64,000 bases of DNA from Glutinoglossum americanum. Its lineage: Eukaryota > Ascomycota > Geoglossomycetes > Geoglossales > Geoglossaceae. The notes below the pieces were generated by a model. That model was not told the origin of the DNA. It saw only the letters and a program-made list of their open reading frames with translations, and ran no database searches. The stretch is from contig JAGHQL010000077.1 of NCBI GenBank assembly GCA_020080175.1, forward strand, positions 53,139 through 117,138. Reading direction: 5' to 3'. Below are positions 1-64,000 of the stretch, piece after piece; within the stretch, counting starts at the first letter, position 1; each line of letters starts with the position of its first letter. The translations under genes were made by a program, and so were the position numbers.

Positions 1-2101
1 GTGAATTGCGAGTGCTGGGTCTTGATGGCAGCATCTTGTGACGAGTAAGTTTTGGAGCGAGCCGACTCGGCTTCTCTAGTATCTGCCGCTAATTTTGCGT
101 CGGTTTCGTTATGGTGCTGCAAAAGGACGCTGCGTTGCATTCTGTGTACCCTATGGAACGCGATCCAGAGGCCCTCGAGCTCACGAGCGGTTGCTCTAAG
201 CCGCTGGTTTTCAATCCTTCCGATGCGCTCTTCTGTCTCCCTTCTCTGCCTTCGTTCGCGTTCCAATTGCAACTTCTCTTCGCGCTGGCATTCTTCTTCA
301 CGCCTGGTCGCCTCCCTAGCTTCCTCCTCTGCACGAGCTATCGCCTGCTCTATCTCCTCGCGCTCGTGTCTTTCGACGGCAGCGATTGCAGCCGCCCCTT
401 CCGCAGCTTCCTCATCCTCCTGATCTGCCTGTTGTTGTAGAGCCTGATGTCTATTAACCTCATCTTCCTCCGTACAAGCGCAAGTCTTCCACTGCACCCC
501 GCCTAGATATTGTTAACATGCTATCTCTCGAGTCATAAGCAAGAAGAGAGATCAACATACATGTGTAGCAAAACTGAGCCTTGCACTTGCACGTGATATG
601 AATACACCCAGATTGCTTCTCAACCATGTTCTTACACTGATAACAGCGTCTCCAGCCACTGCGATGAGCCTGCCGCAGCGTTGCTTCCAGAGCAGAATCC
701 TGAGGGCAGTCGGTCCCAGCGTTGTGGGCTTTACCCTTGCAAATGAAACAGATTTTACGTCGGCAGTACTTGCACCTGATCATATTGAACTTGACGGCCG
801 TCTTGCTGGGAGGGTTCCATCTTGAACAAGATGGGTAGGGGCAGAAGAGACGATCACCTGCCGGTACCGCATACTCCCTCGCTTTGCGCTTGTAGAGGGC
901 CTTTTGCGTGAAACTTAGGTGCCCTTGGATAACCTTGACCGGGATTTCCGTAAGGCAACATTTGGGTGGGAAGTATGACTCATCCATCAACGCTGTGCTA
1001 TAGACAGGTAATAGTCAGCGCTCTGACCAGTGATGCGAGCGTATTCTCCATCAGTTTTTGAGAGACTAAAGCCGAATCCGAAGTAAAAAGGAGTAGAACA
1101 CATACACAACCAGCTTGGAGAAGCATTCTGAGCAATACTTATGCTGACACTGGAGAGCTACCAACTTCCTATTTTTCATGCCGTCCATGCACGAAACGCA
1201 CTCACTATCCATTTAGTCAGTAACAAACCTAAGCAGTCACACGGAGTACAGCGGGAGGTGTATACCCTTCGCTCATCCTCTCTTTCCAAAACTTTTTAAT
1301 TTGGGCTGCTCCCGGGGAGGTTAGGCGGGGTCCCGTTATTTTGCTGTTTGCCGGCAGTGAGTTGAAGTATGGGATAAACCATAGAGACCCACTTGAACTA
1401 GCCTCAGCCTTTTGCACTGGGGCTTTGGGATATCTGCTTTGGGATCCTCGACTTGAGGTGGAGCTTCGAGAGGTCGATGGTGTAAGCCCTGGGTTTCGTA
1501 TGCTAGACCCATTGGACTGAACTTCGCTTGATGCAGAACTATTGGAGCTGCCCGAATCCTGTCGTATGTGTTGACTGTCGCTAGAGCTAGCTAGGGCGGG
1601 GTGGTCACCGTCTGTTGGGTCCGTAGATAGGGAAGAGTGGCCGGGTTCGAACTCTTCGAAACCCAGTTTTGATAGAGGATCCCGTAGAGATACCCCTCCA
1701 GCCGCCAGCTGCTTTGCTAGTGACTCTCGGATAATTCTGCGGATTTCTTGAGGAGTGCCGACTTCAACTAATGCCAGTTCTTTCTCCGGCAACTCGGATT
1801 GCCGCCATTCATCCACTCGACTACCTAGTTCAGCGGGCTCAACGGGGGAATCCGGTGCGGCTGGGTTGGTGGAGGTCCATCTTTGCGCCGCTCTATACTC
1901 TTCATTCTGTCTGGGCAGACGCCTCTGTTCTTCCCACTCCTCATGCACTGCCGGCCGCGGATCTTGCGTCAGCAGTCCCCGAACTCGATATAGTTCAATC
2001 CCTATAGCATGGATATCTGAGGTGATCGACGACCCGGAAGTTATTGCCGTACCGGTGTTGTTTATAGTCCTTAGCGTTAGGGCAGCACAGGAAGCTGCCA
2101 T
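1..2101 (-). CDS. RBR-type E3 ubiquitin ligase (RING1-IBR-RING2), partial at left edge
   Basis: Ubiquitin ligase of the RING-between-RING family, which passes ubiquitin from an E2 through a cysteine in RING2. My exon model is 2101-1266, 1204-1106, 997-561 and 502 to beyond 1, with phases matching at each junction and GT...AG introns. The first 278 residues are Ser/Pro-rich and probably disordered. RING1 follows (ECVSC, then LQCQHKYCSECF and PPKCC), then the IBR (CPYPSC, CKYC, CFICKG) and RING2 (CYQC, then GCIHITCKC, CYTC and WKTCAC). The cysteine in GCIHITC is the expected catalytic residue and is present. After RING2 the frame stays open for about 150 residues rich in Glu, Arg, Gln and Ala, which looks like a long coiled coil, and leaves the window still open. 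The start ATG at 2101 is the first in frame; an upstream exon cannot be excluded. A second RBR gene lies about 10.5 kb away on the same strand. Confidence 0.85.
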
Positions 2102-3485
2102 AATTATAACTGATCACCACCCGACACCAGCGATGCTACTGTGTCTATGGGAAAGAAGAGAAAAAAAGGCCCCAAGTCGATTTAAAGAGCTAGGAAGGGA
2201 ATGTTTGGGGCCTTGCTCTATCTATGCTGTCATAGCCCAGGCAGCCTCGAGAGTGTATTCGTACAGCCCGAGTGGGAAGCCTCTCCAAGCCTTCGATTCC
2301 CGAAAGAGAATAGCATTATGGTGGGAGCCTGACAAGAAAGCGGGCCGATCCACCACTATCGCCTGCAGAATGCGACACGAGATAAACGCTGCCAGCACGC
2401 CTATCACCTCCTCCGCTTTTCACCTATCACTGTTGGCGGGGTCTCGAGCACTGGCGGCGCTAATTTAGCGGACACGAGCCAAGCCTCTTCCTTGATCGCT
2501 TGACCTGCTCCTGGCCAAAGGCAGAAACCACTGTTTTACTAAGCCTTAGCCTGTAGTTAACGAAGTCCGCTCCTGCCGTGGTGTTTATGTCATCAGCGGA
2601 GATGGCAGGCAGCAAGTATATTTACAAATTCACAGGTATACAACATGACTTCGTGGAGGGAGCCGGTCTTGGAGGCCTGGCGCTAAGACGCTCTACCCGG
2701 TAAGTCCTTAGGCAGCATCGAAATCGCGCCGATTTGACTTTGCTCTATGGTGGAAAACACATCGTGATGCCTATAGGACATCAACGGCTCGGTGAAGCGT
2801 TCGTCCGTCTTGTTTTCACGAGGTGAAAATCGTCTGTTCATGTCTTAGTACGACGTACTTCCCGGTCGCTTCTCCCCCTCCCTCTTTTTCTTTTTTCTTT
2901 TAACCATTAGGTAAGACTCCGGCTCGAACTCCCAGGCAACAGGTGGCGCACTGCCTCTAATGTATCAACCTTGAGAAAGCCTGCGCAGCATGTCCTGTAA
3001 GGCTGCTACTAGACGCAGCAAAATATTCTACCGAATCAAATGTGGGGACCAAGCGGGAGTGGCTTAGCTTATTTGGCTTCGTCTAAATTAAAATGTTTTC
3101 ATGGTGCTGTGTCTTATAGGCTGAGGACAAGGCACCTCGGAGCTGCGTCCGCAGCCTGACTATCTATTCCTGCGTCGGCTCTATGAAAAGGGGATGCCTA
3201 GTCTGGAGCCCAGTAGGTCACTAAAGAATCCTTTTTATGAGTACGCGAGAGCTTCTATATACTGGGGAGTCACAGAAAAATGATAAACAAGCCAGTGTCC
3301 CAAGATCTAAGAAACTCCGGGAATCTAAGAAGCAGTCTAACTTAATTGGAATTTCAATGCATCATTTGACAAGAGGAGGACCAACTCTAAATGCAGAGGG
3401 TATCGTCGTGATCTAAGTCCCAGTAGAAAGGCGAGGCGGGCGACCCAACAAATACTCCGGAAGAACAAGCCCTGAGGAGGAAAGT
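2102..3485. other. Intergenic region between IMPase 3' end and RBR gene 5' end
   Basis: This stretch lies downstream of the inositol monophosphatase and upstream of the RBR gene, both on the minus strand, so it should hold a terminator and a promoter. Open frames here are short and lack recognisable motifs or biased codon use. A pyrimidine-rich run lies near 2872-2905. I see no RNA gene or repeat family. Confidence 0.5.
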
Positions 3486-4653
3486 TCAAGAGGTGTAGTC
3501 ATATGTCCCAACGACATTGCTCCATAATTCCTCAATAATCTCTTTTTGCCCAGATGGTGCGGCGCGGATTGCGAGGTACTTGCGCCCGTCAACGGTGGGT
3601 TCCCAGTTCCCAGGATTGGCATCGACAACGATCCCACCAGCTTCCTCGAGAATAATCCACCCGGCGGCAACATCCCATGCCCAACAGCCACCCTCCTGTT
3701 TTGTTCGTCAGCGCTCATGTAATTCCCTCATACTGGGGGACGATATTACGAAGGAAGCTTATAGGAACAGGTGGAGTACTGACCCAATAGGCATCCACAT
3801 ACCCCGCTGCAACCGCACAAAAATTCAGTGCCGCGCTCCCCATACATCGCAGGCTGTGGACCATTGCACCGCCATCTTCTGCGCTTCCCGCAAGCCTCCT
3901 AAAGGTTTTGTACTTGGTATCCCAGTTTCGCCCAGAACGGTCCGAGCCCCATTCCACAGCAACTAAAGCACTGGTGAGGCCCATTAAAGGCTCAGGAAAG
4001 GCTTTGAGCGGGAGGCGAGTAGTGAGATTTAGATAGGCACCACGGCCTCGAATGGCAGTGAACATACGGTGTTGGAAAGGGTTATAGATTACTCCAACCA
4101 CTGGTTTCTTCCTAAGGGTAAATCCGAGGGAGATACAGACGTTGGGAAAACCATGGACAAAATTGATGGTCCTAAATCACCTGTTTAGTGGCAGCCAACT
4201 GGTTAGAATTTGGGCGTGAATCGATCTTCATACCCGTCAATTGGATCGCATATGAAAGTTGGAGCATCAGTGAGCTTCATTCCAGGTTGATAAGTCTCCT
4301 CACCGAGGAATCTAGATTTGGTCGTTCAAGTCAACTTTGAACTATCGGTAAAGATAGTGGGTAGGAGGTATGAACCTACTCGTAATTTACATATTTGGCC
4401 TTCAGCGCCGTGTAAACCATCTTTTCAATTGCCTGGTCTGTCTCAGTTACCAGATCAGAAGCTTCGGGATAAGTCAGCAAGCACATTTCGACGTGTTTTT
4501 CAGCTCAATTGGACCGATCTCACAATTCTTTTTTGAATCCGTAGTCAAAGTCGACGGATTGGCCGCTAGAGCCATCTCTCCAGCCTTTTTAGCCAACTCA
4601 ACTAGGAAGTCATGGATCTCCTGGAGATTCGGCTCGTGCGTTACGACAGTCAT
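3486..4653 (-). CDS. Inositol monophosphatase family phosphatase
   Basis: Mg-dependent phosphatase that probably hydrolyses inositol monophosphate to free inositol; fungal relatives include the QutG-like proteins. Model: exons 4653-4524, 4461-4380, 4311-4234, 4171-3784 and 3695-3486, total 888 nt, 295 aa, the usual family length. Metal-binding motifs are in order: FLGEET near residue 77 (motif 1, Glu pair), CDPIDGTINFVHGFP near residues 91-105 (motif 2) and GGCWAWDVAAGW near the start of the last exon (motif 3, Asp). In motif 2 an Ile stands where Thr is more usual. Introns have GTGAGA, GTAGGT, GTATGA and GTCAGT donors. The gene is divergent from sfh5. Quinate-pathway use is possible, but no other qut gene is visible, so a general inositol role is the safer reading. 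Confidence 0.9.
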
Positions 4654-6036
4654 GACGTCGGTGTTGATTGAGAATGGTAATTGAACAACGTGAACAGAAA
4701 TTGATGAAACTAGAGTGTAAACTGACAGGACAGAAGGATTAAAGGAATATGAAAGAAAAGTTAGAGGCCCCGGCGGGTTGCGAGCGGAAGGATTTTATTT
4801 TGAAACAGGTGTTGGTAGGAAAAAATATGCCTGTGCCGGCCTTCGGCTATCGATAAGGGAAAATTGGCGTCCCGGCTCACCGCTTTCTTTTTATGCCATG
4901 GGTGTTTCGTGCATTTCGTACGGACATGAGTGATTCCGTTCCCAAAGACAGCGACTTTGGTAGACAGGGCCCGGGTCGCTTGCATGCAAGACCAGTCTTC
5001 GATGTTGCTGTTTGATTCCGAGAAAATATCTAGACCATTTGTCTAGTTCCGTGGCTATTAATGTTGTCCGAGCTGCAAAATGCATGTGCTACCTAATCAG
5101 GACGAATCCGCGGCCCGGTTTATCGAAGTTTGTCATAAATCATAGATTGAGATTCGCTCGCCTCCTACATATAAAGACGCCCGGATTCGAGCTGGAGATC
5201 ATGCGATAATGCTCAGGACGACTTGTGGTTGTCCAACAGCGAATCCTGCAAGACATGCGGGTAAAGCAGGACACGCACTGATATCCTATCTATCCCAGCC
5301 TGAAGATAGAGTCAAGCCCTACATCCGTCGCATGTCGACTTATCAACATCAACGACGACACCAATAACAGGCTCTGGATGAACATATGCCGGAAGTTTGC
5401 TAATTCCTCCGCTCATGTTGCCGCGGTATATTCCCGAACTAACAGCTAGGATTACCGGTTATTGATAGCCAATTGGGCATATATGACGACAAAGATGTTT
5501 TCAAGGCCTGCCGCCATTCATTTAATTGGGGCATTAAGGGATTTTTGCGAGAGAATAGGACAATGAAGCAAATTTGAGGAGATTCTGGTTTTCGAATTTA
5601 AGGATTTACCCGATGGAGGTGTTTGCTGATTCCCGGGCTTTCTCAATGTCGCTGAATGTCCTCGAGTAGGATAGACGAGCGCAAGGGAGGCCGCATAGCC
5701 TGGGGGGAGGAGTTTTGGAATGAAGCCAATGTTTGGTAGAAAGTCTCCGAGATTGAGGTAACAAGGATAGAGGGGTAGGACTGAGACGGTTGGTGGGTTC
5801 AAGAACGCCAAGCAAAGCGGCTCTTCGGCGGTCCTCTATCGCTTAATTTATCGCCGGAATTTTAGCTCCGTTTTGCCGACCCAAATTTTTGGTTTTCTGC
5901 TATAGTTTCGTATTCTCAACTTCACGGCAGCTCACCCACGTTCCCTTCACAGTCCTGATACTTCACCTTGCAGACGAGATATCACTTCTGCAGGTAATCT
6001 GAGAGGTGTCTAGCACTGCTAAAACCAGTGAGCGAG
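4654..6036. other. Divergent intergenic region (IMPase / sfh5)
   Basis: This 1.38 kb stretch separates two divergently transcribed genes and should hold both promoters. The longest open frames (about 5518-5815, minus strand) show no conserved motif and I do not call them. No tandem repeat or RNA gene was seen. Confidence 0.5.
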
Positions 6037-7264
6037 ATGGACCCTGACAAAGGAGACCAATCCGGTGCTATTCATGTTGAACGTAGAGAGGTTGCTGAGG
6101 CAAGCTCCTCCAAGGTAAGAACATAGAGCTTGGAGGCTGTTACTCTGAAAAGTAATCCTTACCGCTTTCCAGTCTGATGCAAGCAATGTTGAACATGCGT
6201 ATGGCCAACCTGATACACATGGTGCTGGACTCAAGGTAAGTCAACTCATCTCTCCCTACTTCTCCGTGTGCACAAGAGATCCCTGATCTCTCTTTAGAAA
6301 GATCCCGATGCCTACCCTGAATGGCCTGATCTCCCGAAGGACCATCCACTTGTTAAGTTCGAAGCTGCGTTGCCGGCGGTCTTACAATCAGCTGGTGATA
6401 ATGAGATTTGGGGCTTTCGTTTGAGACATATGGAGACAGACCCAAAACGACGATTTCAAAGTAGAAATATTCTTCAGAAGTTTCTACGCGCCAACGCCAA
6501 CAATGTGGATCGCGCAGCCCTTCAATTGATTCAGACTCTCAAATGGCGCTCCGAGTTTGAGGCTTCTCATACTATACTTGAGACCTTCAACAAGAACCGT
6601 TTTGGGGGAGTTGGCTATATTACTACTATTGATGATCCGAACAAAGACGAGAACAAGGTCGTCATTACCTGGAACATCTATGGTTCCGTCAAGGACAACC
6701 AGAATACATTTGGCGATGTTGACGGGTAATTTTCGTCTTCTCTTCGATTTGAGTGCATAGTTGATATGTGATAGTTTCCTCCGTTGGCGTGTTGCCTTGA
6801 TGGAAATGGCTATGAAGGAGCTTAACTTTAATGCTGGTAGAGCGGTCATTCCCGACTATGGTTGTGGTCCCGATCCATATCAGATCATCCAAGTCCACGA
6901 CTACCTCTCGGTCAATTTCTTCAGCATGGACTCTTCTGTCCGAGCCTCGTCTAAGCGCGTCATCGAGGTGTTTAGGGATCACTATCCCGAGATGCTTGCT
7001 AGAAAGTTCTTTGTTAATGTGCCCGTTGTGATGGGATGGGTATATGGCACTATGAAGCTCCTTCTCCCAGCAGCGACTACAAACAAGTTTACTTTCATGA
7101 GCTATGGCAACCAACTTGCGAAGGAGATTGGTGAAGCTATACCTGAAGTTTACGGTGGTAAAGGTGCGGCCTTGGACAAGATCAATCTTGCTCCTAAGCT
7201 CAGCGATAAGTACTCCAAGTACCCCGAGCATGAAGAGGAAGGTAAAGGAAAAGCTGTTAGTTAG
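6037..7264 (+). CDS. sfh5: Sec14-like phosphatidylinositol transfer protein Sfh5
   Basis: CRAL-TRIO/Sec14 family protein. Fungal Sfh5 is annotated as a non-classical phosphatidylinositol transfer protein at ER and membranes, and the yeast protein has been shown to bind heme. Exons are 6037-6114, 6173-6235, 6298-6725 and 6775-7264, total 1059 nt, 352 aa. The introns of 58, 62 and 49 nt start GTAAGA, GTAAGT and GTAATT. The first two exons code for a short variable N-terminus; the CRAL-TRIO N-lobe begins around residue 60 (QSAGDNEIWGFRL), followed by FLRANANNVDRAALQL and the Sec14 lobe (IIQVHDYLSVNFF, then DHYPEMLARKFFVNVP and FMSYGNQLAKEIG). The tail is short and charged. The start is the first ATG before a clean donor. 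Family assignment is firm; lipid or heme ligand is from family knowledge only. Confidence 0.9.
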
Positions 7265-8317
7265 GTTTTATCGTGTCTCCTTTTGCCTTGCTGTCCACTT
7301 GCCGGGTAAAAGGAGAGTGCGTTTTACAGTGGGAAAGTTTTAACCTCACTTCGCTTGCTGGGAAAACTCCACTAGGGATAGGAAATTTGGCTTCTTTCTA
7401 GCATGATGTTTCAACGGGCTTTTTTGCGGATACCAAATGGTTTGTTACTCTTCAGCGTGGCACAATTTGCCTTGGAATTAGTGATACCACTATAAAAGCT
7501 TTATATTGATACAACCTTCACATACTAGATATACATATACACGCCGGGAAGGGTCAAAAAGGGCCGGGGCCAGGGGAATGAATACACTAACCTTAACCCT
7601 CCCTTGCGTGAAGCGCTTCGTATATATTGAAGTACGTAGTTTGTAAGATAGATAAAACTCATCATATACTAAATAGTGGTTTGGATATTCAGGATCATTT
7701 CAACTAGTCGGTTATCTTATCAGATGATCAAGCCAGGGTGCGTTTCGGTGAGCGACGAGAGCGTAAGGAAGTTAGTAGACGTCAACATCCTATCAGATTC
7801 TTATTGCCCATTCTGTGCGGGAGGATGTTGATACATCTCTATAATAATGTGCCTCACAAAGTTGTATGATGCTGGGCTTTTGTGGCTTGAACACCTTAAC
7901 ATGGGTTTATGGATACCATGAAACTAGCCACGAAACCAGTAAACACACTAAAACCATAGTCGCCGGTCTAGCCGCTGCTACGGATGCGTTGTGGCTAGAC
8001 ATCAAGTTTTTTCTTCGTCCTGTTTGACTTACGGCCAGCGCCCGCCAAGAATCCAAGTTGCATGTGATAATGCGATGGCGGATTGCGCCGAGTGATCTCC
8101 CGGTCTAGTGATTTCTTGACCCGCAACGAACAGAGCTCGTTATTCAATAATAGGTATATTTTTATCCCTTCTCATCCATGTCTGGAGGAAGTCTCTTTGA
8201 ATGCTCCTTACTCCACGAACATATCAACTCGCACAGGTACCGGACAAAGGACCAGTGAGGCTAGGTACAACCTTCAACTCTTCTGGCAACCTCGCTGCAC
8301 AACGCTGCGCAAAGAAG
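7265..8317. other. Intergenic region between sfh5 and lipase gene
   Basis: About 1.05 kb between two plus-strand genes, expected to hold the sfh5 3' UTR and the lipase promoter. It is AT-rich near 7480-7700. An open frame at about 8083-8367 overlaps the lipase first exon in another frame and has no family features. Confidence 0.45.
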
Positions 8318-11300
8318 ATGTTGCTGGTCTGCCAGATTGGGGCTGTGAAGGTTGGAGAGGTTATACGGTAGAGCTACCTATCCTGGAGGAGTTGAAGTGT
8401 GTGGAGGCTGAATACTGGTGATTAGGTACACTCTCACATATACTCCATCAGAGGATCGCATTCTACCAATACCCTCCGCTCTCCACGTCAGATTGAAAAA
8501 CACCTCTGCAATCCCATTACGAGCAGCCTATCTCCATGGGCCATATACGCTCTATGTAGCTGCATATGCTTCTACATTCAACCCTAACCGTAAAGTCGAG
8601 TCTCCCAAACGAGATGGCGTACCGCAGTTTGAGCCGAATCTCAAGGCTGGAGGTGTTTGGACTGCGAAGTTGGTTGTCCCTGAGGAGATAAGGAGGGCTT
8701 CGGAGACAGCTGCAGCAAGATATGGTCCTGAGAATGAGAAGAAAGGTGTTTCCTGGGTGATCGAGATAGCGTCTCAAGTCATATTTTCTGCCTCCGCCTC
8801 GGTGCATTATGAACTCCTAGTGGGAAGGGATGAGAATTCGCTTGGTCTTGGATTCCCAACTATCGGATCTGCGGGTTACCCCGCGGGTCAAGTGCAGGAT
8901 CACCGACAAGACCCAGGACACCACGTTGGGCATAATCCCCTCCGTCCAAAAGGAGTATTCTCGAAGGCGATAAAGTTGGAGGTGGATGACACCGAAAGTC
9001 TTTGGAACACGCCGCCATTTCCAAAGGAGAACTATGGGGGGAACGAGAGGGGTGCGGATCGGGAATATCCAGACCCAGGCGAGGAGGATATTCCAGCAGC
9101 CGATAGAGAAAGAGGAGGTATGCAGGGCGTAGGAGATAAGAGGCAAAAGGTACACTTGGTCGTTTTGACGCATGGTCTGCATGGAAACCTTGGTGCAGAC
9201 ATGTTGTACCTCAAAGAAGCCATAGATGCTACTGCAAAGCAAGCCCGTGAAGATGCAAAGGAAAGGAGCGCAATTCGGAAGAAATCTCAGGAGATGAAGG
9301 GCCCTTCAGAGCAGCTGGGCTCAGGCTCTAGCCGGCAAGAAGCAGGGTCATCAAACTCTTTGAATCACGAGCCGTTGTCACAAGGGAATTCCACTGACGG
9401 ATGTATTGAGGATGATGGCGATGGGGATGAACAGGTGATCGTTCGCGGGTTTGCGGGTAACGCGGTCCGCACCGAGCGTGGTATCAAATACCTTGGCAAA
9501 CGCCTTGCCAAATACGTTCTGCAAATGACTTTCCCCGATCAACCGTTCCTGCCAGTCAAGAGATCCACAACTAGGTCTCTGACTTGGGCTTTGACTGGCC
9601 AACAGCCCGATGGTCCGCAGGCCGGCGAGCCCGCTCACAAAGGGAGCACCATCCATAGAGAAATGAAGAGCAAGGACCCAGTGTATAAGATCACAAGCAT
9701 AAGCTTCATCAGCCATTCCCTTGGGGGTCTGATACAGACCTACGCCCTTGCGTACATTCAAAAGCATTCACCGCATTTCTTCGATAACATTAGGCCTATC
9801 AATTTTATTACTCTTGCAACACCATTTCTTGGACTGAGCAACGAGAACCCCCTTTATGTAAAATTCGCGCTTGACTTTGGTCTTGTCGGTAGAACAGGTC
9901 AAGACCTTGGCTTGACCTGGAGGCCGCCCACTCTTGCAAGGAGCGGATGGGATGCGGTCATTGGCGGCCTCAGCACAGGGGCGCATAATCGCAAAGACCA
10001 GGCATCATTGTCGAAGCCACTGTTGCGAGTTCTGCCTACAGGGCCCGCGCACGAAGTACTGAAGCGATTCAGGAACAGGACTGTCTACGCAAATGTTGTC
10101 AACGACGGAATTGTGCCCTTACGAACAAGTTGTCTGCTTTTCCTCGATTGGCAAGGGCTTGGGAGAGTGGAGAAAGCTAGAAGGGAGAACGGTGTGGTGG
10201 GAACAATGGCGGGGTGGGGTTGGGCGGAGTTGACAGGTGCCACTTCGTCTAGTCGTGGAAAGAGCCTTTTGATAGATGAAGGTGACAGCGATCCTAGTGA
10301 CGAAGGGTCGAACACGCCTACACGGCGGGGTCATGGAGAAACTGTCCCTCAGCCTTCGGAGACAAACGATGGCGATAATGATGTGACCGGATCTCTTAAT
10401 CCAACAGCATATCAATTTCTCTCCTCGGACCGCAATTCACGTGGAGGCGAAGCTCCTCCCCATAGGGAGCTATTGGCTAGGACCCCTTCAAATGGGCTTG
10501 GTGGGTTTTTTAGGTTCTTTCAGCCGAGCCAAGGAAAAGCACACCCGAAGAGCTCAAAGGCCTATAAAAGGGGCCAGACCATGTCTCCAACTAGAGATCC
10601 AGTATCGGACAGAAGCTCGTGCTCAGTTGAGAGGAGGGAGGAGTTATGTAACGTGGCAGGCCCTGCAGCCCCAAACAAGCGTCTTTCTGCAACAAGAGGT
10701 GAATTGGCCGTGGGAAATGAGGACGATGACCTTGCTCCACCTAAAACAACCATCTTCGAATCTGCGGGCGATGTTCTAAATCCGCCCATTCCTCCAACAG
10801 ATTTCATCATCGACCCATCCAAGCGCTCTCGTACCATTTTTCATGATCGTATTTACCAACCCCAAGATATCCCGCCTCCGCCTATCAAACACCGGGTGAC
10901 CTCAAGGGGACGAGACTCAACAGATACAGACACAGCTACTGTTAGCACTGTCTCTAGTGCATACGGAAATGAAGACACATCTAGTATGAGTGTGGAAGAA
11001 AAGATTGCTCGTGCTTACCACCATGACCTCTCCTGGCGTAAAGTCTTGGTTCGTTTGGAACCAGATGCTCATAACAATATGATTGTGAGGCGAATGTTCT
11101 CGAATGCGTATGGGTGGCCTGTAGTGCAGCACCTCTGTGACACGCATTTCGCCGACAATTATGTGACTCAAACTCGGGACGGGGAGCTAGGTGTTGAGCA
11201 AGTGAAAGGTAGGGACAAAGGAGTTAACGCAGGGGGCGGAGGTGTGGCAACAGAGGGCCCGCAGCTGAGAACCGATAGGCAAAGCGCAGCTGAGAAACCA

Positions 11301-11831
11301 GAGGAACGCGATAAACTTCATGAGATGGTATCACCTACCGGGAGTAGGTCCAATAACCGTATACCGATATCAAGAGCAGGGACGTTTGACTCCGCACAGT
11401 GGAGCGATGCTTACCTCGAAGTCACAGACGACGAGGACGATACGGACCAAAGCCCTTCCGAAGCAAGGGGCGGTCTGGAAGGTGGGATTCTCGGGCGGTT
11501 TCTGGGCCCACTTTCTCCCGCTAGTGCCGAAACGCCGACAGTAGGAACGAGCGACGCGGAGATCACAGGCTTCTTGTCTGCGCCTCCTGCTAGTACGCAT
11601 ATAGAGATCGCGCCGAGCGACCCCGGTCAAGCGAACCAACGCGATGTCAGTCCGATTCCATCTTTACCTGTTAGCATCACGGAAGACGCTACGCATGTAG
11701 GGTTGAGGAGACCTTTGGATGGAATTAGAGTAGCTAAGAGACGAGAGGGCGACGGTCAGGCGGCTGGTGATAGGGATGAAGGGGGGATTGTGGAAGAAGT
11801 TGCCAGGTTGAGCACATCTGTTAGTCGTTGA
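8318..11831 (+). CDS. Large DUF676-type serine esterase / lipase
   Basis: Alpha/beta-hydrolase of the DUF676 putative serine esterase family, related to yeast Rog1-type lipases that act on glycerolipids. Model: a short first exon 8318-8367 and a main exon 8426-11831, joined by a 58 nt GTAGAG...TTAG intron so that VGEVIRYTLTYTPSEDR is continuous; 1151 aa. Catalytic elements are in order: oxyanion motif LTHGLHGN near residue 264, nucleophile motif ISHSLGG near 445, likely acid NDGIVPLRTS near 575 and likely base DAHNNMIVRRMF near 897. The N-terminal 150 residues match a beta-rich region of this fungal subgroup. A Ser/acidic-rich, probably disordered stretch of about 250 residues separates the acid and the His, and another ends the protein. 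An earlier start codon cannot be excluded because the first exon is only 50 nt. Confidence 0.88.
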
Positions 11832-12598
11832 TAGATTAATGAGCAAGCGTTACTAATTCAGATTCGTTTCGTACACATGGTTATAGACTTGGTTGCTGGT
11901 TTTCTGATAGCAAGTGGGCAGGCATTTGTATGTATACCCATTGTAATTGTGACGACCTCTTAGTCATTATTATTTCTGTTTCATTGCTCTGACAGATACC
12001 TTTCTATCACTTGATTCTTCCCATGGTATAGGCAGCTGCGGATTCCCGATACACCCGTCACTAATTTCAAATGCTTTGCAGCTGAGAGTTGTGTGCAGGG
12101 TGAAGGTGTTGGTGAGTTTGACCGGCGGTTAGGCATAGCAATTTAGCTTATGAGAGAGGGGGAGATAGAATACTTAATAACAAACGGATCCCTTTGATTA
12201 AAATTATCCTAGAAGAACAAACAAGAAGGATAAAAAGTAAAAAGGACACAGCCAAAACAGAATCCAAAAAATGGAGAAACGTATCGCGTTCGTCAAAACC
12301 CTGACCCGTCCATCCACCTAACCCCAGACAAGAAAGCCGAGAACAAAAGCAGTATAACCCCTACTTGCGTTCGCCCAATTTCTCGTATTTCATCTCATCG
12401 TCAGGATAGAAAAGCCGTAAGACATCCGTCCATCACGTCATTCCGAGTCTGTCGTTTGTTCTGCCGTTCAGGCATCGTCAGGGAGAAAAGGATAGGTATT
12501 GGTGTAAAGAGAGACAAAGGATGAAAGCGAGTGAAGCCAAGCAACAAACTCATACCGCTCGCAAGCAGAGCACCAGCAGCTCGATGGAACCGAACACA
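11832..12598. other. Convergent intergenic region (lipase / RBR 2)
   Basis: This 767 bp stretch lies between the 3' ends of two convergent genes. It is AT-rich with A-runs around 12180-12280, as expected for back-to-back 3' UTRs. No coding signal or RNA gene was recognised. Confidence 0.5.
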
Positions 12599-15225
12599 TC
12601 ACGCCCTCATATCGACCAACACGTCCCCGTCAGGAACCTCGTCTAACCACCTATCGACTCTCCTGTTCATCCCGTCCTCATCTGGCGTCAAATATCCTGC
12701 ATCCTCTTCCTCCTCCTCTCCACCCAAATACCTGCCGTTGAATTCCTCCGCGAAATCCCTTGGGTACCCGGCCACGCGCCGCCGAAGTGGAGGACGTGGA
12801 GGCGGAGGGACGCGCACCCCCCGGCCCCGCTGCTGTTGTTGGACTTGGGGCTCCACGTAGACGGTATGGTAGGATGATGGGGGGGGAGAGAGGATACTGG
12901 GGTTGTGGTGTTCATCGGTTGGGCTGCGGGGGCGGTGGCGCGGGTGTGGAGGGCGGACGCGCGGGTAGATGGGATATTCAAGTGGTGGTGGGGTTGGAGG
13001 AAGCTGGGGGTCTATTGGCGGGAAGGGGGGTGGGGATGGCGCTGTGTTTCGGCGGAGTGGTGGTGGGGGTGGCGGAGACATTGGTGGTGGTGCTCTCTGC
13101 CTGTTGACCTCGATGTTGTGGTATCGCTGCTGTCGTTGAAATGGCCTAACGTGATTCCTCATCGCCTGATTCAGGATCTCCCCTCCAGCCGCAATATCTG
13201 CCGCTATACGCGCGAAGTTCTCGTCGTTGGCCCCGAACCGTCCACCAGCGAGGTCGATGTTCGCGAGATCGATAGTCTGTAGTCTTCGCGCAAGCTCCTC
13301 GTCGGCGCGTTCCTGATCCCGGCGTCGCTCGAGCTCGTCAACATAACCAAAAGGTGGGCGGCGGTTGCGGCCTGCCACGCGGAACGCTGGGATCACGAAA
13401 GGCATGGGGAGGTAGTCGCCATTGTCGGCTTGGTCATAGCTGAAGAGGGGACAGTCACAGCTTTTCCATTTTGCGGCGCAGATCATGCAGAATTCCGCTT
13501 TGCAGCGGCTGGTAGATTGTCGCAGTGTTAGAACGACGCGGTTATCTCAAAAGATGCGCGTAAGGTTTGAGGCTTACCAAGTCATATGGTTGCATCCCTC
13601 CTTCAGTTCCACCATTGCAGAACAGTTGTAGCACCTTTGCCAACCCTCCTTTTTGGCTACTTCAACAAACCTATTTGTCTCCTCATCTTTCGGGCAGTCC
13701 TTCCCGACATGCCACCTGCCGTTGCATAGACAGCATACCTTAGTTTTGCACCGACCACATTTTCCGTACTTCCTCCCGCCTCCAAAACTTCCAGAGTTGT
13801 CTGTATGTATATTCGCTGGTTTGATCCATTCACCGCAACCCTTGCTTGGGCAGTAGATGCGGTTCTTTGTGGTGTATTCTTGATATTTCTGATTCCACAG
13901 CTTCTTGAATTTGATATCGAAGAGCCGGTCAACATGCCTCAGCGGGATGTGGTCTTGCGTGCAGCATTTAGGTGGCATATGCTGCGGGTCAGTTACAGAG
14001 AGAGTGAAGATGCGGGTCAAGCAGTCGTGGCACATAATGTGGCCGCAAGGAAGCTTAGCTGCCTTAGAGGCTGGAGAGTCGGACAGACACGCTAGACATT
14101 CCAACCTGGAGAGAATATATTAATGAGGACACCCCATGGAGATACTCATTGTAAGGGTGAGAGCTTACATCTTCTCGGGGCCACGGGGGGGCCGCGGCGG
14201 TTGAAATCCAAACATAGCGGCGAGTAACCTGCCGTTTTTGTGCTCTCTTCCGTCCTTAGGAACGTGTTTATCCCTAGCTTTCCCATCCTCTGTCGCAGTT
14301 GAAGGCATTGATGATCCGGTATGCGGAGGTGGTCGTGTGGATGAAGAGCGAGTGCGGTTTGTGGTAGTATTACTCCTTTTCAGTGGCAGCTGCGACGTAG
14401 ATGAGGTTGGCTCCCTCACAGAAGCGCTTCTGTTACATGTGTTAGCTAGAAACTGGTCACCCCGATGCCGGCTTTAAGAAGGGTTTACCTGGTCAACCTT
14501 GAAGCCTCACCAGCCGCCATAGAAGAGTCTTTGGGACGTATAGATGATTCCCGGGGCCGAACGTTCCGTGACGAAGATCGTAGAAGCGAAGAGCCATGAT
14601 CACGATCGTACCCCCTTGCCTTTTCTACATTCGGCGTCCTCTCTCGAGTACCGTCCCTGGAACGTTTCCGTCTTTCATCCTTATGACGCGAAGGTCTTTT
14701 GTCTCTCACCGAAGACCTTTCAACTTCATCCATCTCCCGCTTCGTGGGTGAAGGACCCTCGCCTCCATTCTCATGGGCTGTAGCCCTTTCGTCCCGATCT
14801 CCTGTATGAGTCTTATCTATGTTCACACGCTCATCCTCACTGCCGCCATCTGCCCTCTCTTTCCTCCGCCGATGCTTGTCCGAGTGGTGCCTATGTCCAT
14901 GTTCTCTTTCCTTTCCCTTCTTCTTCTCTGCCGATTTGATGTCTTGCGCCCTGACTCTCACAGTCCCCTCGCTGACATATGGCATTCTGGGGCTCGAACT
15001 CCTCTTTCTCCACTCTGAGCTATTGTTGTAGAACTCAGCACGAAGTCTTCCTAGATAATCAATATCTAGCAGCTTTGGGGCCGATCCAGCTTCCTGAGCC
15101 GGTCGATGTGGAGGAGGTGGAGGTGTTAGACTAAAATCGTCCCTAGGTCGCAGCCTTCTGCCTCTGTGGCCGAGCCGCCGCCGACAGTCCGCACTTGAGA
15201 AGACCTCTTCGCTGGCATGCGCCAT
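12599..15225 (-). CDS. RBR-type E3 ubiquitin ligase 2
   Basis: Second RING-between-RING ubiquitin ligase. Exons are 15225-14489, 14429-14169, 14105-13578 and 13508-12599, total 2436 nt, 811 aa. The first about 330 residues are Arg/Lys/Glu/Ser-rich and disordered. RING1 is ECLACLSD with LPCGHIMCHDC and PPKCC; the IBR carries YCPSKGC, CGRCKTKVCCLC and KDCPKD; RING2 is CYNCSAMVELKEGCNHMTCRC then CMIC and WKSCDCPLF. The catalytic Cys of GCNHMTC is present, its TGC codon being split TG/C by the last intron. The tail of about 260 residues is Pro/Arg-rich and contains runs of Pro. The ATG at 15225 follows a GTG only three codons upstream and is the natural start. The RBR core is similar in layout to the gene at the left edge, but the flanks are unrelated. 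The substrate is unknown. Confidence 0.9.
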
Positions 15226-15902
15226 GACACCCACCGAATCCGGCGCTCTTTAATCAGCCCTAACCATTCAGCTTCGGACAACCCTCGCGTTACATCCAGT
15301 TACATCCAGTCTCAGAATTCGAAGTGCCACCGCCAACCACTGTGGCGGAGGGAACGGCGTGCGAAAGCCGCCAATAGTTCGTTGGGGGCGACAGTAGGTT
15401 TTCCGATTGGTGCAGGCGGGGCAAGCACTTCCTCAAAGTAAAAAAGCAAGATCGGACAGGGCTTGCGAAGGACACTACAGAGAAGGGATGGCCCTCATCT
15501 CTTCGGTACAGGATGCACCATGCAGCAACGTGCGGGGTGGACAATAATGAGGCGGGGATGAGAGCCTTGTTATTCATCGCAGCTTCGCCGCTCCCATTAA
15601 ACGGTAACCTGTACCGCTTGACCACTCGTATTATTCTTCGTTTTGCGTAAATACTTTGTACAACTCGTCACCGACGCACCTGAACCGACTATAAAGGCAA
15701 CTTCTGCCGGTCCGCAGACTGAAACCCTGACTAGCTCTTTACGAATCCCCGTCCCTTACTGCGCATTCCATCAATCGCCGATCCAGAGCCTCATACATCC
15801 CCCACGCGTAAGTCATTGCCGCGTGGTATGGTTTAGTTGCAGGTAGGCGGAGGCTTCTTGACGTTTTGATACGATGGCAATACATATCCCACCTTACCAA
15901 CA
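15226..15902. promoter_or_regulatory. Divergent promoter region (RBR 2 / lipid kinase)
   Basis: This 677 bp region separates the starts of two divergent genes and must contain both core promoters. I see no clear TATA box near either start and no repeat or RNA gene. Confidence 0.5.
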
Positions 15903-17393
15903 ATGGAACCTTCTCTTCCTGCCTCCGATTCTTCCCAATACTCGAAAGGAACGGCTAATAGCGTCCCCACAACCTTCCACCACGACCGCTTATCCCAAAA
16001 ACTCACTTGGCACATCTCGCCCGCCGAACTGATCACCATTTCAAACGGGACGGTCATTGCTGTGCTACACAATAGTGACCACGACCCTTCGTCTTTAACA
16101 ACACCGAGAGATGGCGATAGTGAAGAATACGCGATCCTACACATCGAAACCAAGACAAAAACCTTCAATTCAACCACCCTCACCAACCCACCCACAGATT
16201 TCCTCCTCGCGAACCCTCCACTCAAACACCTCCCAGCCCACCTCTCATCGAATATCCACATTATAATATCCACCCACTCTGGCACTGGTCTCGCTCCCTC
16301 CTTCTCCACTAGCACTCTCCTTCCCATACTCCACGCCCTCCAAATCCCCCAAACAACCTTCACAATCCACACTACTACATCCCCCGATACAATCACCTTC
16401 CTTGCACAAACCATCTTCCTCCCCCACGCCCTCACCGGCCAAAGCCAAACCATAATCCTCCTCTCCGGCGACGGTGGGGTCCTTGATCTCATTAATGTCC
16501 TTAATCCCACCGTATGCAACAACAAAAACAACGGCGGCGCCACATATTGCCCCCCCACCATAGCTCTTCTGCCCCTCGGATCCGGCAACGCGCTCGCAAA
16601 CTCCCTCCTCCCAACCGCAGACCAAACCTGCGGTCTCTCAACCCTCATCCACGGCCGCCCACACGCGCTACCGATCCTCAAAGCCAGATTCTCACCCGGG
16701 TCTCGTCTCCTCGTCGACGAAGCCAAGCATTCGGAGTCGCTCCGAGTCCTCAACGACCGAGGCGAAGGCACCATATACGGCGCCGTGGTCTTCTCATGGG
16801 GATTCCACGCCACGCTCGTCGCGGACAGCGACACGGCAGCGTATCGGAAGTTCGGCGCGGAGCGCTTCTTAATGGCGGCTAAAGAAGCTTTATTCCCGGC
16901 AGACGGCAGCGAACCGCATCAATATGAAGCTAAAATCACGCTCTTCAAGCGTCACAAACCCTCTTCTGATCCTCTCCGTGATACCGAAGAGCGAGGAACA
17001 ATAACCTCGACCCCCCTCCCTAAAACCACCTACTCCTATGTCCTCACAACACTCGTCTCTCAATTAGAAAAAGGCTTCACCATCTCCCCCGCCTCTAAAC
17101 CCCTGGACCGTCAGCTTAGACTGATACACTTTGGCCCTCTCGGCGGCGAACAGTCTATGCGACTTATGGACCTCGCATATGCGGGCGGGAAGCACGTTGG
17201 CGAGGAGATGGTGGGCTATGAAGAAGTAGAGGGGCTTAGGATTGAGTTTAAGGAAGGGGATGGGAGGTGGAGGAGGGTTTGCGTGGATGGGAAGATTATC
17301 ATGGTTGAGGAAGATGGGTGGGCTGAGGTGTGGCGGGACCAGTGGTCTATGATAGATGTCCTTGCTGATCCTAGACACATCCCATCCGAATAG
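15903..17393 (+). CDS. DAGK-catalytic-domain lipid kinase (sphingosine/diacylglycerol kinase-like)
   Basis: Intronless frame of 496 aa. It carries the diacylglycerol kinase catalytic fold that phosphorylates lipids such as long-chain bases or diacylglycerol. The nucleotide-binding motif appears as LLSGDGGVLDLIN near residue 187 (the GGDGT-type loop) and the second glycine motif as LPLGSGNALANSL near residue 222. A variable N-terminal domain of about 100 residues precedes it, and a beta-rich C-terminal domain (VFSWGFHATLVADSD, then HFGPLGGEQSMRLMDLAYA) completes the typical sphingosine-kinase-like layout. No membrane segment is seen. In the first glycine loop, SGDGG replaces the classic GGDGT, so activity is likely but not certain. 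Pyrimidine-ending codons dominate, unlike the neighbours. It is convergent with FAS2 with only 231 bp between stops. Confidence 0.85.
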   Translation: MEPSLPASDSSQYSKGTANSVPTTFHHDRLSQKLTWHISPAELITISNGTVIAVLHNSDHDPSSLTTPRDGDSEEYAILHIETKTKTFNSTTLTNPPTDFLLANPPLKHLPAHLSSNIHIIISTHSGTGLAPSFSTSTLLPILHALQIPQTTFTIHTTTSPDTITFLAQTIFLPHALTGQSQTIILLSGDGGVLDLINVLNPTVCNNKNNGGATYCPPTIALLPLGSGNALANSLLPTADQTCGLSTLIHGRPHALPILKARFSPGSRLLVDEAKHSESLRVLNDRGEGTIYGAVVFSWGFHATLVADSDTAAYRKFGAERFLMAAKEALFPADGSEPHQYEAKITLFKRHKPSSDPLRDTEERGTITSTPLPKTTYSYVLTTLVSQLEKGFTISPASKPLDRQLRLIHFGPLGGEQSMRLMDLAYAGGKHVGEEMVGYEEVEGLRIEFKEGDGRWRRVCVDGKIIMVEEDGWAEVWRDQWSMIDVLADPRHIPSE

Positions 17394-17624
17394 TGGGCTT
17401 AACGTTAAAACTAGAATTTAATTCTTTTACAAGGCTATCTATACCCTCAAGGGGGCTGACGGTCTATCGTATCTAGGGGTCTTCGATACTTTCGTAGCGA
17501 AATGGAAAACGGTGACGACTAAAACACACTAGAAGCGAAATAGCAAACCCACCCCAACTGAAAATAATAAAACACAGCCTTGATCAGTATCACCCTCTAC
17601 TGCGGAATACAAGAATTACTAAGG

Positions 17625-20600
17625 CTAGAAGTTGGATACAGCAATGGCGATAGCCTGCGCATCACTGTGGCTGATGCTGACTTCTACCAACTTTACACCT
17701 GCCATCTTCGCAGCTGCGGCAGCATCACCATGTAACTGCCGGTATATTAGCCTAGGTGCTAGAAGGGTTGCGTGGTAATTAGCTTACTGTGACAACCGGG
17801 GCACCCGTCTTGTCGTTTGTGATTTCAATGTCCTTCAGAGGAGCCCCAGCACCTTTACCAGGCACGCCGAGAGATTTGAAAACAGCCTCTTTAGCGCTCC
17901 ACCGACCTGCAAACGAAGCTTGGGGAGACGGAGCCTTGAAGCAATATTCCTGCTCAGCTTTTGTAAAGTTCCTCTCCACAAATGTTCCGTTCTCAATGTT
18001 GATTGCATTAATAGCCTCAACATCAACACCGACCTTTGTGTTTCCTTTGGCTGTTGCCTTGGCAAGTTGTTCAACCACTTTGCGAGTGCTTTCCGTCTCA
18101 GATTTGTTGACGACCTTCTTTGGGGCGCTAGCCGTTGCATAGATAAGAGCAGATGATTTCTTGTCCTGAGAAACACGTGCTGTCGGGTTAAGGAAGATTT
18201 CGCTCTCCTGTTCAGGTGCGTATGGTGAAGTATTCTTGGCTACAAACATTGTGTTTGTCAGGAGGGAGTTATGAAAGTATCTATAGGCCTTCTTCTGTCT
18301 AGACTCCACCTTCGTCTTGTAGCTGCTATAGGTGGCCTCATCAAGCGTAGCGAAGAGATACTTGGGGTGGATTCCGATGGCTTGGGCGCCCTTCTGACCG
18401 AAACCGAAAGAGGTAACAGAGAATGCTTTCACGCCGTCGGTTTGGATGCTGTGGCTAGGATATACGATGTAGTCGAACTTTTCCATGCCCTTGTCGATGT
18501 TGTCTGCGTTTCGGTTCCCAGGTACGAGGCCGGTATTTAGCACCTGCAGACAGCCGTTGAACATCCAAGCCCCAGCAGCACCTTTTGGATGACCAGTTAG
18601 ATACTTCTGGAAGATACCGAGAACAGCGTTGCCTTTCTTCCGGCCAAGATGACCGAGTTGTTTGCAGATGACATCAGACTCATTCTTGTCGTTGGCAACG
18701 GTGGAAGTGCCGTGGAAAGAGCAGACACCCAGGTCGTCAATTGTAAGACCCCAGGTGGCAAGAGCTCCACGAAGCGGCGCAATGTGACTGTCCCGCTTCC
18801 AAAAGTCGTTACCGAGACTATTCAGGGCTTCCTTCTCTTGACGCCGAGCTTCACGTTCTATGTGCTGAGCGCGTTCTTGCATGTACTCAGACTCATCGAA
18901 TTCCCCACCCTGGGCTTTCATCGCAGTAACCTCTTCTTGGATATACATGAACTCAGATTCTTGCCATTGTCTGATGTTCTGCTTTCGGAGTTCCAATTGG
19001 CGTCTTCGGTAGTTGATGTCTAGAAGAGGGGACGGGAATTTAGAGGGCAACTCGCGGGCAGTCGTGAGAACCCCTTGACCGGGTGCAGGTACGGATCGTC
19101 CAACCTTATCTGTGGCGGTGGCAGTCAGAGCGATGATACCGTAAATAGGTACGCCCATATCCAATGCGAGCCTAGCGCTCATAATGACCTGGATGCCGCA
19201 TCCTTGAGATTCCATGAACCCATTTCTTGTGGTTGTAGTGGGACGAGACATTTCTCTTGGAGTTCTGCCATGAGCAAACTCGTCCTCAGCGTTGCTTGTG
19301 GCTTTCATGTTGGCAAACTCATATGAGCCTTCCTCCTGGAAATCATCAAATCCTCCAACAAAACATACTCTGGCCTTTCCCTCGACGATAGTGTCGTACC
19401 CGATGTCGATGGACTCGACAGCGGTAGCACAGGCACCCACAGGCGTCTTAATTGGGCCAGTCGAGGAGAGAAGTAGCATATTCACCCAGGCACTCATGGT
19501 GTTGATGAACGATTCTTGGAGGATGTCCTTTTGAACTGGCTTCTCTAAGAAGCGGTCCTTATACATCCCTCTCAAGGCTGTGGTGCCGCCGATACCAGAA
19601 CCGATACAGTTTCCAACTTCTGAAATGTGAACATATTTGTAGAACTCGTAGGGATCTGTAATTCCGGCTGCGAGGAGCGACTCAACTGTGCATACTAACA
19701 CATATAGAGTCACAGGATCGACCTGAGAGATGATGTCCTCTGGAATACCGAATCTGCGAGCATCCCATCCAGTTGGAATCTGGCCTGCAACGAGGCGGTC
19801 GAACTTCAGGGCCTTCGGAATTAGGAGGGTAGCACCCTTCTTCAGACGTACCGTATACTCGCCGGACTCGGGTATCTCGAAGACCTCAACCTTGTCACCA
19901 TGTTCCCTCTTGAATTCCTCAGCTGTCTCTTTTGAGGATTCAAATGGATCAAGATCCTCTTCAATAACTATCTCTTGTAGTAGTTGTTTCTTCTTCGGGT
20001 CATAACCGTGGAACAACTCCGACTCAATTAGGCGAATACCAGAGTGTTCGAGGATGTACTTCTCATATTTTGGTTTGACATCTCTGTCATCTACAGGTTC
20101 ACCGGTCTTCGTGTCGACCCATCCGGAGTACTGCTTGCCTTTGAGCGGCCCGTTGTGGTTCTTGATAAGGCCCATGATCCACGCCATTTCGACACACCCC
20201 TCAAGTGAGAACTTGCCGTAGGCTTCCATCTCCCAGCGGGTCCTTGAATTTCCCCACGGCCCAACTTCGGAAAAGCCAGTAACGACGACAACTCTCTCAA
20301 GATCAACCATGCCCCGAAGTTTCTGGCTTAGTGGCTCCACTTCAGTCTTGTAATCCGGAAGTTCAGGGAATGCAAACTTGATATTGGCACGGGGTTCAAC
20401 TGTAATCTTTTTGTAAAGGGCTTCACTATCTTCTCCATTGACAATCTTGTTCTCGATCGCTGTCTCTTTGGTGACGGCCTGACGAACTTCGCTTGTTTCC
20501 AAAATGTCCTTGCGGAGTTGCGTCATGAGATCCTTCAAGTTGGGGATGAATTGTAAGCCCCCATTAAGGTCAGCAAACACAGGCTCGACCTGGCACAAGC

Positions 20601-23476
20601 TAACAATTTTGGGTGCCATAAGTCCGAGTAGGTTGAAGGCCATCTCCTGTTGGGAGAACGTTCTAACGCCATACTTTTCCACGCCTTCAGCGACGATGTT
20701 GTTGCCGCCCATTAAACCAGTTCCGCGAGTCCACCCAATGACAGCGCCGCAGATCGTAAGGAAATTGCTCCAGCTCTCTGAATGCCATCTGTTAAACAAT
20801 GTTTCAAGGGCTAGCTTCGACTCCGAATAGAGACCGTCGTTACCGAAAGTCCCATGATTGGGTGATAACGGCAAGACAACTTGGGCAGGGCGAGTTTCGT
20901 AGCCGCGCTCTGCCTTTTGCGTCTTGATGCATCCCAGCAAGCGCAAGAGGTTGGTCAACATGATCCGGTGAGCAAGTTCAGACTTTGAGTCGATGCTATC
21001 AATCTCGCGACCATTCTCAGGGATAGCCGCAAAAGGGATAACGTAGTCAAGATCCCAGCCAAGACCCTTCTTCGAGTCATAGATATACTCGATCAGTGCC
21101 TCAACGTCTTGCTTACTTCCTTGGTTGAACGGAACAACGACAAGCTGGGAACCACTCGAACCGTAGCGAGCGTACATAGCCTGGTAGTACTCGGTGACTT
21201 CACGAGAAAATCTGCTGGTTGTAACAACAACTTTGGCACCGCCGCTAATCAGCCCTTGTAGTACCTCAGCTCCGATAGAACCGGCGCCGGCTCCGGTCAT
21301 GAGTGCATTCTTTCCGAGGAAAGAAACGCCGGATTTTGCGGCCTCTTCCAAACCATCCAAGTATAGTCCGGTCAGCTTCTTACTATATTCCCACCCGTGC
21401 TCTTCCTTTTTCTTCAAGTGAAGAAAAGGGATGGTTTCGACCTTTCCGGGTTTTACTTGACCGTTCACATGACGAAACCCATTCTTCCCTCCCCTCCTAC
21501 CATTTTTAGCCTTGCAATTCTCTGTGGGGATGATTTGCCCCTCATTCATGGCCAATGAACGAATAACATTGTTGTAGAGGCTCTTAATCTGAAGCTGCGA
21601 TGACTTCGACAATTTGTGTTGTTGGCGAATGAGCTTATAGATGCGACTAAGGTCACTTTGGACCTTGGAACGGTTCCCATACTCTGATATTTTCCCTCCA
21701 TCAGCCATCTCTTTTACGTAATGTTCGAGCTTTCTGACCGCTACCCTAGGAACTTCAGCATATTCAAGCTTGCCCCTTGCATCAATAGTCGTTTGGGGTG
21801 CGGTGGGAATGGAAACATCTTTGTAGACAGGCGCTACGCCAAGGACATCCTTGCAGTTTTCAATAAGCTGCTGTCCAAGCACCTTTGCAAGCTGGTATGT
21901 TTCTCCGCGATCGGCAGGACAGTTGTCGATATGATATTGCATAAACTCCAGTAATGTAGGGTTAGATCGGTTCATCATACGGATGCACTGGCTGACAATC
22001 TCCCGGTCAACGGCTTTTAGTCGACCAAAGATGATGTCGTAGTACATGTTGAGGGCATCCTGTCTAACCCAGTTCCAGGAAGAATCGTATACTCTAGCTT
22101 TGAGACTGCTAAAAATTGGTTCAATTCCAGCTGCGTAGAATTCTCCATGCTCCACATTCCACAGGTCAAGCTGTGTTTGCAACGCATTCTGGGTCTCCTG
22201 TGATCCTAAAAATGCCTTGTCGCCCGCTCGGAGGTCCATCTTAAGATATCTAGCAAAAAGCTCGAGTTGTTGCTTAAAGAGAGCTTTCTGGTCCTTTGTC
22301 AGGGCATCGAGCGCCGCTGGATCCATCATCATTCCGCCCCCAGTAGCGCCTCCGTCGCTTCCCGCCACAGGTGCCGACAGGTCCACACCAGCGTTCGCGG
22401 CGTATTTCTTGGCAACGTCATCCAAGAAAGCTTTTGCATCGTTTTCCGCCCCAAGGCGCGCAGCGGGCTCCATTGTGAGCGCCATAAGGAGGACGCCATC
22501 CTGCCGCCCAGGCCCTAGGCCCCACCTTGTCTCTAGATACTTCCTAGCCGTTGTAATATTAAAACCACCGGGCATTTTTGAAGAGATCATTCTCGCCACA
22601 AGTGAAGACGATTGTTTACCGAGTTGTCCGTTGAATGTCGCTTGCATGGAAGCGCCTAGCTCATCTAACGGCGTATCCTCGGGCTTCTCTGGAGTTGAGC
22701 CGAATTCTTTTCCAAGGTCTCCGAGTATTTCATTCTGAAGGGTTGATTTTCCTATGCGTTGCGCAGTTAGAATCGAGGTCATCCTTATTTCATGACGCGG
22801 GGATACTATAACTCACCCCCAACAAGATCCTTTATGGCCTTCGTCAGGGGAATATCCGCAAGTGGCTTCTTCAACTTTTGCGCAATCAGTGATCTTACGA
22901 TATCTGTTGCTGATACGGGGGCATCCGGGACTTGTGCCGCAGGGCCGGAGCTTGGTGCTGTTAGTGCTGAAGCGACAGGAACCGAGGCCATAGCAGGTAC
23001 TGGAGAGGGTGCTGAAGGTTCTGCGCTGGGTGTGGGCTGATCCTCAACTGGGTCAACATCGTAGTATATTTCCTTTGCGTCTTTACTATAGCAAAGAATT
23101 TGTCGCTGAACTGAAAGTGCTGCATCGTAGGCTTCGTATTTTGAGGCAAGTGTCCGCTTGGCCATTACACCAAGTGTGTCCGCCGGACCGATTTCGACGA
23201 TTCTCTCGGTGGTCTTTTCTCCGAGGATAACATCTTGGGTTTCGATCCTGAACACACCAAAGTCAGCGTTGCGCTTCTCAGTCGTTTACCCATATCTGCC
23301 GCAAAGCCGTTGGAAACAGGAACGGATATCTACCATCTCACTGGAGAAGCAAATTGATATCTATAAAGAATTAGCAAGGTACATGTTAAAACTAAGGGGC
23401 TCCACTAGGCTGGCACGTACGCAAGCAGCTCGACAAGGAGCGTGTGGGCGAGCTCTTGCTCAACTTCAGGACGCAT
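17625..23476 (-). CDS. fas2: Fatty acid synthase subunit alpha
   Basis: Alpha chain of the cytosolic type I fungal fatty acid synthase (alpha6-beta6), making long-chain acyl-CoA from acetyl- and malonyl-CoA. Exons are 23476-23421, 23360-23334 (27 nt), 23247-22817, 22751-17788 and 17735-17625, total 5589 nt, 1862 aa, normal for the family. The order is an N-terminal malonyl/palmitoyl transferase fragment, the acyl-carrier domain with phosphopantetheine Ser at about 174 (GKST), ketoreductase (near residues 650-900), ketosynthase with active Cys at about 1279 ([10 protein letters not shown]) and His motifs [10 protein letters not shown] and [12 protein letters not shown], and a C-terminal phosphopantetheinyl transferase (VGVDVEAI). 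The carrier-domain codon before the modified Ser is interrupted by an intron. An Ala/Pro-rich linker lies at about residues 100-140. It is divergent from fas1 and probably co-regulated with it. Confidence 0.97.
23334..23360 (-). other. fas2: 27 nt internal micro-exon of fas2
   Basis: The residues YQFASPVRW are encoded across a 27 nt exon bounded by TTTATAG upstream and GTAGAT downstream. Without it the frame does not connect [18 protein letters not shown] to [10 protein letters not shown], and both flanks are strongly conserved in fungal alpha subunits. Confidence 0.85.
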
Positions 23477-24430
23477 GTTATCCGTAGTTTAACGTCCGAA
23501 GACGATTGCGGTCAAAGAAAAGTCTTGTTTGAATCTGGGGAAGTGCTATCTAGACTAGCAACCGGTATTAACAATTGATGTCTAAATAACTGAGGACGGA
23601 GTCGGAGGTGCGGGCGACGGAGGTGATTTGAGGAAAAGCGGAATCCAAATTATGGAACTAACAGAAAATGTCGGTAGTCCAACAAAGTATCTCTAGTAGC
23701 TTTTACTGCTTTTTGACTTCTTGTAACCCTTGGGAGTGGAGCAAATCAAGATATCTATCTTGTAACGAGGAAGGGCGTATGCTCGGGTTGAATTGGCCCC
23801 GTTGAGTTTAGAGGAAATTTCGTTGACCTCCGCTGTATGGAATGAGCGAGCGAGTCCCAACGAATTATTCATCCCTGCACCCCGTTCATACCGGTTCGAA
23901 TTAACATGGCCGTTCTTACCGAATGTATATTAGCACATTCCCAACACCAAAAATATTGCACCCTTGAGCTCCAACCGAAAAAGTCGTCCCTCCGACTCGC
24001 CGACTCTCCCGATAAAGCGCTCTACATCAATCGAAGGCGGGTCTACTTGGAACCTTTTTCTACTCCTCCAAGGCCCTGTTCTTCGTCCGTTTCATAGAAG
24101 CTTTCGCGTTAGGCTTTGCTCTCTTCCCTCCTTACTTCCGCCTGAGTTGGAGCAACGACGTGCGGAGCAGCAAACAAGCTCCTTGCAGTTCAAGAGATTA
24201 TTAGACCCCTTTGATTACGCATACAGAGGGAGCGCAGGGTTAGTCTAACCCCAAGCAGAGCTTGTTTATTCTGTCAGAGTTCGAACTCCTTGATTGCAAG
24301 ATTTTTGCAGGACGCTACAACCTATTGAGTATTAGGGCTAGTGGATAGCTAATAACTGACCTAGAACGGCGCATACACATCAACTCTCAAATTCCCCACC
24401 TAGACCTCTATTCATTCAGAGATCACCGAT
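23477..24430. promoter_or_regulatory. Bidirectional fas2/fas1 promoter region
   Basis: The 954 bp between the divergent fas2 and fas1 start codons must serve both genes. Short open frames within it (for example around 23906-24248) show no conserved motif. I did not find a convincing copy of known fungal fatty-acid regulatory motifs by eye, so no individual site is called. Confidence 0.7.
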
Positions 24431-27400
24431 ATGTACGGCCAACCGCAAAATGGACATCAGACGGGAGTGTCTACTCCCCGATCCTCTGCCTCTCTTCGAC
24501 CTCTTGTCATTACCCACGGCTCTCTAGAGCATTCTCTCTTGATTCCGACCTCATTACATTTTCACGCTTCCCAGCTCAAAGATGGGCTCCTAGCAACGTT
24601 TCCTCCTCCCACGGATGAACTAGCCCAGGACGATGAACCTTCATCTGTACCTGAGCTCGTCGCTCGCTACCTTGGATACATTGTTGATGAGGTGGAGGAT
24701 GGGGAAGATGATGCTCAAGGATCGTATGCTGAGGTCCTAAAGCTTGTTTTAAACGAGTTCGAGAGAGCGTTTCTCCGAGGGAACGAGGTGCATGCCGTCG
24801 CAGCCTCGTTACCTGGTATTGTCCAGAAAAAGATTGCGGTTATCAAGGCATACTACGCTGCTCGTTTCTCCGTCAACCGCCCCATCAGACCTCACGAATC
24901 CGCCTTGTTTAGAGCAGCTGCTGACGGCAATGCACGAATTTTTGCAATATTTGGTGGACAAGGCAATATTGAGGAGTATTTCGACGAGCTCCGTGAGGTA
25001 TACACGACATATCCCGGGTTTATTGAGAAGTTTATTGCTTCCTCCGCGGATCTTTTGCAATCACTTGCTAGAGACCATAGAGCAGAGAAGCTCTACCCAC
25101 ATGGCCTGAATGTCATGCGATGGCTACAAAACAAGGACTCTCAGCCGGATACTGATTATCTCGTCTCGGCACCCGTCAGCCTTCCGCTCATTGGGCTCGT
25201 GCAACTCGCACACTATGCAGTCACTTGCCATGTCCTTGGAACAACTCCCGGTAAAGTCCGGGAGCGCCTCAGTGGAACCACTGGTCATTCTCAGGGTATC
25301 GTCACAGCGGCTGCAATTGCGGCCGCAGATTCTTGGGAATCGTTTAACAAAGTTTCAAGAACTGCGCTCACAACACTTTTTTGGATTGGATCTCGTAGCC
25401 AACAGACATACCCTCGCACCTCACTAGCTCCGTCTGTTTTACAGGACTCCGTTGACAATGGCGAGGGGGTCCCAACGCCAATGCTAAGCATCCGAGACCT
25501 CCCCCAGTCGGCCGTACAGGAACACGTCGATGCAACAAACCACCACCTTCCGGAGGATAGACACATTCAGATATCTTTGGTCAACAGTGCTCGTAACGTG
25601 GTTGTAACAGGACCTCCGATTTCTCTTTACGGTCTCAATTTAAGACTCCGTAAGGTCAAAGCGCCAACGGGCCTCGACCAGACTCGTATTCCCTTCACAG
25701 AGCGCAAAATTCGCTTTGTCAACCGATTTCTCCCTATCACTGCACCATTCCACAGCCCGTATCTCGCCGAAGCCTACGGAAACATCGAAGAGGATCTCAC
25801 CAATGTCAAGATTCTGGGCAAAGATCTTGGCATTCCAGTCTTTGGCACGCTTGATGGAAAGGACCTCCGAGAAGAGGGGAGTAAGAATGTGGTCCCTATC
25901 CTTGTCCGGATGATCACACATGATCCCGTTCACTGGGAGCGAGCGACTACCTTCCCGAATGCAACTCACATTTTGGACTTCGGACCCGGTGGAATCTCGG
26001 GTCTTGGCGTTCTCACACAACGAAACAAGGACGGTACTGGTGTTCGTATCATCCTCGCTGGAGATATGGAAGGCACAAACGCGGTGGTTGGATATAAGCC
26101 AGAGCTATTTGACCGTGATGAAGAACATGCCATCAAATACGCCATTGACTGGGTCAAGGAATTTGGCCCACGCCTTGTGAAAACCTCGGCTGGGCGCACC
26201 TATGTTGACACAAAGATGAGCAGACTTTTGGGAGTCCCTCCAGTCATGGTTGCTGGCATGACCCCTTGCACCGTTCCTTGGGATTTTGTCGCAGCCGTAA
26301 TGAACGCAGGATACCACATCGAGCTTGCCGGGGGTGGGTATTACAATGCAAAGACTATGACCGAAGCTGTCAGCAAGATTGAAAAGACTATTACTCCGGG
26401 ACGCGGCATTACTTGCAATCTCATCTACGTCAACCCCCGCGCCATGGCCTGGCAAGTGCCTCTCATTGCACAACTGCGTGCCGAGGGCATGCCCATTGAA
26501 GGAATGACAATCGGCGCCGGGGTCCCGTCTATAGAGGTTGCGAACGAGTATATCGAGACACTTGGAATAAAGCATATTGCCTTCAAGCCAGGGTCTATTG
26601 ATGCCATTCATCAGGTCATCAACATCGCTAAAGCCAATCCAACATTCCCAGTCATTCTCCAATGGACCGGTGGGCGAGGAGGAGGCCATCACTCTTTCGA
26701 GGATTTTCACCAGCCAATTCTGCAGATGTATGGCCGAATAAGGAGGTGCAGCAATATTATCCTTGTCGCCGGTAGCGGGTTTGGCGGTGCCGATGATACA
26801 TACCCTTATCTCACCGGCAAGTGGGCTGAAAAGTATCGATACCCGCCTATGCCTTTCGATGGTATCCTTTTTGGTAGCCGCATGATGACAGCTAAAGAAG
26901 CCCACACCAGCAAAAATGCAAAGAAGGCAATCGTTGACGCGGAAGGTCTCGACGACAGCCAATGGGAAAAAACATATAAGGGCCCGGCAGGTGGGGTCAT
27001 CACTGTGCGATCCGAAATGGGGGAGCCAATCCACAAGCTTGCAACAAGAGGCGTCAAATTCTGGGCGGAGATGGACCAGAAAATTTTCAGCTTAGATAAG
27101 GCGAAGCGACTCCCCGAGTTAAAAAAGCACCGTGAATATATTATTAGGAAACTAAATGATGACTTCCAGAAAGTTTGGTTCGGGAGGGACTCAGCCGGCG
27201 AGTCAGTGGACCTCGAAGATATGACTTACGCTGAAGTTGTTCGGAGAATGGTTGATCTAATGTATATCAAACACGAAAACCGCTGGATTGATAAATCTTT
27301 GGTACGGCTCACTGGCGACTTCATACGCCGGGTTGAGGAACGCTTCACCCTTTCGGGGGGTAGGCCTTCATTGCTACAGAATTATTCTGAACTCGACAAC

Positions 27401-30400
27401 CCTTACCCAGCAGTTGAGAAAATATTGAAGGCATACCCCGAGTCGGAGCAACAGCTCATCAATGCACAAGATGTACAACACTTCCTCCTCCTCTGCCAGA
27501 GGCGTGGCCAGAAGCCAGTCCCGTTTGTGCCATCTCTGGACGAGAACTTTGAATTCTGGTTCAAAAAAGACTCTCTATGGCAGTCCGAAGACCTTGAAGC
27601 CGTTGTTGACCAAGACGTTGGAAGAACTTGCATCCTCCAAGGGCCAATGGCTGTCAGGTATTCCAAGGTTGTTGACGAGCCTGCTAAGGATATTCTGGAT
27701 GGCGTGCATGAGTCTCACATTCAGCTCCTAAAAACGGACGTCTATGGAGGTCAGGAGACGGCGATTCCAGTTGTGGAGTACTTCGGCGGAAAGCTTATTG
27801 AGCGTGACGTTGACGAACTCGATGTCGAAGGCCTGACAACTTCCGAAGATAAAGATAAACTCACTTATAGACTCTCTTCTTCGGCTGGTGCGGACCTCCC
27901 GGACCAAGAATCATGGTTCGCTCTGCTCGCAGGCAAGGATTACTCTTGGAGATATGCGTTGTTCACCACAGATGCGTTTGTGCAGGGCCAGAAATTCCAA
28001 ACTAATCCCATTAGGAGGGTCTTCACCCCTACTCCTGGTTTGGTAGTGGAGATAACGCATCCAAATGATCCGAGGAAGACCACTATCACAGCCAAGGAGC
28101 AGTCACACTCTGGGGCGAAATATGTAAAGGTCATTGAAATAAAGTCTACTAGCGAAGGCGAGATCACTGTCAATTTGCTGGAAGAGAGAACTGTCGAGGG
28201 TAAGGCGGTGGCCTTGCCTTTGAAGTTCACATACCATCCGGAAGTCGGCTCTGCCCCAATTCGGGAGGTTATGGAGGGCCGAAATGACCGGATTAAGGAG
28301 TTCTACTATCGTATTTGGTTCGGCAATGAAAGGGTGCCATTGGATGCTTCTGCCACGGACCGTTTTGAAGGCGGCAGGACGACAGTCACGAGCAAGGCAA
28401 TTGCGGACTTCGTCCACGCGGTCGGAAACACAGGTGAAGCTTTCGTCGAGCGCCCTGGAAAAGAGGTCTATGCACCTATGGATTTCGCGATAGTTGTTGG
28501 GTGGAAAGCTATTATCAAGCCAATCTTCCCGAAGGTTATTGATGGCGATCTTTTAAAACTCGTTCATCTTTCTAATGGATTCCGAATGATTCCTGGTGCC
28601 GAGCCTTTGAAAAAAGGCGACGTGCTTGACACCACTGCTCAGATCAACGCTGTGATTAACCAAGATTCAGGGAAGATGGTTGAGGTCTGCGGTACGATCA
28701 CCAGAGAGGGCCGGCCTGTAATGGAGGTGACTAGTCAATTCCTATACCGTGGCACTTACACCGATTTTGAAAATACCTTCCAACGGAAGGCTGAAACCCC
28801 AATGCAGCTGCATCTTGGATCAGCAAAGGACGTAGCTGTTCTCAGATCGAAGGAGTGGTTCTGTCTAGATGATCCCGAAACTGAGCTTCTCCACAAGACC
28901 TTAACATTCCGTCTAACAAGCCTTGTTCGATTCAAAAACAAAACTGTTTTCAGTAGTGTGCAAACGCTAGGTCAAGTGCTCCTAGAGCTCCCTACGAAAG
29001 AAATTATTCAGGTGGCTTTCGTTGAGTACCAGGCGGGTACCTCTAACGGAAACCCGGTTATTGACTACCTTCAGCGATACGGTTCTTCCATTGAACAGCC
29101 AGTCAACTTCGAGAATGCTATTCCTTTGAGTGGAAAAACCCCTTTGATCCTAAAGGCACCTGCCACCAATGAAACCTACGCTCGCGTTTCCGGTGATTAT
29201 AATCCCATTCACGTCTCACGTGTCTTTTCTAGCTACGTCGATCTTAGAGGCACCATCACTCACGGCATGTATACCAGCGCCTCGGTGCGTAGTCTCGTCG
29301 AGACTTGGGCCGCTGAGAACAACATCGGGCGGGTACGAAGCTTCCACTGCTCTCTCGTCGGCATGGTACTTCCCAATGACGTTATCGAAGTGAAGCTTCA
29401 ACATGTCGGTATGGTTGCTGGAAGGAAGATCATCAAAGTCGAGGCCATAAATAGGGACACCGAGGATAAGCTGCTTCTGGGTGAGGCCGAGGTTGAGCAA
29501 CCCATCTCCGCCTATGTCTTCACCGGCCAAGGTAGCCAGGAACAAGGGATGGGTATGGAACTTTATGCGAGTAGCGAGGTTGCTAGGGAAGTCTGGGACA
29601 GGGCTGACAAGCACTTTATGGATAATTATGGTAGGTGATTCTGGCAACACTACTAGTTTCTCAACTAACATTTCTCCAGGCTTCGCTATCACCAATATTG
29701 TAAAGAACAACCCGAAGGAGCTTACAATCCATTTCGGGGGTCCACGCGGAAAGGCCATTCGGCAAAATTACATGTCTATGACCTTTGAGACTGTTGGTGT
29801 TGATGGCAGCATCAAATCAGAGAAAATCTTCAAAGAGGTCAATGAAAACACCGATTCTTATACCTATCTGTCACCAACCGGACTACTCTCCGCTACTCAG
29901 TTCACGCAACCAGCTTTGACCTTGATGGAAAAGGCCAGTTTTGAGGACATGCGCGCCAAGGGGCTTGTGCAGAGGGATAGCACATTCGCAGGTCATTCTC
30001 TTGGAGAGTATTCTGCACTCGCTGCACTTGCTGAGGTCATGCCTATTGAGAGCTTGGTATCTGTCGTCTTCTACAGAGGCCTCACCATGCAAGTTGCTGT
30101 GGAGCGTGATGAAACCGGACGATCCAACTACTCTATGTGTGCCGTCAATCCCAGCAGAATTTCAAAGAGTATGTTCAAACCCTATTCCGAAACTTGAGTG
30201 GATGACGCGCTAACTTTGAAATAGCCTTCAATGAACAGGCTCTCCAATATGTTGTTGAGAACATCGCTGAGGAGACTAAGTGGCTTTTGGAAATCGTCAA
30301 TTACAACATTGCGAATATGCAATACGTCTGCGCTGGAGATCTGCGAGCCCTCGATTGCCTAACCAATGTTACCAATTACCTCAAAGTCCAGAAGGTCGAT

Positions 30401-30875
30401 ATTCAAGCCTTGACGCAAACCATGTCTCTCGACGACGTCAAAGCTCACTTAGTGGAGATTATCCGCGAGTGTGCCAAGCAAACTGAGGCCAAGCCAAAGC
30501 CTCTAGACCTGCAGCGTGGCTTTGCTACTATCCCACTAAAAGGGATCGATGTCCCATTCCACTCTACCTTCTTGCGGTCAGGTGTCAAGCCGTTCCGTAG
30601 TTTCTTGCTGAAGAAAATCGACAAGAATACCATCGACCCGAGCAAGCTGATTGGGAAATATGTCCCTAACGTCACCGCCAAACCCTTCCAGCTTACAAAG
30701 GAATACTTCGAAGATGTCTATCGTCTTACCAACTCCCCAAGGATTGCCAACGTGTTAGCTAATGTAGGTTAACCCCATCAAATCAGCTTCTCTGGGCACG
30801 ATCGCGCTAACGACTTTTTAGTGGGACAAATACGAAGAACCCAAGACCGAAACCGTGAAGGCGCAAGCCTTATGA
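24431..30875 (+). CDS. fas1: Fatty acid synthase subunit beta
   Basis: Beta chain of the fungal fatty acid synthase. Exons are 24431-29630, 29680-30168, 30225-30763 and 30822-30875, total 6282 nt, 2093 aa, a normal length. The order is acetyltransferase with Ser at about 287 (TGHSQGIV), flavin enoyl reductase ([31 protein letters not shown]), dehydratase with the hot-dog motif [13 protein letters not shown], and malonyl/palmitoyl transferase with Ser at about 1840 ([11 protein letters not shown]). The three introns lie close to the 3' end. The last exon codes for only 17 residues (from WDKYEE). The start ATG directly follows the divergent promoter and gives the expected N-terminus. The pairing with full-length fas2 and housekeeping neighbours indicates the primary-metabolism synthase and not a toxin-cluster copy. 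Confidence 0.97.
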
Positions 30876-31632
30876 GATTCTTAGATCGTGCGTCAGGAGC
30901 GTCTGTACAGCTTCACCGAGTAGCCTAATAGAGTTGCGGCCAGCCCCCCTAGACTTGCTTTAATTGCAGATTGTCGCCTTTTCCCCTACTCTTTACGTCT
31001 CGCGTTGTATATAATATCTTTAGCTTAAAAGAATTCAGATTATGGTTTAGATCATTGAATTCACCTGTTATCAAGCACGTTTAGAGGGGCCAAATATTAT
31101 CGGCCGACATCTTGACCTGTCGATTCTCCTGCGTCAAGGAATTATGGCTCTCCGTACGGATTACAGCGACCCCACCAAGAATTTCTAATTCAAATATTCA
31201 ATTCAGTTTTAGACCCACCTTAAGGGAGCCAGAGTGTTAGAGTATCACGGCGGGAGTATATGCTTTAAAGAGATCTGTTGGGACAAACACTAGAACGAAA
31301 CGCGCCGAAATGCTAGTTACCGCTCGTGGACAATGATGAGTCATCACCCAAGCCGTAACTTTCAAGATGAATTGCTGCTTTAAGTGAAGTTCCAAACGCA
31401 CTCCCGATGACCTTGGTTCCACGGACAAACACGAGTGTCGGTGTGACAAAGTCATTGGATGAACGACAACTGTTCAATCTATAGGTGTGGGTCTAACAGC
31501 TGATGTCGTTTCCCATGAAACGTTGAATCAAACCTTCCTGTGCTTTCATCACTAAACTCTCCTGCTCTTTCTCCACCCCACTTGTCTTCGATATTGTCCA
31601 ACCCTGACCCTTACTGCCCTTAGCTTAGCGGG
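30876..31632. other. Intergenic region between fas1 and PRPP synthetase
   Basis: This 757 bp stretch between two plus-strand genes should hold the fas1 3' UTR and the next promoter. It is AT-rich around 31000-31070. A CT-rich stretch near 31540-31625 just upstream of the next ATG is typical of fungal promoters. No gene was recognised. Confidence 0.5.
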
Positions 31633-33740
31633 ATGCGACGCGTCAAGATCTTTTCAGGCACTTCTCATCCCCTGCTTACAGAGGCCATCTGTGAACGGCT
31701 CGGCACTCAGCCTGCAAAGTGTGAGCTTAAAAACTTCAGCAATGGGGAAACAAGCGTCAACATCGGTTAGTGACTCCACAGAAGTCCCAACCCGGATGTG
31801 AGATCGAGGTCTAAATAGAGACTTCCTCTAGGCTGTTCAATTCGAGATCAGGATGTTTTCGTGGTCCAAAGCGGTAGCACGAGGTATACACGCACTCCTG
31901 CATGAAATGATGGGGGACTCTGACGATGGGTTTAAATAGGGTCAACGATAATATCATGGAACTCCTTATTATGATATCCGCCTGCAAAGGGGGCTCAGCT
32001 AACAAGATTACCGGTTCGACTTCCTAGTTAAGTTGTCCCATCGCATAAGCTAATAGCCATAGCTGTGATGCCATACTTCCCGTACTCCAGGCAGAGCAAG
32101 AAGAAATCCCACCGAGGGGCGATCACAGCGCGGATGCTAGCCAACCTGCTAACTGTGGCTGGTGTCGATCACATTGTGACCGTAGACTTACATGTTAGTC
32201 ATCATGTCCCACCATCGAACGATAATAGATACCGGCACATCTGCTTATCCTGACTGTCTCGCTAGGCTTCTCAAATGCAAGGCTTCTTTGGCAAGCCTGT
32301 CGATAACCTACACGCCGAACCTTTGATTGCTCGATGGATCCGACATAATGTATCGCGATGGCAAGAAGCAGTTGTTGTGTCCAAAAACCCGGGTGGCACG
32401 AAGCGAGTGACATCTCTGGCGGATGCGTTGAAGCTGAACTTCGGGATTGTGACCACGGACAAGAGGAGATTTAGACCCGCAAGCGTGAGCTCTAGTGTCG
32501 TTCTAGATCGGTTAGGAGTGGATAGGATTGGCGGCGAGGCGAACGGCGTAGATGAAGAAGTGCTTGAGCCAGAGGCATCAACACATCCTAGCGATACCGA
32601 TCGAGATGGCATCACACTATCGTATCGGAGGAGGCGAGAGGAAAGCGGAAGCGCGGGTCGCGAGCGGACGGTTGTGCCAAGTGAACGACTCCCGGGTCCT
32701 CTCACAAATGGCAATTCTAATCCATCGACCACAAACCTATCACATCGCCACCGAGCCAGCTCTAGTACCCTGCACAGTGGCAGCCCGACCCCAAGCCCAT
32801 TGGCAAGATCGACCAGGGTTAGTTCATTCTCGAACCAGGTTTCGACATCACCCCCACCACTGCGGAGCGCTACCACGTCACCGTCCAACCCACAGGGTGC
32901 TGTGGAGGATCCCACCGACGAATACACCGATGAGAGAGCTCGTGAAGTTATTACCGGAAGGCTGATTCAAGGCCATATCGTCGATGACGATTACCCTTCG
33001 CCCACCATATCCGCAATGTCAGGCTCCAATGCTGCACTCCCCGAACGATCTCACGGTCGTTCCGAATCAGTGGACGAGGACTCTATGACACAATCAATAA
33101 TATCCACTACATCTTCTTTCATGCTTTCTCAACAGCCTGAGCATGCCTTGGGAGGTACATTTGACGCTACCGCCTCCTCCGATGAGGAGGAAGAAGGATT
33201 GAAGAACCCAGAGCTAGAGCAGATGATTACGCTAGTTGGCAACGTTCGGGGTAGAACAGTTTTCATCGTTGATGATATGATTGATAAGCCAGGCAGCTGG
33301 ATTGCCGCAGCAGAATGTGTTGTCAAGAGAGGAGGCGCTAAGAGAGTTTTCTGCATCGCCACGCATGGATTATTTGGCGATGACTGCCTCGCTCAAATGG
33401 AAGCCCATGAATGCATTGACTATGTGAGTGGTTTCCCTGTGATGATAGCTACCCATTCCCCCAACTGGGTGCATCCATTGATGAGTCCGCCACTTCTCAA
33501 AAGATCGTCGTCACGAACACGTTCCCAATACCCCCCGAGAAATTGAGAAGGGTGAAGAAATTGGTAGTGCTGGATGTGTCGAACCTCCTTGCGGAAGCTA
33601 TCAGGAGGAATCATTACGGTCAGCAGGGTTTCGTTTCTCAGGAGCCACCACAATAATTATTATCAAAATCGACAACTAACATTATTGTTACACTTGCAGG
33701 GGAGAGCATTTCGCAGCTCTACCAGTATTATACAGATTAA
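31633..33740 (+). CDS. Ribose-phosphate pyrophosphokinase, PRS5-like with long insertions
   Basis: PRPP synthetase-family protein, supplying phosphoribosyl pyrophosphate for nucleotides, histidine and tryptophan. Exons are 31633-31765, 31832-31883, 31940-32013, 32063-32193, 32266-33423, 33486-33618 and 33700-33740, total 1722 nt, 573 aa against about 320 for a canonical enzyme. The core motifs are SNGETSVN, VMPYFPYSRQ, VTVDLHASQMQGFF near residue 124, the catalytic loop SKNPGGTKRV near 168 and the PRPP loop VFIVDDMIDKPGS near 461. Two Ser/acidic low-complexity insertions (about residues 200-353 and 377-447) resemble the two non-homologous regions known for yeast Prs5. The loop differs from the usual DAGGAKR, so this may be a structural or regulatory subunit of a hetero-oligomer. 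The acceptor at 33485 is the least certain junction. Confidence 0.88.
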
Positions 33741-34929
33741 GGCAGTATGGTTTGGGAGTAGCTTTTGCACTTCAGGCCCTTTGAAATACCAAATCATTCT
33801 TTTATGAATTGAAACGTGTTACGATATTACCAGCCCGTACTCAAGTTTCGAAAGTCTTGTTTCCCTCTTCGATATGACTTCACCTGGAGTGTTGCGAAGT
33901 TAGACATGTCTCCCTGCTGGGCACTTACAGGAGTTCTGGCCTTTTGTGCTTTCCTTCAAACTTCAACGCCAGCACTGTCTAATGGATTGATTACTCTCTG
34001 CTCAAGACTACACCAAGTGACCCCACCCCCCAGCGACGCAGAACTTTCTAGAGTACTGCAAGAGGACCTCCTCATAGAGACCTCTTAACGGAGCGTTGGC
34101 AGATTAAGTTACCTTTTATACCTGGAAACTGAAGGCACTTCTTTCTTTTCTTCCTAGAGTGGATGGAGTGCAAGAGAACGTTCCAGACATGTATACGTGT
34201 GTTCTTCCCAAGTTTATCTCGCTCTAGCTAGAGATTTTAGGGTAGGTAGTTCAATGAAAGCACGAGTCTTTTGCCGTTGAGAAAAAGAGATATGTGTGGC
34301 TTCCAGGATGGCGGCTGACAAGCCGTGAACTGCGATACAATCAACGATTATTTCTAGATTACGGAGGCACAACCCGCGTTCCAAGTAGTATGATCATTTT
34401 CATTTCCATACCCAATCTGCGAAATACAGCCGATACCAGGATCCCCATTCCCAACCGGATTTTCTTAGCTGAGGGAGTGAGAATGGTGTTTGTCAGCAAA
34501 TCCCGTTGGCTCAATAATAACCACCAACGCCAGCCAAAGAAAATTCGCCCCTGACACCGCCGTCATTATAGCTAGTGCCTAATTCCCGCCAACTGCAAAG
34601 TGAATGTGCGCTTACGCAGCAATCACTATTATTTCATCTTGTTTGCTGGAGGATCAGGTCATTTACGTCATGTCACGTCACATCCACGACCGTCGTCTTT
34701 TTTTTTTTCGAGCGTTTGCCGCTGGTTGGTATTTTTTTTCCTTCGAGCATATATTCCGGCCGCAAAACGCGGATGGATGCCGAAATATGGAGGAAGAAGG
34801 GGTGGGTCGTCCGGTTGGGCTGGTTGGTTGGGGTTCGAGAATAAGCCCGGGATCGCCCTTATCATTTCCGAGGGCCAATCGCACCTCGCACACACTCTCC
34901 ACCATCCGTTCATTCCCCTCCCCCGCGCT

Positions 34930-35160
34930 CGAACTTCCCCCCAAAAAAAAAACAATTTTTTTTTTTTTTTTTTATAAAACACACCCAACACAGTTTTTCG
35001 GACCCCAAAATAAAAAAAAAAGTTGGGCGAGGCAAAAAAAATAAAAATAAAAATAAAAAAACCCCTTCAAGGGAAATTGGAGTTTATCTTACTTTTTCCT
35101 TCTTTTTTTTTTTGAGAATGACGAAACAAATTTTATTTAAATTTCTCCAAATTTTTTTAA
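34930..35160. repeat. Homopolymer-rich low-complexity block
   Basis: Successive A-runs and T-runs, including an A-run passing directly into CAA and a roughly 20 nt T-run near 34950-34972, then A-rich stretches with (AAAAAT) units near 35030-35060. Either genuine low-complexity DNA or unreliable sequence. Confidence 0.7.
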
Positions 35161-36096
35161 TTTCAAAAGGGGGGGAGTGTCCCGTGATGCGAAGGGGACC
35201 CGGGGACTTGGGATTGGGATTTTTGGGGGAAATTTTTCTTAGCCCGTCGCGCTATCCCCATGCGCGGTAGCTAGTGTATATGTGTGCGTGTGTGTGTGTG
35301 CAGAGAAGGGAGAGGAGAAGAAGAAAAAAAAAACTGGGGTGTTCTGTCCTATGGGCTTTTTTATTATTTTTTATTTTTATTTTTTCTGGCTTCATCGACT
35401 CATCTAGACAAGAGAGATTATTAACTTTGTGGTTCTATGGCTAACCCTCTACTTTTCTTTTTCTCTCCCTCTCGCGCATAGTTTGAAATGCTTTTTACTA
35501 AACAGAGTCGTCGTCATTATTATTGTTGCTACACCTATAATACCTCCTCGTTCTTCTCCCGCGGTATGGGTGAGGCACGGATCGCACCCCAACCAGTGCG
35601 CACACAAGAAGAGATCTTTCTTTCCTTTTTTCCCCCTAATTTACCCACACTCTGGAAGATAATCAGATGGTTGCCTTGGGAAAAAATTGCGCTCGGGGGA
35701 ATTCTCGCGGACTTCACACCACAATTTTATTTATCGGTTTCTTGGCTCGTCATCTTATCGTCCGATCGGCAGAAAAGCGTAGAAGCCGATTTTCAGGAGA
35801 TTGGCAGGAAAATCTCTCTCTCCGCCTGAAGAGCCATTGTGCGCTAGTGGTCCTCCTGGGTCAAAACCCGCATAGCCGAAAACGCCTGCTGCAGCTGAAA
35901 GACAGCTCTCTTTGCTTTTCTCAAATTCCTTTTTCTGCCTTCGTTCGTGGTGGATTGGATGCCCGAAGAACGGGAAAATGGGCGCTCACCTTCCTTGCTT
36001 GGTCGTCCCCCGTGCAGAATAACCGAAACAGACGGGCTTCCCATTCGCATTGCGGCTCATCAGCGTATTTTACCTGCAACAGGAAGGCCATGACTA

Positions 36097-36154
36097 GCTG
36101 GCTAGGTTGCTGGCTAGGTTGCTGGTCAGGTTGCTGGTCAGGTTGCTGGCTAGG
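36097..36154. repeat. 12-bp minisatellite, about 4.8 copies
   Basis: Tandem copies of GCTGGCTAGGTT; the third and fourth copies read GCTGGTCAGGTT. Read on the minus strand the unit would code for a repeating Asn-Leu-Ala/Thr-Ser, but the frame has no other support. Confidence 0.85.
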
Positions 36155-38718
36155 CTAGGTACTTCTTCTTGTTTGGAGGAAAGGACCCCGACCAGGCAAA
36201 AAAGAAAAGAGAAGGCTTTGCGAATCGTAGAAGGCTTAGCCAAACTTGGTTGTGTGTGCATAACCAGCTCAGATACCTGACCAAAAGTTAGGTAGCATAG
36301 GGAAAGCATTGTTGCCCAAATCGGATCCCTCACATTCGGGGACGTGCGGTGTCAGGCTACATTCAAACGATTGGGTTGGGTCGGTGTTCGTGTGGTTGTT
36401 TGAGGGCAGCAAAACTATTATCAAACACACCAAGGGAGGAGGGAAGTAAAACTCTCTTGCTGTGTAGTTTTTCTTGTCTTACGGGATGGATACACGCGCA
36501 CTCTAATACTCCAGAGGATCCTGTGCGTTGCACAATGCTCGGTGCGTAGCTTTATACCCTTCCTGACTAACTTCTGGCGCCCTCCCAGAGCCATGGGCTG
36601 GCTCCTCTCGCTACAATACCTACGGGGTGGTAAGTGTGTCGTACGTCACGTCGCGGCTGGTTTAGAATAATATCATTGCATAACTGGCCTCCGGGATCGA
36701 TAGGTTTAATCGGAGGCACGAAAGCAAGTTTGTGCTGCGATCGACTTTTCCCTTCCCCATCGGTTCGCAAGTGTGTTCTCTGTGTGGGGGTGCACAGCAT
36801 GAACCAGTTTGCTGGTTGTTAATCTTGCATACGATTTTGCTTTTACCCGACGGTTTGGGTGGGCCAAACCATGGCAAATGAACATTCCAGCGTTATTCCA
36901 CCGGCCCTTGGCCCGCCCGGGATGCACCGCCTAATTTTGCCAGCTCGCAAGTCCCCATCGAATGACGGCCACTAACTGAGGCCCCGATCCCTCGTTTTTT
37001 TTGTTACGAGGGAAATGGCCCACGTCGCTTGTTTTCTTCTGCGTCATCGCCGCCCCTTTGCTGTCCTTTGCTTCTGTTGCCCTGGAATGGAGAACGGGAG
37101 GGGTCGTTGTTGGTCTTCTCGTCTATCGATGGACCGATCTGTGCCTGACTTTTTGATTGCATCTTGCACGCCTCACTTCCTGTTACCTGGCGGCCTGCTT
37201 GCTTGAAAGGCCAGCTCCCTACAAAAAACGAAAAGGAAACTCGAAAGGAAAGTAAAGGGTCATGTCAACATGCGACTGGCCGCGCCATGGCAAAAGCAAA
37301 AAAGAAAAAAAAGAAAAGAAGAGCTGGGTAGGGCGATCCGAATCTGTTGGCTTCCCTTCTCCCAATCCCAAAACGAGCCGCGCGCAAATCAAGGAAAAGA
37401 ACAGCGGCGACTGGAGACACCAAGCCCACGCATCAAAGTTCTAAAGGGAACGCGGCGTCTCGGCACTACCCACCCAATACCGGCTGGCCGGAAGGGGATC
37501 CAGTAACTCTAACTGACACCATCCCGACTAGTTTCACAATGGCATCGGGCGACGGCTGGAATGGGGTGGGCCGTTGACTTTGACTATTGCGTGGCAAAAA
37601 GCAAGGGCGAGGCGCAGAGCACACACCCAGCTGCTGTTGTCCACTAGTCCCAATTCCCCGTACCTGACTTGCACACTACGTTGAGCATTGTAAATCACAT
37701 CTATATTGCACTGTGATACGGAGAAGAGTCCGAAGTAGAGCTGAGCTGTTTTTTCTGCTCTAAGCTCTTGAGGTTGAGCAGAATGGAACGCCAATTGAGG
37801 AGTGGGCCTTCTGATCTTGCCTGGGCTGGAGTGATAAAGTTGCTGCTGGTATCTCCAGAAATCGAGAATGGTAGAATAGTTTCTGCGTCCCGCTCGCCCT
37901 GTATTGTTTAGCTTAGCTTGCCTCCGCCTCTTTTTGCAGCCTTCCCTTAAAAGTGAGAGAAAGAGAAACAGTAACGCACACGACACCTGCCAAGCTAGGC
38001 CCAACCCGGGGGAAATGCGGACCAGGGGGGTTTGGCGTGTATAAGGTCCTTCGACCTTCACACATTCATTTCCCAGCGGACGCGGGCGTGTCAAACTTCG
38101 ATTGCTGCCAGCAACCTGCAGCCCGACAGGAAAGAAGAAAATATGGAGAAAAACAAAGGAAAGGGTGAACCGGAGTGGGATGTAACCGTCTACGTAAGTT
38201 AGGGTTTCGTCTTCTGTCAGGTCCCAGGTTTCGGAGGCACGTTTGCTGGGCGGGCTGGGTGTATATGTGTCTACCCATCACAGTCCCGGGACGGGGATCC
38301 TATCTAATTTTAACCTCCTTTGCGATTGCCCCAAACAGAAATTTCTTATTCTTTGGCTCTCAACTTAATTGCCTGTTTGGGATAGGTGCGCGTCGAGACT
38401 CCGGCTTGAAATGTGTCCGGGAAGGGGAGAGTAATAGCGACACTCCGGATGGGTGCGGTTCCTAACGGCTTTTATAAAGCTGAAGGACTTCCCACACACA
38501 TGCACACGGACACCCACGCAGCAACTCACGACCCACTTCACGCTGCCAAAGACACGATACGCGCTGATCCGCTATATATCGTTCTCTGGTGACCGTTTTC
38601 TCCTCGGAATTATTCTCTGTCAGCCTCAGATAACTCATTTCGACCGAGAACGGGTACTTCCACCGCAAAACGCCACCGCATTTTAAATCTCACCCTAACC
38701 AACGCCACAGCACCACCA

Positions 38719-38726
38719 TATAAAAA
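38719..38726 (+). promoter_or_regulatory. Putative TATA box of the small Cys-rich gene
   Basis: A TATAAAAA sequence lies 448 nt upstream of the ATG at 39167. It is followed by a CT-rich stretch (38757-38775), as in many fungal promoters. If used, the leader would be about 400 nt. This is inference from sequence alone. Confidence 0.45.
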
Positions 38727-39166
38727 GCTTTACTTGGTGCCGGCGGAGACCAGAGGGCTCTCTCACCTCTCACGCATACGACACATTAACACACTTCGTT
38801 ATCCACCAGAAAGGAAAGACAAAAACAGGGGAAAACAAACCTAGACGACTACACAGTTCGCAAACACAAACAACGCATACATCCTCTGTCCATCCCACGA
38901 GGCCGAAAACTACCCCTCGGCCTAAAATATTAAAAGGTAACAAATCCCTTCCGTCTATTCGCCCAAGGTGTACTCAATTCCTTCCAAATCCCCACAACCA
39001 ATAAAGCAAGTATCGAGTTGATATCCCCCTTCACAGAAATGTATACGCTAACACACATGGGCACCACTATAGACGAGGGAGAGAATTGAGAGACCGGAGA
39101 GAAGGCAGGGAGGGTGAAAGAAAAAAACCAAAGCAAAAGAGGGAAAGAGGAAGAGGAGAACGAGAA

Positions 39167-39331
39167 ATGGCGATCCCGGGCTATTGCCATCACTCGTTCA
39201 AGCTCATCAAAAGTGAAACGACGCTGCTACTTTGGAACTGTGGCATGTGTCACTCGGGCCCTCACTGGTTCATCTTCGAATGCAAGTTCTGCAAGCTCAA
39301 GACCTGCCGTCCTTGCACCTACAATGCCTGA
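39167..39331 (+). CDS. 54-residue Cys-rich protein with three CxxC knuckles
   Basis: A small intact frame of 54 residues. Cysteines fall at 7, 25, 28, 39, 42, 47 and 50 with His at 8, 9, 29 and 33. The pattern is CGMC-x10-CKFC-x4-CRPC with a conserved-looking SGPHWFIFEC core, typical of a zinc-binding treble-clef or DC1-like fold. About 40 of 54 codons end in G or C, all four Phe are TTC and four of five Lys are AAG, as in well-expressed fungal genes. The surrounding kilobases show no such bias. No signal peptide or membrane segment is present, so it is probably intracellular. The ATG follows about 100 nt of almost pure purine sequence. I do not know its function. It could also be an upstream frame of a longer transcript, but nothing larger follows. 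Confidence 0.7.
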   Translation: MAIPGYCHHSFKLIKSETTLLLWNCGMCHSGPHWFIFECKFCKLKTCRPCTYNA

Positions 39332-40575
39332 AGAAATGCTACCATCCTTTCACCCCTCGTCCATTTCGGTTTAGGTTTCGGGTGCGCCTTTTTTTTTTTT
39401 CTCTTAATCTGAGGTGTTTTCCCCGGGGCGGACAAAATTCGACTATCTTCCTATGATTACGTTTTTCCCGGATCTGATCGATGTTGGGAATAGGCGGTGC
39501 TGACAGATGCAGGGGTTGCTGGGAGGGAATTGTCATATGAAAACGGGTGGATTTGCCTTTTTACTTTCCTGCTCCGGGACCCTGGTACTTTGCTGAATGT
39601 TTCCGATCCGATGACAGTGTCATTCTTTTTTTTTGTGTTCCTCAATCATTCGGCAAGGGGAGGAAAGGAAGGGGGAAGGGATGGTTGTTTGGATGGGACG
39701 AAGGGTGTTGCAGTTGAGGCATTAGGTGGAGTTTGTCTCATCCGCCCCCGGGGAACCGTGGTATGAATGGATAACGGGGATCTGGACGCAAGGGCGACAG
39801 AAAGCAGTTCCAGCTGCTTAGCGATAGCAACAACGACCCTGTCTCGTCGGTTCTTGGCCTTGTCTTATTGCGCGGCTCTTTTCATTTCCTCTCTTTGCTG
39901 AGTCGGAGGTTGCCCTTTTTCATTTCCTGCTTCAAACTTTCTTTGACAAGGTCCGGAGGGTGTTATTTCCAAGATACAGGTGCTTCAGTTGGGAGGGGCT
40001 CTTGGGAGGTTTCGTTCTCCATCGCCAACCTACAGATTTCGGCAACTCAACTACAGACTTAGACTGGGGAAGGGCGGTACTCGTGTTTTGATTCTCTTGC
40101 GCCTGCGATAACGACTTCACGAAACGAACAAAGGATAAGGAGTAGATGGACTTTTTTTTTTTTTTTGCGTGTGAGGGAGGGGATTGGTTTATACAGCTTT
40201 TGTTCGCGAGAACATAAACAAAACCCAAAAAGATCCAGAGTCAAAAAATACTCGTTCCCTGGGCGTAAAAAAAAAATCAAAAAATATAAGCTCGACCGAA
40301 CAAGCTGCGTTGCCTCGCGTGCTTATTTTCCCACTTGGTGTAACGAGTGCCAGCGACTGTATCTGATGACCTAATCGATGAAGGATGTGTTGCTTGGGCT
40401 CTTGTCTGAGGAGCGCAGCCGAACCGAAGCCCTGGGCCGGCAATGACGTGGAAAGCTGGGATATGCGGGATGCGCCTTTTTTTTTTTTTTTCTTCTCTCC
40501 CCTTCCCGCCGTTTCGGGCAGAACATGCATACATGTCATGCCGTGCAAGCGCGCAAGAAAAGAAGGGCGCCAGGC

Positions 40576-40616
40576 GAGTAAGGTAAGGTGGAGTAAGGTA
40601 AGGTGGAGTAAGGTAG
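40576..40616. repeat. 15-bp tandem repeat, about 2.7 copies
   Basis: Copies of GAGTAAGGTAAGGTG begin at 40576, 40591 and 40606; the third is partial. Confidence 0.85.
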
Positions 40617-40911
40617 GAATAAGGTGTGAGGTGCAAGGTGGTACGGTAGTTGTCCTGGTTCCGGAGAAACGGGAATGGGAGGGGTTGAAGGGAGGGGAGA
40701 GAGAGGGAGCACAACTGGGATCCGTAGGCGGGTACGAATGTAAGTGAGACCACGTTGATCAAAGGTGGCTGTGTAAGTTTTTTTGGGTTCTGTCACGACC
40801 GTTCCATCTCCATTCCCTCTGGCATCCTTCGGGTCATCTTCTGGCGACGGGTGACGTGGAGAGTTCATATGCGACTGTCTCAATCTTCGGGTTTTGGGTA
40901 TATGTCTTGTT

Positions 40912-40936
40912 TCAAGTCAAGTCAAGTCAAGTTCAA
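40912..40936. repeat. (TCAAG)n pentanucleotide microsatellite
   Basis: Four perfect TCAAG units followed by an imperfect TTCAAG. Confidence 0.85.
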
Positions 40937-40952
40937 GGGGTGAGAGGTGGGA

Positions 40953-40981
40953 AGGGTAAGGGTAAGGGTAAGGGTAAGGGG
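40953..40981. repeat. (GGGTAA)n hexanucleotide repeat
   Basis: About 4.5 units of AGGGTA. The unit differs from the fungal telomere hexamer TTAGGG and is not a rotation or complement of it. Its G-runs could form a four-stranded structure. Confidence 0.85.
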
Positions 40982-41881
40982 CGAGGAAGGCCGGGGGAGA
41001 AATGTGATAGATAAGATAAGATTTGCCCTTCTTTTTGAAAAAAAAAAAAGTCAAGGGAGGAGAAAAAAGAAAAAGAGAAAACAATACGAGCGATGGTTAT
41101 TATTTATAGCGGTGATAATAACAAAGGGATCCTTCGGGCGATTTTTGAGTTATTATTCTAAATTATTCAGCAGGCGGTACGTGCATTCTTCGCTCATCCC
41201 TGGCCGGCTTGAACCTCACAGAAGCTTACTTGAACATTAATAATTTACCCGCCCGTTGATTTCCAACCCACCGAGGTGCTTCGATCTCCGAAACCGGGTA
41301 TTGCTGTCACCGAAGGGAGGAGCGGCAGACACAGAGAGAGGCAGGGAGAGGGAGGCGATGGGAGAAGGCGATTTTGCGGGGGAATTGGACCGAGCCGAGG
41401 ATTATAGCATGATATTGCCGTTATCGCTATGGGTCGTCGTTATTACATACGGAGAGCTCCGCACGTATACAAATCACACAATCCTCCACGCCCCGTCGAG
41501 AATCCCCAAAAAGAAAAATCGGGACACTCAGGAATCCCATTCGGATTTGTCCGTCTTCGACAGCCAGCCGGGATCCCGCTCCCCATTCCTGCCCTCGTCC
41601 TCCCATCCTTCCCTGCGGACCGACCGACTGGGGAGAGAGGCCCAGGACACGGGGAAAGAAAGAGAGAAGAGAAAAAAAAAGAAAAAAAAAGAGGAAGGGA
41701 GGACAACATTCTCACGGGCAAATAGGGAAATAGGGAGGGCAACGAGCAACTCCACTCCACCACCGCCAACTCTGCAACGGAGCATGTAATCGTCGGTCAG
41801 CAGCAGCAAGCCACAAAGCGGGCCTTCCAACCGGCCCTCGTATTTCGGCAGCCCTAACCAAAGGGGTACGCATAACTCCGC

Positions 41882-41910
41882 GAGAGGCTGGAGAGGCTGG
41901 AGAGGCTGGA
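41882..41910. repeat. 10-bp tandem repeat, about 3 copies
   Basis: Three near-perfect copies of GAGAGGCTGG. Confidence 0.8.
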
Positions 41911-42769
41911 CCCGAGTGTTCGTAGCGGCGTAGCCGGGGGGGAGATTCGGGAGATTGATTCATCCTCACCCAACCCTCCCTTATCGCCATCCCCGAGAAC
42001 GTTCGAGAACAAAAAAACGCCCAGAAGCAACTCAAACACCACCCCAGGAAAAAGGGGCCCACACCCACGTAACCGTGCCAACCCTCCATCTCCATTCCAA
42101 ATTCCAATTCCAATTCCAAATTCCAAACGCATGCCTATTCCACCGCCCCGCATAATCTACGAGGGTTTTCTCCCAAGCACACCGGCGCTTCCGATCCTTT
42201 TTAGCTCTTTGAACTCTAATCTGCGCGGAGGAATAACATCCTTACCCCGGGCCTCTTTTCTTTCTCCATGGGGCAATAGAGCCGTGGTTGTTTTGTGTTT
42301 TGGCAAAGCGAAAGAAAACAAAAAGGGTATTCGTGTGCGGTGCAGACGCAGGCGGGAAGCGAAAGGGAGGAAGAGGGTTTTTCTGGAGAATCCCTGGGAA
42401 CCCTGGTTTTTCCGTTCCAGCGGGAGGGCCCGGAGGGGGGTCCTTGATGGTTCGGTTTGACGGGTTTTTTCTTCTTCTTTCTGGCGTTTCTTTTTTTTTC
42501 TCCTCCTTATCGGATCGGTTGCTTGTGATGGGGATTTCTCTGGTTCGAGGGAACTTCTCGACTAACTATCCCCGCGGAAGGTGGGATGGAAAAATGCCAA
42601 AAAAGAATAATAATAATAATGATAAAAAGACCATATACACCAAAAAAAAACCGAAAAGACTCAAAAACCTAAAAAAATTAAACAAAAAAATCCCTCCATC
42701 CCTCTCTGCCGACATGTCATATTTCCTCCTCCCTCTCCCTGAAACAGCACTCCCTCACGACACCCTCAC

Positions 42770-42830
42770 AGTTTTTTTTTTTTTTTTTTAAAAAAAAAAA
42801 CCCCCCAAAACCCCCCCCTCCCCCTTCACC
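42770..42830. repeat. T-run / A-run / C-run junction
   Basis: A run of about 20 T passes directly into about 10 A and then into several C-runs separated by AAAA. Very similar junctions occur near 61715-61765 and, shorter, at 43730 and 62115. Confidence 0.8.
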
Positions 42831-43247
42831 CTGGCGACACCGGCCCAACCCACCTCCCCGAACCCGGGGATAGAACTACCCGAAAGAGAACGCGCGAAAA
42901 AAAAATCCCCAAAAAAAAAAAACCAAATCACACACACACGTCAAAAAAAAAGTGAGATATATGACGACGTCCGGGGCACTCTATCGCAAACGCAGGGCTG
43001 GCCCCAGACGGCGGGAAGGGGTGGAGAAGGGGATGAAAGAAAAAAAAAAAAAAAAAAAAACACCCGAGCGGGCCCCCTACCTCCCAGGAGAGAGGCACGA
43101 GCGCCAGACGTGCGTACGTACGTACGTTTGCCCCCCCCCTCGGTACTCTCTTTTCCCTCCCCCCCTCCTTCAAAAAAAAAAAAAATAAACCAAAAAACAA
43201 AAACAAAAAACCAAAAACACCAGACGCTGTTATTTCTATTCTACCCA

Positions 43248-43292
43248 TTCTTATTCTTATTCTTATTTTTATTTATTCTTATTCTTATTTTT
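43248..43292. repeat. (TTATTC)n hexanucleotide tract
   Basis: Imperfect tandem TTATTC/TTATTT units over about 45 bp. Confidence 0.8.
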
Positions 43293-44131
43293 CGCAGGAT
43301 ATGTACACACACAATACAATACACGTACGTATCGATCGAGGCGGGGGGTTAAAAACAAAAAAAACAAAAAAAAAAAAAAAAAATAAAAAAACCCCAACAA
43401 CAACAACAACAACAACAATATCCGAAAATTGGGGGGGGGGGAATTGGGGATTGGGGATTGGGGATTTGGGGGGGTTAGGCGGCGGGAGGAGTCGGTCGGT
43501 TGGTCGGTAGCGGGAGGGAAGGGGAAGGGGGACGGGTCGGATCGGCGCGTCATGTATGGTGTATGGTGTGGGTGTGGTGGGGTCTTTGGAAAAAAAAAAA
43601 AAAGGTTTTGTTTTTATTTTAATTTGTTAAATTTTAAAAATTTTTTAAAATTTCCATGTCCCGGTTTTATGTCTTGTCCCGGGGGATTCCGGAAATCTGC
43701 CCCATTTTTATTCAAGAAAAAAAAAACAATTTTTTTTTTTTTTTAAAATAGGGTGCTTTTTGAAGGTTTTGGAAAAGCCTGTGAGGATATGATGAATATT
43801 CCCGGCTTTATTTAGGTGGTAGATATGTGTGGTGGGTGTGGCTCTTTTGAAAGCGATAGAGAGAGAGAAAGAGAAAGTGAAAGTGGGGGAAACCTTTGTT
43901 TTGTCTCTTGAGAATTGGACGCTACGTTGTTTTTATATCTTGATCGCGAGGAAGAAAAGCAAAAAAAGGGTATAGGGACGACGTGGCGTGATAATGGAAT
44001 GAATGGGTCCCTATGGCCTTGTCTTCCGGGTGTTCGAGGAGTATCGAGAGGGTGTTCCCCATCCACCCACCTCAGCCATGGTGACATGTAGCCTGTAACC
44101 TGTAACCTGCCCCTCTATCGAAGAAATATCT

Positions 44132-47100
44132 CTACTCATTCCGGATTCGGTTTTGTGACTCCTCCTGCGCCGTTTTCTCTGACAGATTGACCGCCAAGAA
44201 GCTCTTTGGTAGTTTGACCCTACCACCAGAAAGTCATCAGCCAACTTGAAAACGGGATGGAGCATATATATATATATCCATGGGCAAATGTGGAAAGTAA
44301 ATGTAAGAAACAAACGCCACCACTCACCGCTGGAAGTTATCCCTCAGCGTTTCGATAACCTCTTTCCAATCTAGGTGTGGCGTTAAACTCCTCCTCGGGG
44401 CGCAGCCGATGCAATGCTTCGAGTCCAACTGCAGGTCTAACGGATCGAACGTGTGACACCCCGGAGAGATCGAGATCCGGATGCTGTAGGCAAATGTATT
44501 CGGTTCCTCCGGCCCAGCGTCAGCGGGGGTTTTGTTCTCGGATTCGTAGAGCTCAAAGCAGATCTGAGACAGATAGTCGAGCTCGGGGATGGCGGAGCGC
44601 TCAATCTTGGTCTGAATACCGCCCTCGACGATACAGTTTAGGAGAGTGTAGATGTGTGATTCTTTTGTAAAGTAGACGAAGGATTTGGCGTTGTCGGAAG
44701 CTTGGACGTATTCGAGATCCTTCACGATTTCTTTCAGGAGCGGGAGGGATGTCAGCAAGCCGATCTCGAGCTTTTCGTCGTTGGTGATGCCGTATTCTTG
44801 CGGTCCGACGAAATCGAATAGCACCTTGGCCAACTTGTACAGCTCACGAAGCTTCTCCAACCGGATATCCATCTTAGCTTTGGCGTGAACGCTGCCTGTG
44901 AATAGGTTGAAGTAAGACTGCTGAGTTTTTAGGTGGGCGCTCGGTCGTCGTGTCGTCGACGGGACGCGGTTCGATAGTCTTCCGAAACGTCCCTTCTGGC
45001 CGTCGGCACTTGTGGCTTTTGCGGAGTTTTCGGGTTTCCCTGGGTTCTCGGACCTGACGTCGGCCGGTGGGTGCGGCTTGGAGTCCTCCTTCCTCGTATC
45101 CGGTTGGGATGTGGGGGCTATGCCCTTATCCGTCCCGGTGGTAGCGGAACACGCATCTTCGTCGAGCACGGTGGAATCCGGCGTGAAGATAGTCTCTAGG
45201 AATTGGCGATTGTGGAGCGCGTCGTATTTCATGGTGTCGTACAGTTCAGAGATTTTGCTAGGGTCGACTTTGTCAGTGTCACAAAACTCGACAAAGAGCT
45301 TCTCCCAGCGCTCCCGGAAGAGCTCAGCATCTTCTCCACAACACCAACGAGCTTGGATCGAAGAGACGGCCTGCGCTTGAGCGATGACAGACAAAGATGG
45401 AGGAGCAGCTGGCGATTGGTTGCGTGGATTAGCTATAGCAGCTAGTGAAGACGTCGCCACACCACCAAACAGGCGGGTGTAGTTGTGACGCATTACTCGC
45501 CGATGAAACTTCATGAGTTCAACCACGTTACCGAGGACGACTGATGGCTCCGGCGTGCCCTTGGGCCAAGCGAATTGAGGTGCAGCCTCCATGCCTTCTC
45601 GCAAAAGGGACTTGAGTTTCTTCTTGACACGGTCCATTTCGTCCTTGGCAGCGTTAGAGTCGTCGAGGAGATCTTTTCGAACCACCAGAAAATCGTCTGG
45701 GATATCGGTTCGGTTCGTAAACGATGTAGCCCATATCTGGGCTGCTTAGAGTCTTAGCACGACGGCTGGGGGGAAGTTCGGGCAAGGGAATTGATAGGGA
45801 CTCACCGCTGGTACTGACCCTCCGCTCTGAGCTTGTGTAGATGGATACATCGTCGAGAACGCTCCGGTTCATCAAGAGCATGTCGTTTCTCATGTTCTCT
45901 CCAAGGTCCTGGCTCTGGTATCTAGCGGAGTGAGTCGGTTCGCCTCCCCATTTGATGATGAGTTGCAATTTGTCTAGTATCAAGTTGTTCTCAGCTGCGG
46001 CTATGCGCGAAAGCGTGACTCCAGTGAGAGAATCGCTCCTTGTGGGTGGCCGTGAAATGCTGAGAAGACCCTCTCCTTCTGAACTTCGTATCGGTGGAGA
46101 CGCCATGGCGGCCGAGCTTGTCACTACCTCTGCAGGGGGCCCCTCTGCGGACTCCCCTTCTGCTGGTTCTGGTATGAAACCCATGGCCATTTCATCTGGC
46201 TTTCTCTTCCGGAATAGTGGTTTAATCTGCACTTTTGTTCCTGGCCAACCTCCCTTTCGCGCGAGAGAAGTTCTCAACAGCTTGAGCTTCGATAGGTCTT
46301 CGATCCCCTCCTTTAGAGCCACCTTCACTGCCTCCATGACGCTGTCTAGCGCGGTTTCCCCAACCAATAGTACCTCTTCTTGATGTCCCTTTAAGAGGTC
46401 GATGAACGGCTTAGTGTGGAACGTAAATTTGAATTTCTGCTTTGGGGTGCGGTCGGCGTGCCTAATTACCGCGACCATCCCCTTCAGCTTCCAAGAGTGC
46501 TTGGGTTCTGGTGGCGGTGGAACACTAGCAGCTGTCTCATCTATATTTGGAGACGGATTTGAGCTTCTTGGCGTATCCGCTGTGGGAGTAGACGAAGGTG
46601 ATGGGCGTAGATTCGCATCGGAACTCGTAGAGGCCGCGGGTCCTCGGGGAGCGGAAGTACGACCAAAACTTGGCGGGGAGCTTATTGGTGCAGTGGAGGT
46701 CAAAAGATCTGGTAATGTCCCATCCCCTATTTGACCATGACCAGCGCCGGAGTTGTGGTGATGGTGGCGGTAGTTTGAAAGCCTTGTAATGCTGGGAGAC
46801 CTACCCAGTAGTGTCTGCAGCGCTGACCTATGGCCCCCAGTGCTCTTCCAGCTCTGTCGACCGTTGGAGCCAATTTCCATTTCGGCGCTGGTTTCAACGA
46901 CAGGCGGCATGACCGCCTTTCCCTCTCTCCGCTCTTTCTCTTGTATAAACATCTTCCGCAGGATATTTGCACACTTGTCGTAGTATTCGTTGTTATCCTT
47001 GACGAAGCTCCAGCCGTTGACATCGATAACATAGCTCTTGCCATCAACTCGAAGGAGATCAAATCCACACACTCTCTGGCCAAATGCTTCTGCGATCCGG

Positions 47101-49338
47101 GCTGCCATCCCCAACTCTTCCTTTGTTAGAGCTGTGATATAGCGAATCTCTTTCCCGTGCGTGTTGCGTCTCACTAGACCATCGACTACCGGCGACTTCC
47201 GAGTCTCTGCGTGAACAAAATTTGTCCCAACGGTATATGCCTTGACATCTTCGGAGTTGTCGACTCTCAGAAACTGTTCGTAGATGTAGCTGCCGCTGTG
47301 CTCGGTTATCGCCCGCGGAGCGGTGAGGTTGGGGTCCCATTCCGAGCTCTTATTCCCAACTTTCCGGAACAATTTTCTGCCGCCCCCGCCCTGGCTTTTT
47401 GGGTAATATATCCGGATGTTGTGATCTTCCCCGCTGACTGGCTTCTCAACGAATGGCTTTTTTAGATGCGTTCCGTCAACGTACAGAGTGTCTCCATCGT
47501 CCAAGAGTTCGACTTTTCGGGGTACTGGGGCCCCTCCACCCGTACCGTCTTCCGGGCCTTCGAGCCTAACTCCAGTCTTTTTGAATAGATGCATGGCGAG
47601 ATCCGGAGGTATGGTCGGCCCGCCGTCACGGTTGACCTCAATTCGCTTCGGTGTTGGAACAGCAATTTTGTCAAGGATGCGTAAGCAGATTCGTCGGTCC
47701 CATAGAATGTTTTGCATCGGTAGATCGTTGACACAGAATGGTTTACGTAGATGGGTGTATGCGATTGCTTTGTCCAGGGGAAACCCGGCGGAAAAGAAGG
47801 AGATGAGGAAGTCACTAAGAGCGATTCGTTAGATCGTGTGAAATTGAGTGAAATAGTCGCAAACATAACCAAATAAATCAAACATGGTAAGCGGGGCGCG
47901 CCTGTAGTGATATCGGAGGGAAGTAGGTAGGGCAGGAATTTATCGTTGGTCGGGCTATTGGTTCTATGGGCGCGGAGCGGAAAACCCACGTCGCCCCGTC
48001 CGATTTGAGCCAAAGCAGCGCGATACTTACCACACAGGCCAATTCTCAACACCTGTCCCCGTTGTCATGTGTTAGCAAGCTCTTTGAGGCGGAATTATCT
48101 GTTCCTCACTTTCATCTAGAATGACCTTGTCGCCGAATACTATCACCTCAAATTCGGCCCTGGCTATGAGGCGGCCTAGAATATTCCGGCTTGGCTTGCT
48201 TCGAGCCTTTACGTCAAGAGCACATATGCCAATCTTGCCGATTAAAGGCGTTTTCGCTATCATGGAGAGCGATCAGATGAGAAGGAGCCACGCGGGAAAG
48301 GCGTAGCTGCGAACCTTCGGACATATCTCTCCCGTGTATCCCTCTCTCACCACTGGGACTATTGCTACTGGCACCGGTGCTCGAGCTAAGTCTCCGCTTC
48401 GTGCGGCTTCGCGACCTTGTCGGGAGCTGGTGATGGTGACTCAAGCCGTGTCCTCTGCCCATGTGTATTCCTTGTCCACTTCCAGAACCGGATGATGCCT
48501 GGGATGTTTGTGAGGCTATAGATGAAGGCCCTAGCAGTATACTATTCTGGTCTTTCGTCATTAATTGGTGGACGTTCGCAAGCGGAAGGCCAATATACGG
48601 ACCAGCACTGGAGGTTGTGATAGATAGTGGGGTCGTTGCTGTTGTAGAAGACATTGTTTCTGGCTGTGCTGAAGCTGGGGCTGCCTGAGATTTCATTCTT
48701 GTGTCTAGTGGGGAAGATGCTATAGGACTTTGCTCTCCGCCGGTGGCAATTCCATGCTGCATGGACCCCAGCGAGGAAGAGGACTTTCTATTCCATTCTC
48801 CATCTTTTGTTGGTGCGTATTGCAATCTGGACTCAGGTAGTAAAAAATGGGCGCCTGGGGCGGAAGCCGTAACAGCGGCACCAGAATCCTCTTGGAGAGA
48901 GACTCGTCTTCTCTCGGTTCCGCCAATGCCAAGGGTTTCTGCCATTTTATAGATGCTGTCTGATGCCATTGATAGCCGTCGCGCGGCGCCGCTCGCTCGA
49001 TTGTTGGTTTGTGGCCGCGTAGACAGCGGAGGCATGGAAATGTTGGCTTTTATTGCGTTCCCGGCACTTGTGTCGGGTGTCGCAAATGAACCTTTTCTGC
49101 CGGCAGATGATGAGACAGTAGAGGCCGAAGATAAGCTGTGCAATGCTGTGCGGGACCTGATTTGAGGCGATGGGGGCGGAAGAACGGGGATTTTCACGGG
49201 GGCAGATGGTGACGGGGTGGGAAAAGTCGCAACGCTGCTGGGAGGGGAACCGGCGACATGGCTTGTCTTGGCTGCGTTTGGGGGCGTTGATGCGAAAGTC
49301 CCATCTGATGTAGGTTCTACTATGGAGGGACTGTCCAT
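44132..49338 (-). CDS. vip1: Vip1/Asp1-type inositol pyrophosphate synthase (PPIP5K)
   Basis: Bifunctional enzyme that adds a beta-phosphate to IP6/IP7 through an N-terminal ATP-grasp kinase and removes it through a histidine-acid-phosphatase-like domain. It controls phosphate sensing, polarity and morphogenesis in yeasts. Exons are 49338-48315, 48256-48110, 48052-48031 (22 nt), 47814-45806, 45741-44328 and 44219-44132, total 4704 nt, 1567 aa. About 340 Ser/Pro-rich residues precede the kinase, which starts at [19 protein letters not shown] and includes [18 protein letters not shown] and [19 protein letters not shown]. The phosphatase domain begins near residue 835 with [12 protein letters not shown] and contains [14 protein letters not shown] and [11 protein letters not shown]. 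The short last exon encodes [15 protein letters not shown] and ends in GAG-TAG. It is longer than yeast Vip1 (about 1150 aa), mainly from the N-terminus and a Ser/Pro-rich linker. Confidence 0.93.
48031..48052 (-). other. vip1: 22 nt internal micro-exon of vip1
   Basis: The exon encodes part of DESVENWPVCDFLIS, a conserved stretch of the kinase. It is flanked by GGGACAG upstream and GTAAGT downstream, with phase 1 entry and phase 2 exit that restore the frame between GDKVILDE and [14 protein letters not shown]. Confidence 0.85.
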
Positions 49339-49676
49339 AGTATGTACTGCCTACAAGACTGGACGGTATGGCTAAAAGACTTCAAGCCGTGGAATGATAT
49401 CCAGTACATGTCCGATCTACCTGTGCGCAGAGGCTGTGCAAAAGCAAAAAGGGCTTGGTTTCAAAGGCTAATTGTTGTCAGATGATGTAATTGTCTGTGC
49501 TAGAGAGTACAAAATGGCGGTGGAGGAGTGAGTGCCAAGCCAACTTTCTCGATCGCTTATCGCCCAATGTTCGCGGTTGAGCCGCAATAGAAATCCCCCA
49601 TTGAATTTTTTTTTTGGAATCGACGAAACGTGCGTTGAGTGCGCTGTGTACGCTCCTGAAAGTAGCATGCGACAGT
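49339..49676. promoter_or_regulatory. Divergent vip1/utp21 promoter
   Basis: Only 338 bp separate the two start codons, so both core promoters must lie here. A run of ten T residues is at 49606-49615. No clear TATA box was found. Confidence 0.6.
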
Positions 49677-52600
49677 ATGCCATCGGTATCGCCGGCTGTA
49701 GATTATGGTGGTCCTGTTGCTAAACGACAAAAGACTGCTAATGACACCACAGTTCCAGGCTCTGTTGTACAAGAATCAAGAATCTTCACGCCGTTCCGGG
49801 TATGCAATCAATCTGCTCCTCAGCAAACACTCGATAGAGCTAATTCTAATTTTCTGGAAGACTATCGGCTTGATATCTCCCACCTCTGTTCCGTTCTCGT
49901 CGGTTCCACTTGGCAAAACCACCTTTCAAATCACCACCTCGGTGGGACGATGTCTACAGACCTACGATCTTAGGAGGGGTCTCAACCTTGTCTTCCTGAC
50001 GAGGCCACAGACCGAAGGAGATATTACAGCGGTTACATCATGGAAGGATAAAGTATTCGCGGCTTGGAGTAGCGGTGCTAAGATCGGTATTTCGGTTTTC
50101 AAGAGGGGGAAACAAATTGATGAGCTGGAAACCCCGGACGACCTGGACGAGCCGGTCCATCAACTTCTCATTTTTGGTTCTTGGATTGTAGGTTGCTGCT
50201 CTGCTAAAATTGTAGTGTGGAGATCGGCCAATTATGAATATTATACCACCCTCGCGCCACCCCGCTCCGGCAGAAGAGATACCGGCACGATACTTAGTGG
50301 AGGGATCAGTAGTATGCCGACGTTTCTAAATAAGATCTTTGCGGGAAGGGGTGATGGTGGTGTAGAGATATGGAACGTCAGCACGGGGTATGTAGCCCTG
50401 GCCTGGCGCTCTTTGCCATTGACGTAATCTCACTTGACCAGGAAACTCGTCTATACGATACTTCCTCCCTCACCTGACTGCGGCGGTGTCACTGCTCTTC
50501 AACAGGCCCCCGCTCTCTCGCTTCTCGCAATTGCTTACGCAAACGGTCTCTTAATAATCCATGATATTCGAACCGATGAGACAGTAATACAGCTAAACTC
50601 TGGTCAAAAGTCACGGGTCGACTCGATATCGTTTCGAACGGATGGGCTTGGGGCGGGCGATGATGGAAGGAGAGCAGGTGTCATGGCCACTGCGGGAGCT
50701 GATAGTGGCGATGTGACACTGTGGGATTTGAATAATGGAGGTAGAGTCGTGGGAATACTTCGTGGAGCACATAATCCTCCTTCGGCAATCGGGGGTCGTG
50801 TATCCGGGGGGGTTAATAAAGTGGAATTTTTGCCAGGCCAACCGATTATTGTTACCAGCGGCCTCGACAACGCGATCAAATCTTGGAGATTCGACGAGAG
50901 CCCCTATTCTGCGATACCGCACATCTTGCACTCCCGGAGCGGCCACGCAGCACCAGTCAGAAATCTCCATTTCCTTCCGGTAAATTCGGATGGTGCTGAC
51001 GATGGAGGTAAATGGTTGTTGAGCGCCGGCGGAGACCGGAGTTTGTGGGCCTGGAGTTTGCGAAAGGATGGGCAGAGCACTGAAATGAGTCAAGGACACA
51101 TTAAGAAAAGGGCTAAGAAGTTGGGGATACTGGGTGCCGACAGCAGTTCAACTGCCACCTTGGAAGACCTCAAGGCTCCGGAAATAACCTGCATTGCTAC
51201 TTCTCTCAATAGGGATGGAGGGATGGGGACAAAGGCTAATTCCGGAGGTGCGGTTTGGGCGAATAAAACGGGCGGAGGTAGTAGTGGAGCTGCTGGCGAT
51301 ACATCTGGTAGCGCGACCACTGGCTGGGAAAGCGTCATAACTGGCCATAAAGGCGATAGATTCGCGCGGACATGGTTCTGGGGAAAGAAAAAGGCAGGCC
51401 GATGGGCACTTGAAACTGGGGACGGAGGTGAAGTGAAGGTATGCAGCCTATCCCCTATTTGGAGATATGGCCCGGCTATTCTACATCTGGGCCTTTGCGC
51501 GTGGGTGTAATTATCTTGGAACCTCTACTTATTGTTATTCGTAGAGTGTTGCTATTTCCCCTTGCGGGACATTTGCCCTTGTTGGGTCATCGCTGGGTTC
51601 CATCAACATGTTCAATCTGCAATCTGGGCTTCCCCGACAACGTTTTCCGGCCAAGTTGACCCCTGCTCAGGCGAGAAGGGCGAAACTTGGAAAGGCTAGT
51701 GATACTGTCGTCGATCTTTCGCGCAGCCTAAAGAAGTTTGGTCTCGGCGAAGGCAAGCATACAGACTCAGTTTCAGGTTTGGCGGTGGATGGTTTAAATA
51801 GGGTTGTGATTAGCTGCGGGCTGGATGGGAAACTGAAAGTTAGTTCAACCCCTATTGGCCGCGAGGTAAATCTGACACTTATGCCAGTTTTGGGACTTTG
51901 CTGCGGGTTTGCTCATTGATGAGATGGATTGGTCCTCGATTACTTCCATCAAAGGCTTGCGATACCACCGCCCGAGCGATTTGATTGCACTAAGCTGTGG
52001 AGATCTCTCGATCCGTGTGGTTGACGTGGAGACAAAGAAAGTTATAAGAGAACTACGGGGCTGCGGCCAGGAGATTAACGACTTTGTGAGTTGCATGACA
52101 CAAGGCGAATATCGCTGCGGAGTGCTGACACCTTGGTACCGGTTAGTGCTTTTCTAATGACGGTAGATGGATTATCGCTGCCTCTGCGGATTCAGTCGTT
52201 CGTGTTTGGGATCTTCCAACTGGGCATCTTATTGATGCTATTCGACTACAGAGCGCATGTACTGCCCTCGCCTTTTCGGAAACGGGCGAGTTTCTTGCTA
52301 CTGCACACGCGGAGGGTGTAGGCGTCAACATATGGTGAGTTTGTGTTGTCACCTTGGCACCTTTGCTGTTTGGGCAGCACATTCGTGGTTGTTCTGTCGG
52401 AAGTTCCTGGGGCTAATGTCGTCTTTTACAAGGAATAATCGGACACTCTTCACTCACGTTCCCACGAGGCATATCACGGAAGCCGAAATTGTAGAGGTTG
52501 CCGCGCCGGTTGTCTCGGGAGAGGGTGGCCAAGATCTAATCAATGCTGCTTTTGGCGAAGAAGCTGACCGAGAGAGTCGTGTCGAGGATGTCACCGCGTC

Positions 52601-53382
52601 TAACGTGGAGCAGCTCAGCAAGGACATTGTAACATTGAGTCTTGTTCCTAAAAGCCGCTGGCAGACGCTATTACATCTTGATCTGATTAAAGTAAGCGCT
52701 TACTATTCACCGAAATGGATTCTTGCACTAATGCAAACACTCTAGCAACGAAACAAACCAAAAGAACCACCAAAAGCTCCAGAGAAGGCACCATTCTTCC
52801 TGTCTCTATCTGGGAGCACCCCCGCGGATGAGAACGCTGCTGGAAAGGCGTTGCAAATTTCCGCCGCAGAGAAGTCTCGCATCATGAAAATGGACCGGTT
52901 AGGATCGGAGAGCGAATTCACGGTTCTCCTGCGTGAGAACAGTAGAACTAGAGACTGTATGTTCAGTGAACCCTCCCCCGAACCCACTTAAACACGCCAC
53001 TTTTTGTGATATAGCGAACTTATCGGTAGCCCATCCAGGGACCCCCTTCCTCGCGCATCTCAAATCCCTCCCCCCATCAACCACAGACCTAGAAATCCGC
53101 TCCCTTGGCCCCCTAAAACCCTACACGGAACTCACGCACTTCGTCCTGGCCTTGACGAGCCGTCTGCGAGAGAAACAGGATTACGAGTTGGTGCAGGCGT
53201 GGATGAGGGTGTTTTTGAGGGTGCATGGGGGGAGTATCGGCGTCGCCACGACGGAGGAGGGGGGGGAAGAGTTGGTTGGAGTGTTGAGGGAGTGGAGGGC
53301 GGAGCAGGAGAGAGAGGCGGGGAGATTGGGGGAGTTGGTGGGTTCATGTGCGGGGATGGTGGGGTTTTTGAGGGGAAGGTAG
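49677..53382 (+). CDS. utp21: U3 snoRNP / small-subunit processome protein Utp21 (WDR36 homologue)
   Basis: Nucleolar WD40 protein of the UTP-B subcomplex, needed for 18S rRNA processing. Exons are 49677-49799, 49861-50387, 50442-51438, 51545-51838, 51888-52085, 52147-52334, 52433-52691, 52746-52956 and 53039-53382, total 3141 nt, 1046 aa. Two beta-propellers are visible as repeats ending in IWNV, LWDL, SWRF, MFNL, FWDF and VWDL. The Utp21-type C-terminal helical domain follows (LRENSRTRD, HLKSLPPSTTDLEIRSLG, VQAWMRVFLRVHG). The acceptor at 52146 is chosen because it restores CFSNDGRWIIAASADS. The last acceptor is chosen to give RDWTPFLAHLK; 53015 and 53030 are in-frame alternatives. Two unusual insertions, one Gly/Ser/Thr-rich, sit near residues 470-520. 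Yeast and human proteins are about 940-950 aa. Confidence 0.92.
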
Positions 53383-53675
53383 GAGGGTGGGTGGGTTGGG
53401 GGGGAAGACGTATGCTTGTTTTTTTTATTTTTCCATCTGAGGCAGCGGTGTTGATACGCTTACGGTATTTAGATATACTCGGTGAAAAAAGCGTTTGCAC
53501 TTGTTACAACGATAAGGAACAACCTGCAATTCTATGAAACGAGAGCTCTATACAAGAATAATAATAATCTAGGCTAGGTTTTCGGAAGAAAATGCAAAGG
53601 CCAAAAAAAAAAAAAACTCTCGCTAAAAAGCATGTGGGCTATCAGAAAACCCCCCTCCCTTCCTCCGACTCCATA

Positions 53676-55270
53676 TCACCCACCCCGCACCAACCACCCA
53701 ACCAACCCCCTCACCCTCCTCCAAACCTCCCTAGCCAGCTCGTCCCTCCCCGCCCTCGTCCTCCCCAGCGCATCCCGGTTCTCCTCCGCCCGCCTCAGGA
53801 GGTACCCCATGCACTCCCCCACGGAGCCCCAGGGGAGGTATTTGTACACGGCGGTGGCGGGGGCGGCGCGGGCCTGCAGGAGCAGCTCGCCGCTCACCTC
53901 GTCGGCCATGCCCATCAGCTGCGCGTGGACGACGGCGGGGGCGGCGGCGGCGGCGGGGCCGGGGCCGCGGGCCGCGAGGAGCGCCTGGGCGCCGCGCACC
54001 GAGGCGAGGTTGTGGGTCGCGAGCACCAGCGAGGCGCGCGGGCGCGCGATCAGGTCGGCGGCTAGGCGGTCGAACGCGCGGTCCGTCGCGGCTTTCGTGG
54101 CGTGGATGATGGTGCCGCGGCGCGGCTCGCTGGCGAGGTACGCGCCGCGCACGAGCTTGGCGCCTAGGGTGAAGCCCTCGCTGTGTGCGGCTGCGAGGTG
54201 GGCGGCTAGGGTTGTCGGGGTGGATCGCAGGTATGCCTGGTAGGTGTTGTAGACTAGGGCTCCGGCGCTGGGGGGGCGCTGGGGGTTGTTGTTGCTGTTG
54301 TTGTTGTTGTTGTAGCGCCGCATCAGGGAGAGGGTCCAGGCGTCGATGCCGGGTTGGAGGAGGGAGTGCTCGGCGTCGATTAGGAGGCGGATGTGGGAGG
54401 TTTGGGCCAGGGTGCAGATTTGGTGGAGGGCGGTGAGAAGGGCGGGCGGGGGGGGGAGGAGTTGGGTTAGGTGGTGGATGGCTGTTGGGCCGGCGCCGGT
54501 GAGTCTTAGGGGGAGGGGGAGGGGTGTTAGTAGGCTCGTTTCCGGTTTCCTTTCTTTTTTGGGGAAGTTTGTTTGGGGAGGGGTTTGTGAAAGGGGGGAG
54601 GAAATTCATACTTCAGCGAGACAAAATCCCCCGCGGAGGCTAACCTCACAGTCTCCATCGTTCCTTCCTTCCACACCTCAATATCCCTCAACGACCTCTC
54701 GTCCTCCTTGGGCCCGCCTTCAAGCGCAGTCGCCGCGTCGTGGTGCTCCAGCCCCAATTCCCGCGCGTACACAAGGATAACCCCACTATACCCCATCTCC
54801 TTCAGCCTACCGACGGTCCGCTGGACCTCCACTCTGCTCTCACCGGCGCAGAACTGCGCGTAGAACGTCCGTTTGAGGAGCCAGTGGACGAGGGCGCTGT
54901 GGGTGGGGTGGGATGCGAGGCGGGCTAGGAGCTTTAAGGAGGGGGGAAGGAGGAGAGGCGAGGAGGTTACGGCGGTCAGGACCAGGGAGCGGAGGATCAC
55001 GCTGAGGGGGAGGAGCGAGAGCGGTGGGTTGGGAGCGCTGCTCTGAGCGGAAGGGGGGGATGGCGAGATGGCTGCGGTCTCTGCGTGCGTTGCTGCGGCC
55101 GCCTCAGAGAGCAGAGGCGGGTTCTGACGACGCCTGGCGGATGTAGATGCGAAGAGCAAGTGGCATCTACCTACGCCGCAAGGAGCTAGGCACGGCGCTC
55201 TCGCGGCTAGAGGTCCAACGCTCCGTATACCAAGGGAGCAGTAGCTCTTTGCCGGAAGGGTTCGCAGCAT
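53676..55270 (-). CDS. put1: Proline dehydrogenase, mitochondrial
   Basis: FAD enzyme of the mitochondrial inner membrane that oxidises proline to pyrroline-5-carboxylate, the first step of proline use. Exons are 55270-54612 and 54504-53676, total 1488 nt, 495 aa, close to yeast Put1. The N-terminus (MLRTLPAKSYCSLGIRSV) is Arg-rich without acidic residues, fitting a mitochondrial presequence. The barrel motifs are LLIDAEHSLLQPGID, LGAKLVRGAYLASEP, LATHN and the substrate-binding VYKYLPWGSVGE with YLLRRAEENRD. An Asn-rich loop (NNNNNSNNN) follows the first barrel motif, and exon 2 holds several Ala runs and is markedly GC-rich. I take the ATG at 55270, since the frame upstream reaches only a TTG. 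It is convergent with utp21, with a 293 bp gap. Confidence 0.92.
54290..54315. repeat. Trinucleotide (TTG) repeat inside put1
   Basis: Imperfect (TTG/GTT) units that code for the Asn tract of proline dehydrogenase on the minus strand; a likely length-variable site. Confidence 0.75.
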
Positions 55271-55750
55271 GGTGTCGAGCAATGCGGGTGGTTAGGTGTT
55301 GGGTGGCTGAGGTAAAAGTACTCCCGGTGAGCTGGGGAGAGGGACGGTCAGGCTGGCGGGGGCCATGTCTCTGTATACCAGCTGGTTGTGCGACGTGAAT
55401 GCGGGTTTCTCGGTGGGTGAATGGATCATCGGATCGAACCACAGAGTCACGCTGATAGGCTTGAGCCGTGGATAACCGTGATGACCAAACTGATCACGTG
55501 ACATACTTGTTGAGGCTTGTTGAGGCTCGGAGAGGCTTGGAGAATATTATCGTCCGGGGTCAACTCGATTGTTGGGTAACTGGCTGATTGTTCGCTGGGC
55601 TCTGGGGTGAAGCTGTTTTTGGTGGGGAGGGGGGGGTTTGTAGTGGGAGAGTGGGAGGTATTCCTGTCTTGGGGATCTGCTCCTTCGTGGTGCTGCACCA
55701 CAGCGTCCCTTGATGGCTGTGACAGGAATGTCACGAGTCTGGTGCGTGGG

Positions 55751-55872
55751 CTACGGTATCAGGCAGAGGCGGCATTTTTGCTTGTACTTTTAGAGCGCTA
55801 TGCTTGCCAGGGCGCAGCTAAACCAGTGGTTGTTTTGATCTGTCTATTGGCTGCTTGCGCCTGATACCGTAG
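55751..55872. repeat. Inverted repeat with 14-bp perfect arms
   Basis: CTACGGTATCAGGC at 55751-55764 is repeated in reverse complement (GCCTGATACCGTAG) at 55859-55872, with a 94 nt loop. No target-site duplication flanks it. Confidence 0.8.
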
Positions 55873-58170
55873 TAGATGGATGGCGAGTCTAGTCCAGACA
55901 CCTCGATGCTGCACTGGGCGTTTTTAGGAAGCCCATGAGCTTGGCTATAGCGTTTATCCTGACGCCTGGGTGAACTGTCTGAGTCAGTACTTTCCCAACG
56001 GATCGTTGGGATTCCGAGACTAGAGTAGTCTACTGGCAGATGCAGATTCTTCGAAAGTCTCGCTATATCTAACCAACCACCACACAAGTTTGCGCAAACC
56101 CCCTTTACCTTATCCTCAAACTATGACAACTACTTTGTACGTCCCTGGAGGGGATTGGACGAGAAGGAAAATAAACCTTTGGAATGCTAGCAACCCCTAG
56201 GCGTCTCGAGCTAGGAAACCTTCGGCGGGCCTAGTCTAGCCAAACACCATCTGGGCAGCGCTGGCCCGGCAAACAGCGCACTGATCGAAAACACGCCAGT
56301 GTGTCTAGATGATGGGCTGCTCTCGCTCGTTGCAGACCATGTAGTAGGCGCAACGGCGAAGCAACCACCGCCAAGGGGGCATGGCAATTTGTGGGGTTAG
56401 CCAGGCTGTCTTGTGTGTGTGCCCGACCGTGACTTTCAGGAGACGCTCTGGATCCCGCGCCGGTTTTCTCCCTCTTTTTTTTTTTCCTTTTCCAGCCCCG
56501 TTCGTGTAAGGTTGGTCGATGACATCACCATTGCGAGATTGCGAGATGTGGCGGAGAGAGAGTTTTGGGCTTTGACGCGACTTGCGTCTTGCGGGTTTTC
56601 TAGAGACGAAAGTTCATTGGGCCGCGAGGTGGGAAGCGAGCATGTCGAATCTTGATTGCCGTGTAGCGTCTTGTCGCTGTTCCATGACGTTTAAATGGGG
56701 TGATACTTGCAGGGCGAGGGTGGTACAGGTAGCACACTGCGTGGGGAGGGATCTCAAGACCCGGCAACTAGGGTATTCTGGTCGGAAGGCTGTTGCCGCC
56801 GCCGGTTTGCATTTGGCTTTTTGTTTGGGGATGCGCACACGTCGACCGACCAACGCCGCAAGGTTGCTCGGGGAGGTCTTTTGGGCTCCGAGAACCGTGA
56901 GAGCATGGATGCTACATAGTACAGTGGAGTGGAGAGAGGGAGACGGGCAAACGCCGACGCAAAACAAGCCTCCAGCTATCCCCAGAATGGCTGCGATGGA
57001 GATGAAAGTAAATCTAGATCAGGACCAGGCGCGCATCGAGCACTGCGGTTGGCGTGCATGCACATGCGACACATTCGTGTAGCCTCGTGTAGCCTCGTGT
57101 AGCCTGCATCTCGAGCAGCGAGCGCCTGTCTAGCGGGAGCAGGAAAACTTCGATCGGGTTGGGAAAGGAGAGGAAAAAGAAAGGAAGAATCCCAGCGAAG
57201 ACAAGTTTCTGGGAGAAAATTGTCTCGAAACGAGGGATCCGAAGGGGAGAACGGGAGGTGAAGTGCCGCGCCCATCTTCGGTGGCTTGCATCGGCGGGGC
57301 ATCGGCATGGCATCAGCATGACTCGCGCTCGCCCACCTGGAGAAAGAAGGCGGGTCGAACTACCAGAGCAGGAACTACCAGAGCAGGTCGGACGAAAGAG
57401 AAAGGAGAAGCCGGTGGGGGCTTTTCCTGGTGCGCACCTGCAGATCGCTTCTGCTTTCGGCGCTTGACGCAGTGGCCACGGCTGCGTCAAGCGGATCGAG
57501 TCTGTTCCCAGCGGGATCTCCCAGCCAGTTCCCCAGCCAGCTCCCCGGCCAGCGCCCAGGCTGTTCCCCAGTCCCCGGTGAACCGCCGTTCGATCGGTGC
57601 TTCGGCCATCGAGATCGCGTGCGAGGCAGCCGCTGCTCCTTTGTCTTCGTTTGGGTCGGCCGGGTTGCCACAAACAGGTTCTGCTGACCCCGCTAAAAAC
57701 ACCCCGAGCTGGCAGGAAAGCTAAATGGGATGAGGCAGGCGGCCTTTGCTTTTTCCGTCTGCGGGACGTTCGGCGGGTGATGGGCCAAGTGGGCGCCACC
57801 CAACCAGTGATCGCAGTGATCGCAGTGATCTCGCCGACCAAGATTAGCTGCTCCGTCCGCCATGCAGTCGAGGGCAGGCCGGCCAAAACCAGCAGTCCTT
57901 CACAGCCCCCCACAGCTGGCGCTTGGTGCACCGCAGCAGGTGTTGCCGCACGGGTCTTGTCGCGCCCCAAGAGCAAACCTGCATATCTGCTGCCCCCGGA
58001 CAATCTGATCTTTTTCGCTCTGCTTTTCCTGCCCTCGTTCGCCATCCTTTTTGTCGACGCTCTCGCTTCAAAAACCCTAACCGGCTTGTTGGGTCTGGTA
58101 TTTTAGACACCAGCCTTCCTCTTCTGGCGGCGGTCGACGATCGACGGTCGCCTGCATCGTCGCCCATTGT

Positions 58171-58203
58171 TTCTGAGAGAGAGAGAGAGAGAGAAAGAGA
58201 GAC
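58171..58203. repeat. (GA)n microsatellite before the sensor kinase ATG
   Basis: About ten GA units followed by AAGAGAGACG, ending about ten bases before the start codon at 58213, so it probably lies in the 5' leader. Confidence 0.85.
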
Positions 58204-58212
58204 GCGAGGGAC

Positions 58213-60702
58213 ATGTCACTTCCAGACTCGCTGCGGCGGTTTGGCGCCAAACGACAACGTCCTTCCTCGGCCGAAACCACCCACGACAACCGATCAGAAA
58301 ACCTCCGCTATTTCCCCGGCGGCTCTGCCTCCCCCGCCGGCAACGCTCAATGCGGCCTCTCGACGGCGGCGGCGATGGCTGCCGGTTCGCATCTGGTCCA
58401 GTTCTACGATGACCCGTCGCACCTCCACGGCGTCCTCTCGGACTTCTTCGCTCCGTTTCTGGTGGGTGCGGGCGGTGCGCCGGGAGGAGTCGTGCTGGCG
58501 AGGCCGCGGACCATCCACCAGCTGGGAAATCGTTTCCTCGCGCACGGGTATCGGCAGTGCGAGATATACGGAAGCGAGCTGCTGAGCCAGGCCGGCTCCA
58601 TATATCGGAATGGGGGGAAGAGGGTGCTGATGATGGATGCCGACAAGGTTCTCGCGATGCTGGTGCCGGGGAACGAGTTGCACGTCGGCGTTTTCGACGA
58701 ATTGCTCGCCGGACTCATGGCGCAACTCTATCCGCCGTCGACGTCGCCGTCTTCGTCTTCACCTTCGTCGCCACCTGCGGACGCGCAGCCTCTGCAAACG
58801 CCGCCTACCTACGCATACGGCGAACTAGTTGACATCCTCTGCGCCCGCGGTCAGCATCACCTAGCGCTCGAGCTCGAAGCCTGTTGGAATGATTTCCTCA
58901 ACAACAACAACGTGTGGCTGCTGTGTGGATATCAGATGGACTCTTTCCGGGACTCGTTGGTCGAGAGCGTCTTTAACCGGATCTGCCATTCCCATTCGTC
59001 GATTGCGCCGACGGAATCGTACTCGCACCTTGAGTCCTCGGACGAGAAGCTCGCCATGGTCGCCACGCTCCAGCAAAAGGCCAGGGCCGCGGATGAGGAG
59101 CGTCGCCGGCCGAAGTATTGGTCAGCGGGCGACACCGGTGAATCTGCCGAGGAGCAGATGCGGTGTCGAGAGCAGTTTGTCGAGACGCTGTGTCATGAGC
59201 TGCGAAACCTCGTTACCGGGATCGTTGGGAACGTCGAGATCCTCCAGATGGGCATGGGATTGCGCCAATCCGTACTGCATCGCATCGACGACAACGACGG
59301 GGACATCACCTGCACCTCGCCCGAAGACGTGTCGGCGCTTGCCGCCCAACTGTCGGATGATCTCGACTCTTTAGACGCCATCGCTGCTTCCGCCGACCAC
59401 ATGAGAGCCGTCTCGGACAACGTGCTCTCTCTCTCCAAGCTCGAGAGCGGCAAGGTGATTCTCCAGAGCATGCCCTTCGATCCAAAGGCCGCCATCACCG
59501 ATACGATTAAGATGTTCACCACCCCAGCCCGGAATAAGGGCGTTGAGCTCCTGAGGGACCTCCCGTCAAACGATTTCCGCCTCATCGGCGATCGATATAG
59601 GTTCGCGCAGGTCATCGTCAACTTGGTCTCGAACGCGATCAAGTTTACGGATGCGGGGAGCATCACCGTTCAACTTCGCCAACTCGGGCCTCAGCAAACG
59701 CCATCGCCTACCGCCGCCACTTCAGCCTCGTCGTTCGAAGTCGCAGTTCGCGATACCGGCCGGGGGCTCAGTGAGGATGAGCGTGCGGTGCTGTTCCGGC
59801 GCTTCGCGCAGCCCATATCGACAAACTACACCAGCTGCGGCGGCAGCGGATTGGGGCTGTACATCAGCAAGTATCTGGTTGAACTGATGGGTGGAGAGCT
59901 GCGCGTGGAGAGCGAGCTCGGGTCGGGATCGACGTTTGTGTTTACGTTTCAGGCCGAGGAATTTCACGGGACGCAAGCTCCTCGTTGCCCAACATGGGGG
60001 CTACCCAAGGATAGCGCCACTAGCCCTCCTGTAACCCCAGACACGAGGTTTCCCCCTCCCCAACCCCTCTCCCGCAACGATTCGACTATCTCCGTGGTAG
60101 AGAGCACCAGCAGCGGCGGCTCCGGAGGTTCTTCAGCCAACCCGTCATCGAATTCAACGAGGAGCAGCAGCGCCACCACCGTTAGCCGAGTCAGCGTCAC
60201 CCAATCCCCACACATTCTAATCGTTGACGACAACGAAGTCGTCCAGCGCACCATCGTCCGCTTACTCACCCTCAGCTCCCCAGTCCCCTCCATGATTACC
60301 TCCACCGCCAGCAACGGTTTCGAATGCATCAGTAAACTAATCTCCGCATCCAGCACCGCCTCCCCCATCTCGCTGATTCTGATGGACCTCCACATGCCCT
60401 ACCTCGACGGCGTCGCGACGACAGCTCAGATCCGCGCGCTTCCGGTCGGGGCCGGTGAGGGGATCGGCGGCAGCCGCGGGGGTATGAGGGACGTGCCGAT
60501 AATTGGCCTTTCGGGCGACGGCAAGGAGGAGACGGCTGAAATGGCCAAGTCGGCCGGTATGGATGAGTGTTTGGAGAAACCAGTACGGGTGGATGCTTTG
60601 CTTGAGGTTATCGGCGAAGTTTCAGAGCGGAGGCAGAGGGCGGAGCCGCATCTTCTGTCCAGGCGTGGGGATCAGGGTGACCGTTGGGGGTTCGGGCGAT
60701 GA
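58213..60702 (+). CDS. Hybrid histidine kinase with N-terminal MEDS sensory domain
   Basis: Intronless 829-aa two-component sensor. Residues about 60-270 match the MEDS (methanogen/methylotroph DcmR sensory) domain: HLVQFYDD, then [17 protein letters not shown] and [21 protein letters not shown] with WNDFL. It is interrupted by a short Ser/Pro linker. A HisKA dimerisation helix has the phospho-acceptor His at about 328 ([11 protein letters not shown]). The HATPase domain has the N box ([14 protein letters not shown]), G1 ([10 protein letters not shown]), F-region (FRRFAQP) and G2 ([11 protein letters not shown]). A Ser-rich linker leads to a receiver domain with acidic pocket ILIVDDNE, phospho-acceptor Asp at about 725 (LILMDLHMP), Ser in GLSGDG and Lys in EKPVRVD. 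All catalytic residues are present. No membrane segment was seen, so it is a soluble sensor, probably feeding a phosphotransfer protein and a MAPK pathway. The signal is unknown. Confidence 0.92.
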
Positions 60703-60756
60703 CACGCGAGAAAAGTCTAAAAAATTCTGATATATCTATCTTGCCTCCCATCTTTC

Positions 60757-60786
60757 CCCTCTCCCTCTCCCTCTCCCTCTCCCTCT
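60757..60786. repeat. (CTCTCC)n hexanucleotide repeat
   Basis: About five tandem CTCTCC/CCTCTC units in the 3' flank of the sensor kinase gene. Confidence 0.85.
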
Positions 60787-61711
60787 CACCTCTTCACTTC
60801 CTTTGACAAACCGTCCACGCAGCCACCTCCAATTCTCTCTCTCCTCTCCTCACCTCTCCTCACCTCTCCTCTTCTCTCCTCGCCTTTTCACCGACCCAAC
60901 CATATTTCGACCGGCATCCCCGGAAAGGCTCGTTTGTGCCTTTACCTCTCCTATCCCCCTCATGAGAACCGCAAGCATGGTATATTTTGATATTTCTAGT
61001 GTATAATTCTTTTTTTTCTCGCCCCACGGGGAAAGAAAAAAAAAAGGGTCACCCAGTGCCCAACCCCCCCCCCCTCTCCCCTTTTTTTTTTTTTCTCTGA
61101 CGATATCGACGCATGCATACCCGCTGAGGTGGTTACGTAAACGAATCACGACCACTTTTTCTCTCTCCCACCGGGAAAAAAAAAAAGGGGGGGGGCTCGA
61201 TCAGTTTCTATCCCTTTTTTTTTCGGTACAAATTAGTGTTTACTATCTCTCTTTTCTCTTCAAACTTGTGTTTAGGGCTCGAGGGCGGGGGGTTTTTTTT
61301 TTTTTTTTATAATGAGGCGTATGGGAGGGGGGTTTATCACGGAACAGGGTTCACACGGTATATGCTGGGGGGAAGGGAGGGGACGACGAGAGGGGGGAGG
61401 GGTGGAGTTGGGAGGGGCATTGTCGTTTCAACCACGTCTTACCCATTCCCTGTTGCAATACATCACGTGTAGATCAGCCAGCGTGACGTGGTAATACCCA
61501 CACAAAACACAGTAGTGTGTTTCCTTTAGAATCGATCGATCGAGAACCATATCAGCCACGGAATCAAACCACGTCTGTACGGGACACTTCTTTACTCGAC
61601 TAGCCAGTACTTGCCGAAAAACTGGTTTGATTGACCCTGTCAATCCAACATTCCCAGAGTAGTCATTCTTTTGGTTTCCCGGCTCGAAATGTGGGCGTTC
61701 TCATAGATGAA

Positions 61712-61765
61712 ATAAAAAATTTTTTTTTTTGTTTTTTTTTTTAAAAAAAAAAACCCCCCCCCAAA
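61712..61765. repeat. T-run / A-run / C-run junction
   Basis: Two T-runs pass into about 11 A, then about 10 C and AAAA, closely matching the junction at 42770-42830. Confidence 0.8.
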
Positions 61766-62238
61766 ATCTCATCACCCTTACTTACCCCCCCCCCACAGAC
61801 AGACCGGACGGACAGAAATACCCGCGCACCCCCCCCCTTACTCTTTTTTGCCGCCTGGTTACCCGTGTATCTACAAAGGGGGGGGAAAGGAAAAGAAAAC
61901 CACCACCAACCTTTTCTTTTCCCCGGGGGCGGGATATATATATACTCTGCTGGATTAAAAAAATAAAAATAAAAATAAAAACTCGAGACTTACGGGGCGG
62001 TCCCAATCCCCCCCCCCTAGGGCATAACCCCCCCGATCCTCTTTTTTTTTGGCGAGAAGGGGGTAAGGTAGGACAAGACGAGCAAGGATCGATTAATATT
62101 TTATAACATTTTAAATAAATAAAATTTTTTTTTTTTTTTTAAAACGCCCTCCTCCCCCCTTCCTCTCTCCCCTGAATCCTGAATTTGAGGGGGCGGGGGG
62201 GAAAGGTGAAAAAAAAAAAAATTTTTTTTAAAGTTCGT

Positions 62239-62265
62239 GATATATATATATATATATATATATAG
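62239..62265. repeat. (AT)n dinucleotide repeat
   Basis: About 13 uninterrupted TA units. Confidence 0.9.
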
Positions 62266-62690
62266 AGGGCGTCGTTAGATCGTTAGGGGGGAAAAGAAAT
62301 CCATGACCCTCCGTGATGTGGAAGAAAAAAAAAATTCCTGGGAAATTTTCCTGTGGAAGGGGTTGGGGGGAAATTACATGGGAATATGGTGGGGGGGGGG
62401 GTTGAATGGAGTGTCATTAACGGGGGGGAAAGGAGGGAGGTGGGTAAAGGATTGGTGGTTGGTGGTGGGTTCTATTTTGGGGCTATCTAGAGAAGTGCGG
62501 GCGGGATCGAACTGGCTCAGCGAAAGCGCCCTTGTTCCGACCCCGTAGCTACATAAAACAACAAGGGAGAAAGAGGAATAGACAGCCTCCCCGTCCGTGA
62601 CGTCGTGCAATTTTGGTGGTGCGTAAAATGCGTCCAGTTTGACCGCGCTTGCTGAAAAAAAAAAAAAAAAGGAACAAAAAAGGGGTCGAT

Positions 62691-64000
62691 TTAAGACCAG
62701 AAGATGATGCTGTAGGCAAAGGCAAACACCACCAATGCAATGTTCCACGGTGCGCTCGAGACGCGCGGCGCCGCGGAACCCGCAGTCGCAGCAGCACTCG
62801 CGCCCGAGGACCTCGAGGAAGACGAGGACGAGGACGAGCCGGTAGAAGTAGATTTCGTGGTGGTGGTGGTGGTGGTGGTGGTAGATTTAGTTTTCGTGCT
62901 GTCGCTGGAGGCGGAGCCAGACGACGTCGATGTCGCGGAGTCGAGGGACGAGAGGCCCCCGAGGCCGGACAAGATCCACGAGCCGATGCCTGTGGCGGTG
63001 TCGAGGGATATGGCGCTGCCGCTTATGATCAGGCTGTAGCCGGGGGAGTCGGTGACTTGGTGGGCGGGGATGACGGTCGGCGGGATGACGACGCCGCTGA
63101 CGGTTCTTTCGGGGACGGTGCTGGCGGGGGCGTAGGAGTACTGGGTGGGCATGGTGTTGGGTTGCCCCGGCGGGTACGTCGTTGGGGGTTTCCCGGGTGG
63201 ATACGACGATTGAACGGCTCCGGGTGGGTAGGATAATGTGCTATCGGGTATGGCTATAGGATGGCTTGATGGTGGGACGCCCGGAGCGGTTGAGCCTGGG
63301 GGAATCAACGCTGGACCGATCGAGATCGGTGAACTGACGGCCGTGCCGCAGTAGCCTAGGAATTGTTGGACAACAGGCTGTACGACACGGCCGAAACTGG
63401 CGCCATTGTCGTTGTTTTGGTAGCCCATGCATTGGTAGCAGCCGTCTACCCCCTGAGCAAACGCGCCGCCTGGCTCACAGAGATTTGGGACTTTCCCGAG
63501 GTTTTGGGCCTCTAGGTTGGGGGCATCTGTGGGGATAGGGTTTTTTAGCTGGTTGTTTGAGTGGATTGGGAAGAGAGGCGTGGATACGTACTGCAGTTAT
63601 CGTAACAAGGCCCTGATCCTGAACCACCCCTTTCGAACAACGCCCGTTTCTCTAGGACCGGACATACCTTGACGAAGATTGAAAAGTCCAGTCCGAAATC
63701 GACGGGGTTCAAGTTGAAGTAATGATCCTGTAGGATGTAGAAGGACGTTTCGTTAGAGAAGATGGAGTCACCCCAGGTCTGGATCGGTTGTAGTTTAGGT
63801 GCTTTCTCGCACTCGTCTGGTGAGCAGGCGTAATCTGAAGTTGGGGGTGCGGCTTGGAGCAAGCAGTTGCTGTTGCTTTTGGGCTTGCAGAGGGAGCCTG
63901 GAGGGCAACCCCATGTGAAATCGACTGGAAGTGGGGTAGGTGGTGTGTACGCCGTGTTGGTTGTCAATTGAGGGCAGACGGACGTGGGAGGTGGCGGCGG
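62691..64000 (-). CDS. GPI-anchored, Ser/Thr-rich cell-surface protein, partial at right edge
   Basis: The gene enters from the right edge, so the N-terminus and any signal peptide are outside the window. Exons are 64000-63592 (still open) and 63526-62691, joined by a GTACGT...CACAG intron that makes CYDNCNAPNLEAQNLGK continuous. The visible 414 or so residues start with a Cys-rich globular part (FTWGCPPGSLCKPKS, YACSPDECEKAP, then CEPGGAFAQ and CYQCMGYQNN). A Pro-rich linker with several YPPGxP-like units follows, then a run of Ser and Thr with nine Thr in a row. It ends with a small-residue site and a hydrophobic tail (NIALVVFAFAYSIIFWS) with no charged residue after it, a standard GPI-anchor signal. 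It probably sits in the cell wall or plasma membrane, heavily O-glycosylated. The exact function is unknown. Confidence 0.85.

What the first reader, a model, noticed from the sequence alone, without database searches (positions are those of the whole stretch)
39167..39331. A small zinc-knuckle-like protein gene alone in a 10 kb gene-poor zone
The sequence shows an intact 54-codon frame with seven cysteines in a regular CxxC-x10-CxxC-x4-CxxC layout, four histidines and GC-ending codons in about three quarters of positions, unlike its surroundings. A TATA-like box lies 448 nt upstream. That a tiny gene occupies a zone with 5.4 kb before it and 4.8 kb after it suggests elaborate regulation or a regulatory transcript. 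The function is unknown to me; zinc binding is inferred from the cysteine spacing.
Basis: partly seen in the sequence, partly recalled or inferred. Interest (0 to 1): 0.75.

Follow-up and report, generated by a model that had tools for sequence, protein, structure and literature searches.

The report
Tiny conserved fungal zinc-binding protein
A 54-residue, probably zinc-binding protein without any assigned function is conserved across many filamentous fungi and looks like a stand-alone version of a module that larger signalling proteins normally carry as one part.

Summary
Window 39167-39331(+) encodes an intact 54-aa protein and is a real gene: three searches found 112 database homologues, in six looked-up classes of Pezizomycotina, and pN/pS is about 0.2 against two other copies. 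The same genome holds an intact 58-aa paralogue, a 667-aa protein with two domain copies, and a broken copy.

It is not a zinc knuckle (0 of 88). No listed Pfam match passes its cut-off; C1_2 is the commonest weak one (23 of 88). A deeper AlphaFold model (pLDDT 78.7) resembles C1 domains (Munc13-1 C1 first, Foldseek E 0.028, TM 0.60); a shallower one did not.

Best reading: a free-standing C1-like two-zinc module whose eighth ligand moved from the C-terminus to C7, probably a small adaptor using two conserved loops. Function is untested. Special regulation by the gene-poor zone is unsupported.

The parts
39167..39331 (+). 54-aa C1-like zinc-protein gene (coding sequence with stop)
   Evidence: intact frame; homologues; pN/pS 0.19-0.21
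   Evidence: C7 in 87 of 88 rows, H9 in 86 of 88; both kept in the two P0010 domains
39239..39250 (+). codons of C25-x2-C28, first CxxC
   Evidence: 87 and 88 of 88 rows
39281..39292 (+). codons of C39-x2-C42, second CxxC
   Evidence: 87 and 88 of 88 rows
39305..39316 (+). codons of C47-x2-C50, third CxxC
   Evidence: 85 and 83 of 88 rows
39209..39223 (+). codons of loop KSETT (residues 15-19), conserved KS[DE][TSN]T
   Evidence: K15 88 of 88, S16 84, D or E at 17 82, T/S/N at 18 88, T19 73
39251..39271 (+). codons of loop HSGPHWF (residues 29-35)
   Evidence: H29 73, S30 76, G31 83, P32 82, H33 73, W34 64 of 88
38719..38727 (+). TATA-like stretch TATAAAAAG, candidate promoter element
   Evidence: read from sequence; no transcript data
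38937..39072 (+). candidate leader intron (GTAACA ... CTAAC ... TAG)
   Evidence: splice signals read by eye; it would remove both upstream ATGs found between 38700 and the start codon (39039 and 39057); untested
33741..44323 (.). gene-poor zone around the gene
   Evidence: neighbours; no strong coding stretch by codon score, but that score also misses the 54-aa gene itself

Best explanation
The ORF encodes a real protein that is one bare zinc-binding domain. Shown: intact frame, conservation at about 54 aa across Pezizomycotina, purifying selection. Well supported but not measured: eight ligands, hence two zinc ions. Inferred: C25/C28 with C47/C50 hold one zinc and C7/H9 with C39/C42 hold the other, in a cross-brace of the C1 kind; the last ligand, which C1 domains carry near their C-terminus, is supplied here by N-terminal C7. 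Inferred and least certain: it is a small intracellular adaptor whose two conserved loops, KS[DE][TSN]T and HSGPHW plus an aromatic, sit where C1 domains form their ligand groove and bind a conserved partner, most likely a protein or peptide, less likely a membrane lipid.
Confidence: 0.55

Rival explanations
1. A ZZ- or RING-like cross-brace finger rather than a C1-like one: the CxxC-CxxC-CxxC core is ZZ-like and the fourth ligand pair sits at the N-terminus. It would read a peptide tail or take part in ubiquitin transfer.
For: hhalign against the ZZ domain of L033: prob 55%, E 1.2e-4; prob 42%, 0 of 60 Cys-fixed shuffles as good. P0010 has a below-cut-off match to PF25080 zf_RING-like, 24.2 bits against 27.
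Against: Three other ZZ pieces read in frame (L034, L035, L040) are at chance, 30, 31 and 34 of 60; the ZZ-like spacing is in 0 of 88 rows; PF00569 is not among the Pfam matches of the 88; the deeper model's fold matches shown are C1-type or TFIIH.
Confidence: 0.2
2. A RanBP2/NZF-type ribbon (residues 23-42) with an extra CxxC, binding ubiquitin or single-stranded RNA.
For: W-x-C-x2-C-x10-C-x2-C spacing in 85 of 88 rows; some UniRef automatic names say RanBP2-type; the best PDB sequence matches of profile A6 are TAB2 NZF fingers, E 0.18.
Against: The motif's Asn is present in only 1 of 88 rows, mostly Pro instead; PF00641 matches 1 of 88, E 0.038; it leaves four conserved ligands unexplained.
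Confidence: 0.1
3. A domesticated transposon-derived zinc module.
For: Several copies in the genome, one broken; weak hits to gag_pre-integrs (2 of 88) and a MuDR DNA-binding domain (3 of 88).
Against: Those hits are sub-cut-off where bits were listed; around L002 and L004 nothing beyond the coding match resembles 36501-42500 of the window except one 27-base weak match.
Confidence: 0.04
4. A non-coding or regulatory transcript whose 54-codon frame is accidental.
For: ORFs of this length are common in the zone by chance; codon scoring does not mark it as coding.
Against: Start, length and ligands conserved across classes; pN/pS about 0.2.
Confidence: 0.01

Closest known systems
C1 domain superfamily (Pfam C1_1 PF00130, C1_2/DC1 PF03107; RAF cysteine-rich domain; TFIIH p44/Ssl1 C1-like PF07975)
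   Same: H-x-F start, CxxC, CxxC, then a third ligand pair, about 50 residues; predicted fold overlays residues 9-54 on 231-276 of PKC delta C1B, 1ptq; weak C1_2 match over residues 7-51 of P0046
   Different: 54-aa protein with nothing else attached; third pair CxxC instead of HxxC; C-terminal Cys absent and C7 present instead; second loop shorter; below Pfam cut-offs
PiggyMac cysteine-rich domain (PDB 6ZOP, PMC8086355; passages seen)
   Same: C1-like circularly permuted two-zinc cross-brace; N-terminal ligand shares a zinc with the second CxxC
   Different: His-Cys2-His plus Cys4 ligands, part of a large transposase; fourth ligand is C-terminal; no sequence relation tested
ZZ zinc finger (PF00569)
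   Same: CxxC-CxxC-CxxC core; best outside hhalign score
   Different: five rather than four residues before the third pair; other ligand pair C-terminal (His pair, recalled); no Pfam match in 88 rows
PF25080 zf_RING-like
   Same: L014 of the same genome shows CxxC-x11-CxxC-x4-CxxC
   Different: fourth pair is a C-terminal CPVC; similarity to the family at chance, 13 of 60 shuffles as good

Membership tests
C1 domain (PF00130 / PF03107) | score over the Pfam cut-off | tested here: not met
   C1_2 best 21.7 bits against 26, C1_1 best listed 16.9 against 26.5; 23 and 2 of 88 rows at E <= 0.1
C1 domain (PF00130 / PF03107) | ligand pattern HX12CX2CX13-14CX2CX4HX2CX7C (recalled) | tested here: not met
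   0 of 88 rows
C1 domain (PF00130 / PF03107) | C1 fold (permuted two-zinc treble clef) | tested here: inconclusive
C1 domain (PF00130 / PF03107) | diacylglycerol, phorbol ester or phosphatidylserine binding | not testable with these tools
   needs protein
Zinc knuckle (CCHC) | CX2CX4HX4C (recalled) | tested here: not met
   0 of 88 rows
RanBP2/NZF zinc finger (PF00641) | W-X-C-X2-4-C-X3-N-X6-C-X2-C (recalled) | tested here: not met
   1 of 88 rows; spacing without the Asn 85 of 88
ZZ zinc finger (PF00569) | CX2C ... CX2C-X5-CX2C spacing (recalled) | tested here: not met
   0 of 88 rows; no PF00569 match; hhalign to one ZZ of the genome 0 of 60 shuffles, three others at chance
zf-UBP (PF02148) | Pfam match and downstream His ligands (recalled) | tested here: not met
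   no PF02148 match in 88 rows; the 54-aa chain ends four residues after C50
PF25080 zf_RING-like | score over the cut-off of 27 bits | tested here: not met
   no match among the 88 rows; the distant relative P0010 has 24.2 bits

The most novel reading that the evidence does not exclude
A Pezizomycotina-wide, free-standing C1-type module of about 54 residues, with a zinc ligand re-sited from the C-terminus to the N-terminus, acts as a soluble sensor or competitor for a C1-type ligand (a lipid or a small GTPase) and so tunes a signalling pathway of filamentous growth or development. Domain-only regulators of this kind would be a new use of the C1 fold.
Probability: 0.15. Interest if true: 0.7.

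Novelty: new variant of a known kind. Interest (0 to 1): 0.45.

Why it matters
A protein this small is easily skipped or mis-joined by gene finders, yet it is kept across classes that include Neurospora crassa, a laboratory fungus in which its function can be tested directly. If the C1-like reading is right, it is a minimal stand-alone form of a fold known from large signalling proteins, and shows how a two-zinc cross-brace can move a ligand from one end of the chain to the other.

Tried and rejected
Zinc knuckle: rejected, 0 of 88. Chance frame: rejected. Rfam over the window: 0 matches at gathering score; tRNA scan: 0. NCBIfam for P0001, P0009, P0010: none at E <= 1. Codon scoring trained on five window ORFs does not mark the target as coding (-5 bits); its unusual amino acids swamp the score, so I rely on pN/pS. 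PDB sequence searches: no match better than E 0.93, 0.34 and 0.18 for three queries. Pfam RIM2a_ZnF matches 17 of 88 rows weakly over a dozen to eighteen residues where shown: not pursued. First AlphaFold model (A4, 49 rows): no useful fold match. zf-UBP was an early guess from the CxH-CxxC-CxxC-C order; dropped. An alignment of own-genome zf-UBP pieces (A8) was made and not used. Viral contigs: 5 pattern matches, none a relative. Prokaryote genome contigs: 33 pattern matches, 1 relative, L032, filed as a deltaproteobacterial MAG but fungal-looking. Among the names listed I recognised no Eurotiomycete, yeast or basidiomycete; the search is word-based and small genes are often unannotated, so that absence is weak. 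Transposon origin: see rivals. Two further weak, stop-containing own-genome matches (L009 E 0.08; L013 E 0.0045) were not followed.

Literature: searches for Pfam names (0 papers), locus tags (0 papers), small conserved Pezizomycotina proteins, small ORFs in filamentous fungi, Pezizomycotina-specific genes and C1 domains gave no title or abstract start that is about this family; only those listings were seen, plus passages of PMC8086355.

Full report
WHAT IS THERE. It lies between a PRPP-synthetase-like gene ending at 33740 and a Vip1/PPIP5K-like gene (RimK-like ATP-grasp plus histidine phosphatase domains) whose last clear frame starts at 44324. No other strong coding stretch was seen between them, but the codon score used also fails to mark the 54-aa gene (-5 bits), so small genes could be missed. 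Length alone is no evidence: 44 ATG-ORFs of this size or more occur in the zone, against a mean of 32 in 400 resamples. The cysteine pattern is evidence: 0 of 400 resamples had it.

IT IS A REAL, CONSERVED GENE. Protein searches gave 7 homologues of 7 candidates, then 60 of 108 and 105 of 309 with profiles, at E <= 0.001, 1 and 1: 112 distinct database entries (clusters at 90% identity). The nearest, from Kalaharituber pfeilii (Pezizomycetes), is 94% identical. The seven taxa looked up fall in six classes: Pezizomycetes, Orbiliomycetes, Lichinomycetes, Dothideomycetes, Sordariomycetes and Leotiomycetes. Neurospora crassa, Fusarium and Zymoseptoria are among the names listed. Where NCBI names them they are hypothetical, uncharacterized or unnamed; a few UniRef names are automatic domain guesses (RanBP2-type, Phorbol-ester/DAG-type). 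No listed row carries a precomputed Pfam domain. The window copy differs from L032 by 12, 9 and 32 bases at codon positions 1, 2 and 3. pN/pS is 0.21 (bootstrap 0.12-0.33) for window-L032, 0.19 (0.09-0.33) for window-L002 and 0.30 (0.18-0.45) for L002-L032. As a control, the other two forward frames of window-L032 give 1.49 and 1.08; of the reverse frames two give 1.63 and 2.99 and one is also low, 0.27. Synonymous sites are near saturation (pS 0.81-0.91), so the ratios are rough and probably overstate dN/dS.

RELATIVES IN THE SAME GENOME. The window lies in a 25.8-Mb assembly, G000. P0001 matches itself and three other places at E <= 0.001: L002 (58-aa intact frame, 73% over residues 7-51), L003 and L004. 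L003 is a 667-aa frame, P0010, with two copies of the domain. Domain 1 is a sure relative (hhalign E 5.7e-13, 0 of 60 Cys-fixed shuffles as good); domain 2 is less sure (4 of 60). L004 is a broken copy: the frame shifts and part of the domain is missing, with 87% DNA identity over 63 bases.

LIGANDS. Alignment A6 holds P0001 and 87 of the 112 homologues. I left out 25 long, truncated, partial or mis-joined models; several of those lack ligands as modelled (for example P0007, P0045, P0059, P0060, P0092, P0109). In A6 eight positions behave as ligands: C7 87, H9 86, C25 87, C28 88, C39 87, C42 88, C47 85, C50 83 of 88 rows. 78 of 88 rows have all eight; of the 10 others, 6 lack one or both of C47 and C50, where some models look wrongly spliced, and 4 lack another ligand. 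H8 varies freely; H29 and H33 are kept in 73 rows each but replaceable. C7 and H9 persist in both P0010 domains. Other near-constant residues: K15 (88), W23 (87), E38 (86), F11, S16 and I36 (84 each), G31 (83), P32 (82).

HOW IT WOULD WORK. In PiggyMac, a solved C1-like domain, the N-terminal His shares a zinc with the second CxxC and the last ligand (passages of PMC8086355); I recall the same for C1 domains. Here only four residues follow C50, while C7 is nearly invariant two residues before H9. The simplest reading is that C7 stands in for the missing C-terminal ligand and CxxC for HxxC. The most conserved non-ligand stretches, KS[DE][TSN]T (15-19) and HSGPHW (29-34), lie where C1 domains form their ligand groove (recalled; positions from the alignment, not measured in the model). 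The second loop is shorter than in typical C1 domains and the strict C1 pattern is in 0 of 88 rows, so ordinary diacylglycerol binding is unlikely. I think a small protein- or peptide-binding adaptor most likely and a lipid sensor less so; both are inference.

THE GENE-POOR ZONE. Its size is real, but special regulation does not follow. The one other genomic copy that I could read from another fungus has open frames within 1 kb on both sides and a TATA-like stretch about 100 nt before the ATG; it may be a paralogue. The window leader holds a candidate intron, 38937-39072, with the only two upstream ATGs between 38700 and the start codon (for the ATGs; splice signals read by eye), which would leave a clean leader; untested.

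NOVELTY. P0001 has no Pfam or NCBIfam match, no match over a cut-off was seen in the family members whose bits were listed, and the literature searches named under Tried and rejected listed no paper about it. I rate it a new variant of a known kind: an uncharacterised, class-spanning family of stand-alone, probably C1-like zinc proteins.

Noticed in passing
window 17779-22782 (-) and 24431-30772 (+): Divergent fatty acid synthase alpha- and beta-subunit genes side by side.
   Followed up: no
window 15903-17393 (+): Frame with a diacylglycerol kinase catalytic domain match (PF00781, E 7.5e-10); about 22 kb from the gene studied.
   Followed up: no
window 58213-60702 (+): Hybrid histidine kinase with HisKA, HATPase_c and response-regulator domains.
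   Followed up: no
window 38143-38196 (+): Short open stretch from an ATG running into a GTAAGT-like splice donor, possibly an upstream alternative first exon; read by eye.
   Followed up: no
L032 (NYXK01000048.1): Contig filed as a deltaproteobacterial MAG carries a fungal-type gene, probably contamination; two frames starting with the same 20 bases (ATG at 2093 and 3302) flank the small gene.
   Followed up: partly
L003 796-2799: 667-aa protein P0010 with two copies of the domain and a basic RAKRRRV stretch before them; single-frame gene of unknown function.
   Followed up: partly
gene models P0007, P0092, P0096, P0105 and similar: Several database models diverge after residues 46-50, as if an intron near the C-terminus is mis-annotated.
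   Followed up: no
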